A DNA stretch of 54,999 nt from Sulfuricurvum sp. (GTDB taxonomy: Bacteria > Campylobacterota > Campylobacteria > Campylobacterales > Sulfurimonadaceae): assembly GCF_028712165.1 (NCBI RefSeq), contig NZ_JAQTQR010000007.1, positions 1 to 54,999 of the forward strand, given 5' to 3'. Every line of letters starts with the position of its first letter. The stretch's first letter is position 1. The notes beneath the pieces were generated by a model. That model saw only the letters and a list, made by a program, of their open reading frames with translations, searched no databases and was not told the origin of the DNA. Positions 1 to 54,999 of the stretch are shown here, in pieces. A program made the translations under genes and the position numbers.

Positions 1-87
1 GATACGGTGCGACGCGACTGCAAATATGTTTTAAAACGGACGGGTGGCATGAGCGGAACAGGTGATGATAAGAATCTTCTTTCTTAA
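1..87 (+). CDS. rnpA: Ribonuclease P protein component, C-terminal end (partial)
   Basis: The gene runs in from before the window; only its last 28 codons are visible in frame 1, ending at TAA 85-87. The tail has a basic stretch (RRDCKYVLKRT) like the C-terminal helix of the RNase P protein, which binds the catalytic RNA for tRNA 5' maturation. The assignment rests mainly on position, because rnpA directly precedes yidD and yidC in most bacteria. It overlaps the yidD start by about 23 bases. Frame 3 ending at TGA 63-65 is an alternative and would give a TGATG overlap, but its residues look less like RnpA. Confidence 0.6.
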   Translation, partial: DTVRRDCKYVLKRTGGMSGTGDDKNLLS

Positions 88-397
88 GCTCCTTTGGCTC
101 TATCGGCACTCTTTCTCATTGGTGACACGCGGAGCGTGCCGCCACTATCCTTCTTGCTCCGAATATGCCTTATGGCAATTTGAACGAAATACTCTTCCCC
201 GTGCATTTTATTCCACTTTTTTACGAATATTACGTTGCAATCAACTTTTTTCCGGCGGTATTGATTATCCGATAATCAACAAACCGAAGATAAAACCCTC
301 CGAACTCTCCATAAATACGATAAAATACTGGTTTGTTCCATATCAACAGAATTATTTTCTGATAAAAAATTTTAAGTTTAAAGGGTCACAGTGCTAG
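65..397 (+). CDS. yidD: Membrane protein insertion efficiency factor YidD
   Basis: This 110-residue protein has the YidD hallmark CRHYPSCSEYA near residue 27 and the downstream RC....SGGIDYP segment. YidD is a small inner-membrane-associated protein that assists YidC-dependent insertion. ATG 65 is preferred; an in-frame GTG lies directly before it at 62. The last seven bases overlap the yidC start. The C-terminal 40 residues are long and basic compared with typical 75-85 residue YidD proteins, an extension seen in some members of the family. Confidence 0.9.
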   Translation: MIRIFFLKLLWLYRHSFSLVTRGACRHYPSCSEYALWQFERNTLPRAFYSTFLRILRCNQLFSGGIDYPIINKPKIKPSELSINTIKYWFVPYQQNYFLIKNFKFKGSQC

Positions 398-2001
398 AAA
401 AGTTTACTCCCAATCAGCGACTCATCGTTGCCGTCGCTTTATCTTTTGCCTTTTTTATAGGGTATACCACGCTCTTTCCTCCGAAAGCACCTTCCAGCGA
501 ATCCAATGCTACAAAAATAAATGTAGCTAAAGAGGGTGCAGCGCCGAGCGCTGCAGTAACAAAACAATCTGAGGTTTCACCAGTACCGAATACTGAGATA
601 AAAACAACAAGTACCGATACTCTTACGACGATTTCAGCAGAAGAATTTACGCTTAAAATCGATACGCTTGGTCGTATTTCATCCGTTATTTTGAGTAACA
701 AAAAACACAATGGCAAAGACGGCAAATTATCCGAACTGGTTGCACCGGAAGGGGCTAAGCCGATTCAGATCCGTTTTGCGGATCAGGCACTGAACGAAGC
801 GGCTGCAAAAGTTCCGTATACAAGTGATGCAAGCAGTATCGCTTTAGGTGAAAATGGAAAATCAACCGTTGTTTTAACCCAGAACCTTCCGGAATTGACG
901 GTGACCAAAACATTGACGTTCTACTCTGACGGTCATTACGATGCAAAAATTTCTTTATCGAATGAAAAGCGTTATTTTGTTTATCTCGGGCAACATCCGC
1001 AAATTATAGAGCAGATGATGACGGTAGTCGGCGGAATGATTTACTCAGGTGATAACCTTACGACTATTTTCAAAGATGGCAGTGTTGAGGGACGATCTAT
1101 CTTTACGGATGTCCATTTCATGTCCGGATTTGATCAGTATTACGCAACGATCATGTACGGTTTTGATCCGGCTACTCAGGTTACAGTTGAACGTGATACC
1201 AAAGACAATGCCGTGACGTACATGGAGGGGGGAAACAATTTCACCTTCAACGGCTATATTGGACCGAAAGAGTACAAAACACTTGAAGCTATCAATCCGA
1301 TCTTGACCCATTCTATCGAGTACGGCTGGTTTACATTTGTTGCCGCTCCGATTTTTAAAGTGTTGATGTGGATTCACGGTATTGTCGGCAACTGGGGATG
1401 GTCGATTGTTGCTCTTACCATTCTTATCCGTATCTTCCTTTACCCTTTGACATACAAAGGGATGGTCTCTATGCAAAAAATCAAAGAGATTGCACCGCGT
1501 ATCAAAGAAGTTCAGGAGAAATACAAAGGTGATCCGGCACGTATGAACGCCGCAGTCATGGAAATGTATAAAAAACACGGAGCAAATCCATTGGGCGGAT
1601 GTTTGCCGTTGGTACTCCAAATTCCGGTCTTCTTTGCGATTTACCGCGTATTGCTAAATGCCGTCGAGTTGCAAGGTGCGGAATGGATCATGTGGATTCA
1701 TGACCTTTCTCGTATGGACCCGTATTACATCATGCCGATTTTGATGGGTGCGACAATGTATTACCAACAAAAAATTACTCCGAGTAATTTTACCGATCCG
1801 TTACAAGAAAAGATTTTTAAATTTTTACCGATTATTTTTACCTTTTTCTTTGTCACGTTCCCATCAGGGCTTGTGTTGTACTGGTTCGTGAACAACCTTT
1901 TCTCAATCGCACAGCAATTTATGGTTAACAAACAATTCGAAGCGGCACGTATTGCACGCCATGAAGCTCATCTTGTGGAAAAGCATCATGAAAAAGATTG
2001 A
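391..2001 (+). CDS. yidC: Membrane protein insertase YidC
   Basis: This 536-residue insertase catalyses Sec-dependent and Sec-independent insertion of inner-membrane proteins. It begins with one transmembrane helix (about 10-30), followed by a periplasmic beta-rich P1 domain to about residue 300. The five-helix conserved core then includes the groove arginine region LTILIRIFLYPLTYKG and the segment NPLGGCLPLVLQIPVFFAIYRVL. The C-terminus is short and basic. The start is GTG at 391, overlapping yidD. The arrangement yidD-yidC-jag-mnmE is the classical one and suggests a single transcript. Length and domain order are normal for Gram-negative YidC. Confidence 0.97.
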   Translation: MLEKFTPNQRLIVAVALSFAFFIGYTTLFPPKAPSSESNATKINVAKEGAAPSAAVTKQSEVSPVPNTEIKTTSTDTLTTISAEEFTLKIDTLGRISSVILSNKKHNGKDGKLSELVAPEGAKPIQIRFADQALNEAAAKVPYTSDASSIALGENGKSTVVLTQNLPELTVTKTLTFYSDGHYDAKISLSNEKRYFVYLGQHPQIIEQMMTVVGGMIYSGDNLTTIFKDGSVEGRSIFTDVHFMSGFDQYYATIMYGFDPATQVTVERDTKDNAVTYMEGGNNFTFNGYIGPKEYKTLEAINPILTHSIEYGWFTFVAAPIFKVLMWIHGIVGNWGWSIVALTILIRIFLYPLTYKGMVSMQKIKEIAPRIKEVQEKYKGDPARMNAAVMEMYKKHGANPLGGCLPLVLQIPVFFAIYRVLLNAVELQGAEWIMWIHDLSRMDPYYIMPILMGATMYYQQKITPSNFTDPLQEKIFKFLPIIFTFFFVTFPSGLVLYWFVNNLFSIAQQFMVNKQFEAARIARHEAHLVEKHHEKD

Positions 2002-2812
2002 AGCCCAAACATTAGAACTCGCATACGCACAAGCCGCGCGTGAGTTTGGATGTTCCGTAACCGCACTCCAAGTCGAGATCGTACAATTCCCTTCCAACGG
2101 GGTATTGGGACTCTTTAAAAAATCGGCAATTATTATTGCCAATCTTCCTCATACCAATCCAAATGTAACGACGTCTGCTGTTGCAGCTGCGATAGAAGTT
2201 GAGGAACCTTTTGTTGAAGAAGAGGTTGCCGTTGCTGAAACCCCATCATCGATCGAGCCGGAAGAACTGGTTCTAGGGGATGAGTTTTATGAGCAAGCGG
2301 ATGATTTCGAAGAAGAGGGCGAGCTTGAGGGGGATTTTTATGAAATCTCTGCTCAAGAGTGTGCGGACGAAGTAAAAGAACAGATCAATATTCTCTTCAA
2401 AGATATCTGTTTTGACATCAATGCCATAGAGGTGAGTGTATACGATGAAAATACTCTGTTGGTTGAGTTCACCGGTGCGGATGCGGCACTCATGATCGGT
2501 AAAGAAGGATATCGCTACAAAGCCCTTTCGTATATGCTGTTTAACTGGATTAATGCCGTATACGGTATGCAGCTTCGTTTGGAAATCGCAGAATTTTTGA
2601 AAAATCAGGAAGAGTCGATTTCCCGCTATTTGATCAATATCTGTGATATTATCGATCAAGAAGGGCGTGCACAGACGAAAGTTTTGGACGGTGTATTGGT
2701 TCAAATCGCTTTGAAACAGCTTCGAGACCGCTATCCTGATCGTTATGTTGCTATCCGTTCTACCCGTGACGGCGGTAAATTTATCGTCATTAACAGTTAT
2801 CACGAATATTGA
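1988..2812 (+). CDS. jag: Jag/KhpB RNA-binding protein (KH and R3H domains)
   Basis: This 274-residue protein has a Jag_N domain (1-50, ending GVLGLFKKSAII) and a very acidic linker (about 60-125). A KH domain follows with the loop GKEG in 'ALMIGKEGYRYKALS', then a C-terminal R3H-like domain (RYPDRYVAIRS). KhpB proteins bind RNA and often pair with KhpA; their genes usually follow yidC. I chose ATG 1988 because residues from MKKIEAQTLE onward match the family; earlier in-frame ATGs lie inside yidC. The stop overlaps the mnmE ATG (TGATG), so translation is probably coupled. Confidence 0.93.
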   Translation: MKKIEAQTLELAYAQAAREFGCSVTALQVEIVQFPSNGVLGLFKKSAIIIANLPHTNPNVTTSAVAAAIEVEEPFVEEEVAVAETPSSIEPEELVLGDEFYEQADDFEEEGELEGDFYEISAQECADEVKEQINILFKDICFDINAIEVSVYDENTLLVEFTGADAALMIGKEGYRYKALSYMLFNWINAVYGMQLRLEIAEFLKNQEESISRYLINICDIIDQEGRAQTKVLDGVLVQIALKQLRDRYPDRYVAIRSTRDGGKFIVINSYHEY

Positions 2813-4155
2813 TGAACGATACGATTGCCGCCATTGCCACAGCAAATGGCATTGGTTCTATCTCGATCCTCCGTCTCAGCGGGGATCGCTCTCTCAGCAT
2901 CGCTTTAAAACTTACCCGTAAAACAGAGTTTCAGCCCCGATATGCGACCTTAACTTCTTTACATCATAACGACGGGACGCTTATCGACGAGGCCATTGTC
3001 CTTTATTTTGAATCCCCTCGCAGTTTTACCGGCGAAGCCGTTGTCGAATTTCAATGTCACGGCGGTTTTGTCGTAGCGGAATCTTTGCTAAAAGCCGTAT
3101 TGACTGAAGGTGCTCGATTGGCTGAGCCGGGAGAATTTAGCAAACGGGCATTTTTAAACGGCCGTCTTGATTTGACACAGGCCGAAGCAATCGCCGCACT
3201 GATCGAAGCCAAAAGTGACGATGCCGCCCGTATTTTAGCACGTCAGATGAAGGGGGAATTGCGCGGATATATCGAAGGTATCCGTGATTCACTGCTGGAG
3301 ATTTTGGCCTATTCCGAAGTCGTTATCGATTATGCCGAGGAAGATTTACCGCAGGATGTTGTAGATCAGATCGAAGTTAAACTTGCCAATATCAAACATA
3401 CCCTCTCCCGTACCCTCGAATCGAGTCGCCGTCGTGCGGGATTGATGCAGGGATTTCGCGTTGCTATTATCGGCAAACCCAATGTCGGCAAAAGTTCACT
3501 TCTTAATGCCCTGCTTGATTATGAACGGGCCATTGTCAGTGACATCGCAGGCACAACTCGGGACACGATTGAAGAGCAGGTGCGTATCGGTACCCATCTT
3601 ATCCGTCTGGTCGATACAGCGGGAATACGCAACGCTCACGATGAGATAGAGCGGATCGGAATCGAACGCTCTATTGCCGCGATTGAAAATGCCGACGTGG
3701 TGATTGCTTTGTTTGACTCTTCGCGTGATATTGATGAAGAAGATCGGGCGATCATCGATTTGATCGAACGCTACCATGACGAGAAACCGTTTATATGCGT
3801 ACTGAACAAATCGGATTTACCGGAGTCCTTTGATATAGCTGCGATCGGGCAATACACACCGATACGTTTGAGCTGCAAACAGGAGATGGGAACACTGATC
3901 GAGTCACTAAGTACCCTGATGGATCATGAGAACAACGATGAGGAGATGATGCTCATTTCACAGCGTCAGATCAGCGCAACCGAGGGAGCTGTACGCTCTA
4001 TCGATGAGGCATATGAGCCGCTTCGAGACGGAGAGTTGGAATTCTTCTCCTTTCATATCAATCAGGCAATCCGTTCCGTCGCCTCGATTAGCCGACCGTA
4101 CGAACTCGATGAGATGTTTGACAAGATGTTCGGTCAGTTCTGTCTGGGGAAATGA
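2812..4155 (+). CDS. mnmE: tRNA uridine-5-carboxymethylaminomethyl modification GTPase MnmE
   Basis: This 447-residue GTPase works with MnmG to modify the wobble uridine (cmnm5U34) of several tRNAs. An N-terminal folate-binding domain (1-120, with FQCHGG and AEPGEFSKRAFLNGRLDL) is followed by a helical region. The inserted G domain has G1 GKPNVGKSSL, G2 around GTTRDTIEE, G3 DTAG and G4 NKSD. The protein ends with the invariant C-terminal motif CLGK, whose cysteine is needed for modification. ATG 2812 overlaps the jag stop, and the stop overlaps ruvX. Length is typical (450-460). Confidence 0.97.
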   Translation: MNDTIAAIATANGIGSISILRLSGDRSLSIALKLTRKTEFQPRYATLTSLHHNDGTLIDEAIVLYFESPRSFTGEAVVEFQCHGGFVVAESLLKAVLTEGARLAEPGEFSKRAFLNGRLDLTQAEAIAALIEAKSDDAARILARQMKGELRGYIEGIRDSLLEILAYSEVVIDYAEEDLPQDVVDQIEVKLANIKHTLSRTLESSRRRAGLMQGFRVAIIGKPNVGKSSLLNALLDYERAIVSDIAGTTRDTIEEQVRIGTHLIRLVDTAGIRNAHDEIERIGIERSIAAIENADVVIALFDSSRDIDEEDRAIIDLIERYHDEKPFICVLNKSDLPESFDIAAIGQYTPIRLSCKQEMGTLIESLSTLMDHENNDEEMMLISQRQISATEGAVRSIDEAYEPLRDGELEFFSFHINQAIRSVASISRPYELDEMFDKMFGQFCLGK

Positions 4156-4547
4156 TGGCTGCCTATATCGCGATTGATTTAGGACTAAAACGGATAGGAT
4201 TGGCACTGAGTGCAGGATCAGGCATTGTGACACCGCTTCCTGCTATCGAGCGGAAAAACCGTAATCAAGCTGCAAACGATGTCAAAAAAGTGTTGAACGA
4301 ATATGAGGCAACGACGGTGGTAGTCGGTATCCCGATGGGAAGCACGACTGAAGATGAGATGCGCCGTCGTGTAGCGCATTTTATGAACCTCGTCGAATTC
4401 ACCGGAGAGATCGCCTATCAAGATGAATCCCATAGCTCCCAAGAAGCAGAAGCGCTGATGAAGGGAGAGATCCGCTACAAACGTGACGGACGCATCGATT
4501 CACTCTCGGCGAAGATTATTTTAGAGCGGTATTTGAAAATCATTTAA
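4152..4547 (+). CDS. ruvX: Putative pre-16S rRNA nuclease / Holliday junction resolvase-like YqgF
   Basis: This 131-residue protein has an RNase H-like fold. The N-terminal motif IAIDLGLKRIGLAL carries the first catalytic Asp, VVVGIPMG the middle strand, and DESHSSQEAE plus RIDSLSAKIILERYL the C-terminal acidic residues. E. coli YqgF matures the 16S rRNA 5' end; other members have been proposed as resolvases. The start codon overlaps the mnmE stop (ATGATG; 4152 or 4155). In related genomes ruvX is often beside dprA, whereas here it is last in the mnmE operon, about 5.8 kb before dprA. Confidence 0.92.
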   Translation: MMAAYIAIDLGLKRIGLALSAGSGIVTPLPAIERKNRNQAANDVKKVLNEYEATTVVVGIPMGSTTEDEMRRRVAHFMNLVEFTGEIAYQDESHSSQEAEALMKGEIRYKRDGRIDSLSAKIILERYLKII

Positions 4548-4564
4548 GTTTTTTACTTTCTTTT

Positions 4565-4639
4565 CGTTCGTGGTGAGTTTGTCGAACCATGAACCTCACC
4601 CTCGACATACCCAAAGGGCACAAGTGCTCAGGGCGAACG
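4565..4639. repeat. Dispersed palindromic intergenic repeat (GTCGAAC type)
   Basis: A 75-bp GC-rich island in an otherwise AT-rich spacer is bounded by CGTTCG and CGAACG. Its two halves form an imperfect inverted repeat (CGTTCGNNNTGAG at both ends when read inward). It contains GTTTGTCGAACC and GTGCTCAGGGCGAACG, the wording of the REP-like 'TGAG..TGTCGAA' elements that are scattered in many proteobacterial genomes. Only one copy is present here, so its dispersed nature is inferred from general knowledge. It could fold into a hairpin and end the ruvX transcript. Confidence 0.6.
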
Positions 4640-4717
4640 CGGATAACTCAAGCAATAAATATAAAAATTATGCTTTAATGTGATAAAATGTGAACCATTT
4701 TATTGATAGGTAATTTT

Positions 4718-5761
4718 ATGAAACTTTTGAGTGTTTTATCGTTGTTTATATTGCCGTGTTTAGTATTAGCTAATGATGGTTTCGGAGCACTCGGTGCGGG
4801 AGGGATAATCATCGGGAAAACGAATGACATCGCAATGGCAAAAGAGGTTTTAGACATTAGTTACGACAAAATCAAAGTTGATTATGAATTTGTTAATGAA
4901 AGCGATAAAGATATTACAGAGACGATAGTATTTCCTATTCCACCTTATTTAGTAGGTGATCCTAATCCTTATCCTTATTACAAGGGGAATCTACCTAATT
5001 TCAATGTCACTGTGAATGAAAAAACGATCAATTTTCAAACCAAAGTTCGAGCTGTTAGGGGTTATAAAAAAGAAACTGATATCACTCAAAAATTGAAAGA
5101 TATGAGCTTTAGTGACCATGATATTGTAATGGCTGATTATAATATTAAAAACGTATTACAGAATAAAGCAGATATTTTGATAAAAAATGGTTTTCTTCCT
5201 AAGGATTACGTGTATATTGACAATTTCGGAATAGAACCGCTTTGGAAAAACTATGTAACCTATGAATGGAAGCAAACTTTTAAAGCGCATGAAAAAATAA
5301 AAATATCTCATGAATATACACCACTTGCAAGTACTGGTACTAGTGGCTGTTATTACAATATGTTTGATGAATATGATGGACATTTAATAAGTTCAAGAAA
5401 AGGAACAGGACAAGGATTTTGTATCGATTCAAAAACACTTGATAAATTGGATAACCTTGCCAAAAATAAACATAACTGGCAGGGATATTCCTGCCTTCGA
5501 GGTGTTGATATAAGTTATATTCTACGTACTGCTAACACTTGGAAAGACGGTATTAGAGACTTTCATCTCATTCTCCGAACAAGAACTCCCGATGAAACGG
5601 TCTCAACCTGCTATCCAAAATCAATCAAACAAACAAGCTTGACAACATACGAAGTCAAACTAAAAAACTTTAAACCAAAAAAAGATTTATCCATATATTT
5701 CGGTAATGTTGATAAAAATGCTCCATATCAGCCAGAAGCGAAACCGCCGATTTTTCATTGA
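4718..5761 (+). CDS. Secreted DUF4424-family protein
   Basis: This 347-residue protein starts with a clear signal peptide (MKLLSVLSLFILPCLVLA, cleaved before NDGFGALGAGG). It has the DUF4424 wording GGIIIGKTNDIAMAKEVLDIS near the N-terminus, followed by VDYEFVNESDKDITETIVFPIP. The family is periplasmic or exported, with no known function. I chose ATG 4718 over the ATG 15 bases upstream because it opens the signal peptide and follows AGGTAA at good spacing. The gene stands alone after the repeat island and is AT-richer than its neighbours. Confidence 0.8.
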   Translation: MKLLSVLSLFILPCLVLANDGFGALGAGGIIIGKTNDIAMAKEVLDISYDKIKVDYEFVNESDKDITETIVFPIPPYLVGDPNPYPYYKGNLPNFNVTVNEKTINFQTKVRAVRGYKKETDITQKLKDMSFSDHDIVMADYNIKNVLQNKADILIKNGFLPKDYVYIDNFGIEPLWKNYVTYEWKQTFKAHEKIKISHEYTPLASTGTSGCYYNMFDEYDGHLISSRKGTGQGFCIDSKTLDKLDNLAKNKHNWQGYSCLRGVDISYILRTANTWKDGIRDFHLILRTRTPDETVSTCYPKSIKQTSLTTYEVKLKNFKPKKDLSIYFGNVDKNAPYQPEAKPPIFH

Positions 5762-5881
5762 AAATATGAGATTTACCGAAATGAAGTTTTGAATCATTGG
5801 AAAACGGTGACGTCCAATCGGTAAGTTGGGAGAATATCAAAAATCAGAGCTACTGGAAAGAGAGGCTATAGCGCCCGTCGA

Positions 5882-7291
5882 TTACTCTTTCGGCTTCTCT
5901 TCGTCACATTTTTTCTCTTTTGCTTCCCATAAAAAACGTTTGTTCCGAAAGGTATTTCGGAGATTTTTGACTTTATTGATATCTCTCATGTTGATACTGA
6001 TTGAGGTGTTTTCGATATCGCTTCCCTCTCCGATGTTAATATTATCCGCTTTTTTGAGAGAAAGTTTTTGGGAGTTGAAAACACTTCGGTGCCCGGTAAT
6101 CAAAAAGGCGATGACAACACTCAGCGCCGCATAGTTTGCCATATGGACTCCAAAAAGTTCAACAGCCATAATGATCGATGCAATGGGGGTATTGGTCGTT
6201 CCGGCGAGGACACTGACAAATCCGAGTGCGGCAAACAGAGCGATATGATCCCCCATAAAATGCCCGAACGTAACCCCGCTGGTAACCCCTACATAAAAAA
6301 TCGGGGTGATAACGCCGCCGCTTCCTCCGGATCCCAAAGTAACAGAGGTAAAAATTGTTTTCAGTATGAAATCGTACCAATGGATATTTTCAGATGAAAG
6401 AGCTGTCGGATCAAGTGCACTGCTGATCGTTAAGAGACCTAGCCCTAAATACTTATCTGAAATCAATAAAGAAATACCAACCAAAATAAGACCTGCAACA
6501 AATGCTTTGAGATAGCGGTTATAAGGTATTTTATGAATCCACGACTCGATAGAGTTGACAGTAGTAATAAAGGAGTCTGAAACAATACCGAAAAAGATAC
6601 CGGCAAGGATGACCTGACCGATAAGTCCTAAATCCAAATGGAGTGAGCGGTAAAAATTGATATCGTAATAGGGGTATTCAATCCCAAAAAACTGGGCAGT
6701 TGTAAAAGCGGCGAATCCGGCAATAAACGAGGGCAAAAGAACATCGTACATGATGACCCCGATAATCAGTACTTCTATCCCGAAAATGGCACCTGCGATT
6801 GGGGTACCGAAGACGGAAGCGAATCCGGCACTGATTCCGCAGATAACCAGTTTTTTCCGATCTTGCTTTGAAAACTTCAGGAGTGTCGCAACAGCGGATG
6901 CGGCACCTGCTCCGATTTGAGCTCCCGGCCCCTCTTTACCGACGGAGCCTCCTGAAAAGATGGTGAGGACGGTTGCAACCAATTTTACAGGGATAACTTT
7001 CGCGTTGATGTATCCGTCATGTTTGTGTATCGCTTCAATTACTTTTTCTGTGCCGTGTCCCGTTGCATTTTTTTCAAAGGTTCGAACAATCCAAACAGTA
7101 AGCATGAGTGCGAAAGGGAGGGTGTAGTAATAATGAAAAGGGAGGAACTCTCGGGCATCCTGCGCTGCATGAACCGTTTTTAAGAAAATCGACATTAAAT
7201 AGCCGATCATGATGCCGGTAGCAGAGGAGAGAATCAGCCATTTTGAAACACTAAAAAAGATAACCGTTTGTTCTGTGATATGTTTTTTCAC
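5882..7291 (-). CDS. ClC-family chloride channel / H+-Cl- antiporter
   Basis: This 469-residue polytopic membrane protein has the ClC signature GKEGPGAQIGAG at about residues 118-129; E120 is the gating glutamate. The third selectivity segment reads GSGGSGGVITPIFYVG, a variant of the usual GxFxP. About ten hydrophobic segments are visible, and there is no cytoplasmic CBS pair; the tail after residue 405 is short and charged. Retention of the gating Glu allows transport or channel behaviour, and sequence alone does not separate them. The gene is convergent with the DUF4424 gene and appears monocistronic. Confidence 0.92.
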   Translation of the reverse strand: MKKHITEQTVIFFSVSKWLILSSATGIMIGYLMSIFLKTVHAAQDAREFLPFHYYYTLPFALMLTVWIVRTFEKNATGHGTEKVIEAIHKHDGYINAKVIPVKLVATVLTIFSGGSVGKEGPGAQIGAGAASAVATLLKFSKQDRKKLVICGISAGFASVFGTPIAGAIFGIEVLIIGVIMYDVLLPSFIAGFAAFTTAQFFGIEYPYYDINFYRSLHLDLGLIGQVILAGIFFGIVSDSFITTVNSIESWIHKIPYNRYLKAFVAGLILVGISLLISDKYLGLGLLTISSALDPTALSSENIHWYDFILKTIFTSVTLGSGGSGGVITPIFYVGVTSGVTFGHFMGDHIALFAALGFVSVLAGTTNTPIASIIMAVELFGVHMANYAALSVVIAFLITGHRSVFNSQKLSLKKADNINIGEGSDIENTSISINMRDINKVKNLRNTFRNKRFLWEAKEKKCDEEKPKE

Positions 7292-7375
7292 AATACATCT
7301 TTAAGGGGAAGGAGATGGTTTAGTATAACGAATGATTGTAAATATTGCTACCCTTTTTCTCCTAAATTGAAGCGG

Positions 7376-8014
7376 TTAGAGCACGTTGAAAAATTCTGCC
7401 GCCTCTTTTTCATCCTCACTGAGAGTTGAAAAATCCTCATCATTTTCTATCTTATCTTTAATGGTTCTAACACAATATTCAAATGCAAGTTCTTGTGCTT
7501 GTTTTAGATCCGATACAAACCCTAGACCGCTGAATTGATAGGGCTCCTCTTGCTCGATACAGAGTAATATACCGTCACATTTTTCTTCGAATTGTTCAAC
7601 AATTTCACGATAGGAGATTGAAAATTCGGTGGCGTGCCATCCAATATCTTCGAGTCTCTTATCGGAAAATTCGGCAATTCCGTCTCCGGTAGTATCATCA
7701 TAAAGGGCACGTTTTTGATTGTAACTGATGATGTTCTGCCATGCTCCGGAGGCTTTGATCAAGATTCGGTCATCGTCTTCAACGACACGATAATTATCTC
7801 CAAGCATAGAACTGATAGGACGTGAAAGTGTTGTAGAGAGTGGAGATAGAACCGGTACGGAACCTTGATAGATTGAGATTAAATCGGATTCAAACGGTTC
7901 AAATACAATTTTACCGTTATAGGCAATTGCAAAGGGTTTTGAGGAGTTTGCGGCGTGTAGAAATTCCGACTTTGAGACGACGACAATCTCTTTAAACAGA
8001 TTAAATTTTTTCAT
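7376..8014 (-). CDS. Protein of unknown function
   Basis: I do not recognise this 212-residue soluble protein. It begins MKKFNLFKEIVVVSKSEF and has no signal peptide or membrane segment. The second half is rich in Glu and Asp (about 125-212) with a predicted helical tail ending EKEAAEFFNVL. ATG 8014 was chosen because the strong Shine-Dalgarno GGGAGA lies just upstream; the reading frame stays open to 8143 but that extension is low in coding character. It is divergent from ilvC and may share the intergenic promoter region with it. Confidence 0.7.
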   Translation of the reverse strand: MKKFNLFKEIVVVSKSEFLHAANSSKPFAIAYNGKIVFEPFESDLISIYQGSVPVLSPLSTTLSRPISSMLGDNYRVVEDDDRILIKASGAWQNIISYNQKRALYDDTTGDGIAEFSDKRLEDIGWHATEFSISYREIVEQFEEKCDGILLCIEQEEPYQFSGLGFVSDLKQAQELAFEYCVRTIKDKIENDEDFSTLSEDEKEAAEFFNVL

Positions 8015-8106
8015 AAATATGTCTCCCTTTTTTGGGTGAATTGTAGCATGGGATCGTTGCGTCATCCTTAGCGAACGATTTAGCGTGACGGTATAAGGGT
8101 GCGCTA

Positions 8107-8136
8107 ATATTTTTTTATGCAAAAGTGGGGTATAAT
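8107..8136 (+). promoter_or_regulatory. Putative sigma-70 promoter of ilvC
   Basis: TATAAT at 8131-8136 lies 44 bases before the ilvC ATG and is preceded by a T-rich stretch (8109-8117) at the usual -35 distance. Campylobacterota promoters commonly keep the -10 box but replace the -35 box with T-rich sequence. No leader peptide or attenuator is evident between it and ilvC. Confidence 0.5.
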
Positions 8137-8158
8137 TCGCCAAATTTTAAGCCTATGA

Positions 8159-9202
<1,044 letters not shown>

Positions 9203-9209
9203 TTTCATC

Positions 9210-9232
9210 TTTCAGAGCATTTCGCTCTGAAA
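9210..9232 (+). terminator. Stem-loop after ilvC
   Basis: A perfect 9-bp stem (TTTCAGAGC / GCTCTGAAA) with the 5-base loop ATTTC lies 8 bases after the ilvC stop. There is no long T run behind it, so it may be a weak terminator or an mRNA-stabilising hairpin between ilvC and the next gene. Confidence 0.5.
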
Positions 9233-9259
9233 ACTTCCAAACAAGAGGTTCCTTCTTTC

Positions 9260-10294
9260 ATGAGCAAACGGCCTCGATCTTCCAAATCTCCTTTTTTAAA
9301 ATGGTTCACACTTTCTGTTTCTGTACTTCTATTAACGATTGCCGCTTCTTTGGTAGGTTATTTTATCGGGTTTCATCAGGTGCAAGACGAACTGATCTCC
9401 GAACGCAAACAGACGCAAAAGCTCATTGAACAGCTTCGCGAGCTTGCAGCTATCGATGAGAGCAACCTTACTTCCGTCCGATCAAAAGACACCACAAATG
9501 AGAATGAAATTCGCCGTCTTAAAAAAGAGCTGGAAGCTTTGCTAAAACGCGAGCGTGCGCATGAAGAGGTAAAGCCTCAACATGAATATGCACCTAATGA
9601 TAAAAAAGCATCTCCTCCCCCTCCTGAGGAACGTCCTCTGCGTCCTGCCGGATCGGAGGCAAAGCTGGTCATAATCATGGATGACGTATCGTATGCACAT
9701 GATGTAAAGGCGATCCAATCGACCGGATTGCCGCTCGTCATGTCATTTTTACCGCCGAGCTCACGCCATCCCGATTCTGCACTGCTTGCGAAGCAGCAGC
9801 GCATGTATATGGTCCATTTGCCTCTGGAAGCTGTGGCATTTAATGAGGTGGAACCTAATACATTGCACGTTGATAGCAGCGAAGATGAGATTGAAAAACG
9901 GCTCACTATATTGAAACAGCTTTATCCTCATGCACATTACATGAACAACCATACAGGCTCTAAATTTACCTCTGATCCTGAAGCTATGGACAGATTAATA
10001 CGTGTTATGCAAAAAGAGGGTCTGCAGTTTGTAGACAGCCGTACGATTGCCACAACAAAAGGGCGCGAAGCAGCGGCAAAATACGGGATGCGCTATTTAG
10101 TGCGAGATGTGTTTTTAGACGATCAAGACGGTGTTGAAAATGTCAAAAAGCAGATTAAAAAGGCGGTAGAAAAAGCCAAACTTTATGGTACCGCTATCGC
10201 AATCGGCCATCCGCGTGTCGACACGATTGAAGCACTCAAAGAGTCAAAAGATATTTTAAAAGAAGTAAAGCTGGTCAGTATAGAACAAATATGA
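9260..10294 (+). CDS. Divergent polysaccharide deacetylase family protein
   Basis: This 344-residue protein has an N-terminal membrane anchor (about 16-36) followed by a coiled coil (45-100) and a proline-rich linker (PPPPEERPLRP). The C-terminal half is a divergent polysaccharide deacetylase domain (DUF610/YibQ-like) with IIMDDVSYAHDV, the helix segment MNNHTGSKFTSD and IAIGHPRVDTIEAL. Members are secreted or periplasmic and sit near envelope genes. In related genomes this gene directly precedes dprA, as it does here before the transposon interruption. The enzymatic activity of the family is not established. Confidence 0.88.
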   Translation: MSKRPRSSKSPFLKWFTLSVSVLLLTIAASLVGYFIGFHQVQDELISERKQTQKLIEQLRELAAIDESNLTSVRSKDTTNENEIRRLKKELEALLKRERAHEEVKPQHEYAPNDKKASPPPPEERPLRPAGSEAKLVIIMDDVSYAHDVKAIQSTGLPLVMSFLPPSSRHPDSALLAKQQRMYMVHLPLEAVAFNEVEPNTLHVDSSEDEIEKRLTILKQLYPHAHYMNNHTGSKFTSDPEAMDRLIRVMQKEGLQFVDSRTIATTKGREAAAKYGMRYLVRDVFLDDQDGVENVKKQIKKAVEKAKLYGTAIAIGHPRVDTIEALKESKDILKEVKLVSIEQI

Positions 10295-10532
10295 CAATTT
10301 GTAAAAAAATGTTATTTATTAAGTAAAATTTGCTACCGTATCATATAAATTATAAAGAGTTTGTATGCATACTGAAATCCCATTTTCCATCTCTGAACTC
10401 TCTTCGATGAAGCGTTATCCTGAAAAACTTTATTATAGAGGCGATTTAGGGCTTCTCCAGCGCCCCAAGATTTCGATTGTGGGCACCCGTCGACCAAACC
10501 CCTATACACGCGCGATTACGTTTGAATTGTCC

Positions 10533-10537
10533 AAAAA
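10533..10537. repeat. Left copy of 5-bp target-site duplication (AAAAA)
   Basis: AAAAA precedes the element's TGTCA terminus. The matching copy is at 24814-24818. Five bp is the duplication length made by Tn7-family transposases. Removing the element plus one copy restores the codons TCC AAA AAA CTG of dprA, as expected from the intact homologue on the element. Confidence 0.9.
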
Positions 10538-10590
10538 TGTCATTTCCAACAAAAAACGAGAATGTACATTTATTAGTGATAATGGAGGAG
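10538..10590 (+). repeat. Transposon left end with TnsB-like binding sites
   Basis: After the terminal TGTCATTTCC come two candidate TnsB sites: AACGAGAATGTACATTTAT (10555-10573) and AGTGATAATGGAGG (10577-10590). They resemble the right-end repeats (AATGAGAATAAATATACA and AATGATAATAAATTACA read inward). The first site starts about 18 bases in from the terminus, as at the right end. The left end seems to have fewer sites than the right, the asymmetry known for Tn7. The second site merges with the Shine-Dalgarno of the tnsE-like gene. Confidence 0.65.
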
Positions 10591-10596
10591 TTAGTC

Positions 10597-12285
10597 ATGG
10601 CTGATCTTCTTCAACACAAACCTGTCTTTTTTGATCAATATAGAAATCAGCCCTTAGAATTTATAGTTGTAACTGATATCAATATGATTGAGACACCCTA
10701 CAACTACAAGGGTATTTTTAAAAATATTAAAACAGGTAAGTTTCATTCATATGAGCTTGCCCCTGAAATGATGCGTTACAAGTATAAAATAGGTCATATC
10801 TACACAAATGGTGAGCATGTAGGGGAAAACAAGAGTCTGTTAAAAGGAGAGTTCCATATCAATGGCAACTATGTGCAACCACTTGTGCAAATCTCAACAG
10901 TGCTCACCGAAAATGATGTTGCGTTGATTAGCTATGGCGAAGTGAAAAAATACTATTTACGGCAGTTTGCACATGTCGAAATGCACGATGATTATACGTT
11001 GATTATTCCTTGCTATGCGATAGCTAATCGATTCTATTTTCTATCATCAGCATTTAAAAATGCAGCGATGCGAGGAGTGCTTGCTGACCTTTACTATGAA
11101 GGATCTTTTAGTACTGAATCTAAAGAAACTGGATCGTTATTAGCAAGATTTCATGCGAAAAAGAAAGCGAATAAAAAAGACATTCCATTTATTGCACGCT
11201 TTGCAGGAAGTACTTATGCTCAGTCGAGATTTAAGTATCTCACGTCACAAAGAAACAATAATAAGCCGTTTCAGCAAATTAGAGCACAGTTCCCAGTCAA
11301 AAATTCATTTGATATTTATGCTTCGTATGTATGTGTAGGAAATGATGAACGTGGACTACCTAAGTATGTTGTGTTAAATATCCACTCCGATAATTCATAT
11401 TTAGGATTTGAAGAGTTGCATTATAAGCAATATAGTGAAAAGCAAGATCCAAAAACAGTTGAACCGGAAAAATTGAATATTAAAAAGAATTCTAAAAAAC
11501 GGATTAAAAAGGTCAAAGCAACTCGGGATAATAAAATCTATGAAGGTACACCCTCCAATGATTATTTGCTTTATACGTTGTACACGCGAAGTGATGACGA
11601 ATATTATAAGAACAATATTAAAGTCATTAGTGAAACGATTTATCAGGGTAATGAAGCTGAAATTGTTTACACAAAAAGTGATAAGAAAATTGGTAATTCA
11701 CTAAAAGATGCTTCGAATGATGGTGATGAAAACCTTGGGCAAGCTCATGTTGTAAATGGAGAACTTGAAGAGAGTAGTGTAGAAAACGAAATTTTTAATC
11801 TTCAGGATTTTTATCAGTTTTATGAAGGGCTCTTGACGTATGCCGGTGTCGAAGGTGAACAATTAGTAGGACCATTTGAAATAAAAGCTGTATACAACAA
11901 AAATAGAAAAAGTATAAAAAGTAAGGCAATCTTATATGGAAAACAAGATCAGTCGAGAAAATTCTTATTCGGTCTTTTAAATTACAACAATAAATATGTT
12001 TATATTATTGAAATTGAGCATGATAGAGCTTGGGGTCCATCAACATGGATGTTTATTGCTCAAGAATCAGCAGAAATTTATACTTCTGACGAAATGAAAG
12101 ATTTGATTGAATATTACATTGAGAATGAGCCAACATACAAGCAATTTGAAGAGTATGTTTTTAATCAGTATAGATTAGTATTTGATCATAAGGATCATAA
12201 AAAAGGAGATGTGGGAGATGAAGAAATTGAGGGATGGTGTGAACTTGTGATTGCAAGAATTTTAAAGAATAATCATGGGAGATAG
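10597..12285 (+). CDS. Divergent TnsE-like transposition protein
   Basis: This 562-residue protein has length and landmarks like Tn7 TnsE (538 residues). IIPCYAIANRFYFLSSAF (136-153) corresponds to the Tn7 segment HIPQLELARSLFLINSYF, the region linked to sliding-clamp binding. After a variable charged middle (about 285-440), the C-terminus HKKGDVGDEEIEGW (about 534-547) parallels HPKGLGELQVSREDMEGW of Tn7 TnsE. The C-terminal domain of Tn7 TnsE binds DNA and steers insertion to replicating DNA and conjugal plasmids. ATG 10597 is preferred because GGAGGAG (10584-10590) sits 6 bases upstream; the open frame extends into the dprA stub. Unusually, it lies at the end opposite tnsABC. The match is by eye, not by profile search. 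Confidence 0.7.
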   Translation: MADLLQHKPVFFDQYRNQPLEFIVVTDINMIETPYNYKGIFKNIKTGKFHSYELAPEMMRYKYKIGHIYTNGEHVGENKSLLKGEFHINGNYVQPLVQISTVLTENDVALISYGEVKKYYLRQFAHVEMHDDYTLIIPCYAIANRFYFLSSAFKNAAMRGVLADLYYEGSFSTESKETGSLLARFHAKKKANKKDIPFIARFAGSTYAQSRFKYLTSQRNNNKPFQQIRAQFPVKNSFDIYASYVCVGNDERGLPKYVVLNIHSDNSYLGFEELHYKQYSEKQDPKTVEPEKLNIKKNSKKRIKKVKATRDNKIYEGTPSNDYLLYTLYTRSDDEYYKNNIKVISETIYQGNEAEIVYTKSDKKIGNSLKDASNDGDENLGQAHVVNGELEESSVENEIFNLQDFYQFYEGLLTYAGVEGEQLVGPFEIKAVYNKNRKSIKSKAILYGKQDQSRKFLFGLLNYNNKYVYIIEIEHDRAWGPSTWMFIAQESAEIYTSDEMKDLIEYYIENEPTYKQFEEYVFNQYRLVFDHKDHKKGDVGDEEIEGWCELVIARILKNNHGR

Positions 12286-12322
12286 ACTATAATATTTATT
12301 TACACATTTAAGAAGGATTTCA

Positions 12323-12646
12323 ATGAAAAATTATATAGCGATGTTGGATTATATTGAAGAAAATAATTTGAAAATGGATAGTTTTGGGAATTGCCAATTT
12401 CAAGCACTTGTAAAGTACAAAAGCTCAACTAATATTTTCTCTGAGATGACAGAAGTAAAATTTATACGAAATGGATATGATGATGGAAAAATAACAGTTT
12501 TTGAAAAAGGTGAATTAAAATCAGAAAATTGTTACCTCGAATATTCGGCTAGGTTTCAGAACTATAAATTTTCCCAAAAGGAGTTTATAATCGAAGGTTT
12601 TTCAAAGAAAGGGGTAAATTATACTGTTGAAATTACAAAAATATAA
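12323..12646 (+). CDS. Small cargo protein of unknown function
   Basis: This 107-residue soluble protein follows the tnsE-like gene by 37 bases, with AAGGA upstream of ATG 12323. It is rich in beta-prone, charged segments (LEYSARFQNYKFSQKEFIIEGF) and has no signal peptide, membrane helix or motif that I recognise. Its placement suggests cotranscription with the tnsE-like gene, but a link to transposition is only a guess. Composition is as AT-rich as the rest of the cargo. Confidence 0.6.
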   Translation: MKNYIAMLDYIEENNLKMDSFGNCQFQALVKYKSSTNIFSEMTEVKFIRNGYDDGKITVFEKGELKSENCYLEYSARFQNYKFSQKEFIIEGFSKKGVNYTVEITKI

Positions 12647-12711
12647 TCTTGATCAAGGAGAAGTTCAAATAGTTCCATCAGTTTAAAATTGAGTTCTCAT
12701 TATCAGTACTT

Positions 12712-12736
12712 CCTATAGAATATGAAATTCTATAGG
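12712..12736. terminator. Hairpin between convergent cargo genes
   Basis: A perfect 10-bp stem (CCTATAGAAT / ATTCTATAGG) with loop ATGAA lies between the ends of the 107-residue gene (+) and the 93-residue gene (-). Flanking CAGT/ACTG bases could extend it. Its position fits a bidirectional terminator, although T runs are weak. Confidence 0.55.
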
Positions 12737-12751
12737 ACTGACATGAAATTA

Positions 12752-13033
12752 CTAACACTCCTCAATGTCAAAGTTATATTTTTCCAGCAAATCTTTAGCG
12801 ATTGTATCTATTTGAGATGTTTCTGGAACTTGTGGTTCGTTAAGATAACTATGAAGATAAGTAATAGTATTTTCATCTGAGACATAATTTTCTGGATCAT
12901 TTCTCAAAATTTCCTTTTCTTTAACTAGACTCACTGCATCAGTTCTTGGAAGTCCTTTGTAAACAATATAGTATGCAGCCTCTTTGGCACGTTCCATATT
13001 GTTATATTCTTTAATTTTTTCATCGTAGTGCAT
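12752..13033 (-). CDS. Small acidic helical protein of unknown function
   Basis: This 93-residue protein begins MHYDEKIKEYNNMERAKEAAYYIVYKGLPRTDAVSLV and is predicted mostly helical. The central segment (AAYYIVYKGLPRTDAVSLVKEKE) has the feel of a small helix-turn-helix, and the C-terminus is acidic. I do not recognise a family. ATG 13033 was chosen over an ATG 30 bases upstream because GGGGAT precedes it at good spacing. It is convergent with the previous gene. An antitoxin or regulator role is possible, but no partner toxin gene is next to it. Confidence 0.55.
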   Translation of the reverse strand: MHYDEKIKEYNNMERAKEAAYYIVYKGLPRTDAVSLVKEKEILRNDPENYVSDENTITYLHSYLNEPQVPETSQIDTIAKDLLEKYNFDIEEC

Positions 13034-13645
13034 TGTATCCCCTTTTATTTTGTTATGTAGCAATCGTCGACTGTTACGGAAATTACTTTTAAGTGTTTAA
13101 TAAATCAGATGATTTTAATAAACAGTGATAATTTTTACTAAGATTAAATTGTGCTATTCGCACCACATAAGTAGAAGAATAATATAGGTCTTTATTTTAA
13201 CCGTCAGCATGACTTTGTAATCAGCATATAAATCATACCGTATTTGAAATTAAAACAGTGCTATAAATTTATCTGTAAATAAAGATTGGTAACATTTAAA
13301 ATAGACCGATCTCTTTTGATTAATAAAGGCGATGCGTGTATGAAGGAGGGGAGAATTTTTCATCTTCATGATGGAGCGATTCCTGCCTATAAAGAGAAAG
13401 ATTACGGCTGAGATCTCTATTAATAGATATTAGGTATGAGATTAATAATTTCTATTTATATAATTAAAATTGCAGTTAAATTTATCATTTTGGTTAAGAC
13501 AATATATATCGATTCGGTATATAGTATATATACTAAAATGATATATAGTTTTTTGATTTTCCACACAAAAAATTGACAATTAGACATAAAATTCTTTCAT
13601 ATTTTGATTATGGGTATACTCTAAAAAATACGTTATAGGTTTATC
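13034..13645. other. AT-rich cargo spacer
   Basis: This 612-bp stretch holds no convincing gene. It contains one short open fragment (13283-13411, listed separately). A run of TATATA-like inverted motifs lies at 13504-13552. TTGACA at 13573 and TATACT at 13615-13620 lie upstream of the element's dprA and may form its promoter region, but they are not at standard mutual spacing. The base composition is very AT-rich, typical of cargo junction debris. Confidence 0.5.
13283..13411 (+). pseudogene. Possible C-terminal gene remnant
   Basis: An open stretch of 42 codons reads in part LLINKGDACMKEGRIFHLHD and ends at TGA 13409-13411. The residues look protein-like and the local GC content is higher than in the surroundings. 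There is no start codon with a ribosome site at its beginning. It may be the 3' end of a gene whose remainder was lost. I cannot name a family. Confidence 0.2.
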
Positions 13646-14419
13646 ATGAATACGATTGAATATCATCTTTCCGAACTTGACGCGATGAAAAAATATCCCG
13701 AAAAATTGTATTACAAAGGTAATCTTGATTTATTAGACCGGCGAAAAGTATCCATAATCGGCAGTCGGAAACCAAATCAATATGCTCAACAGATGACACA
13801 TCGTTTAGCAAGTGAATTATCAAGGGTTGGGGTATGTATTGTAAGTGGTGGAGCAATGGGTGTAGACGCGATAGCGCATCGAGGAGCGGGAAATGATAGT
13901 ACGATCGCAGTTTTGCCTTGTGGGATCGATTTACGCTATCCAGCGGTCAATAAATCATTATTGGAAAGTATTGAGAATAGTGGCCTAACCATGAGTCAGT
14001 TTGATCCGGGATTTCAAGCAACTAACTGGAGCTTTGTAGTACGTAATGAGGTTGTTGTGGCACTGGGAGACGTATTGATCGTTACACAGGCTGATATTGA
14101 TAGCGGGAGCATGCGCAGTGTCGAATTCGCATTAGAGATGGGTAAGAAAATTTTTGTTCTACCGCATCGGATTGGTGAGAGTGAAGGAACTAATAGATTA
14201 TTAGCTGATGGAAAAGCCGAGGCTATTTATGACATCGATACTTTTGTAGGAAAATTCGGTATGGTAAATTCTGAGATTGATAAAAGTGACCCATTTATGT
14301 TGTTTTGCGCCACACGACCAACTTATGAGGAAGCGGTAGTGAAATTTGGGGATCGAGTTTTTGAGGCGGAGCTCAGTGGAAAAATCATTATTAAAAATAG
14401 TAGTATTGAATTAATCTGA
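13646..14419 (+). CDS. dprA: Transposon-borne DNA processing protein DprA (complete)
   Basis: This complete 257-residue DprA has the same short architecture as the host gene, with no N-terminal SAM domain. The Rossmann core has KVSIIGSRKPN, SGGAMGVDAIAHRGAG, GIDLRYPAVN and WSFVVRNEVVVALGD, followed by DSGSMRSVEFALEMGK. The C-terminus has the winged-helix-like tail PTYEEAVVKFGDRVFEAELSG. It aligns without gaps to the reconstructed host DprA around the insertion point (NQYAQQMTHRLASELSRVG versus NPYTRAITFELSKKLAYSG) but is clearly diverged. Because the host gene is split by this same element, this copy is likely the cell's only full DprA. It lacks the A6 tract at the position used as target in the host gene. 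Confidence 0.95.
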   Translation: MNTIEYHLSELDAMKKYPEKLYYKGNLDLLDRRKVSIIGSRKPNQYAQQMTHRLASELSRVGVCIVSGGAMGVDAIAHRGAGNDSTIAVLPCGIDLRYPAVNKSLLESIENSGLTMSQFDPGFQATNWSFVVRNEVVVALGDVLIVTQADIDSGSMRSVEFALEMGKKIFVLPHRIGESEGTNRLLADGKAEAIYDIDTFVGKFGMVNSEIDKSDPFMLFCATRPTYEEAVVKFGDRVFEAELSGKIIIKNSSIELI

Positions 14420-14490
14420 CACGAAGTTTCTAACACTCCCATTCATCCCGTGTATTTTTTAGGGAAATTGGAACTCTTTTCCCCCTGTTA

Positions 14491-16491
14491 TTAGTCTAAA
14501 AATGAATCAACTCGTTCTTCAAGCCACGTCATGCTGCCACGAAAACTTTGCATATCATAATCTTTGACATTTTTTGCATGGGCATCTGATCTTCCAATGG
14601 AGTTTAATATGGTCATGCGTGATTTGAATTTTTCAACATCAGTTTCAAAAATATTTTGGAAACAATCGATCCAATTTAAACGTATGATTTCAATTAAGTT
14701 ACTTAAATATATATCGTTTTTATCAGGATCAAAAAGTTCTTTTAATAAGAGTGTTTTATTTTTAGGATTAGTTATCTTCAATACTTTATTCTTTGCTTCA
14801 GTATCTCCAAATCTTGCTTTGAGCTGTTGTATCACTACTTTTCTAAGTTTGATTTCTATAGCGTTGCGTCTACTACCAATTTCAGTCCTTTTTTCTTCAT
14901 CTGTCAAATTTTGTTTCTGGTATTGATTCTTTTTTTCTAAATATTTTTTCAAAATATCCATTTTGAAATCATAACCGATTAAAGATTTTTCTAGAATTGA
15001 ATAACCTAAAAGGTGTTCAGTATATGTTGGATCATTTTTTGCAAAATAATTAAATTCATCTATGTCATTACGCGCGAGATATGTTAACATCATATATTCA
15101 TCATTGTAATATTCTTCCAATACGCCAATAATCATTTCACAATATTTATGCCCGATTGACTCATTGAAACGTTGGGTGTAATCTGCATATATTGAACGAT
15201 CAACTTTTGTAAAATTTTGTTTTCGTAATTCTGACCAAATATATGAACATGCTTGTCGAATTAAAAAAGGATGACCGCCGTATTCACGAGTTAGATACGT
15301 ATAAGTTTCTTCTTCAAAAGTTATACCCATATAATTAGCTAGCGTTTTTACCATTACTTTTGTTTGATCGACTTGAAAACTTTCTATGTAGCGACATTTA
15401 ATTTGATGGTAAAGTGGATTATCAACTTTATTGATGAATGGTGTTTCAATACATTTAGGATTAGTTCCTGCTATCAGAAAAGTTATAGGATTGTCCAATT
15501 TTTGATAAAGACCACGCAAAACTTGCCAAAATTTTATATAATCATCACCTGTTTTCCAGTATTGTGAAATTGATATGCCAAAAGTTAGATGCTCAATTTC
15601 ATCAAAAATTAATAAAATTTTTGCATTATTTTTATTGATTTTTCTGTTTAATTTCGAGATATCATTTTCAAATTGCATTGCAGCATTTTCTTCAGTATAT
15701 TTTTCAATGTCGATCTGCATTTTTATAGTGTGCTCTTTATTTATAGTGTGAATAATATAGTAAAGAGCACGCCACCAACGGTTTAAATGCAGCTTTTGGC
15801 AGTCTATAATAGTTGCATACGCATTTCTTTTTTTCAAAATGCGTTTAATTGAAAATAGTATAGAAGTTTTACCACTTCTTCTTAGTCCAAATATTCCAGC
15901 ATTTGTATTGCTTATATGGGCATCTACTAATTCATGGCATATATTTTCTCTAGCAAAAAAATAAGTATCCTTTCTGAGGGGCGATTCAAAATCAAATAAA
16001 TTTCTTTCAAAAAAGTATTTTTTAATTCTTTCAATAAAAAAATTGCTATTTTGTTGTGATAAAAGTTCATGGTATGTAAATGGGATTATGACACTAGATT
16101 CGTTGTTACTTTGTATAAGAGTATCGATTTTAGAAATAAAATCAATATCATTACTCGCTATGAATGTACATATTTTGTCTAATCTAAATCCTGAATTTTC
16201 ATTTAGAATATTTTCTATTGCATCGATTGTTCGTGGTTCAAAATTTTCAAATCCACTTAAAAGAAAGATCATTTCATTTTCAATACCAAATACTTTGCTT
16301 TTTAAATCTGGAAACTTAATGAATGCGTAGTTGTAAGTGCTTGAACCAATTCGAATATATTTTAGTGTTGAAATATAAAATTCTTGACCAAGTTGATTTA
16401 AGATTTTATATTCATCAGGTGAACAAAACTCTTTCATATTTTCTTTAGCGTGTGGGTGTATACCCGAAGATACGGTAATAAGGCTAATCAT
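14491..16491 (-). CDS. Cargo AAA-family ATPase with Swt1/HEPN-like C-terminus (putative defence)
   Basis: This 666-residue protein is convergent with the element's dprA. Residues 1-170 form an N-terminal domain that I do not recognise. The ATPase core has Walker A GLRRSGKTS (202-210), Walker B LLIFDEIEH (293-301) and a sensor-like FLIAGTNP (338-345), followed by a winged-helix-like part (GGHPFLIRQACSYIW). This is the Orc1/Cdc6-like ATPase layout common in STAND-type immune proteins. The C-terminal 130 residues are helical and end with a segment holding GRSDAHAK, reminiscent of HEPN or Swt1-like domains. Defence is inferred from architecture and location. All ATPase motifs are intact. Confidence 0.75.
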   Translation of the reverse strand: MISLITVSSGIHPHAKENMKEFCSPDEYKILNQLGQEFYISTLKYIRIGSSTYNYAFIKFPDLKSKVFGIENEMIFLLSGFENFEPRTIDAIENILNENSGFRLDKICTFIASNDIDFISKIDTLIQSNNESSVIIPFTYHELLSQQNSNFFIERIKKYFFERNLFDFESPLRKDTYFFARENICHELVDAHISNTNAGIFGLRRSGKTSILFSIKRILKKRNAYATIIDCQKLHLNRWWRALYYIIHTINKEHTIKMQIDIEKYTEENAAMQFENDISKLNRKINKNNAKILLIFDEIEHLTFGISISQYWKTGDDYIKFWQVLRGLYQKLDNPITFLIAGTNPKCIETPFINKVDNPLYHQIKCRYIESFQVDQTKVMVKTLANYMGITFEEETYTYLTREYGGHPFLIRQACSYIWSELRKQNFTKVDRSIYADYTQRFNESIGHKYCEMIIGVLEEYYNDEYMMLTYLARNDIDEFNYFAKNDPTYTEHLLGYSILEKSLIGYDFKMDILKKYLEKKNQYQKQNLTDEEKRTEIGSRRNAIEIKLRKVVIQQLKARFGDTEAKNKVLKITNPKNKTLLLKELFDPDKNDIYLSNLIEIIRLNWIDCFQNIFETDVEKFKSRMTILNSIGRSDAHAKNVKDYDMQSFRGSMTWLEERVDSFLD

Positions 16492-16651
16492 AAATCACTC
16501 TTTTTATAAATGTCAAAAATTATACAACAACATTTAAATATTTTAAATTTTTTAAAATCGGTTGGTGAATCATCATTGTAAGTATCAGTCACATAAAAAT
16601 TTCGACTTCAATTAGGTGTTTTTCCAAGTTCAATGTATCTTTTCCAAATTT

Positions 16652-16690
16652 TTGATCATCCCTTTATAGTGTATTGTGCGAGATGATCAA
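16652..16690. repeat. Inverted repeat abutting the dprA remnant
   Basis: TTGATCATC (16652-16660) and GATGATCAA (16682-16690) are perfect 9-bp inverted arms with a 21-base spacer. The right arm ends two bases before the homology to dprA begins at 16693. It could be a hairpin, an operator for the GHKL gene, or the scar of a recombination event that joined foreign DNA to the dprA 3' end. Confidence 0.5.
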
Positions 16691-16692
16691 GT

Positions 16693-16788
16693 TACGAAGA
16701 AGCGGTAGTAAAATTTGGAGATCGAGTTTTTGAGACAGAACTGATGGGATTAGTTCATGTAAATAATGGAGTCATTAATCTCGAATAA
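16693..16788 (+). pseudogene. dprA: dprA 3'-end remnant (third dprA copy)
   Basis: In frame from 16693 the sequence encodes YEEAVVKFGDRVFETELMG and twelve further residues, ending at TAA 16786-16788. This matches the C-terminal tail of the element's complete DprA (YEEAVVKFGDRVFEAELSG), with about four fifths of bases identical over the first 57 bp by eye. The tail after that is different from both other copies (GLVHVNNGVINLE). There is no start codon and nothing of the Rossmann domain. Together with the end of the full copy (to 14419) it brackets the AAA ATPase gene as direct repeats. Confidence 0.85.
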
Positions 16789-16912
16789 AATATGAAATAA
16801 TGCAATATATTAGAAGTAATTTATCAAAATCTTATTTATCATATATTTTAGTATAAAAACATAAAGCTAATTCGCAATATAATCAGTTATAACAAGATTA
16901 GGAGTGTTTATT

Positions 16913-18547
16913 GTGGCAAATGTTAAGTTTAATGTTGGTGATAATGCAGTAATTCAATTAGGTGAAAATTTATACAAAAACATATATGGAGTTTTAATAG
17001 AGTATATTACAAATTCATATGATGCTGATGCTTCTATTGTTGAAATCAAGATTGACAGAACCAAAAGGTTAATAATGATTTCTGACGATGGCACCGGTAT
17101 GACACACGCCGAACTACATAGTGTTTTTTTAGATGTTGGACTTAACAGAAGGAGACAACTCAATCTAACACCAAAGCGTAGGCTAGTAACTGGTAGAAAA
17201 GGATTTGGAAAATTAGCATGTTTTGGTTTGTTTGAGAGTTTTATTGTAGAAACTGTAAAAAATAATCTATTTAGTAAATTAGAAATCACTACTGGAGAAA
17301 ACGAGTTTGGTGAATTTAATTATACTGCTAACATAAATGATAAAGCAAAAAAAGTTAACCAAGAGAATGGAACTAAAATTTATTTGATTAATAATACCCA
17401 AGAGATTACAGATAATAAATCATTAGCTGAGTCAATTGCTAAGCGAATTAATCTTATGTATGATGCTAATCAATTTGATCGAGATGGTTTTAAAATAAAG
17501 TTAGAAGATATTACTATTGATAAAACATATAGAAATAGTATAGTTTTGAATACAGATATTAAGTTTAAATACAATATCCCTGAAGATTTAAAAAGATTTA
17601 CAAAAGACAAAGAGCTTATTAAGTATATAGAAGAAAATAAAATCAATGGTGTTGTAATAGCACGTGAGAAGACCGTTCGTATAAAAGAAAATAAAGGTAT
17701 TGTATTATTTGCTAGAGGTAAATTGTGTCAAGAAGCAACTTATTTAGATATTAATCCATCCAATAACTATGGATATGCACATTTATATGGAGAATTTAAT
17801 GTTGATTTTATTGACAATGAGAGTAAAGATAATATTGGTACCGATAGAACAGCTTTAAAAGAAACAGAAACAACGTTAAAATTATTTGAAGTTATTGAAA
17901 GTTTAATGAAAGCGTATGCAAGATTATATGATGAAGATGAACGTGCAAGAAAAGAAAATGCAATTGAAGAGTTTAAAGGTGACGATAAATATAAAGTAAT
18001 TACAAAAACTATTGAATCTATTAAAGACTTAAGTTTAAGAAAAGAACTATTTAAACTTTTCCAAATAAAAATAAAAAATAGTGTAACAGAAAATATTATT
18101 GATGTGGAAGACATAGAAAACTTTGAAAAAGTTGCAAACTCAATTATGTCATATAATCTACAGTCAGAACAAATTAGCAAGGATGAATCTAAAGACAATG
18201 TGATCACTTCATACGATTACTTGATTGCATATTTACGAAATAAATACACATACACTGGTAATGATGGTGTTGATATTATGAACTTTTTATATGGACAAAA
18301 CAACCAAAATGTAGAATATTCAGCTTTATCACTAAGAACAACACACACTGTAAAAGATGACATAAAAAAATCGATGAGAGAACTTGGTAATGCGATTGTG
18401 AACTTACGAAATTCTATGATGCATACAAATGATAGAGAATGTATTAATACAAATATTTCAATTGAAAATTCAAAAAGATTTTTGGTAATGGTGGATCTTT
18501 TTATTGAATTAGATATTTTGTTTTTTATTCCTATTCCTATTCCATAA
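16913..18547 (+). CDS. GHKL (MORC-like) ATPase with HEPN-like C-terminus
   Basis: This 544-residue protein has an N-terminal GHKL ATPase fold: N-box EYITNSYDADA (30-40), G1 DDGTGM (58-63) and G2 GRKGFGK (94-100). This is the layout of MORC, MutL and Hsp90-type ATPases. The C-terminal part is helical, and LRNSMMHTND near residue 505 fits the R-N-x-x-x-H pattern of HEPN nucleases. GTG 16913 is preferred since GGAG sits 8 bases upstream; a second GTG nine bases earlier overlaps that site. It converges with a C5-methyltransferase gene, with 39 bases of overlap. Such ATPase-methylase neighbours suggest a restriction-type defence, which is an inference. Confidence 0.8.
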   Translation: MANVKFNVGDNAVIQLGENLYKNIYGVLIEYITNSYDADASIVEIKIDRTKRLIMISDDGTGMTHAELHSVFLDVGLNRRRQLNLTPKRRLVTGRKGFGKLACFGLFESFIVETVKNNLFSKLEITTGENEFGEFNYTANINDKAKKVNQENGTKIYLINNTQEITDNKSLAESIAKRINLMYDANQFDRDGFKIKLEDITIDKTYRNSIVLNTDIKFKYNIPEDLKRFTKDKELIKYIEENKINGVVIAREKTVRIKENKGIVLFARGKLCQEATYLDINPSNNYGYAHLYGEFNVDFIDNESKDNIGTDRTALKETETTLKLFEVIESLMKAYARLYDEDERARKENAIEEFKGDDKYKVITKTIESIKDLSLRKELFKLFQIKIKNSVTENIIDVEDIENFEKVANSIMSYNLQSEQISKDESKDNVITSYDYLIAYLRNKYTYTGNDGVDIMNFLYGQNNQNVEYSALSLRTTHTVKDDIKKSMRELGNAIVNLRNSMMHTNDRECINTNISIENSKRFLVMVDLFIELDILFFIPIPIP

Positions 18548-19576
18548 TTGTGAAGTAAGAGCATAAACAATGGTTTCACCAACGGCTTTTGACAAATTAA
18601 CTGGTACAGCATTGCCAATTTGTTTTGCTATTTCTGTTTCACTGCCAAAAAAATTATAATTTGCTGGAAATGATTGAATGAGAGCTCCTTCCCTAAGAGA
18701 TAAAGCTCTATCTTCTTCAGGATGACCAAATCTTCCACTGTAGTATTGATTGAATTTTGTTGTAATTGTTGAGCTTAGACTGTTCCATGCTAATCTGCCA
18801 TAATTATCTAAAAATACTTCTTTTCTTGCGTGACATGGTACTTTCAACTCATTACTCCAAACAGAACGTAAACCACCATTTTTAGGTGTTGCTTTTATTC
18901 TTTTTAAATTAATTTCATTAAGTGTTTTAGATTTATGTAAAGGATCAGTTTCTGAGGGCTGGTCGTGATTGATAGACTCAAGATGGTAAATTACATCTTT
19001 TAGTGTAATAGGTGTTTTGTAATGAAGATTTTCAAAGGAAAGGTTTATCTTTTTTAATCTTGTAGCAATAAGAAATAATCTTTTTCGATTCTGTGCTACA
19101 GAAAAATTTTTGGCATTTAAGACTTTGTATTCAAGTTTATAGCCATTAAGCTCAAGCATTTCAATAAATTTTGCAAAAAAAGGGTTCTCTTCATTCAATC
19201 TACTAACATTTTCCATTAATACAAAGTGAGGCCTAACTCCTTTAATGATTCTTCTAAATTCATCAAGAAGTGTTTTTCTATCATCGTCTTGTTTTTTTCT
19301 AGTATTTATCATACTGTATGGCTGACAAGGTGCACATCCTGCAATCATTGTAAAATCGTTTTTTGAAATATTACATAAAAAGAGTTCTTTGATTTCTTTT
19401 GCAGTTATTTCAACAATACTTTTATTAATAAATTTTGCTTTGTTATTATGCTCATATGTTTCTTTGCATGAACTTTCTATATCAACACCGGCGAATACAT
19501 CAATTCCAGATAACCTTAATCCATGAGTTAAACCACCTGCACCACAAAAAAAATCTATAGCTTTAATTCTTTTCAT
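18509..19576 (-). CDS. DNA (cytosine-5)-methyltransferase
   Basis: This complete 355-residue m5C methyltransferase has motif I DFFCGAGGLTHGL (8-20), motif IV GCAPCQPYS with the catalytic Cys84, motif VI ENV (122-124) and motif VIII QNRKRLF (162-168). A target-recognition region (about 190-270) precedes motif IX around LREGALIQSFP and motif X KQIGNAVPVNLSKAVG. It transfers a methyl group from S-adenosylmethionine to cytosine C5. The start ATG 19576 has GGAG upstream and overlaps the DUF6471 gene by 14 bases. No separate restriction endonuclease gene is recognisable beside it. The recognition sequence cannot be read from the protein. Confidence 0.96.
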   Translation of the reverse strand: MKRIKAIDFFCGAGGLTHGLRLSGIDVFAGVDIESSCKETYEHNNKAKFINKSIVEITAKEIKELFLCNISKNDFTMIAGCAPCQPYSMINTRKKQDDDRKTLLDEFRRIIKGVRPHFVLMENVSRLNEENPFFAKFIEMLELNGYKLEYKVLNAKNFSVAQNRKRLFLIATRLKKINLSFENLHYKTPITLKDVIYHLESINHDQPSETDPLHKSKTLNEINLKRIKATPKNGGLRSVWSNELKVPCHARKEVFLDNYGRLAWNSLSSTITTKFNQYYSGRFGHPEEDRALSLREGALIQSFPANYNFFGSETEIAKQIGNAVPVNLSKAVGETIVYALTSQLWNRNRNKKQNI

Positions 19577-19823
19577 TATTAACTCCTATTTCTATATTAT
19601 TTGTATCAAAATTGATATGCATTACATCAAGGACATACATGCATTGAAAGAAAAAATTTGCACTAAAATTTGCTCTAGATATTTTGTTGTTAAAAGATTG
19701 TTCATTTAGTGAGATATTAAATGTTTTCTTTAGAAGTTCACAAATCTTTTTTGTGGTTACTCTTCTTTCTCTCATCACAGCCCTCAGTTTATTGCTAGCG
19801 TAGTCATTTAGCTTAACTTTCAT
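19563..19823 (-). CDS. DUF6471 helix-turn-helix-like regulator
   Basis: This 86-residue protein reads LNDYASNKLRAVMRERRVTTKKICELLK and then FNNKISRANFSANFFFQCM. It fits the DUF6471 pattern, a small Xre-like domain with 'KIsRg.Fs..FflQ' in its second half. Such proteins are typically encoded just upstream of methyltransferases. The overlap with the methyltransferase start points to one transcript, so a control (C-protein) role in setting methyltransferase levels is plausible. The 17-bp palindrome 45 bases upstream is a candidate binding site. The family call is from memory of its consensus. Confidence 0.7.
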   Translation of the reverse strand: MKVKLNDYASNKLRAVMRERRVTTKKICELLKKTFNISLNEQSFNNKISRANFSANFFFQCMYVLDVMHINFDTNNIEIGVNNEKN

Positions 19824-19867
19824 TACAAAATATCGACCTTAATATTTAGTTTATCTATTGTATCTAT

Positions 19868-19909
19868 ATTAGTATTATTATACTCTTAAAAAAGTATAAT
19901 AATACTAAT
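19868..19909. promoter_or_regulatory. Perfect 17-bp palindrome upstream of the methyltransferase operon
   Basis: ATTAGTATTATTATACT (19868-19884) and AGTATAATAATACTAAT (19893-19909) are perfect inverted arms around the 8-base spacer CTTAAAAA. The site lies between the tniQ stop (20041) and the DUF6471 start (19823), both on the minus strand. It has almost no GC and no T run after it, so an operator for the DUF6471 protein, or a weak terminator for tniQ, is more likely than a strong intrinsic terminator. Confidence 0.6.
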
Positions 19910-19930
19910 TAATGAGTATAAAATGTACAT
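19904..19930 (+). repeat. Internal TnsB-like site
   Basis: CTAATTAATGAGTATAAAAT (19905-19924) is followed by GTACAT. Read inward from the true right terminus, the element has CTAATTAATGAGAATAAATATACAT, and the left end has CGAGAATGTACAT. The similarity suggests a TnsB-binding site at the boundary between cargo and the tns operon. Its orientation is that of a left end. No TGTCA terminus is evident 12 bases further out, so it may be a decayed former end or a regulatory site. Confidence 0.5.
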
Positions 19931-20040
19931 ATATTTTCAGTGAGAAACATCAACGTAGTTATGATAAAAAAAGATTTTATTGATTGAGATTAATTTACTA
20001 TATAAGAAAATATAGCTTGTTGGTGAGTTTATAAAAATAC

Positions 20041-21180
20041 TTACAAAGGTGTTTGGAATATATTGCTACCAAGCTTATTATGATAAAAGTCACATTGAAA
20101 TAATTTTTTCAAAATTATTTTATTGACGATAATCCCTTGGATTGTTAGCCATTTAGCTGCATTTTGGATCTCTTGTAATGTTAATAAGTCAGATGTAAAA
20201 CACGTTTGTGCTGCCACTTTATCCAAAAGTTTTTCATACCAAAACGCTCTTTTTTTCAACTCTTTCGTAAGTAGCCAATGAGTGAGAGCATTCGCTTTTA
20301 CAAAGCGATCAAAATTCCTTGGATAGTGGTTAAACAACTCTATAATCGCTGACAAGATAATAACTTGCTGTGGGATACTAAGTTCACGAATGACAGGTTG
20401 GGTTTTGGTAAAACGGGTTCTTTTGGCGATATTCTTGATCTTTGCTTGATGATCGATAGACTCATTCTTTTTGTAGACAAGTATCAATTTGGCAAGTTGT
20501 ACAAAGACCTCAAAAAATAAAAATGAGTAGATTGGTATTTTATTGAAAACTATGTAGCCTCTTTTGCGAATTGACTGTATTCTGTGCATTCGTTTGAACG
20601 CTAAATCAAATGTTTTCGGTACTGTCAACTTTCGTGCCTTTCGCAGATCGAATCCGCATTTGTGACAAAATACATACGGCAAAGTATTGCGATACATATG
20701 GGTAATTTTGAGCAATGTATTGCATGAAGGACAGCGATCATAAAGATAGCAGTGATGTTTGAAGCAAACCGTCGAGAATAGAACTTTCCAACTTTTGCGA
20801 TAATATGGAAAGTGATCCTCTCGTAGACATACTGGACAGAAACGCTGAGGAACGATAAAGGTATTTAGGCCATCAGGTATAATTGATTCTTGAAGATAAC
20901 TCTCATAGGATTTGAGACTCATCTGATATATGGTTTCAAAGCTAAGAGCACTTTTTTGTTCGATGATATGTAGGATAGCATCCGATACCGAGGCATCAAA
21001 GTTAGGTCTCCAGTTGAATTTTCCGGTAGAGAAGTGCATATTCATAAATGTTTTGGGATGAGTTAAATGAGCGTATGCCGTTCGTGCAAGCCATGAGCTG
21101 AGGATTTCGTCCGGGAGTGGTTTGGGAATAAGCAAAAATCGCGAAGCAGTAACCGCCGGATTTTTGACTTTTTTGATCAT
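20041..21180 (-). CDS. TniQ/TnsD-family target-selection protein
   Basis: This 379-residue protein starts with LPDEILSSWLAR (22-33), the TniQ signature. A zinc-binding region follows with CPVC (115-118), CFKHHC (139-144), CPSC (150-153) and CHKC (172-175). The C-terminal half (180-379) is helical and could bind DNA. TniQ/TnsD proteins choose the target site and recruit TnsC. Its length lies between minimal TniQ and Tn7 TnsD (508 residues). It overlaps tnsC by four bases. Whether it recognises dprA is unknown, but it is the best candidate for the insertion choice seen here. Confidence 0.9.
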   Translation of the reverse strand: MIKKVKNPAVTASRFLLIPKPLPDEILSSWLARTAYAHLTHPKTFMNMHFSTGKFNWRPNFDASVSDAILHIIEQKSALSFETIYQMSLKSYESYLQESIIPDGLNTFIVPQRFCPVCLREDHFPYYRKSWKVLFSTVCFKHHCYLYDRCPSCNTLLKITHMYRNTLPYVFCHKCGFDLRKARKLTVPKTFDLAFKRMHRIQSIRKRGYIVFNKIPIYSFLFFEVFVQLAKLILVYKKNESIDHQAKIKNIAKRTRFTKTQPVIRELSIPQQVIILSAIIELFNHYPRNFDRFVKANALTHWLLTKELKKRAFWYEKLLDKVAAQTCFTSDLLTLQEIQNAAKWLTIQGIIVNKIILKKLFQCDFYHNKLGSNIFQTPL

Positions 21181-22112
21181 AACTGTTCGAGCATCGCGTT
21201 TTTCGAACGTTGATGTGGAGAGACGTAGTTGCAGGCGCGTATCTCGGTCAGGGTGATACGTTCGGATTTTGTTTCAATGGCGATCTTGGCAGCTTGGCGT
21301 AACAGATCGAACATATTGCCTATATAGCCGTCACTGAGTTCCAAAATCTCATCGGCCACGGCTTCATCGGTTAGTTTTGACTCATGTTTGAGCGGAAGGC
21401 GACTCGCATAAGTTGCTAAAAGACTTCCGAATTCATCATCGAATTGCCATTTAGGAAGATACATTGGCATAAAACGGCTCTCGATCTGAGGATCGGTATT
21501 TATTGCACTGAGAGCAGCTTTAGTGCCGGCAAGTACGATCGGGATCTGTAGCGCATTGGAGAGACTTTTGATGGCATTTAAAACCTGCTTTTGTCTGGCA
21601 ATAGAACCACTCAGGATATTATGTATTTCATCGATCACCAGCATCTCAACTTCGAGAAGTTTCAAATAGTATTGTACGAGGTATTGTTTTCGTACAACGG
21701 TTTCGGTCTCTTTATAGGGGACAGAAAGATTAGAGAGTATTTGGCTATAGAGTCGTGATTCGCTAGGTTCATTCGGTGCATCAACATGGACGACCGGAAT
21801 TCCGGCACCGGTATGGGTGTCGAAATAATCATTCGGTAGATTTGCCGGGCGTTCAATATTGTAGTCATAGGGTGGATGAAGTTCTGCAAATCGACTAATG
21901 ATCGAACTTTTTCCATTGTTTCCTTCACCCACAATAAGAAGACTGGTGATGCGAGGAAAGTTTTTTCCGTATTTGAAAAGTTCTTCGAGCTTGTCAAGCA
22001 TTAGTTTTGCTCTTGGGTAATTAATCCACCGGTATTGAAAAATAAATGCCATACGCTCTTCATCGGAGCTTTCAAGGAGATACTGATACTCTTTGGCCAA
22101 TAGATTATTCAT
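21177..22112 (-). CDS. tnsC: TnsC/TniB-family AAA+ ATPase, transposition regulator
   Basis: This 311-residue AAA+ ATPase has Walker A VGEGNNGKSS (61-70), Walker B LVIDEIH (158-164) and sensor 1 IVLAGT (192-197). It bridges the target selector (TniQ, possibly TnsE) and the transposase, and in Tn7-family elements it imposes target immunity. It is shorter than Tn7 TnsC (555 residues) and closer to TniB-like compact forms. The start ATG overlaps the tnsB stop, and its own stop overlaps tniQ, so tnsABC-tniQ is one translationally coupled operon. Confidence 0.93.
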   Translation of the reverse strand: MNNLLAKEYQYLLESSDEERMAFIFQYRWINYPRAKLMLDKLEELFKYGKNFPRITSLLIVGEGNNGKSSIISRFAELHPPYDYNIERPANLPNDYFDTHTGAGIPVVHVDAPNEPSESRLYSQILSNLSVPYKETETVVRKQYLVQYYLKLLEVEMLVIDEIHNILSGSIARQKQVLNAIKSLSNALQIPIVLAGTKAALSAINTDPQIESRFMPMYLPKWQFDDEFGSLLATYASRLPLKHESKLTDEAVADEILELSDGYIGNMFDLLRQAAKIAIETKSERITLTEIRACNYVSPHQRSKNAMLEQL

Positions 22113-23977
22113 GAATCTTTTCCCTCAGCTTTATATTCAACGACATCAAAAATCTCGATTTTTCCAAAGCTTCTTTTTCGAACCGGTTTTTCATTGGAAT
22201 CTTTCGTAAGTACATCTTCTGAAATAGCAGAAGGCTTTTTGACTGATGATGGTGGTGTCTGTTTTCGTAAACTATTAGTCGCTCGTTTGGCACTTTTTTC
22301 GATCTCTTCGAGGTTATGGTAGGCTCTAAAAATATCGTTTTCATCATAGTTTGTTTTGCGCTGATCTGCTAAAAGTCGTTTGATGGCTTGTAGCTCCCAG
22401 ATATTCATCGCCGGTGCACTCATGCGACGGTAAGGTACATCGAGATAGATATTTAGATTGGGGTCATAAACATGTATGCGACTGATATCCATGGGATCAC
22501 GTTTAATTTTTAGTTTGAGTTTTTGATCATTGGCATCTTTTCGATTCACAAAACGACGCAACGTATCGTCGTAATAAGTAATATCCTCTAAAGTGATTCC
22601 ATTGCGCTGTACGGTACGATAAAAAGTAGGAAGAAGCGATATGCGAATATGTTCATCATCTTCGATCATAGCGGGGAGAATACCGACTTGTGGATTGTTT
22701 TCATCTTCTTCGATACCGAATTGGTATCGTTGTAAAGGGGTGGTTTCAATTCCATGGTGATAGGTTTTATGATAAATATTGACAATGTACTGTGTCAACC
22801 ATTTTTCGAGTTCTTTGATAGTCAGAGAAGCTTGTTTTTCTGAATCATAGCTTCCACGTTCTTTGACATTGGAGAATGTTGCTCCCGGAAGATTATGTAT
22901 TTCTTTGTTAATTGTTAAGAAAATTCGTTCTATATTCCCCCCGAATTGAGGTCGTGCAACGGGGCGTTTTTCGATAGAGATACCGTATTCTTCACAGACA
23001 CGTTGAACTTCGCTCCCAACTAGCTCTGCACCATTATCGCTATGCAAAACACGTGGTGTACCATAGATGGGCCACTCGCCGTCGATATGAAGTTTTTTGA
23101 GATAACGTTCTTTTGGAAGAAAACATTGATAGAGGCATTGTCCAACGTTGAAAAAGCCAGGTCCTTGGAAAGAGAGGAAAAAGCCTGCAACCATTCGGCT
23201 ATAGACATCGATAGCCAGTGTGAGATAGGGTCTGCCGATCGGAAGTCGGCGAAGATCATCCACAAGGATGATATCAAGTGGTGTATGATCTATCTGATAG
23301 ACATCAAGAGGATAGTTACCATTTTTGAATTCGCCTGAAAAGTCACCATATTGAGATAAAGCGGTTTTGTAATTTTCTCGACGTTTGAGTAAATACATTG
23401 GATCGATCTCTTTGATCCGATTGCGAACGGTATTTTCACTAGGCACAGGGGTATTTTCATGAATACAAGCCTGCTTAATTTTCATATAGGTGCGTTTGAA
23501 AGAATGTTTTTGTTTTTTGAGATAGTAACTCTCAAGAAGCTCGTTAATGATCTTATTTGTATCCTTGGGAAGACGTTTTTTCTTGGGACCTCGCTTTTTA
23601 GTTTGCGGTATCAGCGCACTTAACGTCGGGTTAGACTCAAAAGCTGATAACCATCGATAAACGGTAGATTGTCCGACTTTGTGGGTAGATGCAATTTTTT
23701 GAATATCTGTGGCACTACGTTTAGTCCCTATCAGCGGTTTGATAATCTCCAACCTTTGTTTGGCTGTGTCCCATTCAAGCTCAGTGTGATCATTTAAATC
23801 GATAACGGGTGAGTCATTTTGAGGTTTCGTAGAGAGTTCAGTAATGGAAACGGATGCAACATTGCCATACTTTGCATGTTTGATATTGACTTTAGTGAGC
23901 CCATCGGCTCCAATTACCCTATACTCCTCATCGTCCCAATAGACGGTTGCACCATAACTAAAGTCTACTTTTGCCAT
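22109..23977 (-). CDS. tnsB: TnsB-family DDE transposase
   Basis: This 622-residue transposase cuts and joins the 3' ends of the element. A helix-turn-helix region (about 75-112, KVGQSTVYRWLSAF) precedes the DDE catalytic core. The triad is D230 in QIDHT, D314 in HSDNG and E350 in GGNIER, with the standard 35-residue second spacing. A beta-barrel and a basic tail follow. ATG 23977 is preferred because AAGGATTC lies upstream and it gives a 13-base overlap with tnsA; an earlier in-frame ATG at 24061 would lie 97 bases inside tnsA. The catalytic residues are intact. Confidence 0.95.
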   Translation of the reverse strand: MAKVDFSYGATVYWDDEEYRVIGADGLTKVNIKHAKYGNVASVSITELSTKPQNDSPVIDLNDHTELEWDTAKQRLEIIKPLIGTKRSATDIQKIASTHKVGQSTVYRWLSAFESNPTLSALIPQTKKRGPKKKRLPKDTNKIINELLESYYLKKQKHSFKRTYMKIKQACIHENTPVPSENTVRNRIKEIDPMYLLKRRENYKTALSQYGDFSGEFKNGNYPLDVYQIDHTPLDIILVDDLRRLPIGRPYLTLAIDVYSRMVAGFFLSFQGPGFFNVGQCLYQCFLPKERYLKKLHIDGEWPIYGTPRVLHSDNGAELVGSEVQRVCEEYGISIEKRPVARPQFGGNIERIFLTINKEIHNLPGATFSNVKERGSYDSEKQASLTIKELEKWLTQYIVNIYHKTYHHGIETTPLQRYQFGIEEDENNPQVGILPAMIEDDEHIRISLLPTFYRTVQRNGITLEDITYYDDTLRRFVNRKDANDQKLKLKIKRDPMDISRIHVYDPNLNIYLDVPYRRMSAPAMNIWELQAIKRLLADQRKTNYDENDIFRAYHNLEEIEKSAKRATNSLRKQTPPSSVKKPSAISEDVLTKDSNEKPVRKRSFGKIEIFDVVEYKAEGKDS

Positions 23978-24612
23978 AAAGAATCCTTTATAAGGGGGGA
24001 GTTCATTGAAAGTTTTTGGGTCAAGTCGATTATATTTGGATTTAATGCAATGAAATGCCATAGATAGGGGATAATTTTTCCATGACTTGAGCTATCGGTA
24101 TTTATCGCATATAAAAAATCGATAAGGGATATAGGGTCAGAAAGATTTTCATAGACGCTTTTAAAGCGTTCGTCAAATTTTTCTGTATTTTTCAAAAATG
24201 CGAATTTGTATAGGAACTTTAGATTTTGTAAATATATTGGATCAAATGTTGTATCGGTGAAAATCATGAAATTGTATTTGCCTTCACTCTCAATTTGATG
24301 GGTAATACAAGAAAGCTTTTGTCGTAATTCTTCATCACTATCAAGTTCATTTTTGTATTTAACTTCATAAACTGTCGAAGTGTTGTGATAATGAACGAGG
24401 GCATCTGGAGTATAAAAACGGTTGGAACCATCACATTCATACCGAAGTTTAAAAGGTTGCTCTTCGAATAAAACCACGGATGAATCGAATTCAAGAGTTA
24501 GAAAAAAATCATGTTCAAGTGTTGATTCAAATGCAAGTTGTTTCTTGTTCTTGCGACTCATAAAGTATCCGGTAACAGAGCGATAGCTCTTTTTAATTTT
24601 TCTGACTGCCAT
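23965..24612 (-). CDS. tnsA: TnsA-family endonuclease
   Basis: This 215-residue protein has a restriction-endonuclease-like active site: E33 in FESTLEHDFF, D70 in FYTPDALV, and E83/K85 in VYEVKYK (Tn7 TnsA has E63, D114, Q130, K132). TnsA cuts the 5' strands at the ends, which makes transposition cut-and-paste rather than replicative. The C-terminal region (about 130-215) would bind TnsC. It is the first gene of the operon, 201 bases from the right terminus. No Shine-Dalgarno precedes ATG 24612, which fits leaderless translation from the promoter noted upstream. Confidence 0.92.
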   Translation of the reverse strand: MAVRKIKKSYRSVTGYFMSRKNKKQLAFESTLEHDFFLTLEFDSSVVLFEEQPFKLRYECDGSNRFYTPDALVHYHNTSTVYEVKYKNELDSDEELRQKLSCITHQIESEGKYNFMIFTDTTFDPIYLQNLKFLYKFAFLKNTEKFDERFKSVYENLSDPISLIDFLYAINTDSSSHGKIIPYLWHFIALNPNIIDLTQKLSMNSPLIKDSLWQK

Positions 24613-24618
24613 GAGAAA

Positions 24619-24647
24619 ATATTACAACTTTTATAAAAAATTTGCAA
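24619..24647 (-). promoter_or_regulatory. Putative promoter of the tnsABC-tniQ operon
   Basis: On the minus strand TTGCAA (24647-24642) and TAATAT (24624-24619) are separated by exactly 17 bases. Transcription would begin very near the tnsA ATG, giving a leaderless message. The innermost TnsB-like repeat (24651-24674) lies directly upstream, so TnsB binding could repress this promoter, as is known for Tn7. Confidence 0.45.
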
Positions 24648-24650
24648 TAG

Positions 24651-24813
24651 TAATAAATTATCATTAATTAGTAGAAAATGTAATTTATTATCATTTTTAC
24701 TTGTATTTATTGTCATTATATATTTCCTCTATTTTCTCATTAAATAGGCACTTTTAAGTAGTTTTACGAGTATAATCATGTATATTTATTCTCATTAATT
24801 AGTGAGTATGACA
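24651..24813 (-). repeat. Transposon right end with five TnsB-like sites
   Basis: Read on the plus strand, five related copies of a TTATTNTCATTA word lie at about 24651-24674, 24682-24700, 24705-24722, 24731-24747 and 24785-24804. The end is TATGACA (24813). The inverted terminus TGTCATACTC matches the left TGTCATTTCC in its first six bases. Dense sites at the right and few at the left reproduce the polarity of Tn7 ends. The gap between the last two copies is larger than between the others. Confidence 0.8.
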
Positions 24814-24818
24814 AAAAA
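24814..24818. repeat. Right copy of 5-bp target-site duplication (AAAAA)
   Basis: AAAAA follows the terminal TGACA and matches 10533-10537. One more A (24819) belongs to the host gene, which had a run of six A at codons AAA AAA. Confidence 0.9.
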
Positions 24819-25422
24819 ACTGGCATATTCCGGGATGGTTATTATCAGCGGTGCTGCTGCCGGAGTTGACGCAATAGCCCATCAGGGTGCAGGGACAGAA
24901 AATACCATTGCTGTTCTGCCTAGCGGTATTGATGTCCGTTATCCGCATGCAAATAGAGAGCTTATCGGAGCAATTGAGAAACAGGGGCTTACCATGACCC
25001 AGTTTGAACCCGGTTTTATGGCTCGTGAGTGGAGCTTTGTCGTACGTAATGAGATTGTTGTTGCACTGGGAGATGTGCTGGTTGTGACAGAAGCCGATAT
25101 CGGCAGCGGAAGTATGCGAAGTGTCGAGTACGCATTAGAGATGGGAAAACCCATTTATGTCCTTCCTCATCGACTACGTGAAAGTACAGCTACACGTCAG
25201 CTTTTGGCAGAGGGAAAAGCTACTGCAATCGATGACCTTGACCTCTTTGTTACACGTATGAGCCAAAAAGCTAAAAATGCGATCGAAGATACACCGTTCA
25301 TCGCATATTGCAGAAACAATCCGACCTATGATGAAGTGGTTGTAAAATTTCCGAGTAAGATTTTTGAAGCGGAACTATCCGGTTTGATAGAAGTGCGTAA
25401 TGGCAGAGTGAGTGTCGTGTAG
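24814..25422 (+). pseudogene. dprA: dprA 3' fragment, truncated by the transposon
   Basis: This segment encodes the last 202 residues of the host DprA, from KKLAYSGMV through SGAAAGVDAIAHQGAG, GIDVRYPHAN, WSFVVRNEIVVALGD and the C-terminal tail ending GRVSVV. It continues exactly from the stub ending FELS at 10532. The transposon's last bases provide in-frame GTG 24802 and ATG 24808 codons, so a 204-residue product could be made from the element's right end. It would lack the first Rossmann strand and loop, so normal function is unlikely. No further frameshift or stop is present, which points to a recent insertion. Confidence 0.93.
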
Positions 25423-25428
25423 AAGTGA

Positions 25429-25452
25429 CAATGGGCGTTTAGTGCCCAATTG
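25429..25452. terminator. Possible bidirectional terminator after dprA
   Basis: CAATGGGC (25429-25436) and GCCCAATTG (25444-25452) form a short GC stem around a 7-base loop between the end of dprA and the convergent cytochrome gene. The arm overlaps the stop of the cytochrome gene. The stem is modest and lacks a clear T run. Confidence 0.35.
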
Positions 25453-25765
25453 CCGATGTTACTTCGTATCCGTAGTGTTTTACGAGATAGTTGATAATCG
25501 TTTGCTGATCTTCTTTAGGGATTGGAGCTTTAAATTCATTGACCATTTTAGCAACCGTACCGGTCCAGTATGGGCGGCTTTTTTTCCCTTGATTAAGGAT
25601 ATATCCAAATGAGTGGCAGATCAGACAGTACTGTTGTACTACTTCATCATGATCTCCCGCTTCGATCGGATAATCGACATACGGCATTTCGATCGGTTTT
25701 GCCACTTGGGCAAAAAGAGCCGTTGAACTGAATAATAGTGCGGTAATTAGTAATTTGATTTTCAT
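25439..25765 (-). CDS. sorB: Monoheme cytochrome c, SorB-like sulfite dehydrogenase subunit
   Basis: This 108-residue protein has a signal peptide (MKIKLLITALLFSSTALFA) and one heme c site CLICH (about residues 48-52). A distal Met ligand is not obvious to me. It follows the molybdopterin subunit gene by 10 bases, the layout of sorAB. SorB accepts electrons from sulfite oxidised by SorA and passes them to the respiratory chain in the periplasm. Length is close to known SorB proteins. The symbol is given on context and heme motif together. Confidence 0.78.
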   Translation of the reverse strand: MKIKLLITALLFSSTALFAQVAKPIEMPYVDYPIEAGDHDEVVQQYCLICHSFGYILNQGKKSRPYWTGTVAKMVNEFKAPIPKEDQQTIINYLVKHYGYEVTSAIGH

Positions 25766-25774
25766 GATTTATCC

Positions 25775-26995
25775 TTACACTATTTTCACATTGACATAAT
25801 CGACGGCATTGTATTGGTATCCGCCTGCATTCCAGCCGATCTCATCGGCTTGAGGCTGGATATTTCCGATACGGTTGATGGCGCGAACCATGATGATATA
25901 TTCACCCTTGGCTTTTGGTTCCCATTGGTATGTCCATTGACGGTAAGCGTATTTGCCGTAATCCTTTTGGAGTTCTGTAGCACTCCAGCTTTTCCCGCCG
26001 TCGATCGAGATCATAACCTCTTTAATCCCTTTGCCTTGGTCGAAAGCAACTCCTGTTACTTTTACACGTGAGCCTTTTTTGATAACAGTATTCGGAGTAG
26101 GATAGCCGATGACCGATTTAACTTTCATAGCGGCGATCGGTTTACGTTTGTACTCGAAGTCACTTCCGGAGACTACACATTCGCAATCGTTGTCCGGAAC
26201 TGTATACGCAACGTCCATAAAGAATGTTTTACGATATTCGTCCATAACGGTGATTTCTGAGAGCATTTTGACCCAGCTGTCCGAAAAGTGTCCCGGAATG
26301 ACAAGACGGAGAGGAAAACCGTTCAAATACGGAAGATCTTCTCCGTTCATTTCATATGCAACGATCAGTTCGCCGCTGAGCGCTTCATCAATCTCCATTT
26401 CGCGGAAAAAGTGCGGCGTTTCGTCAACAGCCGGTTTTTCCAAACCGTTAACACCCACAAACTTTGCGGTTGCTTTAACTCCGGCCATATTAAGGATGTC
26501 TTTTAGACGTGCACCTTTCCATACGGCACAACCCATAGCTCCGTGCCCCCATTGGACACCGTGGGTTGCTTGTCCCGTTTTGGCGTAATATTTTCGGCTG
26601 TTTCCGCCGCATTGGAGAACCGAGGTGATCTCTACCGGTTCAAATTTGGATTTCAAATCATCTACACTGAGTGAAAGAGGGGTTTCAACCGCCCCTTGAA
26701 CTTGCAGACGAAACTCATTCAAATCAATGTAGGTCGGGATATCAGGCATATGCCAACGGACGAAAAACTGATCATTCGGAGTGATCACTTGGGTAAAGAT
26801 GTCACGCGGCGATTCGAGAAGCGGCGGACGGTCTGAAATGACTTTAAGCGGTTTTTTTTCAGGAAAAGCAATTACAGGAGGGACAAACTCTTTTGCCTCT
26901 GTAATGATTTTTTTCGGAGCTTCATTTCCCAAAAGGGTCGATGCTCCCAAGATAAGGCCGGCGCCTAAAAAGTGTCTGCGGTTAATTTTATCCAT
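25775..26995 (-). CDS. sorA: Molybdopterin sulfite oxidase/dehydrogenase catalytic subunit (SorA-like)
   Basis: This 406-residue protein of the sulfite oxidase family opens with a Tat signal (NRRHFLGAGLILGAS at 5-19), so it is exported folded. The molybdopterin domain has SVLQCGGNSRKYY, where C129 is the expected Mo ligand, and WGHGAMGCAVWKG. The C-terminal dimerisation domain (about 280-400) has the Ig-like wording VTGVAFDQGKGIKEVMISIDGG. It oxidises sulfite to sulfate in the periplasm, feeding electrons to the adjacent cytochrome. ATG 26995 starts the Tat signal; an ATG 15 bases upstream is less likely. TatB and TatC are encoded nearby at 28-29 kb. Confidence 0.88.
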   Translation of the reverse strand: MDKINRRHFLGAGLILGASTLLGNEAPKKIITEAKEFVPPVIAFPEKKPLKVISDRPPLLESPRDIFTQVITPNDQFFVRWHMPDIPTYIDLNEFRLQVQGAVETPLSLSVDDLKSKFEPVEITSVLQCGGNSRKYYAKTGQATHGVQWGHGAMGCAVWKGARLKDILNMAGVKATAKFVGVNGLEKPAVDETPHFFREMEIDEALSGELIVAYEMNGEDLPYLNGFPLRLVIPGHFSDSWVKMLSEITVMDEYRKTFFMDVAYTVPDNDCECVVSGSDFEYKRKPIAAMKVKSVIGYPTPNTVIKKGSRVKVTGVAFDQGKGIKEVMISIDGGKSWSATELQKDYGKYAYRQWTYQWEPKAKGEYIIMVRAINRIGNIQPQADEIGWNAGGYQYNAVDYVNVKIV

Positions 26996-27045
26996 GATAA
27001 TGCCTTGCAAAGGAATATCACTATTTTATCATAAATGAGAGTAAT

Positions 27046-28068
27046 TTAAAGTATAAGCATCGCATCGCCGTAGGAAAAAAAGCGGTATTTTTCATCAATG
27101 GCTTCTTGGTATATTCGGTGTGTCTCTTCAAGCCCTACAAAAGAGGCCACGAGCATCAGCAATGTCGATTTAGGCAAGTGGAAATTCGTTAGCAAATGAT
27201 TCACTCGCAAAGGCGGATTTCCCGGGTGTAAAAAGAGGTTGGCTTCTCCTTGCGTTTGCTGGGTTCGGACATGATATTCGACTGTCCGGGTAGAGGTCGT
27301 ACCGATGCACAGCAACGGAGAGGAACTTTGTATTAACATCTGTGCAGAGTCCCGAATCTCAAAATACTCCGAATGCATCGGATGATCCGTAATTACGTCT
27401 GCCTCGACCGGCTTGAACGTCCCTGAACCGACATGCAGAGTCACAAAGGCATGGGGATGAGAGGCACAAACGGACTCAAACAACGCATCGCTGAAGTGCA
27501 GTGATGCGGTAGGGGCTGCAACGGCTCCCTCATGTGCGGCAAAAACGCTTTGGTATTCGCGCTCATCGTCACTGTCGTCTTCCCGACCCAGATAGGGGGG
27601 CAGGGGGATATGACCGATCGTATCCAGGATGGGTAAAAGCTCTTCGAATCGGATAAGAGATTCTCCTTGAAAAAAGTTAACCGTGCGTGATCCGTCATCA
27701 CTCAACGCAATGACCCGAGCCGAGAGATTGCCTTCAAAATTCAGCAACGTTCCCTCTTTTACACGCCCCTTGATGTAAACATTAATGGCATACGCATCCA
27801 GCGGACGGTTTATAAGAAGCTCGATAGCACCGCCGCTGCTTTTATGACCGTAAAGTCGGGCTTTGATCACTTTGGTATCATTAAAGAGAATGGAGCAGTT
27901 TTCAGGGAGAAATGTGAGCAATGCATCAAAACGGGTATGGGTTATGGAACGATCTGCTCGGTTATAGACGAGTAAGCGGGCATGTTCTCTGGGATGGATC
28001 GGATGGGTTGCAATGAGACCATCAGGAAGATGGTAATCATAGCTCTCGGTTAGAAGGGGGTTAGTCAA
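27046..28068 (-). CDS. queA: S-adenosylmethionine:tRNA ribosyltransferase-isomerase QueA
   Basis: This 340-residue enzyme transfers and isomerises the ribose of S-adenosylmethionine to make epoxyqueuosine in tRNA. Typical motifs are DYHLPDGLIATHP at the N-terminus, ILFNDTKVIKARLYG, GAVAAPTASLHF and LHVGSGTFKPV, then NHLLTNFHLPKSTLLMLV near the end. I place the start at TTG 28068, which begins TNPLLTESYDY and overlaps the tatC stop by eight bases. The longer open frame upstream would run through tatC with a Lys/Arg-rich, non-family extension. Length is normal for the family. Confidence 0.95.
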   Translation of the reverse strand: MTNPLLTESYDYHLPDGLIATHPIHPREHARLLVYNRADRSITHTRFDALLTFLPENCSILFNDTKVIKARLYGHKSSGGAIELLINRPLDAYAINVYIKGRVKEGTLLNFEGNLSARVIALSDDGSRTVNFFQGESLIRFEELLPILDTIGHIPLPPYLGREDDSDDEREYQSVFAAHEGAVAAPTASLHFSDALFESVCASHPHAFVTLHVGSGTFKPVEADVITDHPMHSEYFEIRDSAQMLIQSSSPLLCIGTTSTRTVEYHVRTQQTQGEANLFLHPGNPPLRVNHLLTNFHLPKSTLLMLVASFVGLEETHRIYQEAIDEKYRFFSYGDAMLIL

Positions 28069-28843
28069 TCGTCTCTTCTTCGTCTTCTTCGATGTAGGCT
28101 TCCTCTTTTGGAGCCGGGTTGACAAATCGGACTATGAGGATCGAAACTCCATAAAGGAAAATGAGCGGAACAGCCATTAAGCACTGGGTTAAAATATCTG
28201 GTGGTGTTAAGAGGGCAGCAACAATAAAGATCAGGACGATAGCATATCGGAAAAAGCCAATCATCATACGATCATCAATGAGACCTAATAAGGCTAAGAA
28301 ATAGCAAAAAATCGGTAATTCAAATGCCAATCCGAATCCGAACATAATTTTTGTGAAGAAATCTACATAATCTTCGATGTTGATCATCGGGACAAACGAA
28401 GCGCTTCCGAATCCGATCAGGTATTGAAAACCAAACGGAGTAACGACGTAGTAGGCGAATGCTCCGCCGATTAAAAACATTACTGTACCGCCGACGACGA
28501 TAGGGATCATCATCTTCTTTTCATTGGCATACAGCCCAGGAGCAACAAAAAGCCAGATTTGGGAAAGAATAATCGGTAACGAACCTAAAAGTGCTGCGAA
28601 AAAAGAGACTTTCATCGCTACGAAAAAAGTTCCTCCGATTTGATTGGTCGTTGCCATCCCTTTTGCGGCGTTGGGAGACGTTTTTGCTACAAGAGAGAGT
28701 GCATCGTTGAGGGGTTGGCTGATCCAGTGCAAAATTGGCTCATAAAAATTAAAGGCAACAAAAAACATGATAATAACAGAAGCGACACTGATTCCGAGCC
28801 GCTTTCGAAGCTCGACTAGATGGGGACGTAAATCATCAAACAT
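28061..28843 (-). CDS. tatC: Twin-arginine translocase subunit TatC
   Basis: This 260-residue membrane protein has six hydrophobic segments and begins with the conserved PHLVELRKRL (7-16). It is the receptor for twin-arginine signal peptides of folded cargo, with TatB. The highly acidic tail (EEDEEE) is common in the phylum. Its ATG overlaps the tatB stop (TAATG), and its end overlaps queA. One visible client is the SorA-like enzyme encoded downstream, which has a Tat signal. Confidence 0.96.
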   Translation of the reverse strand: MFDDLRPHLVELRKRLGISVASVIIMFFVAFNFYEPILHWISQPLNDALSLVAKTSPNAAKGMATTNQIGGTFFVAMKVSFFAALLGSLPIILSQIWLFVAPGLYANEKKMMIPIVVGGTVMFLIGGAFAYYVVTPFGFQYLIGFGSASFVPMINIEDYVDFFTKIMFGFGLAFELPIFCYFLALLGLIDDRMMIGFFRYAIVLIFIVAALLTPPDILTQCLMAVPLIFLYGVSILIVRFVNPAPKEEAYIEEDEEETID

Positions 28844-29256
28844 TAGACATTCTCTTCGATTGGTTTGGTTTCGACCGCTTTAATCTCTTTTGGTTTGGGT
28901 GCAAAAGTGACCACTTCGGGTTCTTTCGGTGCTGAAGGAGCCGATGGAGCAATGGAATTAAAATCCAGTTCGCTTTTAATTCCGGTCAATTCGGAACCGA
29001 TTTCCGTGACATTGGTCATCCGTTCCAATTCCGAGCTTGCGCTGGTCAGTTCATTTTTATAATTGAGTACGTCTTCTTTTATTTCAGAGAGTTTCATCTC
29101 TTCTTCAATAGTTGCACGGGCAGTATTGACCGTACTTTTGACACTTCGAAAAAATTTGGCGATTTGCACCATCGTTTCGGGTAGTTTTTCCGGTCCTAAA
29201 AACAATACCGCAATAATCGCGATAAGAAAAATTTCACCTAAGCCCATTCCAAACAT
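28843..29256 (-). CDS. tatB: Twin-arginine translocase subunit TatB
   Basis: This 137-residue protein has one N-terminal transmembrane helix with the TatB hallmark EIFLIAIIAVLFLGPEKLP, then an amphipathic helix and a long charged, proline-rich tail. Together with TatC it binds Tat signal peptides. ATG 29256 (MFGMGLGE) was chosen since GGATAA lies upstream; a TTG 12 bases earlier is the alternative. No tatA is adjacent, so tatA must be elsewhere, which is usual in this group. Confidence 0.92.
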   Translation of the reverse strand: MFGMGLGEIFLIAIIAVLFLGPEKLPETMVQIAKFFRSVKSTVNTARATIEEEMKLSEIKEDVLNYKNELTSASSELERMTNVTEIGSELTGIKSELDFNSIAPSAPSAPKEPEVVTFAPKPKEIKAVETKPIEENV

Positions 29257-29311
29257 TGTGTTATCCAAAAAACAAGATTTTTTTAAAGACGCAAATTCTA
29301 TCCAAAGAAAG

Positions 29312-30373
29312 TTAAAACCCTTCTACTCTCAGTGCGATTTCATCGGCTAATAAAAAATCGTTGTTAAAATAACGCCCGTTACACAGATTGAGCATCCCTT
29401 CTTGGACAAGCAGATCAGCATGTTTTTTTTGTTTTTGGTTCAATAGACTCTCTTCTACTCCGACACAGCTGCGAAAACCTAAAAAGAGTTTTTCACTGAG
29501 CAATGCTTCGGGTTCGATTGTTTCAACGCTTATCTCTAAAGGGTTTTGAATGTAGTGTTCTACCGACGTTGAGGGATAATAGCGGCGATTGTCTAAAAAT
29601 CCGACGGCACCCGAACCCAGACCGATGTAAGGTTTGTGTTCCCAATACCCGATGTTATGACGTGAACGGTATTTTCCGAAATTGGAAATTTCGTATTGGT
29701 TAAACCCATTTTCTGCGAGAGTGCGGAACAGCCATTGTGTCTGTTCCAACTCTTCTTGGGCAAGTTCGGGGGTTTTTTCAAACACTGTATTTTCTTCTAT
29801 AGTGAGAGCATAAAGGCTGATATGATCGATCGGGAGGAGAAGAGCTTGATCAATATCCGCTTTTAAGAGGGCTTTTGTATCTTCGCGCACACCGTATATC
29901 AAATCGATACTGAGATGTTTGTACCCGATAGCCGATGCGATGCGGATCGCTTCCAGTGCCTGTTGTGTATGATGGGCGCGTCCGAGCGTTTTTAATTTTT
30001 CATTATTAAAACTTTGAACGCCGAAGCTGAGGCGGTTGACTCCCAACTCATACATCCCCTCCAACCAAGAACGGGTAGCACTGTTGGGATTGGCTTCGGA
30101 CGTGATCTCACATGTATCGGCAAGAAAGGGTTCGATCATCTCAAAAAGCGGACGGTATAAAGATGGTTCGACCGTAGAAGGGGTACCGCCGCCGATAAAT
30201 ACCGTTTCGATGAGATTGTCTCGACTGACATTAAAGCGGGTTAACTCTGTTTTGAGTTGTGAGACAAGGGCATTCATGTACGCTTCGCGCAGGGAAAATT
30301 TATCAACATAAGAATTAAACGCACAGTAAGAGCATTTGCTATCGCAAAAAGGGATGTGAATGTATAAAAGCAT
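29312..30373 (-). CDS. hemW: Radical SAM protein HemW (heme chaperone, formerly HemN-like)
   Basis: This 353-residue protein has the radical SAM cluster motif CDSKCSYC (C10, C14, C17) followed by AF, which is typical of HemW rather than coproporphyrinogen oxidase HemN. GGGTPSTVEPSLY, SFGVQSFN and a HemN_C-like C-terminal segment are present. HemW binds heme and helps to insert it into respiratory enzymes. The gene stands upstream of tatB on the same strand, with a 55-base gap, and is divergent from rppH. Confidence 0.9.
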   Translation of the reverse strand: MLLYIHIPFCDSKCSYCAFNSYVDKFSLREAYMNALVSQLKTELTRFNVSRDNLIETVFIGGGTPSTVEPSLYRPLFEMIEPFLADTCEITSEANPNSATRSWLEGMYELGVNRLSFGVQSFNNEKLKTLGRAHHTQQALEAIRIASAIGYKHLSIDLIYGVREDTKALLKADIDQALLLPIDHISLYALTIEENTVFEKTPELAQEELEQTQWLFRTLAENGFNQYEISNFGKYRSRHNIGYWEHKPYIGLGSGAVGFLDNRRYYPSTSVEHYIQNPLEISVETIEPEALLSEKLFLGFRSCVGVEESLLNQKQKKHADLLVQEGMLNLCNGRYFNNDFLLADEIALRVEGF

Positions 30374-30442
30374 ATGGGATTATAGTATTTTTAATGGCGA
30401 ATAGTTTACAATACCTCTCTAAAATACACTAAAAGATGGTGA

Positions 30443-30913
30443 ATGACCGAAAAAAAGTTCTACCGACCGAATGTGGCGGCGATTATTGTCTCTCATGAGT
30501 ATCCTGAGATCAAAGATGTTTTTATCGCCGAACGGAGTGATTTGGTGGGCGTTTGGCAGTTTCCCCAAGGGGGAATTGATGAGGGCGAATCGAGTGAAGA
30601 GGCTTTGTATCGGGAGCTCGAGGAAGAGATCGGTACCAACAAGGTAGAGATTATTGCAGAATATCCCGAATGGATTGCGTATGATTTCCCTTCCCACGTT
30701 GCGGCAAAAATGGCTCCGTATGCAGGGCAAAAACAGCGTTATTATTTAGTACGTTTGAAAAAAGGGGCTAAAATCGATTTGGATACCAAGCACCCTGAAT
30801 TTAAAGCGTACCGTTTTGTTGCTATCGATGAGTTGCTTACCCATATCGCCCATTTCAAAAAACCGGTCTATGAGCGTGTCATTTCCCATTTTAGAACCAA
30901 GGGGTATCTGTAA
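30443..30913 (+). CDS. rppH: RNA pyrophosphohydrolase (Nudix)
   Basis: This 156-residue Nudix hydrolase has the box [22 protein letters not shown] (about 38-59; G.....E.......RE..EE.G pattern complete). It removes pyrophosphate from the 5' end of mRNA to start decay, and older names include dinucleoside polyphosphate hydrolase NudH. The N-terminal [12 protein letters not shown] and the [10 protein letters not shown] segment are typical of RppH. Its stop is directly joined to lysC, as in Helicobacter, where nudH also neighbours lysC. Confidence 0.93.
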
Positions 30914-32124
30914 TGTTAATTGTTCAAAAATTCGGCGGCACCAGTGTCGGCGATTTGGAACGTATCCAAAACGTCGCCAATCGTGTTTCGCAAACACTAA
31001 ATGAGGGACACCAAGTGGTTGTTGTCGTATCGGCAATGAGCGGTGAAACGAACAAACTGATTGCTTTTGCGGAGCACTATACCTCAACACCTGAACGAAG
31101 CGAAGTCGATATGCTTTTAAGTTCAGGCGAGCGTGTTACGGCAGCATTGCTTTCGATTGCCCTTAATGCAATGGGACATAAAGCAACTTCGATGAGCGGT
31201 CGTCGTGCCGGAATTGTTACGGATAGTATCCATACGAAAGCACGGATTGAGAGTATTGATCCATCAGGGATGCACGCAGCACTTGCTGAGGGCAAAGTTG
31301 TTGTTGTTGCCGGATTTCAGGGTGTAAGCGAAAGCGGTCAGGTTACTACGCTCGGACGCGGAGGATCGGATCTTTCCGCTGTAGCCGTTGCCGGAGCGCT
31401 TAAAGCCGATTTGTGTGAGATTTATACCGATGTTGACGGGATTTATACTACCGACCCGCGCATTGAACCCAAAGCACGCAAAATGGATAAAATCAGCTAT
31501 GACGAGATGCTCGAACTCGCCTCTCTCGGTGCTAAAGTACTTCAAAACCGTTCAGTTGAACTTGCTAAAAAATTAAATGTAAATCTTGTTACCCGATCCA
31601 GCTTTAGTGATGCGGAAGGGACACTTATCACAAAGGAAGAGAATATTATGGAACAACCACTTGTCAGCGGAATCGCACTCGATAAAAACCAAGCACGCGT
31701 ATCACTCAGCGGTGTTATTGACCGTCCGGGAATCGCTTCAGATATTTTTACCCGTTTGGCAGACAACAGTGTCAACATCGATATGATTATCCAAACTTCG
31801 GGACATGACGGCAAAACCAATCTCGATTTCACCGTTCCGAAAACAGAGCTTATTGATGCTAAGAAAGTGGTTGAAACCTTTATTGCCAATGATGAAATCA
31901 AAGAAGTCGGTTACGACGAAAATATTTGTAAAGTCTCTATCGTCGGTGTCGGTATGAAATCACATACTGGAGTGGCGGCAAAAGCGTTCCAAACGATGGC
32001 TCGTGAAAATATCAATATCATGATGATCTCGACTTCAGAGATCAAAGTATCGATGGTAATCGATGAAAAATACGCGGAGCTCTCAGTTCGTTCACTCCAC
32101 AGTGCTTACGCATTGGATCAATAG
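30913..32124 (+). CDS. lysC: Aspartate kinase
   Basis: This 403-residue enzyme phosphorylates aspartate in the first step of lysine, threonine and methionine synthesis. It starts with the kinase signature [26 protein letters not shown] and [11 protein letters not shown] lie in the kinase domain (to about 240). Two ACT domains follow (about 265-400; [15 protein letters not shown] and [21 protein letters not shown]) for feedback control. The length fits the single-function class of Bacillus/Campylobacter type. An internal ATG at 31649 with GGAAGAG nearby could yield a separate beta subunit, as in some bacteria. Its stop overlaps hobA. Confidence 0.96.
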
Positions 32125-32672
32125 TGCGCCAATTTGATCAATGGACATTAGAATCGATCCGCTCCGAAGGGGCATCGATGAGCTGGTTCGAAGAGCAGCG
32201 TTTCGAATGGACACCTGCTATCGCAAATGCCATGGATCAAATGATGGGGGGGAAAAGCCTCGTTTTGATCACCGATCAAGACCGAAAATGGTTCGCCCAT
32301 TACATTACCGCATCCCTCAATAAACGTTTGCCTGATCGACCGCTGATTCCTATCGTCTGTATTGATGCGCTTTATCCCCATTATGATCATATGAGCGGCG
32401 GAGAATCGATTGATATGCTCAGCGATATGCTCGATATTACTTTTAAAGGCGAGTATCTTTTTTGGTATATCGGCAAAGGGGATGATCGCCGTGCCGATAT
32501 TGCAAAACGGTGTACCAATAGTTTATTGTGGATTATGGATGAGCGGTTTCAAAACGCCTTAGTGTTGCGTTCACATGATCCTCTCATCGATATCAAACTG
32601 CTGCAGCTTTACCGCCTTTTTGATAAAACGCTTAGTGCCGTGCTGTTCGGGGAGATTAATGTTCGCGAGTGA
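32124..32672 (+). CDS. hobA: DnaA-associating initiation factor HobA
   Basis: This 182-residue protein is recognised from its position and features. HobA is an epsilonproteobacterial protein that binds DnaA domain I and promotes orisome assembly, a structural analogue of DiaA with a SIS-like fold lacking a sugar site. Visible segments are SEGASMSWFEEQRFEWTPA, CIDALYPHYD and LFWYIGKGDD. The order lysC-hobA-holB-folP is the same as in Helicobacter pylori. It starts with GTG overlapping the lysC TAG, and its end overlaps holB by 14 bases. Confidence 0.9.
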   Translation: MRQFDQWTLESIRSEGASMSWFEEQRFEWTPAIANAMDQMMGGKSLVLITDQDRKWFAHYITASLNKRLPDRPLIPIVCIDALYPHYDHMSGGESIDMLSDMLDITFKGEYLFWYIGKGDDRRADIAKRCTNSLLWIMDERFQNALVLRSHDPLIDIKLLQLYRLFDKTLSAVLFGEINVRE

Positions 32673-33282
32673 ACGGGGCGGAATCCTGATAACAGGAGAA
32701 CTGGAAGAGCGGGCCAGAGAGATTGAGGAGTCGTTGCATCCTTTGCGTTGTGTCACCTTTATGCGTGATGATTTCAAAATCGAAGATGCCAAAGAGGTGA
32801 TTTCCGAGGCGTATAAAAGCGAAGAAAATACTAAAACGCTGATACTCGGAGCCAAAAGTTTCACGGTACCTGCTCAGAATGCTCTCCTAAAAATCCTCGA
32901 AGAGCCTCCTCGAAACATTGTCTTTATCCTGATAGCCCCCAACAAAAGCACTTTTTTACCTACCGTCCGTTCACGTCTTACGATGACACAAGAACATCAT
33001 GAACGTATCTATGAGCCTTTGCCGATCACTTTGAAAAATCTCGATCTTTCAGGATTGTTTGCGTTTGTCAAAGAACATGACCGTCTAAAAAAACATGAAG
33101 CCAAAGCACTTATCGAGCAACTTATGCATCAGGCGATTCATATCGAAAAGCTTCCTCTGACTTCATCACAGCTTGAGGGATTTGACAAGGCACTTCGACT
33201 CATCGAACTTAACAGCCGATTTCAAAGTGTTTTGGTTATGGTTTTGACGAATTTTCTCAAAGAGGTCAAACGTGGTCGTTGA
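32659..33282 (+). CDS. holB: DNA polymerase III subunit delta' (HolB-like)
   Basis: This 207-residue protein matches the short delta' of Campylobacterota: GAKSFTVPAQNALLKILEEPP, a core AAA+ clamp-loader motif, followed by NIVFILIAPNKSTFLPTVRSR. It lacks a usable P-loop, as expected for delta'. It acts in the clamp-loader complex that places the beta clamp on DNA. ATG 32659 was chosen because GGGGAG precedes it and the earlier in-frame codons read through hobA. The stop overlaps the folP start. Confidence 0.88.
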   Translation: MFASERGGILITGELEERAREIEESLHPLRCVTFMRDDFKIEDAKEVISEAYKSEENTKTLILGAKSFTVPAQNALLKILEEPPRNIVFILIAPNKSTFLPTVRSRLTMTQEHHERIYEPLPITLKNLDLSGLFAFVKEHDRLKKHEAKALIEQLMHQAIHIEKLPLTSSQLEGFDKALRLIELNSRFQSVLVMVLTNFLKEVKRGR

Positions 33283-34411
33283 GAAACTTTCCAATACGAT
33301 CGATCTGCATCGCGAGCTTAAAGCCTTAGGGGTAGACAGTGGCGGTATTTCGATTTTGGCGGATAAAGGGAAAATGCACTTGATCCGCATCCGCGATCTG
33401 CATGTGGGTGCGGCTAATATTCTCAAACAAGATGCTTTGAGTATCGGTGCTGATTTGGCGGTACCCAAGGGGACGGTAACGGCATTAACTCCCCGAGTGG
33501 ATGTTTTACTGATTGCAACCGAACGCCAGCTGCAACAACTCGCCAAAAAAGAGAAAGCGCAACCGTTCGGACTTAAACAGCTTTCTGTAGAACTGGAGAG
33601 TTTCTGTCATGCAAAGTATGAGAATGAGATTTCTATTATGGGAATACTCAACGCGAATGATGACAGTTTTTATCATGCCAGCCGGTTTCAGGGTAATCAA
33701 GCGATTGAACGAATCGAGAGTATGATTAACGAGGGTGCTGATATCATCGATCTCGGCGGTGTATCGAGCCGTCCGGGAAGTATGGCTGTGAGTGCGGAGG
33801 AAGAACTGCGACGTGTCCGTCCTATTATCGATGCACTATACGAACAGCGGTTGTATGAGAAAACAACATTCAGTCTGGACAGTTATGAACCGGAGGTAAT
33901 TTCGTATGCTTTGGAACGAGGTTTTACGATTATCAATGACATCACAGGATTGGCAAACGATGAGGTCGCACGGTTATGCGGCAGTTACGGTGCAACAGCC
34001 GTTATTATGCATATGCAAGGTCAACCTGCAACTATGCAGGAAAATCCCGCCTATTCATCTGTTATTACTGATGTAGAACACTTTTTTCGTGAACGGATAG
34101 CAAAGGGGTCGTCGTATGGAATCAAAGAAATTATCTTGGATTGCGGAATCGGTTTTGGTAAACGGTTAGAGGATAATCTCTCCCTTATTACCCATCAAAG
34201 CCATTATCTGCGTTTAGGAAAAAAATTGTTGGTGGGTGCAAGCCGCAAATCAATGATTAATGCGATTTCCCCATCAAGCAGTGATGAACGATTAGCGGGG
34301 AGCTTGGCGATTCATCTCAAAGCGATAGAGCAGGGCGCATCTATTGTTCGGGTACACGATGTAAAAGAACATGCACAGGCGATACACGTCTGGAAAGCAT
34401 TAAGAGGCTAA
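33272..34411 (+). CDS. folP: Dihydropteroate synthase
   Basis: This 379-residue protein joins p-aminobenzoate to the pterin in folate synthesis. An N-terminal extension of about 110 residues of unknown role, which is typical for this phylum, precedes the TIM-barrel domain. The barrel has IMGILNANDDSFYHASRF, EGADIIDLGGVSSRPGS, NDITGL, HMQG, DCGIGFGKR and VGASRKSMI. The start is GTG 33272, ten bases before the holB stop. The operon continues into an antiporter gene with a one-base overlap. Confidence 0.93.
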   Translation: MVVEKLSNTIDLHRELKALGVDSGGISILADKGKMHLIRIRDLHVGAANILKQDALSIGADLAVPKGTVTALTPRVDVLLIATERQLQQLAKKEKAQPFGLKQLSVELESFCHAKYENEISIMGILNANDDSFYHASRFQGNQAIERIESMINEGADIIDLGGVSSRPGSMAVSAEEELRRVRPIIDALYEQRLYEKTTFSLDSYEPEVISYALERGFTIINDITGLANDEVARLCGSYGATAVIMHMQGQPATMQENPAYSSVITDVEHFFRERIAKGSSYGIKEIILDCGIGFGKRLEDNLSLITHQSHYLRLGKKLLVGASRKSMINAISPSSSDERLAGSLAIHLKAIEQGASIVRVHDVKEHAQAIHVWKALRG

Positions 34412-35577
34412 TGATGAGTAATACGGTTGTTATTATCACTTTATCGCTTTTGGTATTGCTCTCCCCGTTTTTATCCCGTGTCAGCAGAATACCGGTTGTA
34501 GTCGTTGAGATCATGATGGGAAGTTTTGCAGCCTATTTCGGATTTTTGGTGGAAAACGAATTGTTTAAAATCATTGCCGAAGTCGGATTCTTGTACCTGA
34601 TGTTCTTAGCGGGGATGGAAGTCGATCTTAAAGGATTTCAATTTGAGAAAAAATCGTTAATTCGACGCACTATACTTTTTTTTCTAATGGTATACGGATT
34701 TTCATTTGCTTTGGTTGCCTACTTCCATCTGAGCGAAGTGTATATGGTCTCTTTCCCTATCTTTTCGCTTGGAATGTTGATGGCATTGATCAAAGAATAC
34801 GGTCGTAATGAACCTTGGCTTGCATTAGCCCTCAATATCGGTATTGCAGGAGAACTGATCAGTATTCTGGCAATGACGGTACTCAATGGGGGATTGACAT
34901 ACGGATTCAATATCGATTTTTTCTTTACACTGCTTGTCTTGGTTGGTTTTTTGATCGGTTTTGTCCTTTTTTTCCGTGGAATACGGATTCTTTTTTGGTG
35001 GTATCCCGGGCTTAAAACGCTCATCATGCCCATGGAGGACAGTAAAGACCAGGATGTCCGTTTTTCAATGGCACTTCTTTTTATCTTAATCGGAGTCATG
35101 CTCCATTTTAAAATCGATGCAATTTTGGGAGCATTTTTAGCAGGGATGTTGATCACGACTTATTTTAAACACAAAATAGAGCTTCCCGAAAAGCTTTCAT
35201 CGTTTGGATTTGGCTTCTTGGTCCCCATTTTTTTTATTCATGTCGGCTCAACGCTCTCATTGGATGCTTTTTCGGATCCATTGATTTTGGAATTGGCCCT
35301 TGTAATCGCGATCGGAATCGTCTCCATCCGCTTGATAGCAGGAATCAGTGCATTTACCGGTTATTTCGGATTTAAAAACGCTTTATTGTTTTCCCTTTCG
35401 AATTCGATGCCGCTCACCTTTTTGGTGGCGATTGCAACCTTGGGGTATCATGCGCAAGCCATAAGTCATGACGAGTATTACGCATTTATTATGGCAAGTA
35501 TGGGGAGTGCAATATTTTTAATGATTGCAATTAAGATTTTATATTCATTTTTTAACCGTAATATGGGTGGAAAATAG
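34411..35577 (+). CDS. Cation:proton antiporter, CPA2/Kef family membrane domain
   Basis: This 388-residue protein has about 11-12 hydrophobic segments and the CPA2 wording VVEIMMGSFAAYFGFLVEN, LMFLAGMEVDLKG and AILGAFLAGMLITTYFK. No C-terminal TrkA-N domain is present. It would exchange Na+ or K+ for protons across the inner membrane. The stop of folP overlaps its ATG (TAATG), and a second ATG follows directly. The ion cannot be decided from sequence. Confidence 0.85.
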   Translation: MMSNTVVIITLSLLVLLSPFLSRVSRIPVVVVEIMMGSFAAYFGFLVENELFKIIAEVGFLYLMFLAGMEVDLKGFQFEKKSLIRRTILFFLMVYGFSFALVAYFHLSEVYMVSFPIFSLGMLMALIKEYGRNEPWLALALNIGIAGELISILAMTVLNGGLTYGFNIDFFFTLLVLVGFLIGFVLFFRGIRILFWWYPGLKTLIMPMEDSKDQDVRFSMALLFILIGVMLHFKIDAILGAFLAGMLITTYFKHKIELPEKLSSFGFGFLVPIFFIHVGSTLSLDAFSDPLILELALVIAIGIVSIRLIAGISAFTGYFGFKNALLFSLSNSMPLTFLVAIATLGYHAQAISHDEYYAFIMASMGSAIFLMIAIKILYSFFNRNMGGK

Positions 35578-35585
35578 GTTTGATT

Positions 35586-35616
35586 TTGACAATTTTTAGT
35601 GAAAACAAGGTACAAT
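35586..35616 (+). promoter_or_regulatory. Putative motAB promoter
   Basis: TTGACA (35586-35591) and TACAAT (35611-35616) are spaced by 19 bases, 62 bases upstream of the motA GTG. The spacing is a little long for sigma-70. No clear sigma-28 or sigma-54 flagellar promoter was seen here. Confidence 0.4.
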
Positions 35617-35677
35617 CGACAAATTAGGCAAGGTAGCGCCATACGGATAGAAGTTACCTTAAGCGAGAAGGAGTCAC

Positions 35678-36448
35678 GTGGATTTAACGGTCATTTTAGG
35701 AATCTTAGGCGCGATTACTACTATTTCTATCGGGGACTTGATGGAGGGTGGGAATCCTGTACATGTTGTCCATATCACTTCGCTTATTATTATCATGCCG
35801 ACAACACTTTTGGCGTCTATGGTCAGTACGGATGTTGAACATGTCAAAGGGGCATTCAAAAGTCTCGGAATGATTTTCAAAAAATCTCAGGTTAATCTGC
35901 ATGAGCGGATTAAAGAGATTGTGGATCTCTCCATTATGGCACGTCGTGACGGACTGTTGTCGTTGGAACAAAAAGTTTCACAACTCGATAACGACTTTTT
36001 GAAACAGGGACTCAGTATGGCCGTTGACGGAAATGAAATACATACTATTTCTGAAACCCTTGAACAAGTGATTGAAGAGACCGAAGAATACTATCACGGG
36101 TGTGCACACTATTGGATTTTGGCTGGGGAAACATCTCCCGTTTTGGGTCTCGTCGGGGCGGTTCTGGGGCTCATCTTGGCACTTCAAAAACTTGACAGCC
36201 CTGCAGAAATGGCCGAAGGGATTGCGGGGGCGTTTACTGCTACCGTAACCGGGATTTTCAGTGCATACGTTTTGATCGGCCCGATGGGGAATAAATTGAA
36301 AGCCAAAGCACATCATGTTGTTAAAGAACAAAAGATGATGCTAGAAGGGATCATCGGAATTGTACATGGTGACAATCCTCGTACACTTGAAGCCAAATTG
36401 CTTAACTTCCTTTCACCTGTGGAAGAGAAACACAGTCAGTTTAATTGA
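35678..36448 (+). CDS. motA: Flagellar motor stator protein MotA
   Basis: This 256-residue membrane protein has four hydrophobic segments: two at the N-terminus (LTVILGILGAITTISIGDL and HVVHITSLIIIMPTTLLAS) and two near 150-205 (SPVLGLVGAVLGLILALQ and GIAGAFTATVTGIFSAYV). The large cytoplasmic loop between has RRDGLLSLE, which contacts the rotor protein FliG. The start is GTG 35678 with AAGGAG upstream. With MotB it forms the proton-driven stator. The organism is therefore expected to be motile. Confidence 0.96.
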   Translation: MDLTVILGILGAITTISIGDLMEGGNPVHVVHITSLIIIMPTTLLASMVSTDVEHVKGAFKSLGMIFKKSQVNLHERIKEIVDLSIMARRDGLLSLEQKVSQLDNDFLKQGLSMAVDGNEIHTISETLEQVIEETEEYYHGCAHYWILAGETSPVLGLVGAVLGLILALQKLDSPAEMAEGIAGAFTATVTGIFSAYVLIGPMGNKLKAKAHHVVKEQKMMLEGIIGIVHGDNPRTLEAKLLNFLSPVEEKHSQFN

Positions 36449-36459
36449 TGAGACAATAG

Positions 36460-37308
36460 ATGGGCAAGAAAAAATGTAAAAAATGCGAATGTCCGGCAGG
36501 GGAAAAATGGGCAGTTCCGACGGCCGACTTTTTCAGCCTTTTGCTGGCACTTTTTATTGCGCTTTATGCGATTGCATCTGTTAACAAAGAAAAACTCCGT
36601 GCAGTAAAAGAGGAATTTGTCAAAATTTACGATTATGCTCCGGCACCTGAGACCACCAGCCCGGTTATACCGATGGAAGCAGAGGTTAAACCGGTACCGG
36701 ATGCTTCTGCTAATCCCGCAGGACAAATGCCGGTTGAAGAGGGCGGAGCACTTTTAACAGGTGATCCTCAGACGCAACAATCCATTGAAAAAATGATGAG
36801 CAAACTTCAACAAGACTTGGGTGACCAAGCCGGAAGCGGTGCCGGACCATTAGACGAAACGATAGACGGTGTTTTATTAAAATTACCGGTCAGTATACCT
36901 TTCCGCGGTTCAGATGCGACGGTTGATGATGAAGAAAAACATATGTTCCTAAGACGAATTGCCGAAATTATTAATACGTTGCCGGCATCGGTAGATATTT
37001 CCGTCAGAGGTTATACCGACAATGCACAACTTCCCGCAGGCGGGCGATATCAAGATAACCTCGAATTATCCAGTGCCCGTGCAGCCAATGTTGTCAGAGA
37101 ATTGATACGTGATGGGGTTAGTGCAGAGCGATTGTCATCCGCAGGTTTCGGTGCATCAAATCCTATTGCGTCCAATGCGAGAGAAGAAGATCGGGTTAAA
37201 AACCGACGTGTCGAATTTTATATGTTTGTCTCAGATAAAAAAGCGGTTGAACCGAAAAAACAGCAAACTGTTTTAGATGCATTAGGCAAAATCCAGAAAC
37301 CTCAATAA
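36460..37308 (+). CDS. motB: Flagellar motor stator protein MotB
   Basis: This 282-residue protein has a short basic cytoplasmic tail with four cysteines (CKKCECPAG). A single transmembrane helix follows with the proton-carrying aspartate D23 (TADFFSLLLALFIALYAI). A Pro-rich linker leads to a C-terminal OmpA-like peptidoglycan-binding domain (VRGYTDNAQLPAGG, NLELSSARAANVVREL, NRRVEFYM). The CxxC-like N-terminus (CKKCEC) is noteworthy and might bind metal. It starts 11 bases after motA and is followed by a terminator. Confidence 0.96.
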   Translation: MGKKKCKKCECPAGEKWAVPTADFFSLLLALFIALYAIASVNKEKLRAVKEEFVKIYDYAPAPETTSPVIPMEAEVKPVPDASANPAGQMPVEEGGALLTGDPQTQQSIEKMMSKLQQDLGDQAGSGAGPLDETIDGVLLKLPVSIPFRGSDATVDDEEKHMFLRRIAEIINTLPASVDISVRGYTDNAQLPAGGRYQDNLELSSARAANVVRELIRDGVSAERLSSAGFGASNPIASNAREEDRVKNRRVEFYMFVSDKKAVEPKKQQTVLDALGKIQKPQ

Positions 37309-37319
37309 TATTCATAAGA

Positions 37320-37337
37320 GAGGAAGATATCTTCCTC
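37320..37337 (+). terminator. Terminator after motB
   Basis: The palindrome GAGGAAGATATCTTCCTC is followed by CTTTCTATT, 12 bases after the motB stop. In RNA it would form a 7-bp stem with loop AUAU and a weak U-rich tail, suitable for ending the motAB transcript. Confidence 0.6.
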
Positions 37338-37473
37338 CTTTCTATTCAAAACGTATCTTAATCCCCTTTTATTTTCTCGTTTCTGCAAAACAAACACAGT
37401 ATACGAAATGGCGTACTGATGAACGAATTAAATAGATGAAAGGGGTAAAGTAAATATGTGAGGGGTATTTGGC

Positions 37474-38955
37474 TTAATAGCCAAATAGAATTTTTAGAAT
37501 AAAGAAGAAGATCGCTGCCATCGCTGCGGATGCCGGAAGAGTGATTACCCATGCCATTGCGATAGGGCGCATTAGTGCCCAGTTTGCATTGCGGTTGAGC
37601 ATCCCTATACCGATGATTGCTCCGACAAGAATATGGGTCGAGGATACGGGAATCCCCATTTTGGTTGCGAGTAAAATAACGAGCGTTGCTCCCAGTTCGG
37701 CTGCAAAACCGGTAACCGGAAAGATTTCGGTGATACGGCTTCCAACGGTATCAATAACCTCTTTACCGATAAACCATAAGCCGGCTACGAGAGCAACACC
37801 AAACGTTGCCATAGCGATAATCGGAACCGGCGATTCGGTATTGATCTTGCCGGTGGCTAAAATATCGATAATTGCCGCAAACGGCCCGATAGCATTGGCA
37901 ATGTCATTAGCTCCATGGCTGAACGCGAATGAAGAGGCTGTGAGAACTTGCAGCATACTAAAGACGCGCATGGTTGCTTTGTGCGGAGTATCTTTGTGCA
38001 TTACTTTGATAATGGCATAAACAACCCCATACATAAGGGTAGAGAGAACTGCGAGGAGGACAAAGATTTGGGTGTCATCCAAATCGAGATGAGCATGTTT
38101 TAACCCTTTAAACAACAGCATTCCGGCAATCATCGCTGTACCGAATGCCGCTGCGATCGGTGCATGCGTACGAAGGGCATAAAAAGCATTTTGTTTTTTC
38201 TTGAGACGGTTCAGCTCATGAACTTGGTTCTGATAAGTTGTTTTTTCTTCAGATGAGGCAGTTGCTTCGTTGTAGGATGCTTTCAGTGCACTTAGCTGAT
38301 CTTTGATGGAGTCAATATGGGCTTCGACTGCATCGTTGTAGTCAAGGATGTTTCTTTTCAAGTACCAATAAATTCCATACGATGCCATCCCCCCTAAAAT
38401 CGGTGATACGACCCAACTGATAGCAATTTTGGTGATTTGATCCCAATGAACCAGACCGAAAACCGATTCGCCTGCTTGCATGGTTACATATCCCAGAGCG
38501 ATAGACCCCCCTAAGATTCCTCCGACAATAGCGTGGGTTGTGGAGACAGGATACCCTTTTCTTGATGCGTAAAGGAGCCATGTTCCTGCAGAGAGGAGTG
38601 AACCCATCATGACAAAAACAAAAAGCATCGGATCAAAATCCATTGCTGAGATATCGACGATCCCTTTTCGGATTGTATCCGTTACTGCCGCACCCGCGAG
38701 CATCGCTCCGCCAAGTTCGAAGATGGATGCGATCATAAGCGCTTGCTTAACCGTTAATGTTTTAGCACCGACGCTTGTTCCGAATGAGTTGGCAACATCA
38801 TTACCGCCGATGTTGAATGCCATAAATACCCCAAAAAGGGTAGCAATGATGAAGAGGGTATGGTTGTCTGCGAGATAATTAAATCCCCACACCATAAAAA
38901 CGGTAGTCATGAGAACAAAAATACCAGCGAAAAAGAGGTTGTCACGCGAGAACAT
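37474..38955 (-). CDS. PiT-family inorganic phosphate transporter
   Basis: This 493-residue membrane protein has two copies of the PHO4 motif: GGNDVANSFGTSVGA near residue 50 and SHGANDIANAIGPFAA near residue 350. About ten transmembrane segments are split by a central hydrophilic coiled region (about 205-265, rich in Lys and Glu). It couples phosphate or metal-phosphate uptake to protons or sodium. It is convergent with motAB. A short inverted repeat ATTTGGC/GCCAAAT spans its stop codon. Confidence 0.93.
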   Translation of the reverse strand: MFSRDNLFFAGIFVLMTTVFMVWGFNYLADNHTLFIIATLFGVFMAFNIGGNDVANSFGTSVGAKTLTVKQALMIASIFELGGAMLAGAAVTDTIRKGIVDISAMDFDPMLFVFVMMGSLLSAGTWLLYASRKGYPVSTTHAIVGGILGGSIALGYVTMQAGESVFGLVHWDQITKIAISWVVSPILGGMASYGIYWYLKRNILDYNDAVEAHIDSIKDQLSALKASYNEATASSEEKTTYQNQVHELNRLKKKQNAFYALRTHAPIAAAFGTAMIAGMLLFKGLKHAHLDLDDTQIFVLLAVLSTLMYGVVYAIIKVMHKDTPHKATMRVFSMLQVLTASSFAFSHGANDIANAIGPFAAIIDILATGKINTESPVPIIAMATFGVALVAGLWFIGKEVIDTVGSRITEIFPVTGFAAELGATLVILLATKMGIPVSSTHILVGAIIGIGMLNRNANWALMRPIAMAWVITLPASAAMAAIFFFILKILFGY

Positions 38956-39092
38956 GAATACTTCCTAAAATTAAGATGATAAACGAGGGCCGGAATAATA
39001 TTACGAAACCGCTACAAAATGGTTACGAAATGATTACAAAATTATGCCCATTTATCTCTTTGAAGAGACTTTGACGGGCATAAGAAGAGGGG

Positions 39093-39626
39093 TTATGGGA
39101 GAAGAGTAGCTTTGATGATTTTTTGAGTTTGGAGCGGTTTGTCACCGCCGTATTGGCCATTGGTTTGAACGTTGTTCAATTTATTGAGCGTATCCATTCC
39201 TGCTACGACTCGACCGAATATAGTGTGATAACCGTTGAGCCATGGTGTAGGCGCCGTGGTAATGAAAAATTGGCTTCCGTTGGTACGCGGTCCTGCATTG
39301 GCCATTGCTAAAACACCGGCCTTGTCAAATATGACACCGGATTTAAACTCATCTTTAAACGGTTTTTTCCACATCGATTCTCCTCCGGCACCGGTTCCGG
39401 TAGGATCGCCACCTTGAACCATGAAATTGTGGATGATTCGGTGGAACGTAAGGCCGTTATAATAACCGTTTTTGGTGAGAGTCGTAAAGTTTTCGACGGC
39501 CAGAGGTGCAACGTCTTCATATAGTTCCAAGGTTATATTTCCCTGTGTGGTCTCTAATAAGACACGTGGATGACCGGCGGCAAAGCTGAGGACTGCGGTG
39601 ACAAGTAAAACGAGAAGAAAGCGCAT
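39093..39626 (-). CDS. Periplasmic peptidyl-prolyl cis-trans isomerase (cyclophilin)
   Basis: This 177-residue protein has a signal peptide ([18 protein letters not shown]) and a cyclophilin domain: FTTLTKNGYYNGLTFHRIIHNFMVQGGDPTGTG, GVLAMANAGPRTNGSQFFITTAPTPWLNGYHTIFG. The active-site Arg in FHRII, the Gln in MVQGG and the QFFIT segment are present. It should aid folding of exported proteins. ATG 39626 overlaps the msrB stop (TAATG), so the two genes are coupled; the longer open frame runs back through msrB and is not real. Confidence 0.93.
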   Translation of the reverse strand: MRFLLVLLVTAVLSFAAGHPRVLLETTQGNITLELYEDVAPLAVENFTTLTKNGYYNGLTFHRIIHNFMVQGGDPTGTGAGGESMWKKPFKDEFKSGVIFDKAGVLAMANAGPRTNGSQFFITTAPTPWLNGYHTIFGRVVAGMDTLNKLNNVQTNGQYGGDKPLQTQKIIKATLLP

Positions 39627-40030
39627 TAAGACTCCTGTAGATGTGGTGTAAAGGTGAGGCAAACGGAATTCATACAATAGCGTAGACCGGTTGTCGCTGG
39701 GCCGTCCGGAAAAACGTGACCCAAATGGGCGTCGCAAGTAGCACAAAGCACTTCGACACGGATCATCCCGTGTGAAATGTCTCGTTTCTCTTCAAGCACT
39801 TCAGGGGATATCGGACGATCAAAACTCGGCCATCCGGTGCCTGAATCAAATTTAGCGGAGGAATCAAATAACGGTGTGCCGCAGCAGACACATTTATAGA
39901 TCCCTTTTCCTTTAAATTCAGCATATTCGCCGCTGAATGCCCTTTCGGTTCCATGTTGGCGTGCAACATGATACGCTTCGGGTGAGAGGAGCGATTGCCA
40001 CTCTTGGTCGGTTTTGATCACTTTGTTCAT
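39626..40030 (-). CDS. msrB: Peptide-methionine (R)-S-oxide reductase MsrB
   Basis: This 134-residue enzyme reduces methionine-R-sulfoxide in proteins. Zinc-binding pairs CVCC (near 47-50) and CATC (near 96-99) are present. So are [20 protein letters not shown] and the catalytic Cys in [10 protein letters not shown]. The resolving cysteine typical of some MsrBs is not obvious. It is followed directly by the exported cyclophilin, but it has no signal peptide and should act in the cytoplasm. Confidence 0.95.
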
Positions 40031-40045
40031 TGCAAGCCCCTGTAA

Positions 40046-41482
40046 CTAAGAATGTTGTAACGAGATTATAGTTGCCGTTTCTGATGCACGGCTTAGTATA
40101 AACGGATAATCGTTATTTTCTTGTAGGGATATAAGATATAAATGAGGCACGGAGATTCCGCTAAGACATTCAGGAGTTGTGAGGATTAGATCATCCAGAT
40201 TTCTGTATTGTAAACTAAACGAGGGAGTTAAAATTTGGCAATTGATTTGTAAATATTCATCAATGGCTTTTTTGTATTCTTCAGTTGTTTCAAAATCAGG
40301 AAGGACGATTACAATATGAGACAACGGAGCTGATTCCAGTCGTGTATGTATGCTGTTAAGAAGGGTTGTGAGTAATGTTTGCTCACTGCATTGGATGAGA
40401 TGATGTCGTGCATCATATCGGTAATGATTAATCAGTTTGTGATCGTCGTGAGATGATGGAGATGCCGAAACGGAACACAAGAGCAGGAAACGATTGGATT
40501 TTTGTTTTTTTAGTGTTTCAATAAAGTCGAGCTGCATATGATCCGTATCATCGCAAAGTATGACGGTAGATTCTTGAAAGTGTTTCCGATATTCCGTAGA
40601 TTCCTTCTGTTCAGGGGTATGAAAAGAGAGGGAGGCGATGTCGATACTAAGTGCACCGTAATCGATCAATCCCATCAATTCGTCTCGTAAGAGTTCTCCT
40701 CCTAGTTTCGTCGGAGTAATAATCATCACTTTTTGTGTCGGGTCATCAAGCAATATCAATAAAGCTTTTCGCAGTAAAACGGTACTTTTACCACTTCCGT
40801 AATCGCCGCATAAAAGGTTGATTGAAGTGTTTAACGGTGTATTTAAAAATGTGATTTGCTCTTCTGAAATTAAAGAGCCGAAGGGGTTGGACTCCGTTGG
40901 CAGGAGCAAAGTATGGGAAGTGAGAGATCCAATGACTTTATTAAGCGAGAGAGGTTCAGTCTGAGAAGGGGCGAGGGCTTTCAATTTTTCTTCAATAGAT
41001 TCTTTTAGCTCATTTTTAAAAAGCAGCCGCCCTTTCGGAAGAAGTTCATGGAAAGATGAATCCAGAGAGTCAAATTCGATTTCAGAAAGATTCGGCATCC
41101 AAAAAAAACGCTCGATAGGGGTAGAATCAAAGGACAATACGTCATCAAGTTTTTGATGAATCCTCCGTTCGGTATTTTCCAAACGGGTTGCAGCGGATTT
41201 CTTACTCCGTTTGGATGAACGTTCGACCTGAGCCCCTTTTAACTCGTTAAGGTTCCATAAAATTTTTTCTCCGAAATAGATCCCTTTATTCGGTAGAAAC
41301 ATCAGCAGATCGATTGGAGTAATCGTATTATGGTGGTAAAGTTTAAAATTTTCAAAAAAAGCTCCATCCTCTTCTACTGCAATCGATTGAAGTAGTTTGA
41401 TACCTTCGGTACTATTTTCATCTGCAGCAACGATGGTTTGAGGTTTGTTAGAGATAAAGCGATTTAATAAAGATTTAAACAC
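40046..41482 (-). CDS. P-loop ATPase with degenerate NERD-like N-terminus
   Basis: This 478-residue protein has an N-terminal region (about 35-85; GAFFENFKLYHHNTITPIDLLMFLPNKG, then KILWNL) that recalls the NERD nuclease-related domain. Residues about 225-245 hold a P-loop (LLCGDYGSGKSTVLLRKALL), and VILCDDTDHMQ is a Walker B-like segment. The arrangement resembles superfamily 1 helicases, but later helicase motifs are weak or missing. It could be a DNA repair-type ATPase or a helicase relative with regulatory function. It is a single gene upstream of msrB, 16 bases away. Family membership is tentative. Confidence 0.6.
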   Translation of the reverse strand: MFKSLLNRFISNKPQTIVAADENSTEGIKLLQSIAVEEDGAFFENFKLYHHNTITPIDLLMFLPNKGIYFGEKILWNLNELKGAQVERSSKRSKKSAATRLENTERRIHQKLDDVLSFDSTPIERFFWMPNLSEIEFDSLDSSFHELLPKGRLLFKNELKESIEEKLKALAPSQTEPLSLNKVIGSLTSHTLLLPTESNPFGSLISEEQITFLNTPLNTSINLLCGDYGSGKSTVLLRKALLILLDDPTQKVMIITPTKLGGELLRDELMGLIDYGALSIDIASLSFHTPEQKESTEYRKHFQESTVILCDDTDHMQLDFIETLKKQKSNRFLLLCSVSASPSSHDDHKLINHYRYDARHHLIQCSEQTLLTTLLNSIHTRLESAPLSHIVIVLPDFETTEEYKKAIDEYLQINCQILTPSFSLQYRNLDDLILTTPECLSGISVPHLYLISLQENNDYPFILSRASETATIISLQHS

Positions 41483-41596
41483 TCAAAGACTCTTTTCCTG
41501 GATTTACGTTTGATGGTATAAACGCTTTTGTAGTAAAAATTATAACTGAATTTAAATGATACAGTGTTAACAGGTTATATTTTGTAAGGAGAAGTG

Positions 41597-41614
41597 CCGA
41601 GGGAAATCCCTCGG
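41597..41614 (-). terminator. Terminator after the HU gene
   Basis: A perfect 8-bp inverted repeat, CCGAGGGA / TCCCTCGG with AA between, lies 16 bases after the HU stop. It is GC-rich in an AT-rich surrounding, and the minus-strand sequence after it contains several T. It fits an intrinsic terminator for the abundant HU message. Confidence 0.65.
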
Positions 41615-41629
41615 GTGAGAAAGAGGAAA

Positions 41630-41914
41630 TTATTTTCCGGCAGCAACGCTGTCTTTAAGACTTTTGCCCGGTTTAAATTTAGGAACCATTTTGTCAGCAG
41701 TGCTGTACGTTTTAGTAGTTCCAGGAACTTTACCGCTTTTCCCTTTTTGAAGAGAAGACGCAAAACTACCAAAACCTACCAATGAAACTTCTTCTTTCGC
41801 AACAAGAGCTGCGGTTACTGCTTCTGTGAAAGCTTTAATTGCTGTTTCAGCTTCAACTTTTGTTTTATAACCGCCGCTTTTTTGAACCAACTCTACGAAT
41901 TGTGCTTTATTCAT
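41630..41914 (-). CDS. hup: DNA-binding protein HU
   Basis: This 94-residue histone-like protein starts MNKAQFVELVQKSGGYKTK. It has the dimer core VSLVGFGSFASS and a beta arm with the DNA-intercalating proline region around KVPGTTKTY. HU bends and compacts DNA and aids replication, recombination and transposition. It is a single gene with a strong terminator downstream. Length and motifs are typical of HU rather than IHF, because the arm lacks the IHF-specific sequence. Confidence 0.96.
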   Translation of the reverse strand: MNKAQFVELVQKSGGYKTKVEAETAIKAFTEAVTAALVAKEEVSLVGFGSFASSLQKGKSGKVPGTTKTYSTADKMVPKFKPGKSLKDSVAAGK

Positions 41915-42019
41915 TTATTGCCCTTGATCTTAGATATGCGAATAACACTTGAACCTCGTATACATCGGAGTATACAAGGCATAAGTGTTTTAGCCGCGAA
42001 TACTTTAATATCTCTTACC

Positions 42020-42265
42020 TTAAATTTTTCTTCTTTTTTGCATTTTGTTGAATAGTTTTGTGATTTTGTGGTTTTTTAGACTGATTTTTAGCCATCTTCT
42101 CGAATTATGGGTTAATAAAAGCGGTGAAGCAAACTTTTTGGCATCGAAACGTTCACTCAGGGTTTTACCCCAAATTGACCATTTCTTCATAAAGTTTTGA
42201 GAAGAAGAGATCGATAAAAAGACTTCTTCCAACCCGATGCGTTCTTGTTCACTTAAACTGCTCAT
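42020..42265 (-). CDS. Small basic protein of unknown function
   Basis: This 81-residue protein starts SSLSEQERIGLEEVFLSIS and ends with a strongly basic tail (KLFNKMQKRRKI). It overlaps the stop of the upstream helix-turn-helix gene by four bases, so the two are probably coexpressed. The N-terminal half has an acidic helix, and the rest is Lys/Arg-rich. I do not recognise a family. A role in nucleic acid binding fits the charge but is only a guess. Confidence 0.65.
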   Translation of the reverse strand: MSSLSEQERIGLEEVFLSISSSQNFMKKWSIWGKTLSERFDAKKFASPLLLTHNSRRWLKISLKNHKITKLFNKMQKRRKI

Positions 42266-42501
42266 GATTTATCCCCTAACTTATTAATTTTCCGTACTAC
42301 TCGGATAATTTCATCATCCTCCAGCATTCCTAGCATATCGAGTACGGCTTTAGCTGCTTGAGGCTTGGCATTGCCCAGTCTCCAATCCTGATATGTCCGC
42401 ATGGAAATTCCCAATTTTCCAGCCATCTCTTTTTGAGAAATCTTCTTTCCATTGTGCTGTGCCTCAATGGCATTGTGAAGAAGATTAAAAAGATCACTCA
42501 T
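42262..42501 (-). CDS. Helix-turn-helix (Xre-like) regulator
   Basis: This 79-residue protein has a clear Xre-type helix-turn-helix: KKISQKEMAGKLGISMRTYQDWRLGNAKPQAA (about 19-50). MRTYQDWR is the recognition helix. I placed the start at ATG 42501, since GGAG lies eight bases upstream; an ATG six bases earlier would be too close to it. The long open frame further upstream is AT-rich and not coding. It is the first gene of a two-gene unit with the basic protein downstream. Confidence 0.75.
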   Translation of the reverse strand: MSDLFNLLHNAIEAQHNGKKISQKEMAGKLGISMRTYQDWRLGNAKPQAAKAVLDMLGMLEDDEIIRVVRKINKLGDKS

Positions 42502-42822
42502 TTCCATTACTCCATTGTAATATGCTTTTCTTAAAATAAACATTAAAACGTATAAAATATAATTAAAAATACATATATAAACATTTATAACGTAGTATAT
42601 ATACACATATTTATACAAAGCATAATCTATACCAAGTTATAAAACTGTTATAACTGATATAATATACGGAAAACCGTATTAAAATAATATTGAATATTCT
42701 AGAAAAATGGATGAACGAGGTAGATTAAATGATATGAAGTGTAAGAGGTGTTAAAAATTTAGTAGAGAAAAAGAGGAAAATGATTTATGAAACAGGGTGA
42801 TAAAAAAAGGGGGGAGTCCCCT
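42502..42822. other. AT-rich intergenic region between convergent-divergent small regulators
   Basis: This 321-bp stretch has no gene that I can support. Repeated TTATAAC words occur at 42587-42593, 42635-42640 (as GTTATA) and 42648-42654, and TATATA-rich sequence lies before the helix-turn-helix gene. These are candidate operator or promoter elements for the regulator. GGGGAGTCCCC at 42810-42820 is a short perfect palindrome near the end of the coiled-coil protein gene and may be its terminator. Confidence 0.45.
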
Positions 42823-43482
42823 TTAGGAGAGAAAATCGGTGTAATCGTATTTAGAGAGATCGACGTAAAATTCTCCCTCTTTTTGGATAATTCGTATATC
42901 ACTTCCATAGGCAAGCTCAAAGCGGCGTTTAACCGATTTACGCTCATCCGAACCCATACCGATGAATTTGAGGTACCGTTTAAGTTCGATTATACCATTA
43001 GGAAGGGACGGTGTGACAGGGGGTGTAGCTGTAATATCGACATCATGAACACTGTTGCCTTGTGAAAGAAGCAGTTTGGTATTGATCACTTCCAAAAGAT
43101 TTTTCAATTGTTCATCTTTGGCGGTATAAATTTCTTCAATTCGCTCGCGTTCGGCAATGAGCATTTGCTCTTTGTCGTTAATAAGCCGATCTATTTTATT
43201 CTCAAGCTCTTTGATTTTGAGTTTAAGCTGTTGATTTTCTTTTTGATAGAGGGCAATAATCATCCCAACCGTTGTTTTTTGAGGGGCAGGTACAGAGGAA
43301 GATGGTTTGCTACTTTGTGCTATTTCTTGACGTTTCGTTTCATCTAAAGAGCTTCGTGGAACTATAATATAGGTTACGCCACCTTCAATAATATAATTTA
43401 GACGTTTGGTCCGGAGTTTATTTTGGATCATCTCTTTCGACATTTTGAATGTCTTAGCATATTCATCAACGGTAAAACGCAC
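42823..43482 (-). CDS. Coiled-coil protein with N-terminal DNA-binding-like segment
   Basis: This 219-residue protein has an N-terminal segment (MRFTVDEYAKTFKMSKEMIQNKLR) that resembles a MerR/excisionase-type helix-turn-helix. A long coiled coil follows (about 75-130, LYQKENQQLKLKIKELENKIDRL) and then a C-terminal globular part (about 165-219, GMGSDERKSVKRRFELAYG). It may be a DNA-binding structural or regulatory protein. I do not recognise the family. It lies 58 bases downstream of the cyclase-like gene on the same strand. Confidence 0.65.
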   Translation of the reverse strand: MRFTVDEYAKTFKMSKEMIQNKLRTKRLNYIIEGGVTYIIVPRSSLDETKRQEIAQSSKPSSSVPAPQKTTVGMIIALYQKENQQLKLKIKELENKIDRLINDKEQMLIAERERIEEIYTAKDEQLKNLLEVINTKLLLSQGNSVHDVDITATPPVTPSLPNGIIELKRYLKFIGMGSDERKSVKRRFELAYGSDIRIIQKEGEFYVDLSKYDYTDFLS

Positions 43483-43540
43483 ACATCCTCCTTATGGGAT
43501 TTATCTCTATTATCTTAGCAAAAAATTGCATTGACCCTGA

Positions 43541-44194
43541 TTATCGTTTTTTTGAGGGGATACTCCAGTCCGGTTTTGGAGGAGGGATGATTCCACCTTT
43601 GCGCATCCAGATCAAATATCCGTTACGGGTAAGGTTATGTTTGTCCTGAAAGGTATGCAACGAACTGTGGCGAAATTCACATTTTTCCAAAAGGGCGTGG
43701 AAATCGGCATGTAAGTGTAAAAACTCTTGCAATACTTCATACGCGCGATCTGAAATGATTACCGTACTGATTATAAGGTTTTTGATTTCAATATATCGGG
43801 CACATTCATTCAACCCGTCACCGACAAAATTTTCATGTCCCAAGATATCTTCAAACCGATGTACTTTCCCTGTGTGAACCGCAACACGGATCCCGCGAAA
43901 ATAGGGATACTCTTTTGCGATCAAATCGGAAAAATGGATAAAAGAGAGCCCTAAAATAGGACCGAATCCTTTTAAACTCGGATGTAATATACAATAAAAT
44001 CCATCTCCCGTCGGGATGATTCCCTGTAACATTTTTTCCATTGGGATACCGGAGCTTTTGACCATCTTCTGGATCATTTTTTTATAGGTGAGTGAGAGAT
44101 AGGAGATGATTTCGAGTTGTTCATTCATCGATAAACGGGAGAAGTCAATAATATCGATGAGGACAATATCGGTATCGATTGCTCTTTGGTTCAT
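43541..44194 (-). CDS. Class III nucleotidyl cyclase-like protein
   Basis: This 217-residue soluble protein has the wording of an adenylate/guanylate cyclase catalytic domain: VLIDIIDFSRLSMNEQ (metal-binding Asp region, about 10-25), PTGDGFYCILHP (about 67-78), RGIRVAVHTGKVHRFEDI and FVGDGLNECARYIE. Both metal-site aspartates appear present. The C-terminal part (about 155-217) is not from a family known to me. It could make a cyclic nucleotide or be an inactive relative. No sensory or membrane domain is attached. Confidence 0.65.
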   Translation of the reverse strand: MNQRAIDTDIVLIDIIDFSRLSMNEQLEIISYLSLTYKKMIQKMVKSSGIPMEKMLQGIIPTGDGFYCILHPSLKGFGPILGLSFIHFSDLIAKEYPYFRGIRVAVHTGKVHRFEDILGHENFVGDGLNECARYIEIKNLIISTVIISDRAYEVLQEFLHLHADFHALLEKCEFRHSSLHTFQDKHNLTRNGYLIWMRKGGIIPPPKPDWSIPSKKR

Positions 44195-44282
44195 TATTGC
44201 ATTCCTATCACTTATATATCTTATTGTATTCTAAATTTGCTGAGATTGTTCAAAACTTAACGGCATCACTTCTAAGAACAGC

Positions 44283-44306
44283 ACGGAAATGTGTTACCAT
44301 TTCCGT
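44283..44306 (+). promoter_or_regulatory. Stem-loop in the pyk leader
   Basis: ACGGAAAT (44283-44290) and ATTTCCGT (44299-44306) form a perfect 8-bp inverted repeat with an 8-base loop, 23 bases upstream of the pyk ATG. It may be an operator or an mRNA leader hairpin. Confidence 0.45.
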
Positions 44307-44329
44307 AAATTTAACGCAGGCAACTATAT

Positions 44330-45826
44330 ATGCAAAAACGAACGAAGATTGTAGCGACTGTTGGTCCGGCATCGGATAAGGTTGAAATACTTGCGGCACT
44401 TATCAAAGCCGGAGTCAATGTATTCCGACTTAATTTTTCACATGGAACACATGAATATTATTCAGAAGTTTTATCCAATATCCGTAAAGCTATGCGTGAT
44501 ACGGGATTACTGGTCGGAGTATTACAAGACATTTCAGGTCCGAAAATACGTATCGGAGAACTTAGCGAAGATTTTTATCTCGAAATCGGAGATCGTCTCG
44601 ATTTCTATTTTGAAATATGTGAGGGGATAAAGGTAGAAGAAAAGCACTATAAGCTCTCCATTAATCAAAAGGATATTTTGCAGAAGCTGAATGTCGGCGA
44701 CATAATGTATCTATACGACGGCACAATTCGAGCCCGTATAGATGAAATCTGCGATGTTTTCGTTCGGGCGACAATCGAAAACAAAGGGGTGCTTTCTTCG
44801 AATAAAGGGGTCAATTTTCCCAATACCCACTTAGGAATCGATATTTTGACCGATAAAGACAAAATGGATATGGCATGGGGTATCGCGAATAAGGTGGACT
44901 TTATGGCGATTTCCTTTGTTCAAAATGCCCAGGATATGATCAATGCACGTGACGTGGTTCGCTCCTATGGCGCAGAGGTACAGTTATTTGCGAAAATAGA
45001 AAAATTTGATGCGGTTGAAAATATTGATGAAATTTTGCGTAATTCAGACGGAATAATGGTAGCCAGAGGGGATTTGGGAATTGAAGTCCCTTATTACCGA
45101 GTACCGACCATTCAGAAGATGTTGATCGATAAAGCGAATGAACATTCCAAACCGGTCATTACCGCAACACAGATGATGCTGTCGATGACGGAAAAAGATA
45201 TGGCGACACGGGCGGAGATAAGTGACGTAGCGAATGCCGTTCTTGACGGGACTGACGCAGTAATGCTCTCGGAGGAGAGTTCCATCGGACATGATCCGGT
45301 GTTGGTAGTTGAGACGATGGTGAATACGATTCAAGCGATTGAGGAGATTTATCCGTTCGGCAAATTTGATTTCGGGTATGACGATCAGATGGATGTGGTC
45401 AACGAATCCGCTGTCCGTTTAGGTGATTCATTGAACGCAGAGGGAATCATTGCAATGACAACCTCGGGGTCATCTGCTAAAAAACTTTCTCGTTATCGTC
45501 CCAGAATGACAATTTATGCAGCGACACATGAAGTGAGAGTTGCACAGTTGCTCACTATTGTATGGGGGGTTGTTCCGGCATATCTCATCAAAAAAGGGCG
45601 GATCGAAGAGATGTTGAGCGATATTATCCAAAACGGTTTGAAGCGGAAAATTATCCAAAAAGATCAAACCTATATTTTTACGGCAGGATATCCGATAGGT
45701 ATGCCGGGAACTACTAATATTATTCGAGTTTTACGCGAAAACGAGATTACTTTTTTCGGCGAAACAAAATCTCATCCGGCTAAAACAAAAAAAAGTGGGG
45801 AGAATGAGATCCCAACTTTGTTTTGA
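44330..45826 (+). CDS. pyk: Pyruvate kinase
   Basis: This 498-residue enzyme converts phosphoenolpyruvate and ADP to pyruvate and ATP. It starts RTKIVATVGPASDKVE, then FRLNFSHG. The active site region has FAKIEKFDAVENIDEIL (catalytic Lys) and MVARGDLGIEVP. KPVITATQMMLSM and DVANAVLDGTDAVMLSEESSIG follow. The C-terminal domain contains TTSGSSAKKLSRYRP, the effector-binding region. Length is typical. The gene stands alone with its own leader. Confidence 0.97.
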   Translation: MQKRTKIVATVGPASDKVEILAALIKAGVNVFRLNFSHGTHEYYSEVLSNIRKAMRDTGLLVGVLQDISGPKIRIGELSEDFYLEIGDRLDFYFEICEGIKVEEKHYKLSINQKDILQKLNVGDIMYLYDGTIRARIDEICDVFVRATIENKGVLSSNKGVNFPNTHLGIDILTDKDKMDMAWGIANKVDFMAISFVQNAQDMINARDVVRSYGAEVQLFAKIEKFDAVENIDEILRNSDGIMVARGDLGIEVPYYRVPTIQKMLIDKANEHSKPVITATQMMLSMTEKDMATRAEISDVANAVLDGTDAVMLSEESSIGHDPVLVVETMVNTIQAIEEIYPFGKFDFGYDDQMDVVNESAVRLGDSLNAEGIIAMTTSGSSAKKLSRYRPRMTIYAATHEVRVAQLLTIVWGVVPAYLIKKGRIEEMLSDIIQNGLKRKIIQKDQTYIFTAGYPIGMPGTTNIIRVLRENEITFFGETKSHPAKTKKSGENEIPTLF

Positions 45827-45949
45827 TCTAAATATCAATAGTGTAAATATGGACTGAAAATTGCTTTTTAGTTGTCTGAGGGGCCTAAATGTTTGTTTCG
45901 TCACACACAAGCCCCTCCAAACTCGATCCTTTACGCTACAATTTCATCT

Positions 45950-46666
45950 ATGAAAACCGATACCCTTTTTACGAAACCTATATCTAAACAATTTGAATTT
46001 GATGCAGATGTTGCAGCCGTATTTGATGATATGCTGGTACGCTCTGTCCCTTTTTACAAAGAGTCCCAAGCACTTACCCGCCGATTTACCCTCAATGCTC
46101 TCTCAGATGGGGGAATCGTGTATGATTTAGGATGTTCAACTGCCTCTTTGCTCCTTGAGATAGAGCGTGCAGCTGGCAAAAATAGCACTATTCGTTTGAT
46201 CGGTATTGATAATTCGCCTGCCATGATCACACATGCCCACAAAAAACTGGAAGCATACGGTTCCGATATCGAACTCTATGAGGGAGATATCCTCCAATTT
46301 CCGTATGAAAAAGCACAAGTCATTATTAGTAACTATACTCTTCAATTTATTCGTCCAATGGTGCGTGATACGTTGGTGCGGAAGATCGCGGAAACATTAA
46401 ACGAAGGCGGGTCTTTTATTTTTAGCGAAAAAGTGGTGAGTGAAGATCCGAAACTGAACAAAGAGTTGATTGATTGCTATTATGAGTTTAAAAAAGTGCA
46501 AGGCTACAGTGAATATGAGATTGTTCAAAAGCGTGAAGCACTAGAGAACGTCTTAATCCCTTATACCATGAATGAAAATATTCAAATGGCGAAAAATAAT
46601 GGATTTAAAACGTGCGAAGTTCTTTTTAGATGGGCTAATTTTGCAACGTTTATAGCAATTAAATAA
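45950..46666 (+). CDS. cmoA: Carboxy-S-adenosyl-L-methionine synthase CmoA
   Basis: This 238-residue SAM-fold enzyme makes carboxy-SAM from prephenate and SAM for wobble uridine (cmo5U) modification of t[25 protein letters not shown] near residue 12 is the CmoA signature. [15 protein letters not shown] is motif I of the SAM fold, and [11 protein letters not shown] and NYTLQFI follow. ATG 45950 was chosen because residues from MKTDTLF match the family, while the open frame upstream is not family-like. Its partner cmoB is not in the window. Confidence 0.92.
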
Positions 46667-46669
46667 CGG

Positions 46670-46885
46670 CTATCTAACGCTTCCGCTTTCAGAATTCTGT
46701 GCAGGTTGAAGCGCCTCTTTTATATCTTTATAATCAACAAGGTTTTTATCGCATTGTTTATGATAATACCCTTGTGCGTCATAATACTCTTCACAGTCGT
46801 TGTAATAACGCATACTGACTCCGCGCTCGTTAAAACAACCTGCAAATAAAATCGGAATCAGAATTAAAAAATAGTGTTTTTTCAT
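46670..46885 (-). CDS. Small lipoprotein of unknown function
   Basis: This 71-residue protein begins MKKHYFLILIPILFAGCFNE, a signal peptide with lipobox FAGC (Cys at about residue 17). The mature part is Tyr-rich (MRYYNDCEEYYDAQGYYHK) with two more cysteines. It is anchored to the membrane and faces the periplasm. ATG 46885 was chosen as the first residue of the signal peptide. Its end lies four bases from cmoA, with which it converges; upstream it follows nth by 14 bases. Confidence 0.7.
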   Translation of the reverse strand: MKKHYFLILIPILFAGCFNERGVSMRYYNDCEEYYDAQGYYHKQCDKNLVDYKDIKEALQPAQNSESGSVR

Positions 46886-46899
46886 AGGGTAATTGTATC

Positions 46900-47547
46900 T
46901 CATCGGGGTTTAAATCCATCCGTGCTTTTACAAAACTCTCTCAAAAAACATTCAGTGTCACATTTAGGATTTTTAGCGGTACAGATGTATCGTCCGAACA
47001 GAACGAGTCCCTGATGCAATTGATGGAGATTGGTTTTAAATTTTTTCACCAGGGTCTCTTCGGTTGAGGTGGCACTAAGGTCATCACTTAATCCCAATCG
47101 ATGGCTGACACGAAAGACATGGGTATCTACCGCCATCAAATTCGCTTGTGTGTATTCAATGAGAACGACATGTGCTGTTTTTTGACCTACGCCGGCTAAC
47201 GTTACCAGCTCTTTCTCATCTAAGGGTATTTCTCCCCCATAAACCTCCACAACTCTTTTCGCCATTGCGATTAGATTAATTGCTTTGTTATTAAAAAAAG
47301 AGCAGCTTTGAATAATTTTTTTTACATGATCAATATCGGCATTTGCCAGATCGTTTGGAGTTGGGTATGCTTCGAATAATGCAGGTGTGATGAGGTTAAC
47401 CCGTTTGTCGGTACATTGGGCGGATAGGGCCACGGCGATCACTAACTCATACGCATTTGTGTAGCTCAGTTCTGTTACCGCATCGGCATATCGTTCTAAA
47501 AGAGCTGATTTGAGTGCATCAATCTCTTTTTTTGTCGCTTTTTTCAT
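46900..47547 (-). CDS. nth: Endonuclease III (base-excision repair glycosylase)
   Basis: This 215-residue DNA glycosylase/AP lyase removes oxidised pyrimidines. The helix-hairpin-helix TLAGVGQKTAHVVL contains the catalytic Lys (K in GQKTA), and VDTHVFRVSHRLGL contains the catalytic Asp. The iron-sulfur loop reads CTAKNPKCDTECFLREFC, a C-x6-C-x3-C-x5-C pattern where most relatives have x6-x2-x5. ATG 47547 gives a family-sized product, and the open frame upstream looks non-coding. Confidence 0.94.
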   Translation of the reverse strand: MKKATKKEIDALKSALLERYADAVTELSYTNAYELVIAVALSAQCTDKRVNLITPALFEAYPTPNDLANADIDHVKKIIQSCSFFNNKAINLIAMAKRVVEVYGGEIPLDEKELVTLAGVGQKTAHVVLIEYTQANLMAVDTHVFRVSHRLGLSDDLSATSTEETLVKKFKTNLHQLHQGLVLFGRYICTAKNPKCDTECFLREFCKSTDGFKPR

Positions 47548-47662
47548 CCAAAATATCCATTTTTTTAGGCCGTATTGTATCACGACACGTAAAAAAAACA
47601 TGAGTATGCGAATTTTGTGTTACAATAACTGATTTCCATGCAAATTAATTGAGGGGACAACT

Positions 47663-49609
47663 TTGGGGTTACTACAGATAATTAAAAATTTTTTTACTAA
47701 AGACGATCATCGTTTTGCGGAGGAGGGTAATCAGAATATTAATAAAGAGCTCTTTTATAAGGTTTTGGACACGGATACTGCCGCATTGCTTTTCTTTACA
47801 AAAGAGAATGGATGGATTGGAGCGAACAAAGCTTTTTTTGACTTAGTACCTCTTCAAACGATTGAACAGCTACGGAGTAGTCATGAGAGTATCCGCGAAC
47901 TTTTTGATCATGAAGATGAAGAGGTATTTACCGAATTTGATAAAAGTTGGCTTGATTATTTACGAACCCATTTTCCTAAAGGGTACGGGCTTACTATTAT
48001 AGATCCTTCAGGGAAAGTTCACACAATGTCGGCAACATCCACTTTAATTCAAGAAAGCGGAACGGATCTTTATCTGTTACGACTGGAAGATCAGAGTGAT
48101 CTTGTTGATCTAAAAGCAGAAGTGGTGAAAGTAGAACAGCTCAAAACGAAGTTTCTAGCCAATATCGGGCATGAATTCCGTACACCGATGAACGGTATCT
48201 TAGGATTTGTCGAGCTTCTTTCGAAAACATCTCCGAACGATACTCAACTAGAATATATTCATTCGGTACAAGGTTCAGCACGCAGTCTAATGTCAAATAT
48301 CGAAAATCTGCTTGATTTGGCTCAAATGCAAAATGGTCGTTTGAACGCCATCAAAAGTGAATTCAATATTGTTGCCGAAATGGAGGAACTGGCTCGCGGA
48401 GCTGTTTCGATGGCAGGGGATAAAGGAGTCAATGTTTCATTTTTTATTGACCCGAAACTTCCAACCTACATAAGCGGCGATATCCGTAAAATTAAACAAG
48501 TCATCAATAACCTTTACAATAATGCATTGAAATTTACCCCTCAGGGTGGACGTATTACGATTGAGATAAAGCTCCTCAAGCGCAATACGACGGGAACGTG
48601 TAATATCGGTTTTATGGTCAAAGATACAGGAAAAGGGATCAGTAAATCGGATCTGAGTTATATTACCCGTCCATTTGTTTCTGGCGATCATGCCGATAGC
48701 CGTTTAGGTGTCGGTCTGAGTCTGTCTCATGGGCTGATTTCCCTTATGGGTGGTGAACTTAAAATCACCAGTGATGAAGGGCGCGGTTCATCATTTAGCT
48801 TTGCCTTGACATTGGACGGGTCTTCCGACCATGCAATGCAAATGATCAATGCCCATAGCGTCAAAGTTATTCTTGTTGATGAAAAACGACTGGATGATGC
48901 CAACCATTTGACAAACTATTTACGTAGTTTCGGGGTAAGTGTCACGAAAACACAAATGCTGGATGAAACCATTTTTTCGGATGCAGAAGTGGTTTATGTT
49001 ATTGCATCACAGGAAAAAAGTGATTGGACGATGCCGTTTGCACGGATGCAACGAACATGTAAAACGGTTTTGCTTCTGGAAGAACATGAACGGCTTCAGG
49101 CAAAAATGCTCCATTTGATTGATACTTCTCTTTCCAAACCGCTATTACCAACCACTTTGTTGGAGCATTTAGTGGAAGTATTAGGCCTACAAAAAGAGAC
49201 TCCGGCTGCTGCACCACAAATTCAACATGGTGTAAGTGCACTGGTAGTAGAGGATAATTTAATTAACCAGCGTTTGATTAAATTGTTGCTCAAAGAGTAT
49301 GGGATCGCTGTTACAGCTGTCTCTAACGGAGATGAAGCGGTAGAAAGTTGTCGAGAGCACAAGTTTGATATCGTTTTTATGGATATTGATATGCCGATTA
49401 AAGACGGTATTCTGGCGACCCAAGAGATCAAGGCAGAAGAAGGGCCGGCACGTGTTGGAAGAATGCCGATTATTGCATTAACCGCACTGGCTATGGAGGG
49501 AGATCGCGAGTATATTTTAGGACGAGGATTGGATGATTACCTTTCTAAACCGCTTACTCGTGAAAAACTGGAATATATTCTTCACAAATATCTACACGTA
49601 AGTGCATAA
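47663..49609 (+). CDS. Soluble hybrid histidine kinase with two receiver-type domains
   Basis: This 648-residue cytoplasmic protein has an N-terminal PAS-like sensor (about 30-145), a HisKA segment FLANIGHEFRTPMNGILGF (His170) and an HATPase domain (NNLYNNALKFTP, VKDTGKGISKSDL, GVGLSLSHGLISLMGG). A middle receiver-like domain (about 395-510) lacks the phosphorylatable Asp (VVYVIASQ at that place). The C-terminal receiver (about 525-645) is complete with VEDN and FMDIDMPIKDG. No membrane segment is present. The start is TTG 47663 after GAGGGG. It is followed by a paralogue after nine bases, so the two likely act together. Confidence 0.9.
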   Translation: MGLLQIIKNFFTKDDHRFAEEGNQNINKELFYKVLDTDTAALLFFTKENGWIGANKAFFDLVPLQTIEQLRSSHESIRELFDHEDEEVFTEFDKSWLDYLRTHFPKGYGLTIIDPSGKVHTMSATSTLIQESGTDLYLLRLEDQSDLVDLKAEVVKVEQLKTKFLANIGHEFRTPMNGILGFVELLSKTSPNDTQLEYIHSVQGSARSLMSNIENLLDLAQMQNGRLNAIKSEFNIVAEMEELARGAVSMAGDKGVNVSFFIDPKLPTYISGDIRKIKQVINNLYNNALKFTPQGGRITIEIKLLKRNTTGTCNIGFMVKDTGKGISKSDLSYITRPFVSGDHADSRLGVGLSLSHGLISLMGGELKITSDEGRGSSFSFALTLDGSSDHAMQMINAHSVKVILVDEKRLDDANHLTNYLRSFGVSVTKTQMLDETIFSDAEVVYVIASQEKSDWTMPFARMQRTCKTVLLLEEHERLQAKMLHLIDTSLSKPLLPTTLLEHLVEVLGLQKETPAAAPQIQHGVSALVVEDNLINQRLIKLLLKEYGIAVTAVSNGDEAVESCREHKFDIVFMDIDMPIKDGILATQEIKAEEGPARVGRMPIIALTALAMEGDREYILGRGLDDYLSKPLTREKLEYILHKYLHVSA

Positions 49610-49618
49610 GGAACGAAG

Positions 49619-51535
49619 ATGATTTACTTAGAAAGTTTCACAAAGGATTATGCTCCTGTAGTAACGTTGCTCACTTCGTGTGCCCAATTACATTCTGATC
49701 CGATGATATATGCCGATATTTCAGGATCTTTGATCGGATGCAATGAACTGCTGATGGAATTTTTAGGTGCCAAAACGCTTGAAGAGATAGCCCCTTTGCA
49801 GGAGTGGTTTGAACCTCAAGGGGTCAATCTTACTTTTCTCCTTTCTCAATCTGGGAATTATCGGGGTAAAATCAATTCGAGTGGAGTTACTTACGATGTC
49901 TCAGTAAAATCTGAAACGATAGTATTGGAAAATTTTCCAATGGTTGGCGTTGTTTTTCGAGATACATCGATTATTGAGAGAGCACGCGCCGCAGAACGTT
50001 ATTTCGAAGATTTTAAAAAGAAGTTCCTGACTAATATTTCTCATGAATTCCGTACCCCTATGAATGCCATTATCGGTTTCAGTGATCTGCTCAAAAGCTC
50101 ACCACTGAGTTCATGGCAGCTTGAGTACGTTCAAATGACGAGTCGAAGTGCTCTGTCAATGATGCGTAATATTGAAAATCTTTTAGAGATGATGCAGGTC
50201 GAGAGTGGAAGTATTCATACGAATTTAGCCCTCTTTAATCCTCTAGAAGTCTATGAAAGTTTTTCTCAGCAGTTTGGTGATCTTGCCCTCTCTAAAGAGA
50301 TCGATTTGATGTTTTTAATTGATCCGCATTTGCCAAAAACAATGATCGGTGATCAGGATAAAATTCTTGCGGTTATGCGCAATCTGATCCAAAATGGTAT
50401 TAAGTTTACTGAAGATGGAGGACGTGTCCTCGTTGAAATACTGATTGCGAAAGAAGAAGGTAATTTTATTGAGGTTGAATATGCTGTAAGCGATACGGGT
50501 ATCGGTATTGAAAGTGAAAAAATCAAGACACTCTTACGCCCTTTTGCCTCAGCCTGGGATAATCAACGCAAAGGTAAAGACGGTCTCGGAATTGGTCTTA
50601 GCTTAAGTCATAAATACGTTGATATGATGGATTCACATTTGATGCTTGCCTCAGAAGAGGGAAAAGGCTCACGTTTTTCTTTCCGTGTTACCCATCAGTT
50701 GAATGAAGAGGGGACGTTTGACTTTATCGAAGGAACACGTGCTGCTATCTATACTCAAGAACATCAACTCTCTGCGCAAGGGGCGCTATTATATAAATAT
50801 TTGGAGCTTTTCAATGTTCAGTCGAAAGGGATTCATGATTTAGTCAATAGTGAGTTGCATGAAAGTGACGTTTTATTCTTAGATATACCGCATATTTCAA
50901 AATCTCAAATTGATGCGATTAAATTAGCGTATCCGAATTTGCGTATTGTTCCGATTATGAAACTTGATTATGGTGAAAAAGCAGATGCATTGATTGATTC
51001 AGTTGCATCTATTGTAACATTGCCGATACTCCCTAGTTCTCTTCATAAAACATTGGCGGTCATCTGGAATGCAATGCCGAAAGAATATATATCACACAGT
51101 TTTGAGGCACAAAGTATACCGCGAGCGAGCAATATTAAAATATTGGTTGCGGAAGACAATCTTATTAATCTTAAACTTCTTGAAACGATTTTGTTGCAGG
51201 AACATTTCCGTGTAGTTGCAGTTGAAAACGGGCAAAAAGCCGTGGATGTTTATCTCAAAGAACATTTTGATTTGGTTTTGATGGATATTGATATGCCGGT
51301 TATGGATGGTTTGATGGCGAATCGACTAATCAAAGAGATTGATAAACGTGATTCACGCGGATTTGTGCCGGTAATTGCACTTACTGCTCATGCATTGATC
51401 GGAGATAGAGAACGCATTATTGCAGCCGGATTGGATGCGCATTTGGCTAAGCCGATCGATAAACATTTCCTATTACAGACAATAGACCGCTATTTAAAAA
51501 TCGCACAACAGAAACGCAACGATAACACCATTTAA
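49619..51535 (+). CDS. Soluble hybrid histidine kinase, paralogue of the preceding gene
   Basis: This 638-residue protein has the same order: PAS-like sensor (about 25-120), HisKA FLTNISHEFRTPMNAIIGF (His142), HATPase (RNLIQNGIKFTEDGG, VSDTGIGIESEKI, GLGIGLSLSHKYVDMM) and a middle receiver-like domain (about 370-480). That domain keeps FLDIP at the phosphosite but lacks the acidic pair. The C-terminal receiver has AEDN and LMDIDMPVMDG. It lies nine bases downstream of the first kinase in one operon. Input and output partners are unknown; there is no DNA-binding output domain. Confidence 0.9.
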   Translation: MIYLESFTKDYAPVVTLLTSCAQLHSDPMIYADISGSLIGCNELLMEFLGAKTLEEIAPLQEWFEPQGVNLTFLLSQSGNYRGKINSSGVTYDVSVKSETIVLENFPMVGVVFRDTSIIERARAAERYFEDFKKKFLTNISHEFRTPMNAIIGFSDLLKSSPLSSWQLEYVQMTSRSALSMMRNIENLLEMMQVESGSIHTNLALFNPLEVYESFSQQFGDLALSKEIDLMFLIDPHLPKTMIGDQDKILAVMRNLIQNGIKFTEDGGRVLVEILIAKEEGNFIEVEYAVSDTGIGIESEKIKTLLRPFASAWDNQRKGKDGLGIGLSLSHKYVDMMDSHLMLASEEGKGSRFSFRVTHQLNEEGTFDFIEGTRAAIYTQEHQLSAQGALLYKYLELFNVQSKGIHDLVNSELHESDVLFLDIPHISKSQIDAIKLAYPNLRIVPIMKLDYGEKADALIDSVASIVTLPILPSSLHKTLAVIWNAMPKEYISHSFEAQSIPRASNIKILVAEDNLINLKLLETILLQEHFRVVAVENGQKAVDVYLKEHFDLVLMDIDMPVMDGLMANRLIKEIDKRDSRGFVPVIALTAHALIGDRERIIAAGLDAHLAKPIDKHFLLQTIDRYLKIAQQKRNDNTI

Positions 51536-51626
51536 TTTTGGTTGTTTATTGCGTACTATACTCACAAATGTATTATAATGCCGAAATCAAAACCCCCTTC
51601 CAAAGGGGAAAAACACAAGGATAACA

Positions 51627-52469
51627 ATGAAGCGATATTACAGCGCTTGGATTTTGGGTTTATTGTTGAGCGGAGCGAGTGCATCTGCGGCTGTATTGGC
51701 GACCGTCAACGGAGATGAGATCACTTCTGATGAAGTAAATAAAGTGTTGATGGAGGGGACTCAAGGACGTTTTGATTCTCTTCCGGCAGATAAACAAAAT
51801 GAGTTACGTCAACGAATTATTGAGAGTCTTATTGCCCAAGAATTAGTCTATGACGATGCACAAAAGACAGGAGTGCTCGATTCGAAAGAATATAAGCAAG
51901 AGTTAGATGCGTTGATTAACCGTTTAAAAGTGCAATTAGCGGCAAAAGTATGGGAACAACAACAATTCGAATCGATCAAAATCGATGCGAAAGAGGTAAA
52001 AGCGTATTTCGACGCAAACCCGGATGAGTTTGTCGATAAAGAAAAAATCCACGCACGCCATATCTTGGTAAAAACAGAAGCGGAAGCCAACGCAATAATC
52101 AAAAGTATGAAAGGGCTCAGCGGAGATCGATTGAGAAATGAGTTTATTGCTCAGGCCAAATCGAAATCAACCGGACCGAGCGCTGCAAAAGGGGGAGACC
52201 TCGGATACTTCCCGCGCGGACAAATGGTACCGTCTTTTAATGATGCGGCATTTGCGATGAAAGAGGGGACGATATCATCTACTCCGGTACAGAGCCAATT
52301 CGGATATCACGTGATTTATGTTGAAGATAAAAAAGCGGCTAAAAAACTTGGATTTGATGATGTTAAAAACTTTATTGAGCAGCGTTTGAAAATGGATAAA
52401 TTTAAAGCCTATATGGATAAAAAAATGGCTGACTTACGTGCAAAAGCGAAAATCGTCTACACAAAATAA
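51627..52469 (+). CDS. Periplasmic SurA/PpiC-type peptidyl-prolyl isomerase (PEB4-like)
   Basis: This 280-residue protein starts with a signal peptide (MKRYYSAWILGLLLSGASASA) and VLATVNGDEITSDEVN, the parvulin chaperone N-terminal segment. A PPIC domain follows (about 137-235) with HARHILVKTEAEA, GPSAAKGGDLGYFPRGQMVPSF and FGYHVIYVEDK. It is the homologue of Campylobacter jejuni PEB4 (Cj0596), a periplasmic chaperone for outer-membrane proteins. In that genus it is also next to the fba gene, although here the two are convergent. Confidence 0.93.
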   Translation: MKRYYSAWILGLLLSGASASAAVLATVNGDEITSDEVNKVLMEGTQGRFDSLPADKQNELRQRIIESLIAQELVYDDAQKTGVLDSKEYKQELDALINRLKVQLAAKVWEQQQFESIKIDAKEVKAYFDANPDEFVDKEKIHARHILVKTEAEANAIIKSMKGLSGDRLRNEFIAQAKSKSTGPSAAKGGDLGYFPRGQMVPSFNDAAFAMKEGTISSTPVQSQFGYHVIYVEDKKAAKKLGFDDVKNFIEQRLKMDKFKAYMDKKMADLRAKAKIVYTK

Positions 52470-52485
52470 TTCTCTTTTTTTATAA

Positions 52486-52510
52486 GAGTTCCCGCTTTCG
52501 CGGGAATCTC
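52486..52510. terminator. Bidirectional terminator between the PEB4-like gene and fba
   Basis: TTCCCGC (52489-52495) and GCGGGAA (52500-52506) form a perfect 7-bp stem with the loop TTTC. A TTTTTT run lies upstream on the plus strand (poly-A/U side for the minus strand), and flanking GAG/CTC extend the stem. It lies between two convergent stops. Confidence 0.8.
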
Positions 52511-52512
52511 TC

Positions 52513-53595
52513 CTAATTTCTATTAATAGCGTTCAAATCTTCAAATGCCACTTTCACACGGTTGATCAACGTTTTTTGTCCGTCTCTCAACCATTTTCTC
52601 GGATCATAATATTTTTTATTCGGCTTCTCTTCCCCTTCAGGATTTCCGATTTGTCCTTGGAGATAATCTTTGTATTTCTCGTAATAATCTTTAACCCCTT
52701 CCCATGTTGCCCATTGGGTGTCGGTATCGATGTTCATTTTGATAACGCCGTAGCTGATCGCTTCGCGTATTTCTTCATGCGTAGAACCTGATCCGCCGTG
52801 GAATACGAAGTTGACGGGTTTATCAGACGCTGTACCGAATTTTTCTTTGATGTATTTTTGAGAGTTGTTGAGGATGATCGGTGTTAGGACGACGTTACCG
52901 GGTTTATAAACGCCGTGAACGTTTCCGAATGATGCTGCAATGGTGAATCGGTTACTGATCGCGCTGAGTCGCTCATACGCATACGCGACATCTTCAGGCT
53001 GAGTATAGAGGAGGGCATTATCGATATTGGAGTTGTCAACACCGTCTTCTTCTCCTCCGGTGACACCGAGTTCGATTTCCAAAGTCATACCGATTTTAGA
53101 CATACGTTTCATGTATTCTACACATGTTGCAACGTTTTGTTCCAAACTCTCTTCGGAAAGATCGAGCATGTGGGAACTAAAGAGGGGTTTGCCATACTGT
53201 GCAAAATGTTTTTCCCCTGCATCGAGAAGGGCATCGATCCATGGCAACAAATGACGAGCTGCATGGTCGGTATGCAAAATGACGGGGATACCGTACGCTT
53301 CTGCCATCATATGAACGTGTGTTGCACCGGCTATTGCCCCGACGATAGCCGCTTTTTCATCCTCATTACTGAGCCCTTTTCCTGCGTAGTAACTTGCTCC
53401 TCCGTTAGAGAATTGGATAATGACCGGTGAGTTAACCAGTTTAGCCGCTTCGAGGACACCGTTGATCGAATCGGTATTGACTACATTGACCGCAGGAAGT
53501 GCAAATCCTTCTTGCTTTGCAATTTCAAATAGTTTTTGAATATCATCACCGAACAGTACACCAGGTTTCATCACTTCTAAAATAGCTTTGGACAT
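52513..53595 (-). CDS. fba: Class II fructose-bisphosphate aldolase
   Basis: This 360-residue zinc enzyme splits fructose-1,6-bisphosphate in glycolysis or makes it in gluconeogenesis. Zinc ligands lie in HTDHAA (108-113), FGNVHGVY and FVFHGGSGS. EIELGVTGGEEDG and KMNIDTDTQWA are further family segments. Length and motifs are of the class IIA type (E. coli FbaA). The start ATG 53595 lies about 80 bases from the divergent M23 peptidase gene. Given the sulfur-oxidising context, it probably works mainly in gluconeogenesis. Confidence 0.96.
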   Translation of the reverse strand: MSKAILEVMKPGVLFGDDIQKLFEIAKQEGFALPAVNVVNTDSINGVLEAAKLVNSPVIIQFSNGGASYYAGKGLSNEDEKAAIVGAIAGATHVHMMAEAYGIPVILHTDHAARHLLPWIDALLDAGEKHFAQYGKPLFSSHMLDLSEESLEQNVATCVEYMKRMSKIGMTLEIELGVTGGEEDGVDNSNIDNALLYTQPEDVAYAYERLSAISNRFTIAASFGNVHGVYKPGNVVLTPIILNNSQKYIKEKFGTASDKPVNFVFHGGSGSTHEEIREAISYGVIKMNIDTDTQWATWEGVKDYYEKYKDYLQGQIGNPEGEEKPNKKYYDPRKWLRDGQKTLINRVKVAFEDLNAINRN

Positions 53596-53674
53596 TTTTT
53601 ACCCCACAGTTAAAATTGACGATATTATACTCTTAGAGCAATAATGATAGAATTAAAAAAAAATGGAGTTGGTT

Positions 53675-54999
53675 TTGGTACGTGTCGGTATGTTATTCCT
53701 CCTCAGTTTTTTGATACTTCACGCCGAATCTTCTCCTGTCGTCTATAATACTCTGGCAGAGCCTCTTCAAAAAAGTACCGTCCCGATTGAAAAACTGAGT
53801 CAACAGCCGATTATGGAACCTAATAAAAAGATATTGCGTAATTTTTTGGACAGTGTGGAAGCCACATTGGTTGTCGGGAATGAGCTTTCAGGGGCAAAAC
53901 AGATTGATAATGAAGTATTGAGTGCCTATTTAAAAGATTTACGAACACTATCACGTACCAAAGATTCGATTGACGCCTTGTATCGTAAAACATTGGATAC
54001 GGCAATGATTCAGTCAGACAAAAAGAGTTTTGAAGATTTGATATCGGTTCCGATGGATCCTCTTCATAATCCGCGTGTCCGTTCCGCAGTCATTGCTTTC
54101 TATCAAAAAAATTATCCCCATCATTCTATTCAAAGTATTGAAGCTTTAAGCGCTGAACAGGAGTTAGAACAAAAAAGTATTCAATTTATTATGGAACAAG
54201 AGCAAGCGTATGAAGAACATTTGAGGATTTTAAAGCGATCTGAAGTTTCCGGTGTGAAAAAAATTGCGAGAATCGGTTCACGAAACAGCGTCCTTTTAAG
54301 TGCAGATCAAAATAAAGCAGGAAACTTTGAATTTGAAGCCGAAAATTTAAATCCCTATACGGTAACACTGCATATCGACTTTGAATACATGAATAACTTA
54401 AAGCCCTCAGGCAGATTACCTCTTTTTGTTGAGATACCGGGCAGAAGTAAAAAAAAGGTATTAGAACTTTCCCGTATTTCAGCGTCTGAAGGAGTTGATT
54501 ATCGCTCATCATTCGGATGGGTTCGGGGATCGGCATTTGCAGTGCATCAAGATGATTATCTTTATAAATTGCCGTTTATTAAAGGTGCCGAAGTAGTTGT
54601 TTCTCAAGGCTATAACGGTGAAACATCCCATAAAGGGCTTTCAGCGTATGCGGTTGATTTTCCCGTACCGGTGGGGACACCGATATATGCGGCACGAGAG
54701 GGGATTGTTGTAGGAGCGGAGGGGAGTAATAATTTTGGCGGTGCGAGTCCTGAATATCGTCAATATGCCAATTACGTCATTATTGAGCACAGTGACGGGA
54801 CGATGGGGAATTATTACCATCTGAAACAAGGGGGAGTTGCTGTTGCAATAGGACAAAAAGTCTCTAGAGGAAATCTGATTGGCTATTCGGGAAATACGGG
54901 CTTTACGAGCGGACCGCATCTTCATTTCAGTGTCAGCAAAGTGGATCCGATATCAATGCGACGACCTATGAATTTGCCGATTAAAATGCAAACAGCACA
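53675..54999 (+). CDS. M23-family metallopeptidase, partial (continues past the window end)
   Basis: The frame is open to the window edge, with about 441 codons visible. A signal peptide opens it (MLFLLSFLILHAESSP). The C-terminal part seen is an M23 LytM-type domain: HKGLSAYAVDFPVPVGTPIYAAREG (HxxxxxxxD), YVIIEHSDGTMGNYYHL and GPHLHFSV. These are the zinc ligands of a peptidoglycan endopeptidase. The start is uncertain: TTG 53675 has GGAG seven bases upstream, and ATG 53663 precedes it. It lies divergent from fba. The region between signal and protease is unfamiliar. Confidence 0.85.
   Translation, partial: MVRVGMLFLLSFLILHAESSPVVYNTLAEPLQKSTVPIEKLSQQPIMEPNKKILRNFLDSVEATLVVGNELSGAKQIDNEVLSAYLKDLRTLSRTKDSIDALYRKTLDTAMIQSDKKSFEDLISVPMDPLHNPRVRSAVIAFYQKNYPHHSIQSIEALSAEQELEQKSIQFIMEQEQAYEEHLRILKRSEVSGVKKIARIGSRNSVLLSADQNKAGNFEFEAENLNPYTVTLHIDFEYMNNLKPSGRLPLFVEIPGRSKKKVLELSRISASEGVDYRSSFGWVRGSAFAVHQDDYLYKLPFIKGAEVVVSQGYNGETSHKGLSAYAVDFPVPVGTPIYAAREGIVVGAEGSNNFGGASPEYRQYANYVIIEHSDGTMGNYYHLKQGGVAVAIGQKVSRGNLIGYSGNTGFTSGPHLHFSVSKVDPISMRRPMNLPIKMQTA

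Follow-up and report, generated by a model that had tools for sequence, protein, structure and literature searches.

The window, which is the whole 54,999-nt stretch of Sulfuricurvum sp. DNA analysed here, contains a Tn7-like element inserted in the host dprA gene and carrying as cargo a GHKL ATPase gene, a convergent C5-cytosine (m5C) DNA methyltransferase gene and a small DUF6471 gene. The first two are read, with a probability of about one half, as a two-component immune module of the paraMORC kind, resembling a restriction-modification (R-M) system, in which a methylation-gated GHKL sensor would control a HEPN-like RNase effector. This reading draws on the gene content, the motifs, the convergent pairing, the exchange with a PD-(D/E)xK version of the partner, and carriage on both Tn7-like and phage-like vehicles. 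An earlier note had suggested that the module might be of a new type, but the general idea is already published: R-M systems with paraMORC proteins have been proposed (PMC2292703), and so have R-M loci in which paraMORC is fused to HEPN (PMC3710099). What is new here is the family of C-termini to which the GHKL protein belongs (type A), its association with a methyltransferase at five of five contiguous loci, and a single methyltransferase clade that occurs with both kinds of effector.

Table 1. Features of the module and of the element that carries it, in window coordinates.
Feature	Coordinates	Strand	Evidence or remark
Target-site duplication AAAAA, left copy	10533..10537	.	junction
Tn7-like element, 14,276 bp, ends TGTCAT...ATGACA	10538..24813	.	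junctions; host dprA frame open after joining flanks
TnsE-like protein, left end of element	10597..12285	+	homologues in L044 and L046 match TnsE_C
GHKL (paraMORC/BbrUII-like) ATPase, HEPN-like C-terminus, 544 aa	16913..18547	+	alternative upstream GTG 16904
GHKL ATP-binding region (ExxxNxxDA / DDGTGM / GRKGFGK / GT)	16955..17473	+	bounds approximate
HEPN-like C-terminal domain, predicted all-helical, residues ~433-547	18200..18544	+	profiles, model
R-N-S-M-M-H (Rx4H) motif, residues 502-507	18407..18424	+	R, N and H identical across 5 family members
m5C DNA methyltransferase of 355 aa with a complete motif set	18509..19576	-	Pfam DNA_methylase 6e-66
Target-recognition region of methyltransferase, between motifs VIII and IX	18788..19075	-	sequence
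DUF6471 protein of 86 aa, probably regulating methyltransferase transcription	19563..19823	-	PF20075 2.5e-15
TniQ/TnsD target selector	20041..21180	-	PF06527 2.7e-23
TnsC/TniB ATPase	21177..22112	-	PF05621 5.8e-61
TnsB transposase	22109..24061	-	
TnsA	23965..24612	-	PF08722, PF08721
Target-site duplication AAAAA, right copy	24814..24818	.	junction

The module and its Tn7-like carrier

All three genes described in the earlier note were present and intact. The GHKL open reading frame more likely starts at GTG 16913 than at GTG 16904, because AGGAG lies 8 nt upstream of the former; residue numbers nevertheless follow the 547-aa form from GTG 16904. The four GHKL motifs were intact (ExxxNxxDA at 33-41, DDGTGM at 61, GRKGFGK at 97 and NGT at 155) and the protein, which the earlier note had called a MORC-like ATPase, matched HATPase_c_3 in Pfam (1e-17). 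MORC proteins are eukaryotic GHKL ATPases that silence methylated DNA, and belong to the same radiation. A PDB sequence search with the full protein returned only MORC2 (E 0.65), and the full-length AlphaFold model was too poor to use (pLDDT 56). The methyltransferase was likewise as complete as had been claimed, with all m5C motifs in place (PCQ, ENV, QNRKR, GNAVP); it faces the GHKL gene in convergent orientation, the 3′ ends overlapping by 39 nt, and its start is overlapped by 14 nt by the DUF6471 gene.

The further claim that no restriction endonuclease is recognisable stood only in part: no DNase domain was found, but residues 9-390 of the GHKL protein matched the BbrUII/HgiDII restriction-enzyme model of NCBIfam (NF050001; 5e-46), a partial match whose 157.5 bits fall short of the curated cut-off of 550 bits for the full length, and PADLOC called the protein REase_II. 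A putative S5-fold region falls within this match, but the confidence of the model at residues 245-331 was too low to judge the fold. Together with the methyltransferase pairing, the match supports a restriction-type module in which the GHKL ATPase may serve as a gated switch, as the earlier note had proposed. It would also suit a conventional type II enzyme of the BbrUII/HgiDII family whose own C-terminal nuclease, though diverged, cuts the DNA, as would the convergent methyltransferase, M.HgiDII being a characterised m5C enzyme for GTCGAC (PMC5867850). Such an enzyme is improbable here: of the 547 residues the match covers none beyond ~390, whereas in REase-type neighbours it extends to the end of the model and D...ExK residues are seen, and the C-terminus is helical by prediction, without the sheet of the PD-(D/E)xK fold. 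The DUF4263 nuclease domain (Shedu) likewise had no Pfam match in the protein.

Carriage by a mobile element, also suggested earlier, was borne out by a bounded insertion (Table 1) with TnsA, TnsB, TnsC, TniQ, a 5-bp duplication and inverted TGT ends, as expected of a Tn7-like element. The junctions read TCCAAAAA / TGTCAT...ATGACA / AAAAAACTGG, and joining the flanks gave an open DprA frame (...ELSKKLAYSG...). The dprA genes of relatives aligned with the window in discontinuous blocks, with host codons 1-~59 falling at 10365-10541 and the remainder from 24808; the element splits host dprA at codon ~59 into parts at 10365-10537 and 24814-25422. The TnsE_C domain was matched by homologues of the left-end protein (L044, 4.7e-4; L046, 1.8e-6, above the Pfam cut-off) and not by the window copy itself. 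The element also carries a full-length dprA of its own (13646-14419), ~58-60% identical to host-type DprA, and the degraded 3′ end of a third dprA is found at 16648-16782; dprA may have received several insertions in succession, the element bringing a replacement copy with it. We rejected the left dprA as a chimera of a host 5′ and an element 3′ part, since its N-terminus shows no greater similarity to host dprA than its C-terminus does, and the genuine 5′ part of the host gene is at 10365-10537. On the minus strand of the same element (14491-16491), a 666-aa P-loop AAA/STAND-like ATPase with sub-threshold matches to ATPase_2, AAA_35 and nSTAND1 is possible further defence cargo.

The C-terminal domain of the GHKL protein

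The R-N-x-x-x-H segment picked out in the earlier note is present as R502-N-xxx-H507, in accord with the Rx4-6H motif of HEPN RNases, and its R, N and H were invariant in five of five family members although the C-terminal domains of the others are only 43-50% identical to that of the window, which suggests catalysis. The assignment of the C-terminus as a HEPN-like effector drew support from weak profile matches and from the HEPN structures recovered in fold comparison. When type A members were scanned singly, three matched Hypoth_Ymh (1.3e-4, 0.002 and 0.003), four of five matched Apea-HEPN (best 0.014) and one matched DUF4145 (0.034), all below the gathering scores; none reached the gathering score of any Pfam HEPN family, the best attaining 22.3 bits against 25 for PF09509, and the window protein itself had no PF09509 match. 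In sister GHKL proteins of the same order (type C), an unambiguous Ymh HEPN domain occupies the same position (1e-22), but hhalign aligned the RNxxxH region of the type A C-termini with Ymh C-termini at a probability of only 7%, from shallow alignments.

Structure prediction had been named earlier as a check. The AlphaFold model of the C-terminus (four sequences) was helical (pLDDT 68), and in VIA its best match was 1wwp (Z 7.5), a HEPN structure (PMC3710099), with Csm6 (Z 6.4) and chains of the MntA-HepT complex (Z 6.2) also recovered and unrelated helical bundles among them; chance matches between helical bundles can reach such Z scores. Foldseek with the same model, however, returned nothing significant from the PDB or from viral models, and a PDB sequence search with the type A C-terminus returned nothing meaningful. 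HEPN identity, as judged from profiles and model, is likely rather than proven, and we infer a HEPN fold with moderate confidence. By its sequence the type A C-terminus is a separate Campylobacterota/phage family, first described here, with an invariant RNxxxH and a weak likeness to HEPN in profile and fold. Strong hits to its profile were confined to 4 of 397 Campylobacterota genomes, G494 and one viral contig; the survey covered Campylobacterota genomes, phages, plasmids and viral contigs, and the range of the family may be wider.

Relatives, apparent partner exchange and vehicles

Relatives include one of the same family in a Sulfurimonas MAG (G083, L058) and others in Arcobacter and Helicobacter; single-sequence scans of the genome contigs and viral contigs found none, and an alignment query found L058-L061. 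Type A, one of the types into which relatives from the order fall, is defined by the RNxxxH C-terminus and comprises the window, L044 (which ends before the motif at a contig end), L045, L046, L047 and the phage-like contig L061. Type B proteins match the BbrUII model along their length and show D...ExK residues by inspection (L051, L052, L053 and L057, with L002 and L003 more distant), type C proteins carry the Ymh HEPN domain with the strong Hypoth_Ymh match (L049, L054 and L055), and L056 and L050 have further C-termini with R...H motifs.

The earlier expectation that the three genes co-occur held for two of them. A convergent methyltransferase accompanied the GHKL gene at all five contiguous type A loci, whose vehicles are transposons, a phage-like contig and chromosomes, and at a sixth locus (G083), which stops at a contig edge, the methyltransferase lies at another contig edge of its genome. 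The DUF6471 gene, on the other hand, is replaced beside the methyltransferase by an unrelated HTH-like protein in L045, L046 and L061 (type A) and in L053 (type B). DUF6471 was found in 12 of 150 genomes of the order, and among seven other DUF6471 loci examined a recognised DNA methyltransferase adjoined in five and an unassigned protein with an xPPY motif in one more; the DUF6471 (PF20075) genes L083-L090 mostly adjoin DNA methyltransferases of several classes. Because of these replacements and of the methyltransferases found beside it elsewhere, DUF6471 is more likely a generic R-M regulator than part of the GHKL-methyltransferase system, and it was rejected as a core component.

In the Arcobacter BM504 MAG (L046, 10078-11098), the methyltransferase gene is interrupted by two premature stops, TAA codons where the equivalent residue is Glu, next to a GHKL-HEPN gene that is intact, and the TnsB and TniQ open reading frames are shortened too; the stops may be decay or a MAG error. 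This broken gene fits poorly with a system that kills as soon as methylation disappears, and it would favour a reading of the two genes as independent cargo merely side by side, specifically an orphan methyltransferase and an abortive-infection gene. The convergent pairing on such different vehicles argues against this, as does the GHKL partner found in all eight fully compared loci of the same methyltransferase clade, and independent cargo is improbable.

That one clade (99/99) held the methyltransferases of eight loci, four of type A and four of type B, at 67-84% identity and with the types mixed, the closest pair being one of each type (L045 and L053, 84%, joined at 83/91). Over their N-terminal 345 residues, in contrast, the GHKL proteins fell into separate clades by type, with identities of 29-36% between types and 56-77% within. 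The mixed methyltransferase clade, set against GHKL groups only ~33% identical, therefore looks like an effector swap; its simplest reading would be that the partner gene was replaced beside a conserved methyltransferase, with HEPN in place of DNase. The usual DNA-cutting part of the sensor appears to have given way to a domain of a usually RNA-cutting kind, and if the partner was replaced beside a conserved methyltransferase, the same mark must be respected by both partners. In its target-recognition stretch the window methyltransferase was 58-69% identical to methyltransferases paired with either effector type (65-69% to three of four type B loci, 68-69% to type A).

Some relatives have nuclease genes nearby. 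By sequence inspection, an apparent Vsr-type gene adjoins two type C loci (L049 and L055), and in Helicobacter (L047, 7037-7567) an Mrr_cat-like nuclease of 176 aa, whose Pfam match (1.3e-4) is above the cut-off, is encoded directly upstream of the GHKL-HEPN gene, so that a partner DNase is possible there; this protein had no homologue in the window or the other compared loci. These neighbours, and the separate nucleases with which MutL acts (PMC2292703), favour DNA restriction by recruitment, in which the GHKL part would be a MutL-like sensor or clamp, the HEPN-like domain a non-catalytic binding or dimerisation module, and a separate nuclease, of Vsr or Mrr type in some loci and unlinked in others, would cut the DNA. 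We consider this unlikely: no nuclease gene was seen beside the window module or the phage-borne one (L061), and the invariance of R, N and H points to catalysis. A dense defence cluster, including an NgoPII-type restriction enzyme and two ThsB/TIR proteins, lies beside the type A module in L045 (3800-6331).

GHKL/methyltransferase R-M modules are recurrent Tn7-like cargo, lying beside tns genes in two other Campylobacterota genomes (L045 and L046) and in the Acinetobacter plasmid pOXA23_010062 (L003). On the viral contig L061 (5992-9045), a type A module consisting of GHKL-HEPN, methyltransferase and HTH-like protein is flanked by genes resembling those for phage terminase and portal, and in the P2-like phage PhiR44_1 (L002) a BbrUII-type version annotated ParaMORC3 adjoins the portal gene.

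Effectors, DNase or HEPN-like, have seemingly been swapped on GHKL sensors beside the same methyltransferase lineage. If so, the swap would provide a clean test of whether a check of DNA methylation can trigger an RNA-cleaving abortive response, and of how GHKL clamps transmit their signal. As a natural exchange it makes the RNase-restriction proposal directly testable; no published test of the 2013 paraMORC-HEPN proposal was found in the literature covered here.

Proposed action and comparison with known systems

Under the preferred reading, of a methylation-gated GHKL sensor with an RNase effector, the methyltransferase would mark self DNA at a specific site, and the GHKL-S5 part would act as an ATP-driven clamp, detecting unmethylated and hence foreign DNA together with whatever reads that site. 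Once engaged, the clamp would activate its own C-terminal HEPN-like domain, a putative metal-independent RNase with an R-N-xxx-H active site that would cut cellular or phage RNA, so that infection would be stopped by shutdown and not by DNA cutting; the small regulator would set the timing of methyltransferase expression upon entry of the element into a new cell. We infer in this way the RNase activity, the gating of an ATP-dependent clamp by unmethylated sites, the activation of the HEPN-like domain, abortive protection and the defence role of the module. Only tentatively do we go further and propose an R-M system with an RNase as its sole effector, in which an unmethylated site read by the GHKL clamp would be the trigger, RNA cleavage would replace DNA cleavage, and HEPN and PD-(D/E)xK partners would have been exchanged beside one methyltransferase lineage.

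Iyer et al. (2008) described such GHKL-S5 proteins of R-M loci as paraMORCs (PMC2292703), and the closest characterised system to the module is HgiDII (m5C, GTCGAC; PMC5867850). The BbrUII/HgiDII type II R-M systems (paraMORC3; NF050001) share the GHKL N-terminal region with its putative S5 part, the adjacent m5C methyltransferase and carriage by phages and Tn7-like elements (L002, L003), but the window C-terminus is predicted to be helical and HEPN-like rather than PD-(D/E)xK, and its protein matches their model far below the curated cut-off. In VcSduA, a GHKL-Shedu protein with demonstrated anti-phage activity, a GHKL domain likewise controls a C-terminal effector in one chain; that effector, however, is a DUF4263 PD-(D/E)xK domain with no match in the window protein (PMC12137116). 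The PrrC and RloC anticodon nucleases are similar as ATPase-gated HEPN RNases linked to restriction, a functional analogy only, since their ATPase is of the ABC and not the GHKL kind and PrrC is tied to type I R-M. The HEPN survey of Anantharaman et al. (2013) described paraMORC proteins of R-M neighbourhoods with a Ymh-HEPN domain fused at the C-terminus and proposed that they act in the manner of PrrC/RloC (PMC3710099), which counts for the RNase reading. These proteins resemble the type A module in that a GHKL ATPase ends in a HEPN-like domain and DNA methyltransferase genes lie next to it; in type A, however, the domain falls below the Ymh cut-off, the GHKL part forms a separate clade, there is no adjacent Vsr gene, and the methyltransferase clade is also used with REase-type partners.

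Follow-up and report, generated by a model that had tools for sequence, protein, structure and literature searches.

A conserved half-site array before a DUF6471–methyltransferase operon in the cargo of a Tn7-like transposon of Sulfuricurvum

Introduction

A Tn7-like transposon of Sulfuricurvum sp. contains, close to the border between its cargo and its transposition genes, a long perfect palindrome next to a motif resembling a TnsB site, and the question is what such a segment does in the interior of the element. The DNA analysed, referred to here as the window, is a stretch of 54,999 nucleotides in which the segment lies near 19.9 kb. A first-pass annotation had proposed that the region is either a degenerate left end inherited from a smaller, ancestral element (tniQ–tnsCBA), with the stretch from 10.5 to 19.9 kb added later, or a switch controlled by TnsB or by the product of the nearby DUF6471 gene. 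Among the defence systems carried by Tn7-like transposons, restriction–modification (R-M) modules are the most frequent (PMC8649781). In this study, the segment was compared with the ends of the element and with the DNA around related DUF6471 genes. The feature is non-random, and its explanation is more ordinary than that first proposed and still useful.

The Tn7-like element and its cargo border

The element (10538–24813) interrupts dprA and contains tnsA, tnsB, tnsC and tniQ between matching ends, with a 5-bp target duplication (AAAAA at 10533–10537 and 24814–24818) inside dprA, as expected of a Tn7-like transposon. Its parts are as follows.

10538–10600, no strand: left end, tip TGTCAT, common to L062
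20041–21180, minus strand: tniQ (PF06527), with which the conserved tns module ends and whose stop codon is the cargo border
21177–24612, minus strand: tnsC, tnsB and tnsA (Pfam)
24619–24813, no strand: right end, tip ATGACA, with five TnsB-like repeats (AATGAKAATAAAT), doubling as the upstream region of tnsA

The tnsABC–tniQ module, the 5-bp target duplication and the multiple right-end TnsB-like repeats are shared with Tn7-like transposons that carry R-M cargo. The element differs in being inserted in dprA and in carrying its own dprA copy; the target-selector survey PMC10293859 does not mention dprA in its main text.

Two Sulfuricurvum relatives were available, L002 (TnsB 92%) and L003 (TnsB 90%); genome G397 holds L002 together with L062, and G398 holds L003 together with L061. 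TniQ is 85–88% identical among the window and its relatives. DNA homology to L002 and L061 ends at window positions 20063–20069, and each element has different cargo in the slot that runs from the dprA copy to the stop codon of tniQ. The border between cargo and tns genes that had been placed here is therefore real (19.9–20.07 kb). The window and L062 also share the left end, the neighbouring ORF (92% protein identity) and the intact dprA copy (92%); the dprA copy of L061 is 91% identical, and no N-part of dprA was found in the L061 stretch. Because L062 has left end, ORF and dprA copy in common with the window, the left side of the element is old, and swapping has been confined to the slot from the dprA copy to tniQ. 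This speaks against the proposed later addition of everything from 10.5 to 19.9 kb: the 19.9-kb border delimits a slot for cargo and does not mark a younger extension covering the whole left side.

Several observations concern dprA and the ends of the relatives. The intact copy carried by the element (13646–14419) matches ShosA in PADLOC; it could keep transformation working or serve defence. In both relatives, the C-part of dprA adjoins the right end and a dprA copy is also carried. A fragment of the dprA 3' end, 78% identical to that of the intact copy, lies within the cargo at 16660–16749, with an ATPase gene (14491–16491) between the two; this flanking arrangement suggests cargo exchange at dprA repeats. 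In L002, tnsA is separated from the dprA remnant by about 4 kb of extra cargo (L002 5160–9450). A TGTCATTTCC end lies near 5160 and a stretch resembling a decayed end near 9264, and the right end has apparently shifted outward.

One half-site array at 19.9 kb

Positions 19868–19909 form an inverted repeat with perfect 17-bp arms and an 8-nt loop (20-bp arms if scored at 95% identity), the longest perfect inverted repeat of the window. When the surrounding 5 kb were subjected to 300 dinucleotide shuffles, arms of 17 bp never arose, the best being 14. The components of the segment are as follows.

19871–19884, no strand: proximal dyad AGTAT-N4-ATACT, exact, starting at −61 from the DUF6471 start codon
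19893–19906, no strand: distal dyad AGTAT-N4-ATACT, exact, starting at −83
19902–19919, minus strand: extra half-site ATACTCATTAATTAGTAT, 5' of the distal dyad and facing it, the core of the TnsB-like motif

The two dyads, both within the inverted repeat, are the only exact copies of AGTAT-N4-ATACT in the window; they lie 22 bp apart, leaving a gap of 8 bp, and the 17-bp palindrome arises because adjacent dyads are near-identical and self-complementary. ATACTCATTAATTAGTAT is an ATACTC-N6-GAGTAT unit with one mismatch, located at −96. The TnsB-like motif, in which CTAATTAATGAGTATAAAAT begins at 19905 and the GTACAT end falls at 19930, had been described as adjoining the palindrome in left-end orientation. 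On re-checking, the sequence and coordinates of both were correct and the tip does point left; the two are in contact, but not merely adjacent, since five bases overlap. Palindrome and motif are one feature, a half-site array 5' of the operon of DUF6471 and a C5 methyltransferase.

Four close DUF6471 orthologues (62–70% identical) were found among 228 genomes of the family, L085 (G648), L086 (G546), L087 (G706) and L088 (G677); no match to TnsA, TnsB, TnsC or TniQ was found in the regions around them (L096–L099, 5–14 kb each). With the 218-bp intergenic sequence as a blastn query, the DNA upstream of L085 was matched at 4e-11, that of L086 and L087 at 3e-7 and that of L088 at 3e-6, and the alignment covers the two arms of the palindrome as well as the TnsB-like portion. 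Mean column identity across the dyad region is 73% in a MAFFT alignment. The dyads start at −82 and −60 in both L085 and L087, and at −84 and −62 in L086, where a third is found at −106; in L088 only the distal dyad, at −81, is well kept. Counterparts of the ATACTC-N6-GAGTAT unit with at most two mismatches lie at −95, −97, −95 and −94 in L085, L086, L087 and L088, respectively. Scored over 20 positions, the dyad pair with 22-bp spacing has 0 mismatches in the window, 1 in L085 and 2 each in L086 and L087; for each of these four, no equally good pair occurred in 1000 shuffles, and 22 was the best among spacings of 18–26. The pair in L088 is weaker (five mismatches, matched by 14 of 1000 shuffles).

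The array was not found at four more distant DUF6471 loci (L009, L007, L011 and L090), which would be expected only if those proteins read other sites. Among the 228 genomes, the array pattern with at most two mismatches, a threshold that misses G677 (L088), occurs at 13 places in 11 genomes, while a reversed control pattern has matches in four. Five of the 13 places, in four genomes, precede DUF6471; the other eight, in seven genomes, lie away from it and some are intragenic. AGTAT dyad arrays in L131, L139 and L142 adjoin an unrelated gene of 293–295 aa; judged by eye, this gene is possibly a replication initiator, and the arrays are perhaps iterons.

The DUF6471 protein and its operon

The genes that follow the array are listed below.

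19563–19823, minus strand: DUF6471 protein, 86 aa (Pfam PF20075, E 2.5e-15), a predicted helix-turn-helix controller
18509–19576, minus strand: C5 cytosine DNA methyltransferase (PF00145, E 6.5e-66; PADLOC MTase_II)
16904–18547, plus strand: GHKL-ATPase protein resembling a type II restriction enzyme (PF13589, E 1.1e-17; PADLOC REase_II, E 2e-20)

The DUF6471 gene ends inside the methyltransferase gene, and the two form one minus-strand operon 3' of the palindrome; the REase_II-like gene is convergent with the methyltransferase gene. A scan for sigma-70 promoters before DUF6471 in the window found no strong one.

An AlphaFold2 model of DUF6471, built from a 24-sequence alignment, reached a pLDDT of 90.3. 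The best Foldseek match was a phage CI repressor, the list being a mixture of the TP901-1 CI repressor, HipB, C.BclI and C.Esp1396I, none with E < 0.001. In VIA-align, the top six rows were all C.Esp1396I (Z 8.7–8.2 over 68–70 residues) and C.BclI followed at Z 7.8, near other XRE-type proteins, with the caveat that a Z of about 8 may arise from a common helical fold. When PDB chains were searched with a profile, the only matches, at E 0.11 and 0.56, were to proteins other than C proteins. The model supports a helix-turn-helix DNA-binding fold; to call the protein a controller takes more than the structural ranking. The literature searched yielded no paper that mentions DUF6471.

The neighbourhood provides a further line of evidence. 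A DNA methyltransferase adjoins DUF6471 in 19 of 25 other loci, a raw count in which L071 and L072 enter through their identity with L070 and L076 counts as weak, passing the threshold for one family out of two; none was found adjoining in L074, L078, L079, L080, L082 and L083. The Pfam neighbourhood scan left out the weak or partial DUF6471 matches L023–L027, L091–L095 and L101–L113 unless the gene had already been counted. Seven Pfam types of methyltransferase are represented: C5, Eco57I type, N6_Mtase, N6_N4, D12, MT-A70 and EcoRI type. Five DUF6471 loci are near Tn7-like genes (the window, L064, L065, L066 and L100). A plasmid search with DUF6471 gave one match, in Pseudoalteromonas (NZ_CP032092.1), with an N-6 methylase alongside. 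In L073 (6216–7405), an EcoRI-type methyltransferase directly follows DUF6471.

An operator read by DUF6471 as the preferred explanation

The segment at 19.9 kb is most likely the promoter–operator of the cargo R-M operon, autoregulated by DUF6471; on sequence comparison and the structural model, we put the probability of this reading at about 0.78. The array, its 22-bp period, its positional conservation and the methyltransferase neighbourhood are observed and the fold is modelled, while DUF6471 as the binder is what we infer from them. Dimers of the protein would bind the 14-bp AGTAT-N4-ATACT dyads, which are repeated every 22 bp, or about two helical turns. In the manner of C proteins, bound DUF6471 would control how strongly its own gene and the methyltransferase gene are expressed, through activation, repression or both, and such autoregulation may balance the levels of methyltransferase and controller. 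The TnsB-like motif is the half-site array extended one step upstream.

This arrangement can be compared with that of the C proteins C.Esp1396I, C.BclI and C.Csp231I. Both these and DUF6471 are small helix-turn-helix proteins (predicted in the case of DUF6471) encoded 5' of R-M genes, with two inverted-repeat operators before their own gene. For C.Csp231I, the operator given in the portion of PMC4321490 drawn on here is CTAAG-N5-CTTAG twice, with an 18-bp gap. However, the PDB search detected no sequence relation between DUF6471 and C proteins, and the half-site AGTAT/ATACT differs from GACT/AGTC or CTAAG/CTTAG, as do the 8-bp gap between dyads and the extra upstream half-sites. Furthermore, DUF6471 shares its operon with the methyltransferase, whereas the restriction-like gene is convergent, in contrast to C-protein systems. 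Several marks of an R-M controller are found together at this locus, namely linkage to methyltransferase and REase_II-like genes, paired inverted-repeat operators and a predicted helix-turn-helix, and DUF6471 is probably a new family of R-M controllers. The reading assigns a testable function to an uncharacterized protein family and supplies a concrete operator sequence. It would also account for how R-M cassettes on IS1595-type and Tn7-like elements might avoid harm to new hosts.

Other explanations of the segment

The segment might instead be a site at which TnsB binds and cross-regulates the R-M operon, or which partly interferes with transposition, a reading that we regard as unlikely. It is supported by the resemblance of the motif to the inner right end, with which it agrees in 24 of 27 aligned columns. 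The score is 37, whereas shuffles average 22 and 1 of 2000 does as well, and the next best of 499 window tiles scores 26. This resemblance, as first reported, is real, but it weakens against the whole 192-bp right end (7 of 500 shuffles as good) and against the orthologous right end of L003 (55 of 500). With a matrix built from 13 end sites, a single site at 19.9 kb scores an intermediate 9.6 bits and one overlapping it 9.2, whereas real sites score 16–20 bits under the full matrix. Under leave-one-out scoring, the internal site (7.5–11.2 bits) falls within the range of held-out real sites (5.4–16.2), an overlap that leaves the matrix unable to separate a single weak site from real ones. Comparable scores also occur at other places: a 10.9-bit site elsewhere in the element, two equal or better sites in 40 kb of flanking DNA, 9.8 bits upstream of L085, a locus with no tns matches, and 9.3 bits upstream of L009, in a genome with no TnsB match. 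In addition, the single weak site here compares with five in the right end. Of the TnsB- or DUF6471-controlled switch envisaged at first, the DUF6471 option fits best and TnsB control gains no specific support.

That the segment is the decayed left end of a smaller tniQ–tnsCBA element with later cargo is very improbable. The 24 matching columns lie in the correct inverted orientation at the border of the tns module, and ends in this family can move, as the outward movement of the L002 right end indicates. Against this, the TGTCAT tip is present at 10538 and, as ATGACA, at 24813 and not at 19.9 kb, where there is no target duplication either; the array that accounts for the sequence is also kept in loci without tns matches; and the real left end with its ORF and dprA copy is common to L062. 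The relatives likewise lack a site after tniQ: against four end sequences, the post-tniQ regions of L002 and L061 scored no better than shuffles, and the 16 distant relatives gave no match at p < 0.05 (the closest was equalled by 12 of 200 shuffles). A 10-base match after tniQ in L002, AATTAATGAG, was regarded as chance. With this false end removed, the element should be read as a single 14.3-kb unit.

That the segment ends the tns operon as a terminator or RNA hairpin is similarly improbable, and this was dropped as the main function. The minus-strand RNA folds strongly (−19.2 kcal/mol, z −6.6) and lies 3' of the tniQ stop, but its stem is A/T-rich with no T-run behind it and no terminator-like site was detected. 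The fold is not kept in L087 (z −0.7) or L088 (z −0.9), where the dyads are largely kept, and no tniQ was found at the L085–L088 loci.

Relatives of the cassette in IS1595-type transposons

Many DUF6471–methyltransferase loci sit inside IS1595-type transposons. The IS1595 transposase (Pfam) accompanies DUF6471 in L066, L067, L068, L074, L075, L098 and L100, and relatives of the cassette are bounded by inverted repeats beginning CGATATTATGTAGCA. L097 keeps one inverted repeat and a transposase remnant, and L096 has a frame-broken transposase. In having a transposase and inverted repeats, these relatives resemble IS1595-family transposons with passenger genes. The window cassette differs, as neither a remnant of the transposase nor convincing terminal inverted repeats were found around it, and an inverted-repeat-like match at 13053 with five mismatches was taken as chance. 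The window cassette is likely to come from an IS1595-type transposon with DUF6471 and a methyltransferase that lost its transposase and ends, an origin deduced from the relatives because the window holds no IS1595 parts. Nothing recognized as describing DUF6471-type cassettes was found in the IS1595 and passenger-gene literature searched.

A further dyad lies at −127 to −129 in L085, L087 and L088, within the 17-bp spacer of a TTGACA-N17-TATAAT promoter directed away from DUF6471 (exact in L087, one mismatch in L085 and L088). This promoter points to the transposase in L098, the region around L087, and to the broken transposase copy in L096, around L085. A wider reading, which we advance tentatively and hold to be possible at rather less than even odds, is that DUF6471 constitutes an undescribed R-M controller family that is carried with many methyltransferase classes by IS1595-type transposons and acts as a repressor of their transposase as well, the window copy being a cassette captured by the Tn7-like element. 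On the basis of the dyad inside the transposase-facing promoter, such a cassette may jump upon entry: in a naive cell, which has no controller, methylation and transposition would both be released.

Two further cases were observed among the relatives. In G207, three IS1595-type transposons carrying DUF6471 and a D12 methyltransferase (L070, L071 and L072) share an identical 4602-bp block with inverted repeats CGATATTATGTAGCAAA(C/T)GCACAA; an 8-bp duplication is clear at L071 and not so at the other two copies, and the three apparently represent a recently active mobile methyltransferase cassette. In L099 (1950–4876), DUF6471, a D12 methyltransferase and an HNH protein lie between IS1595-type inverted repeats with no transposase match, and this cassette is possibly a non-autonomous mobile R-M unit.
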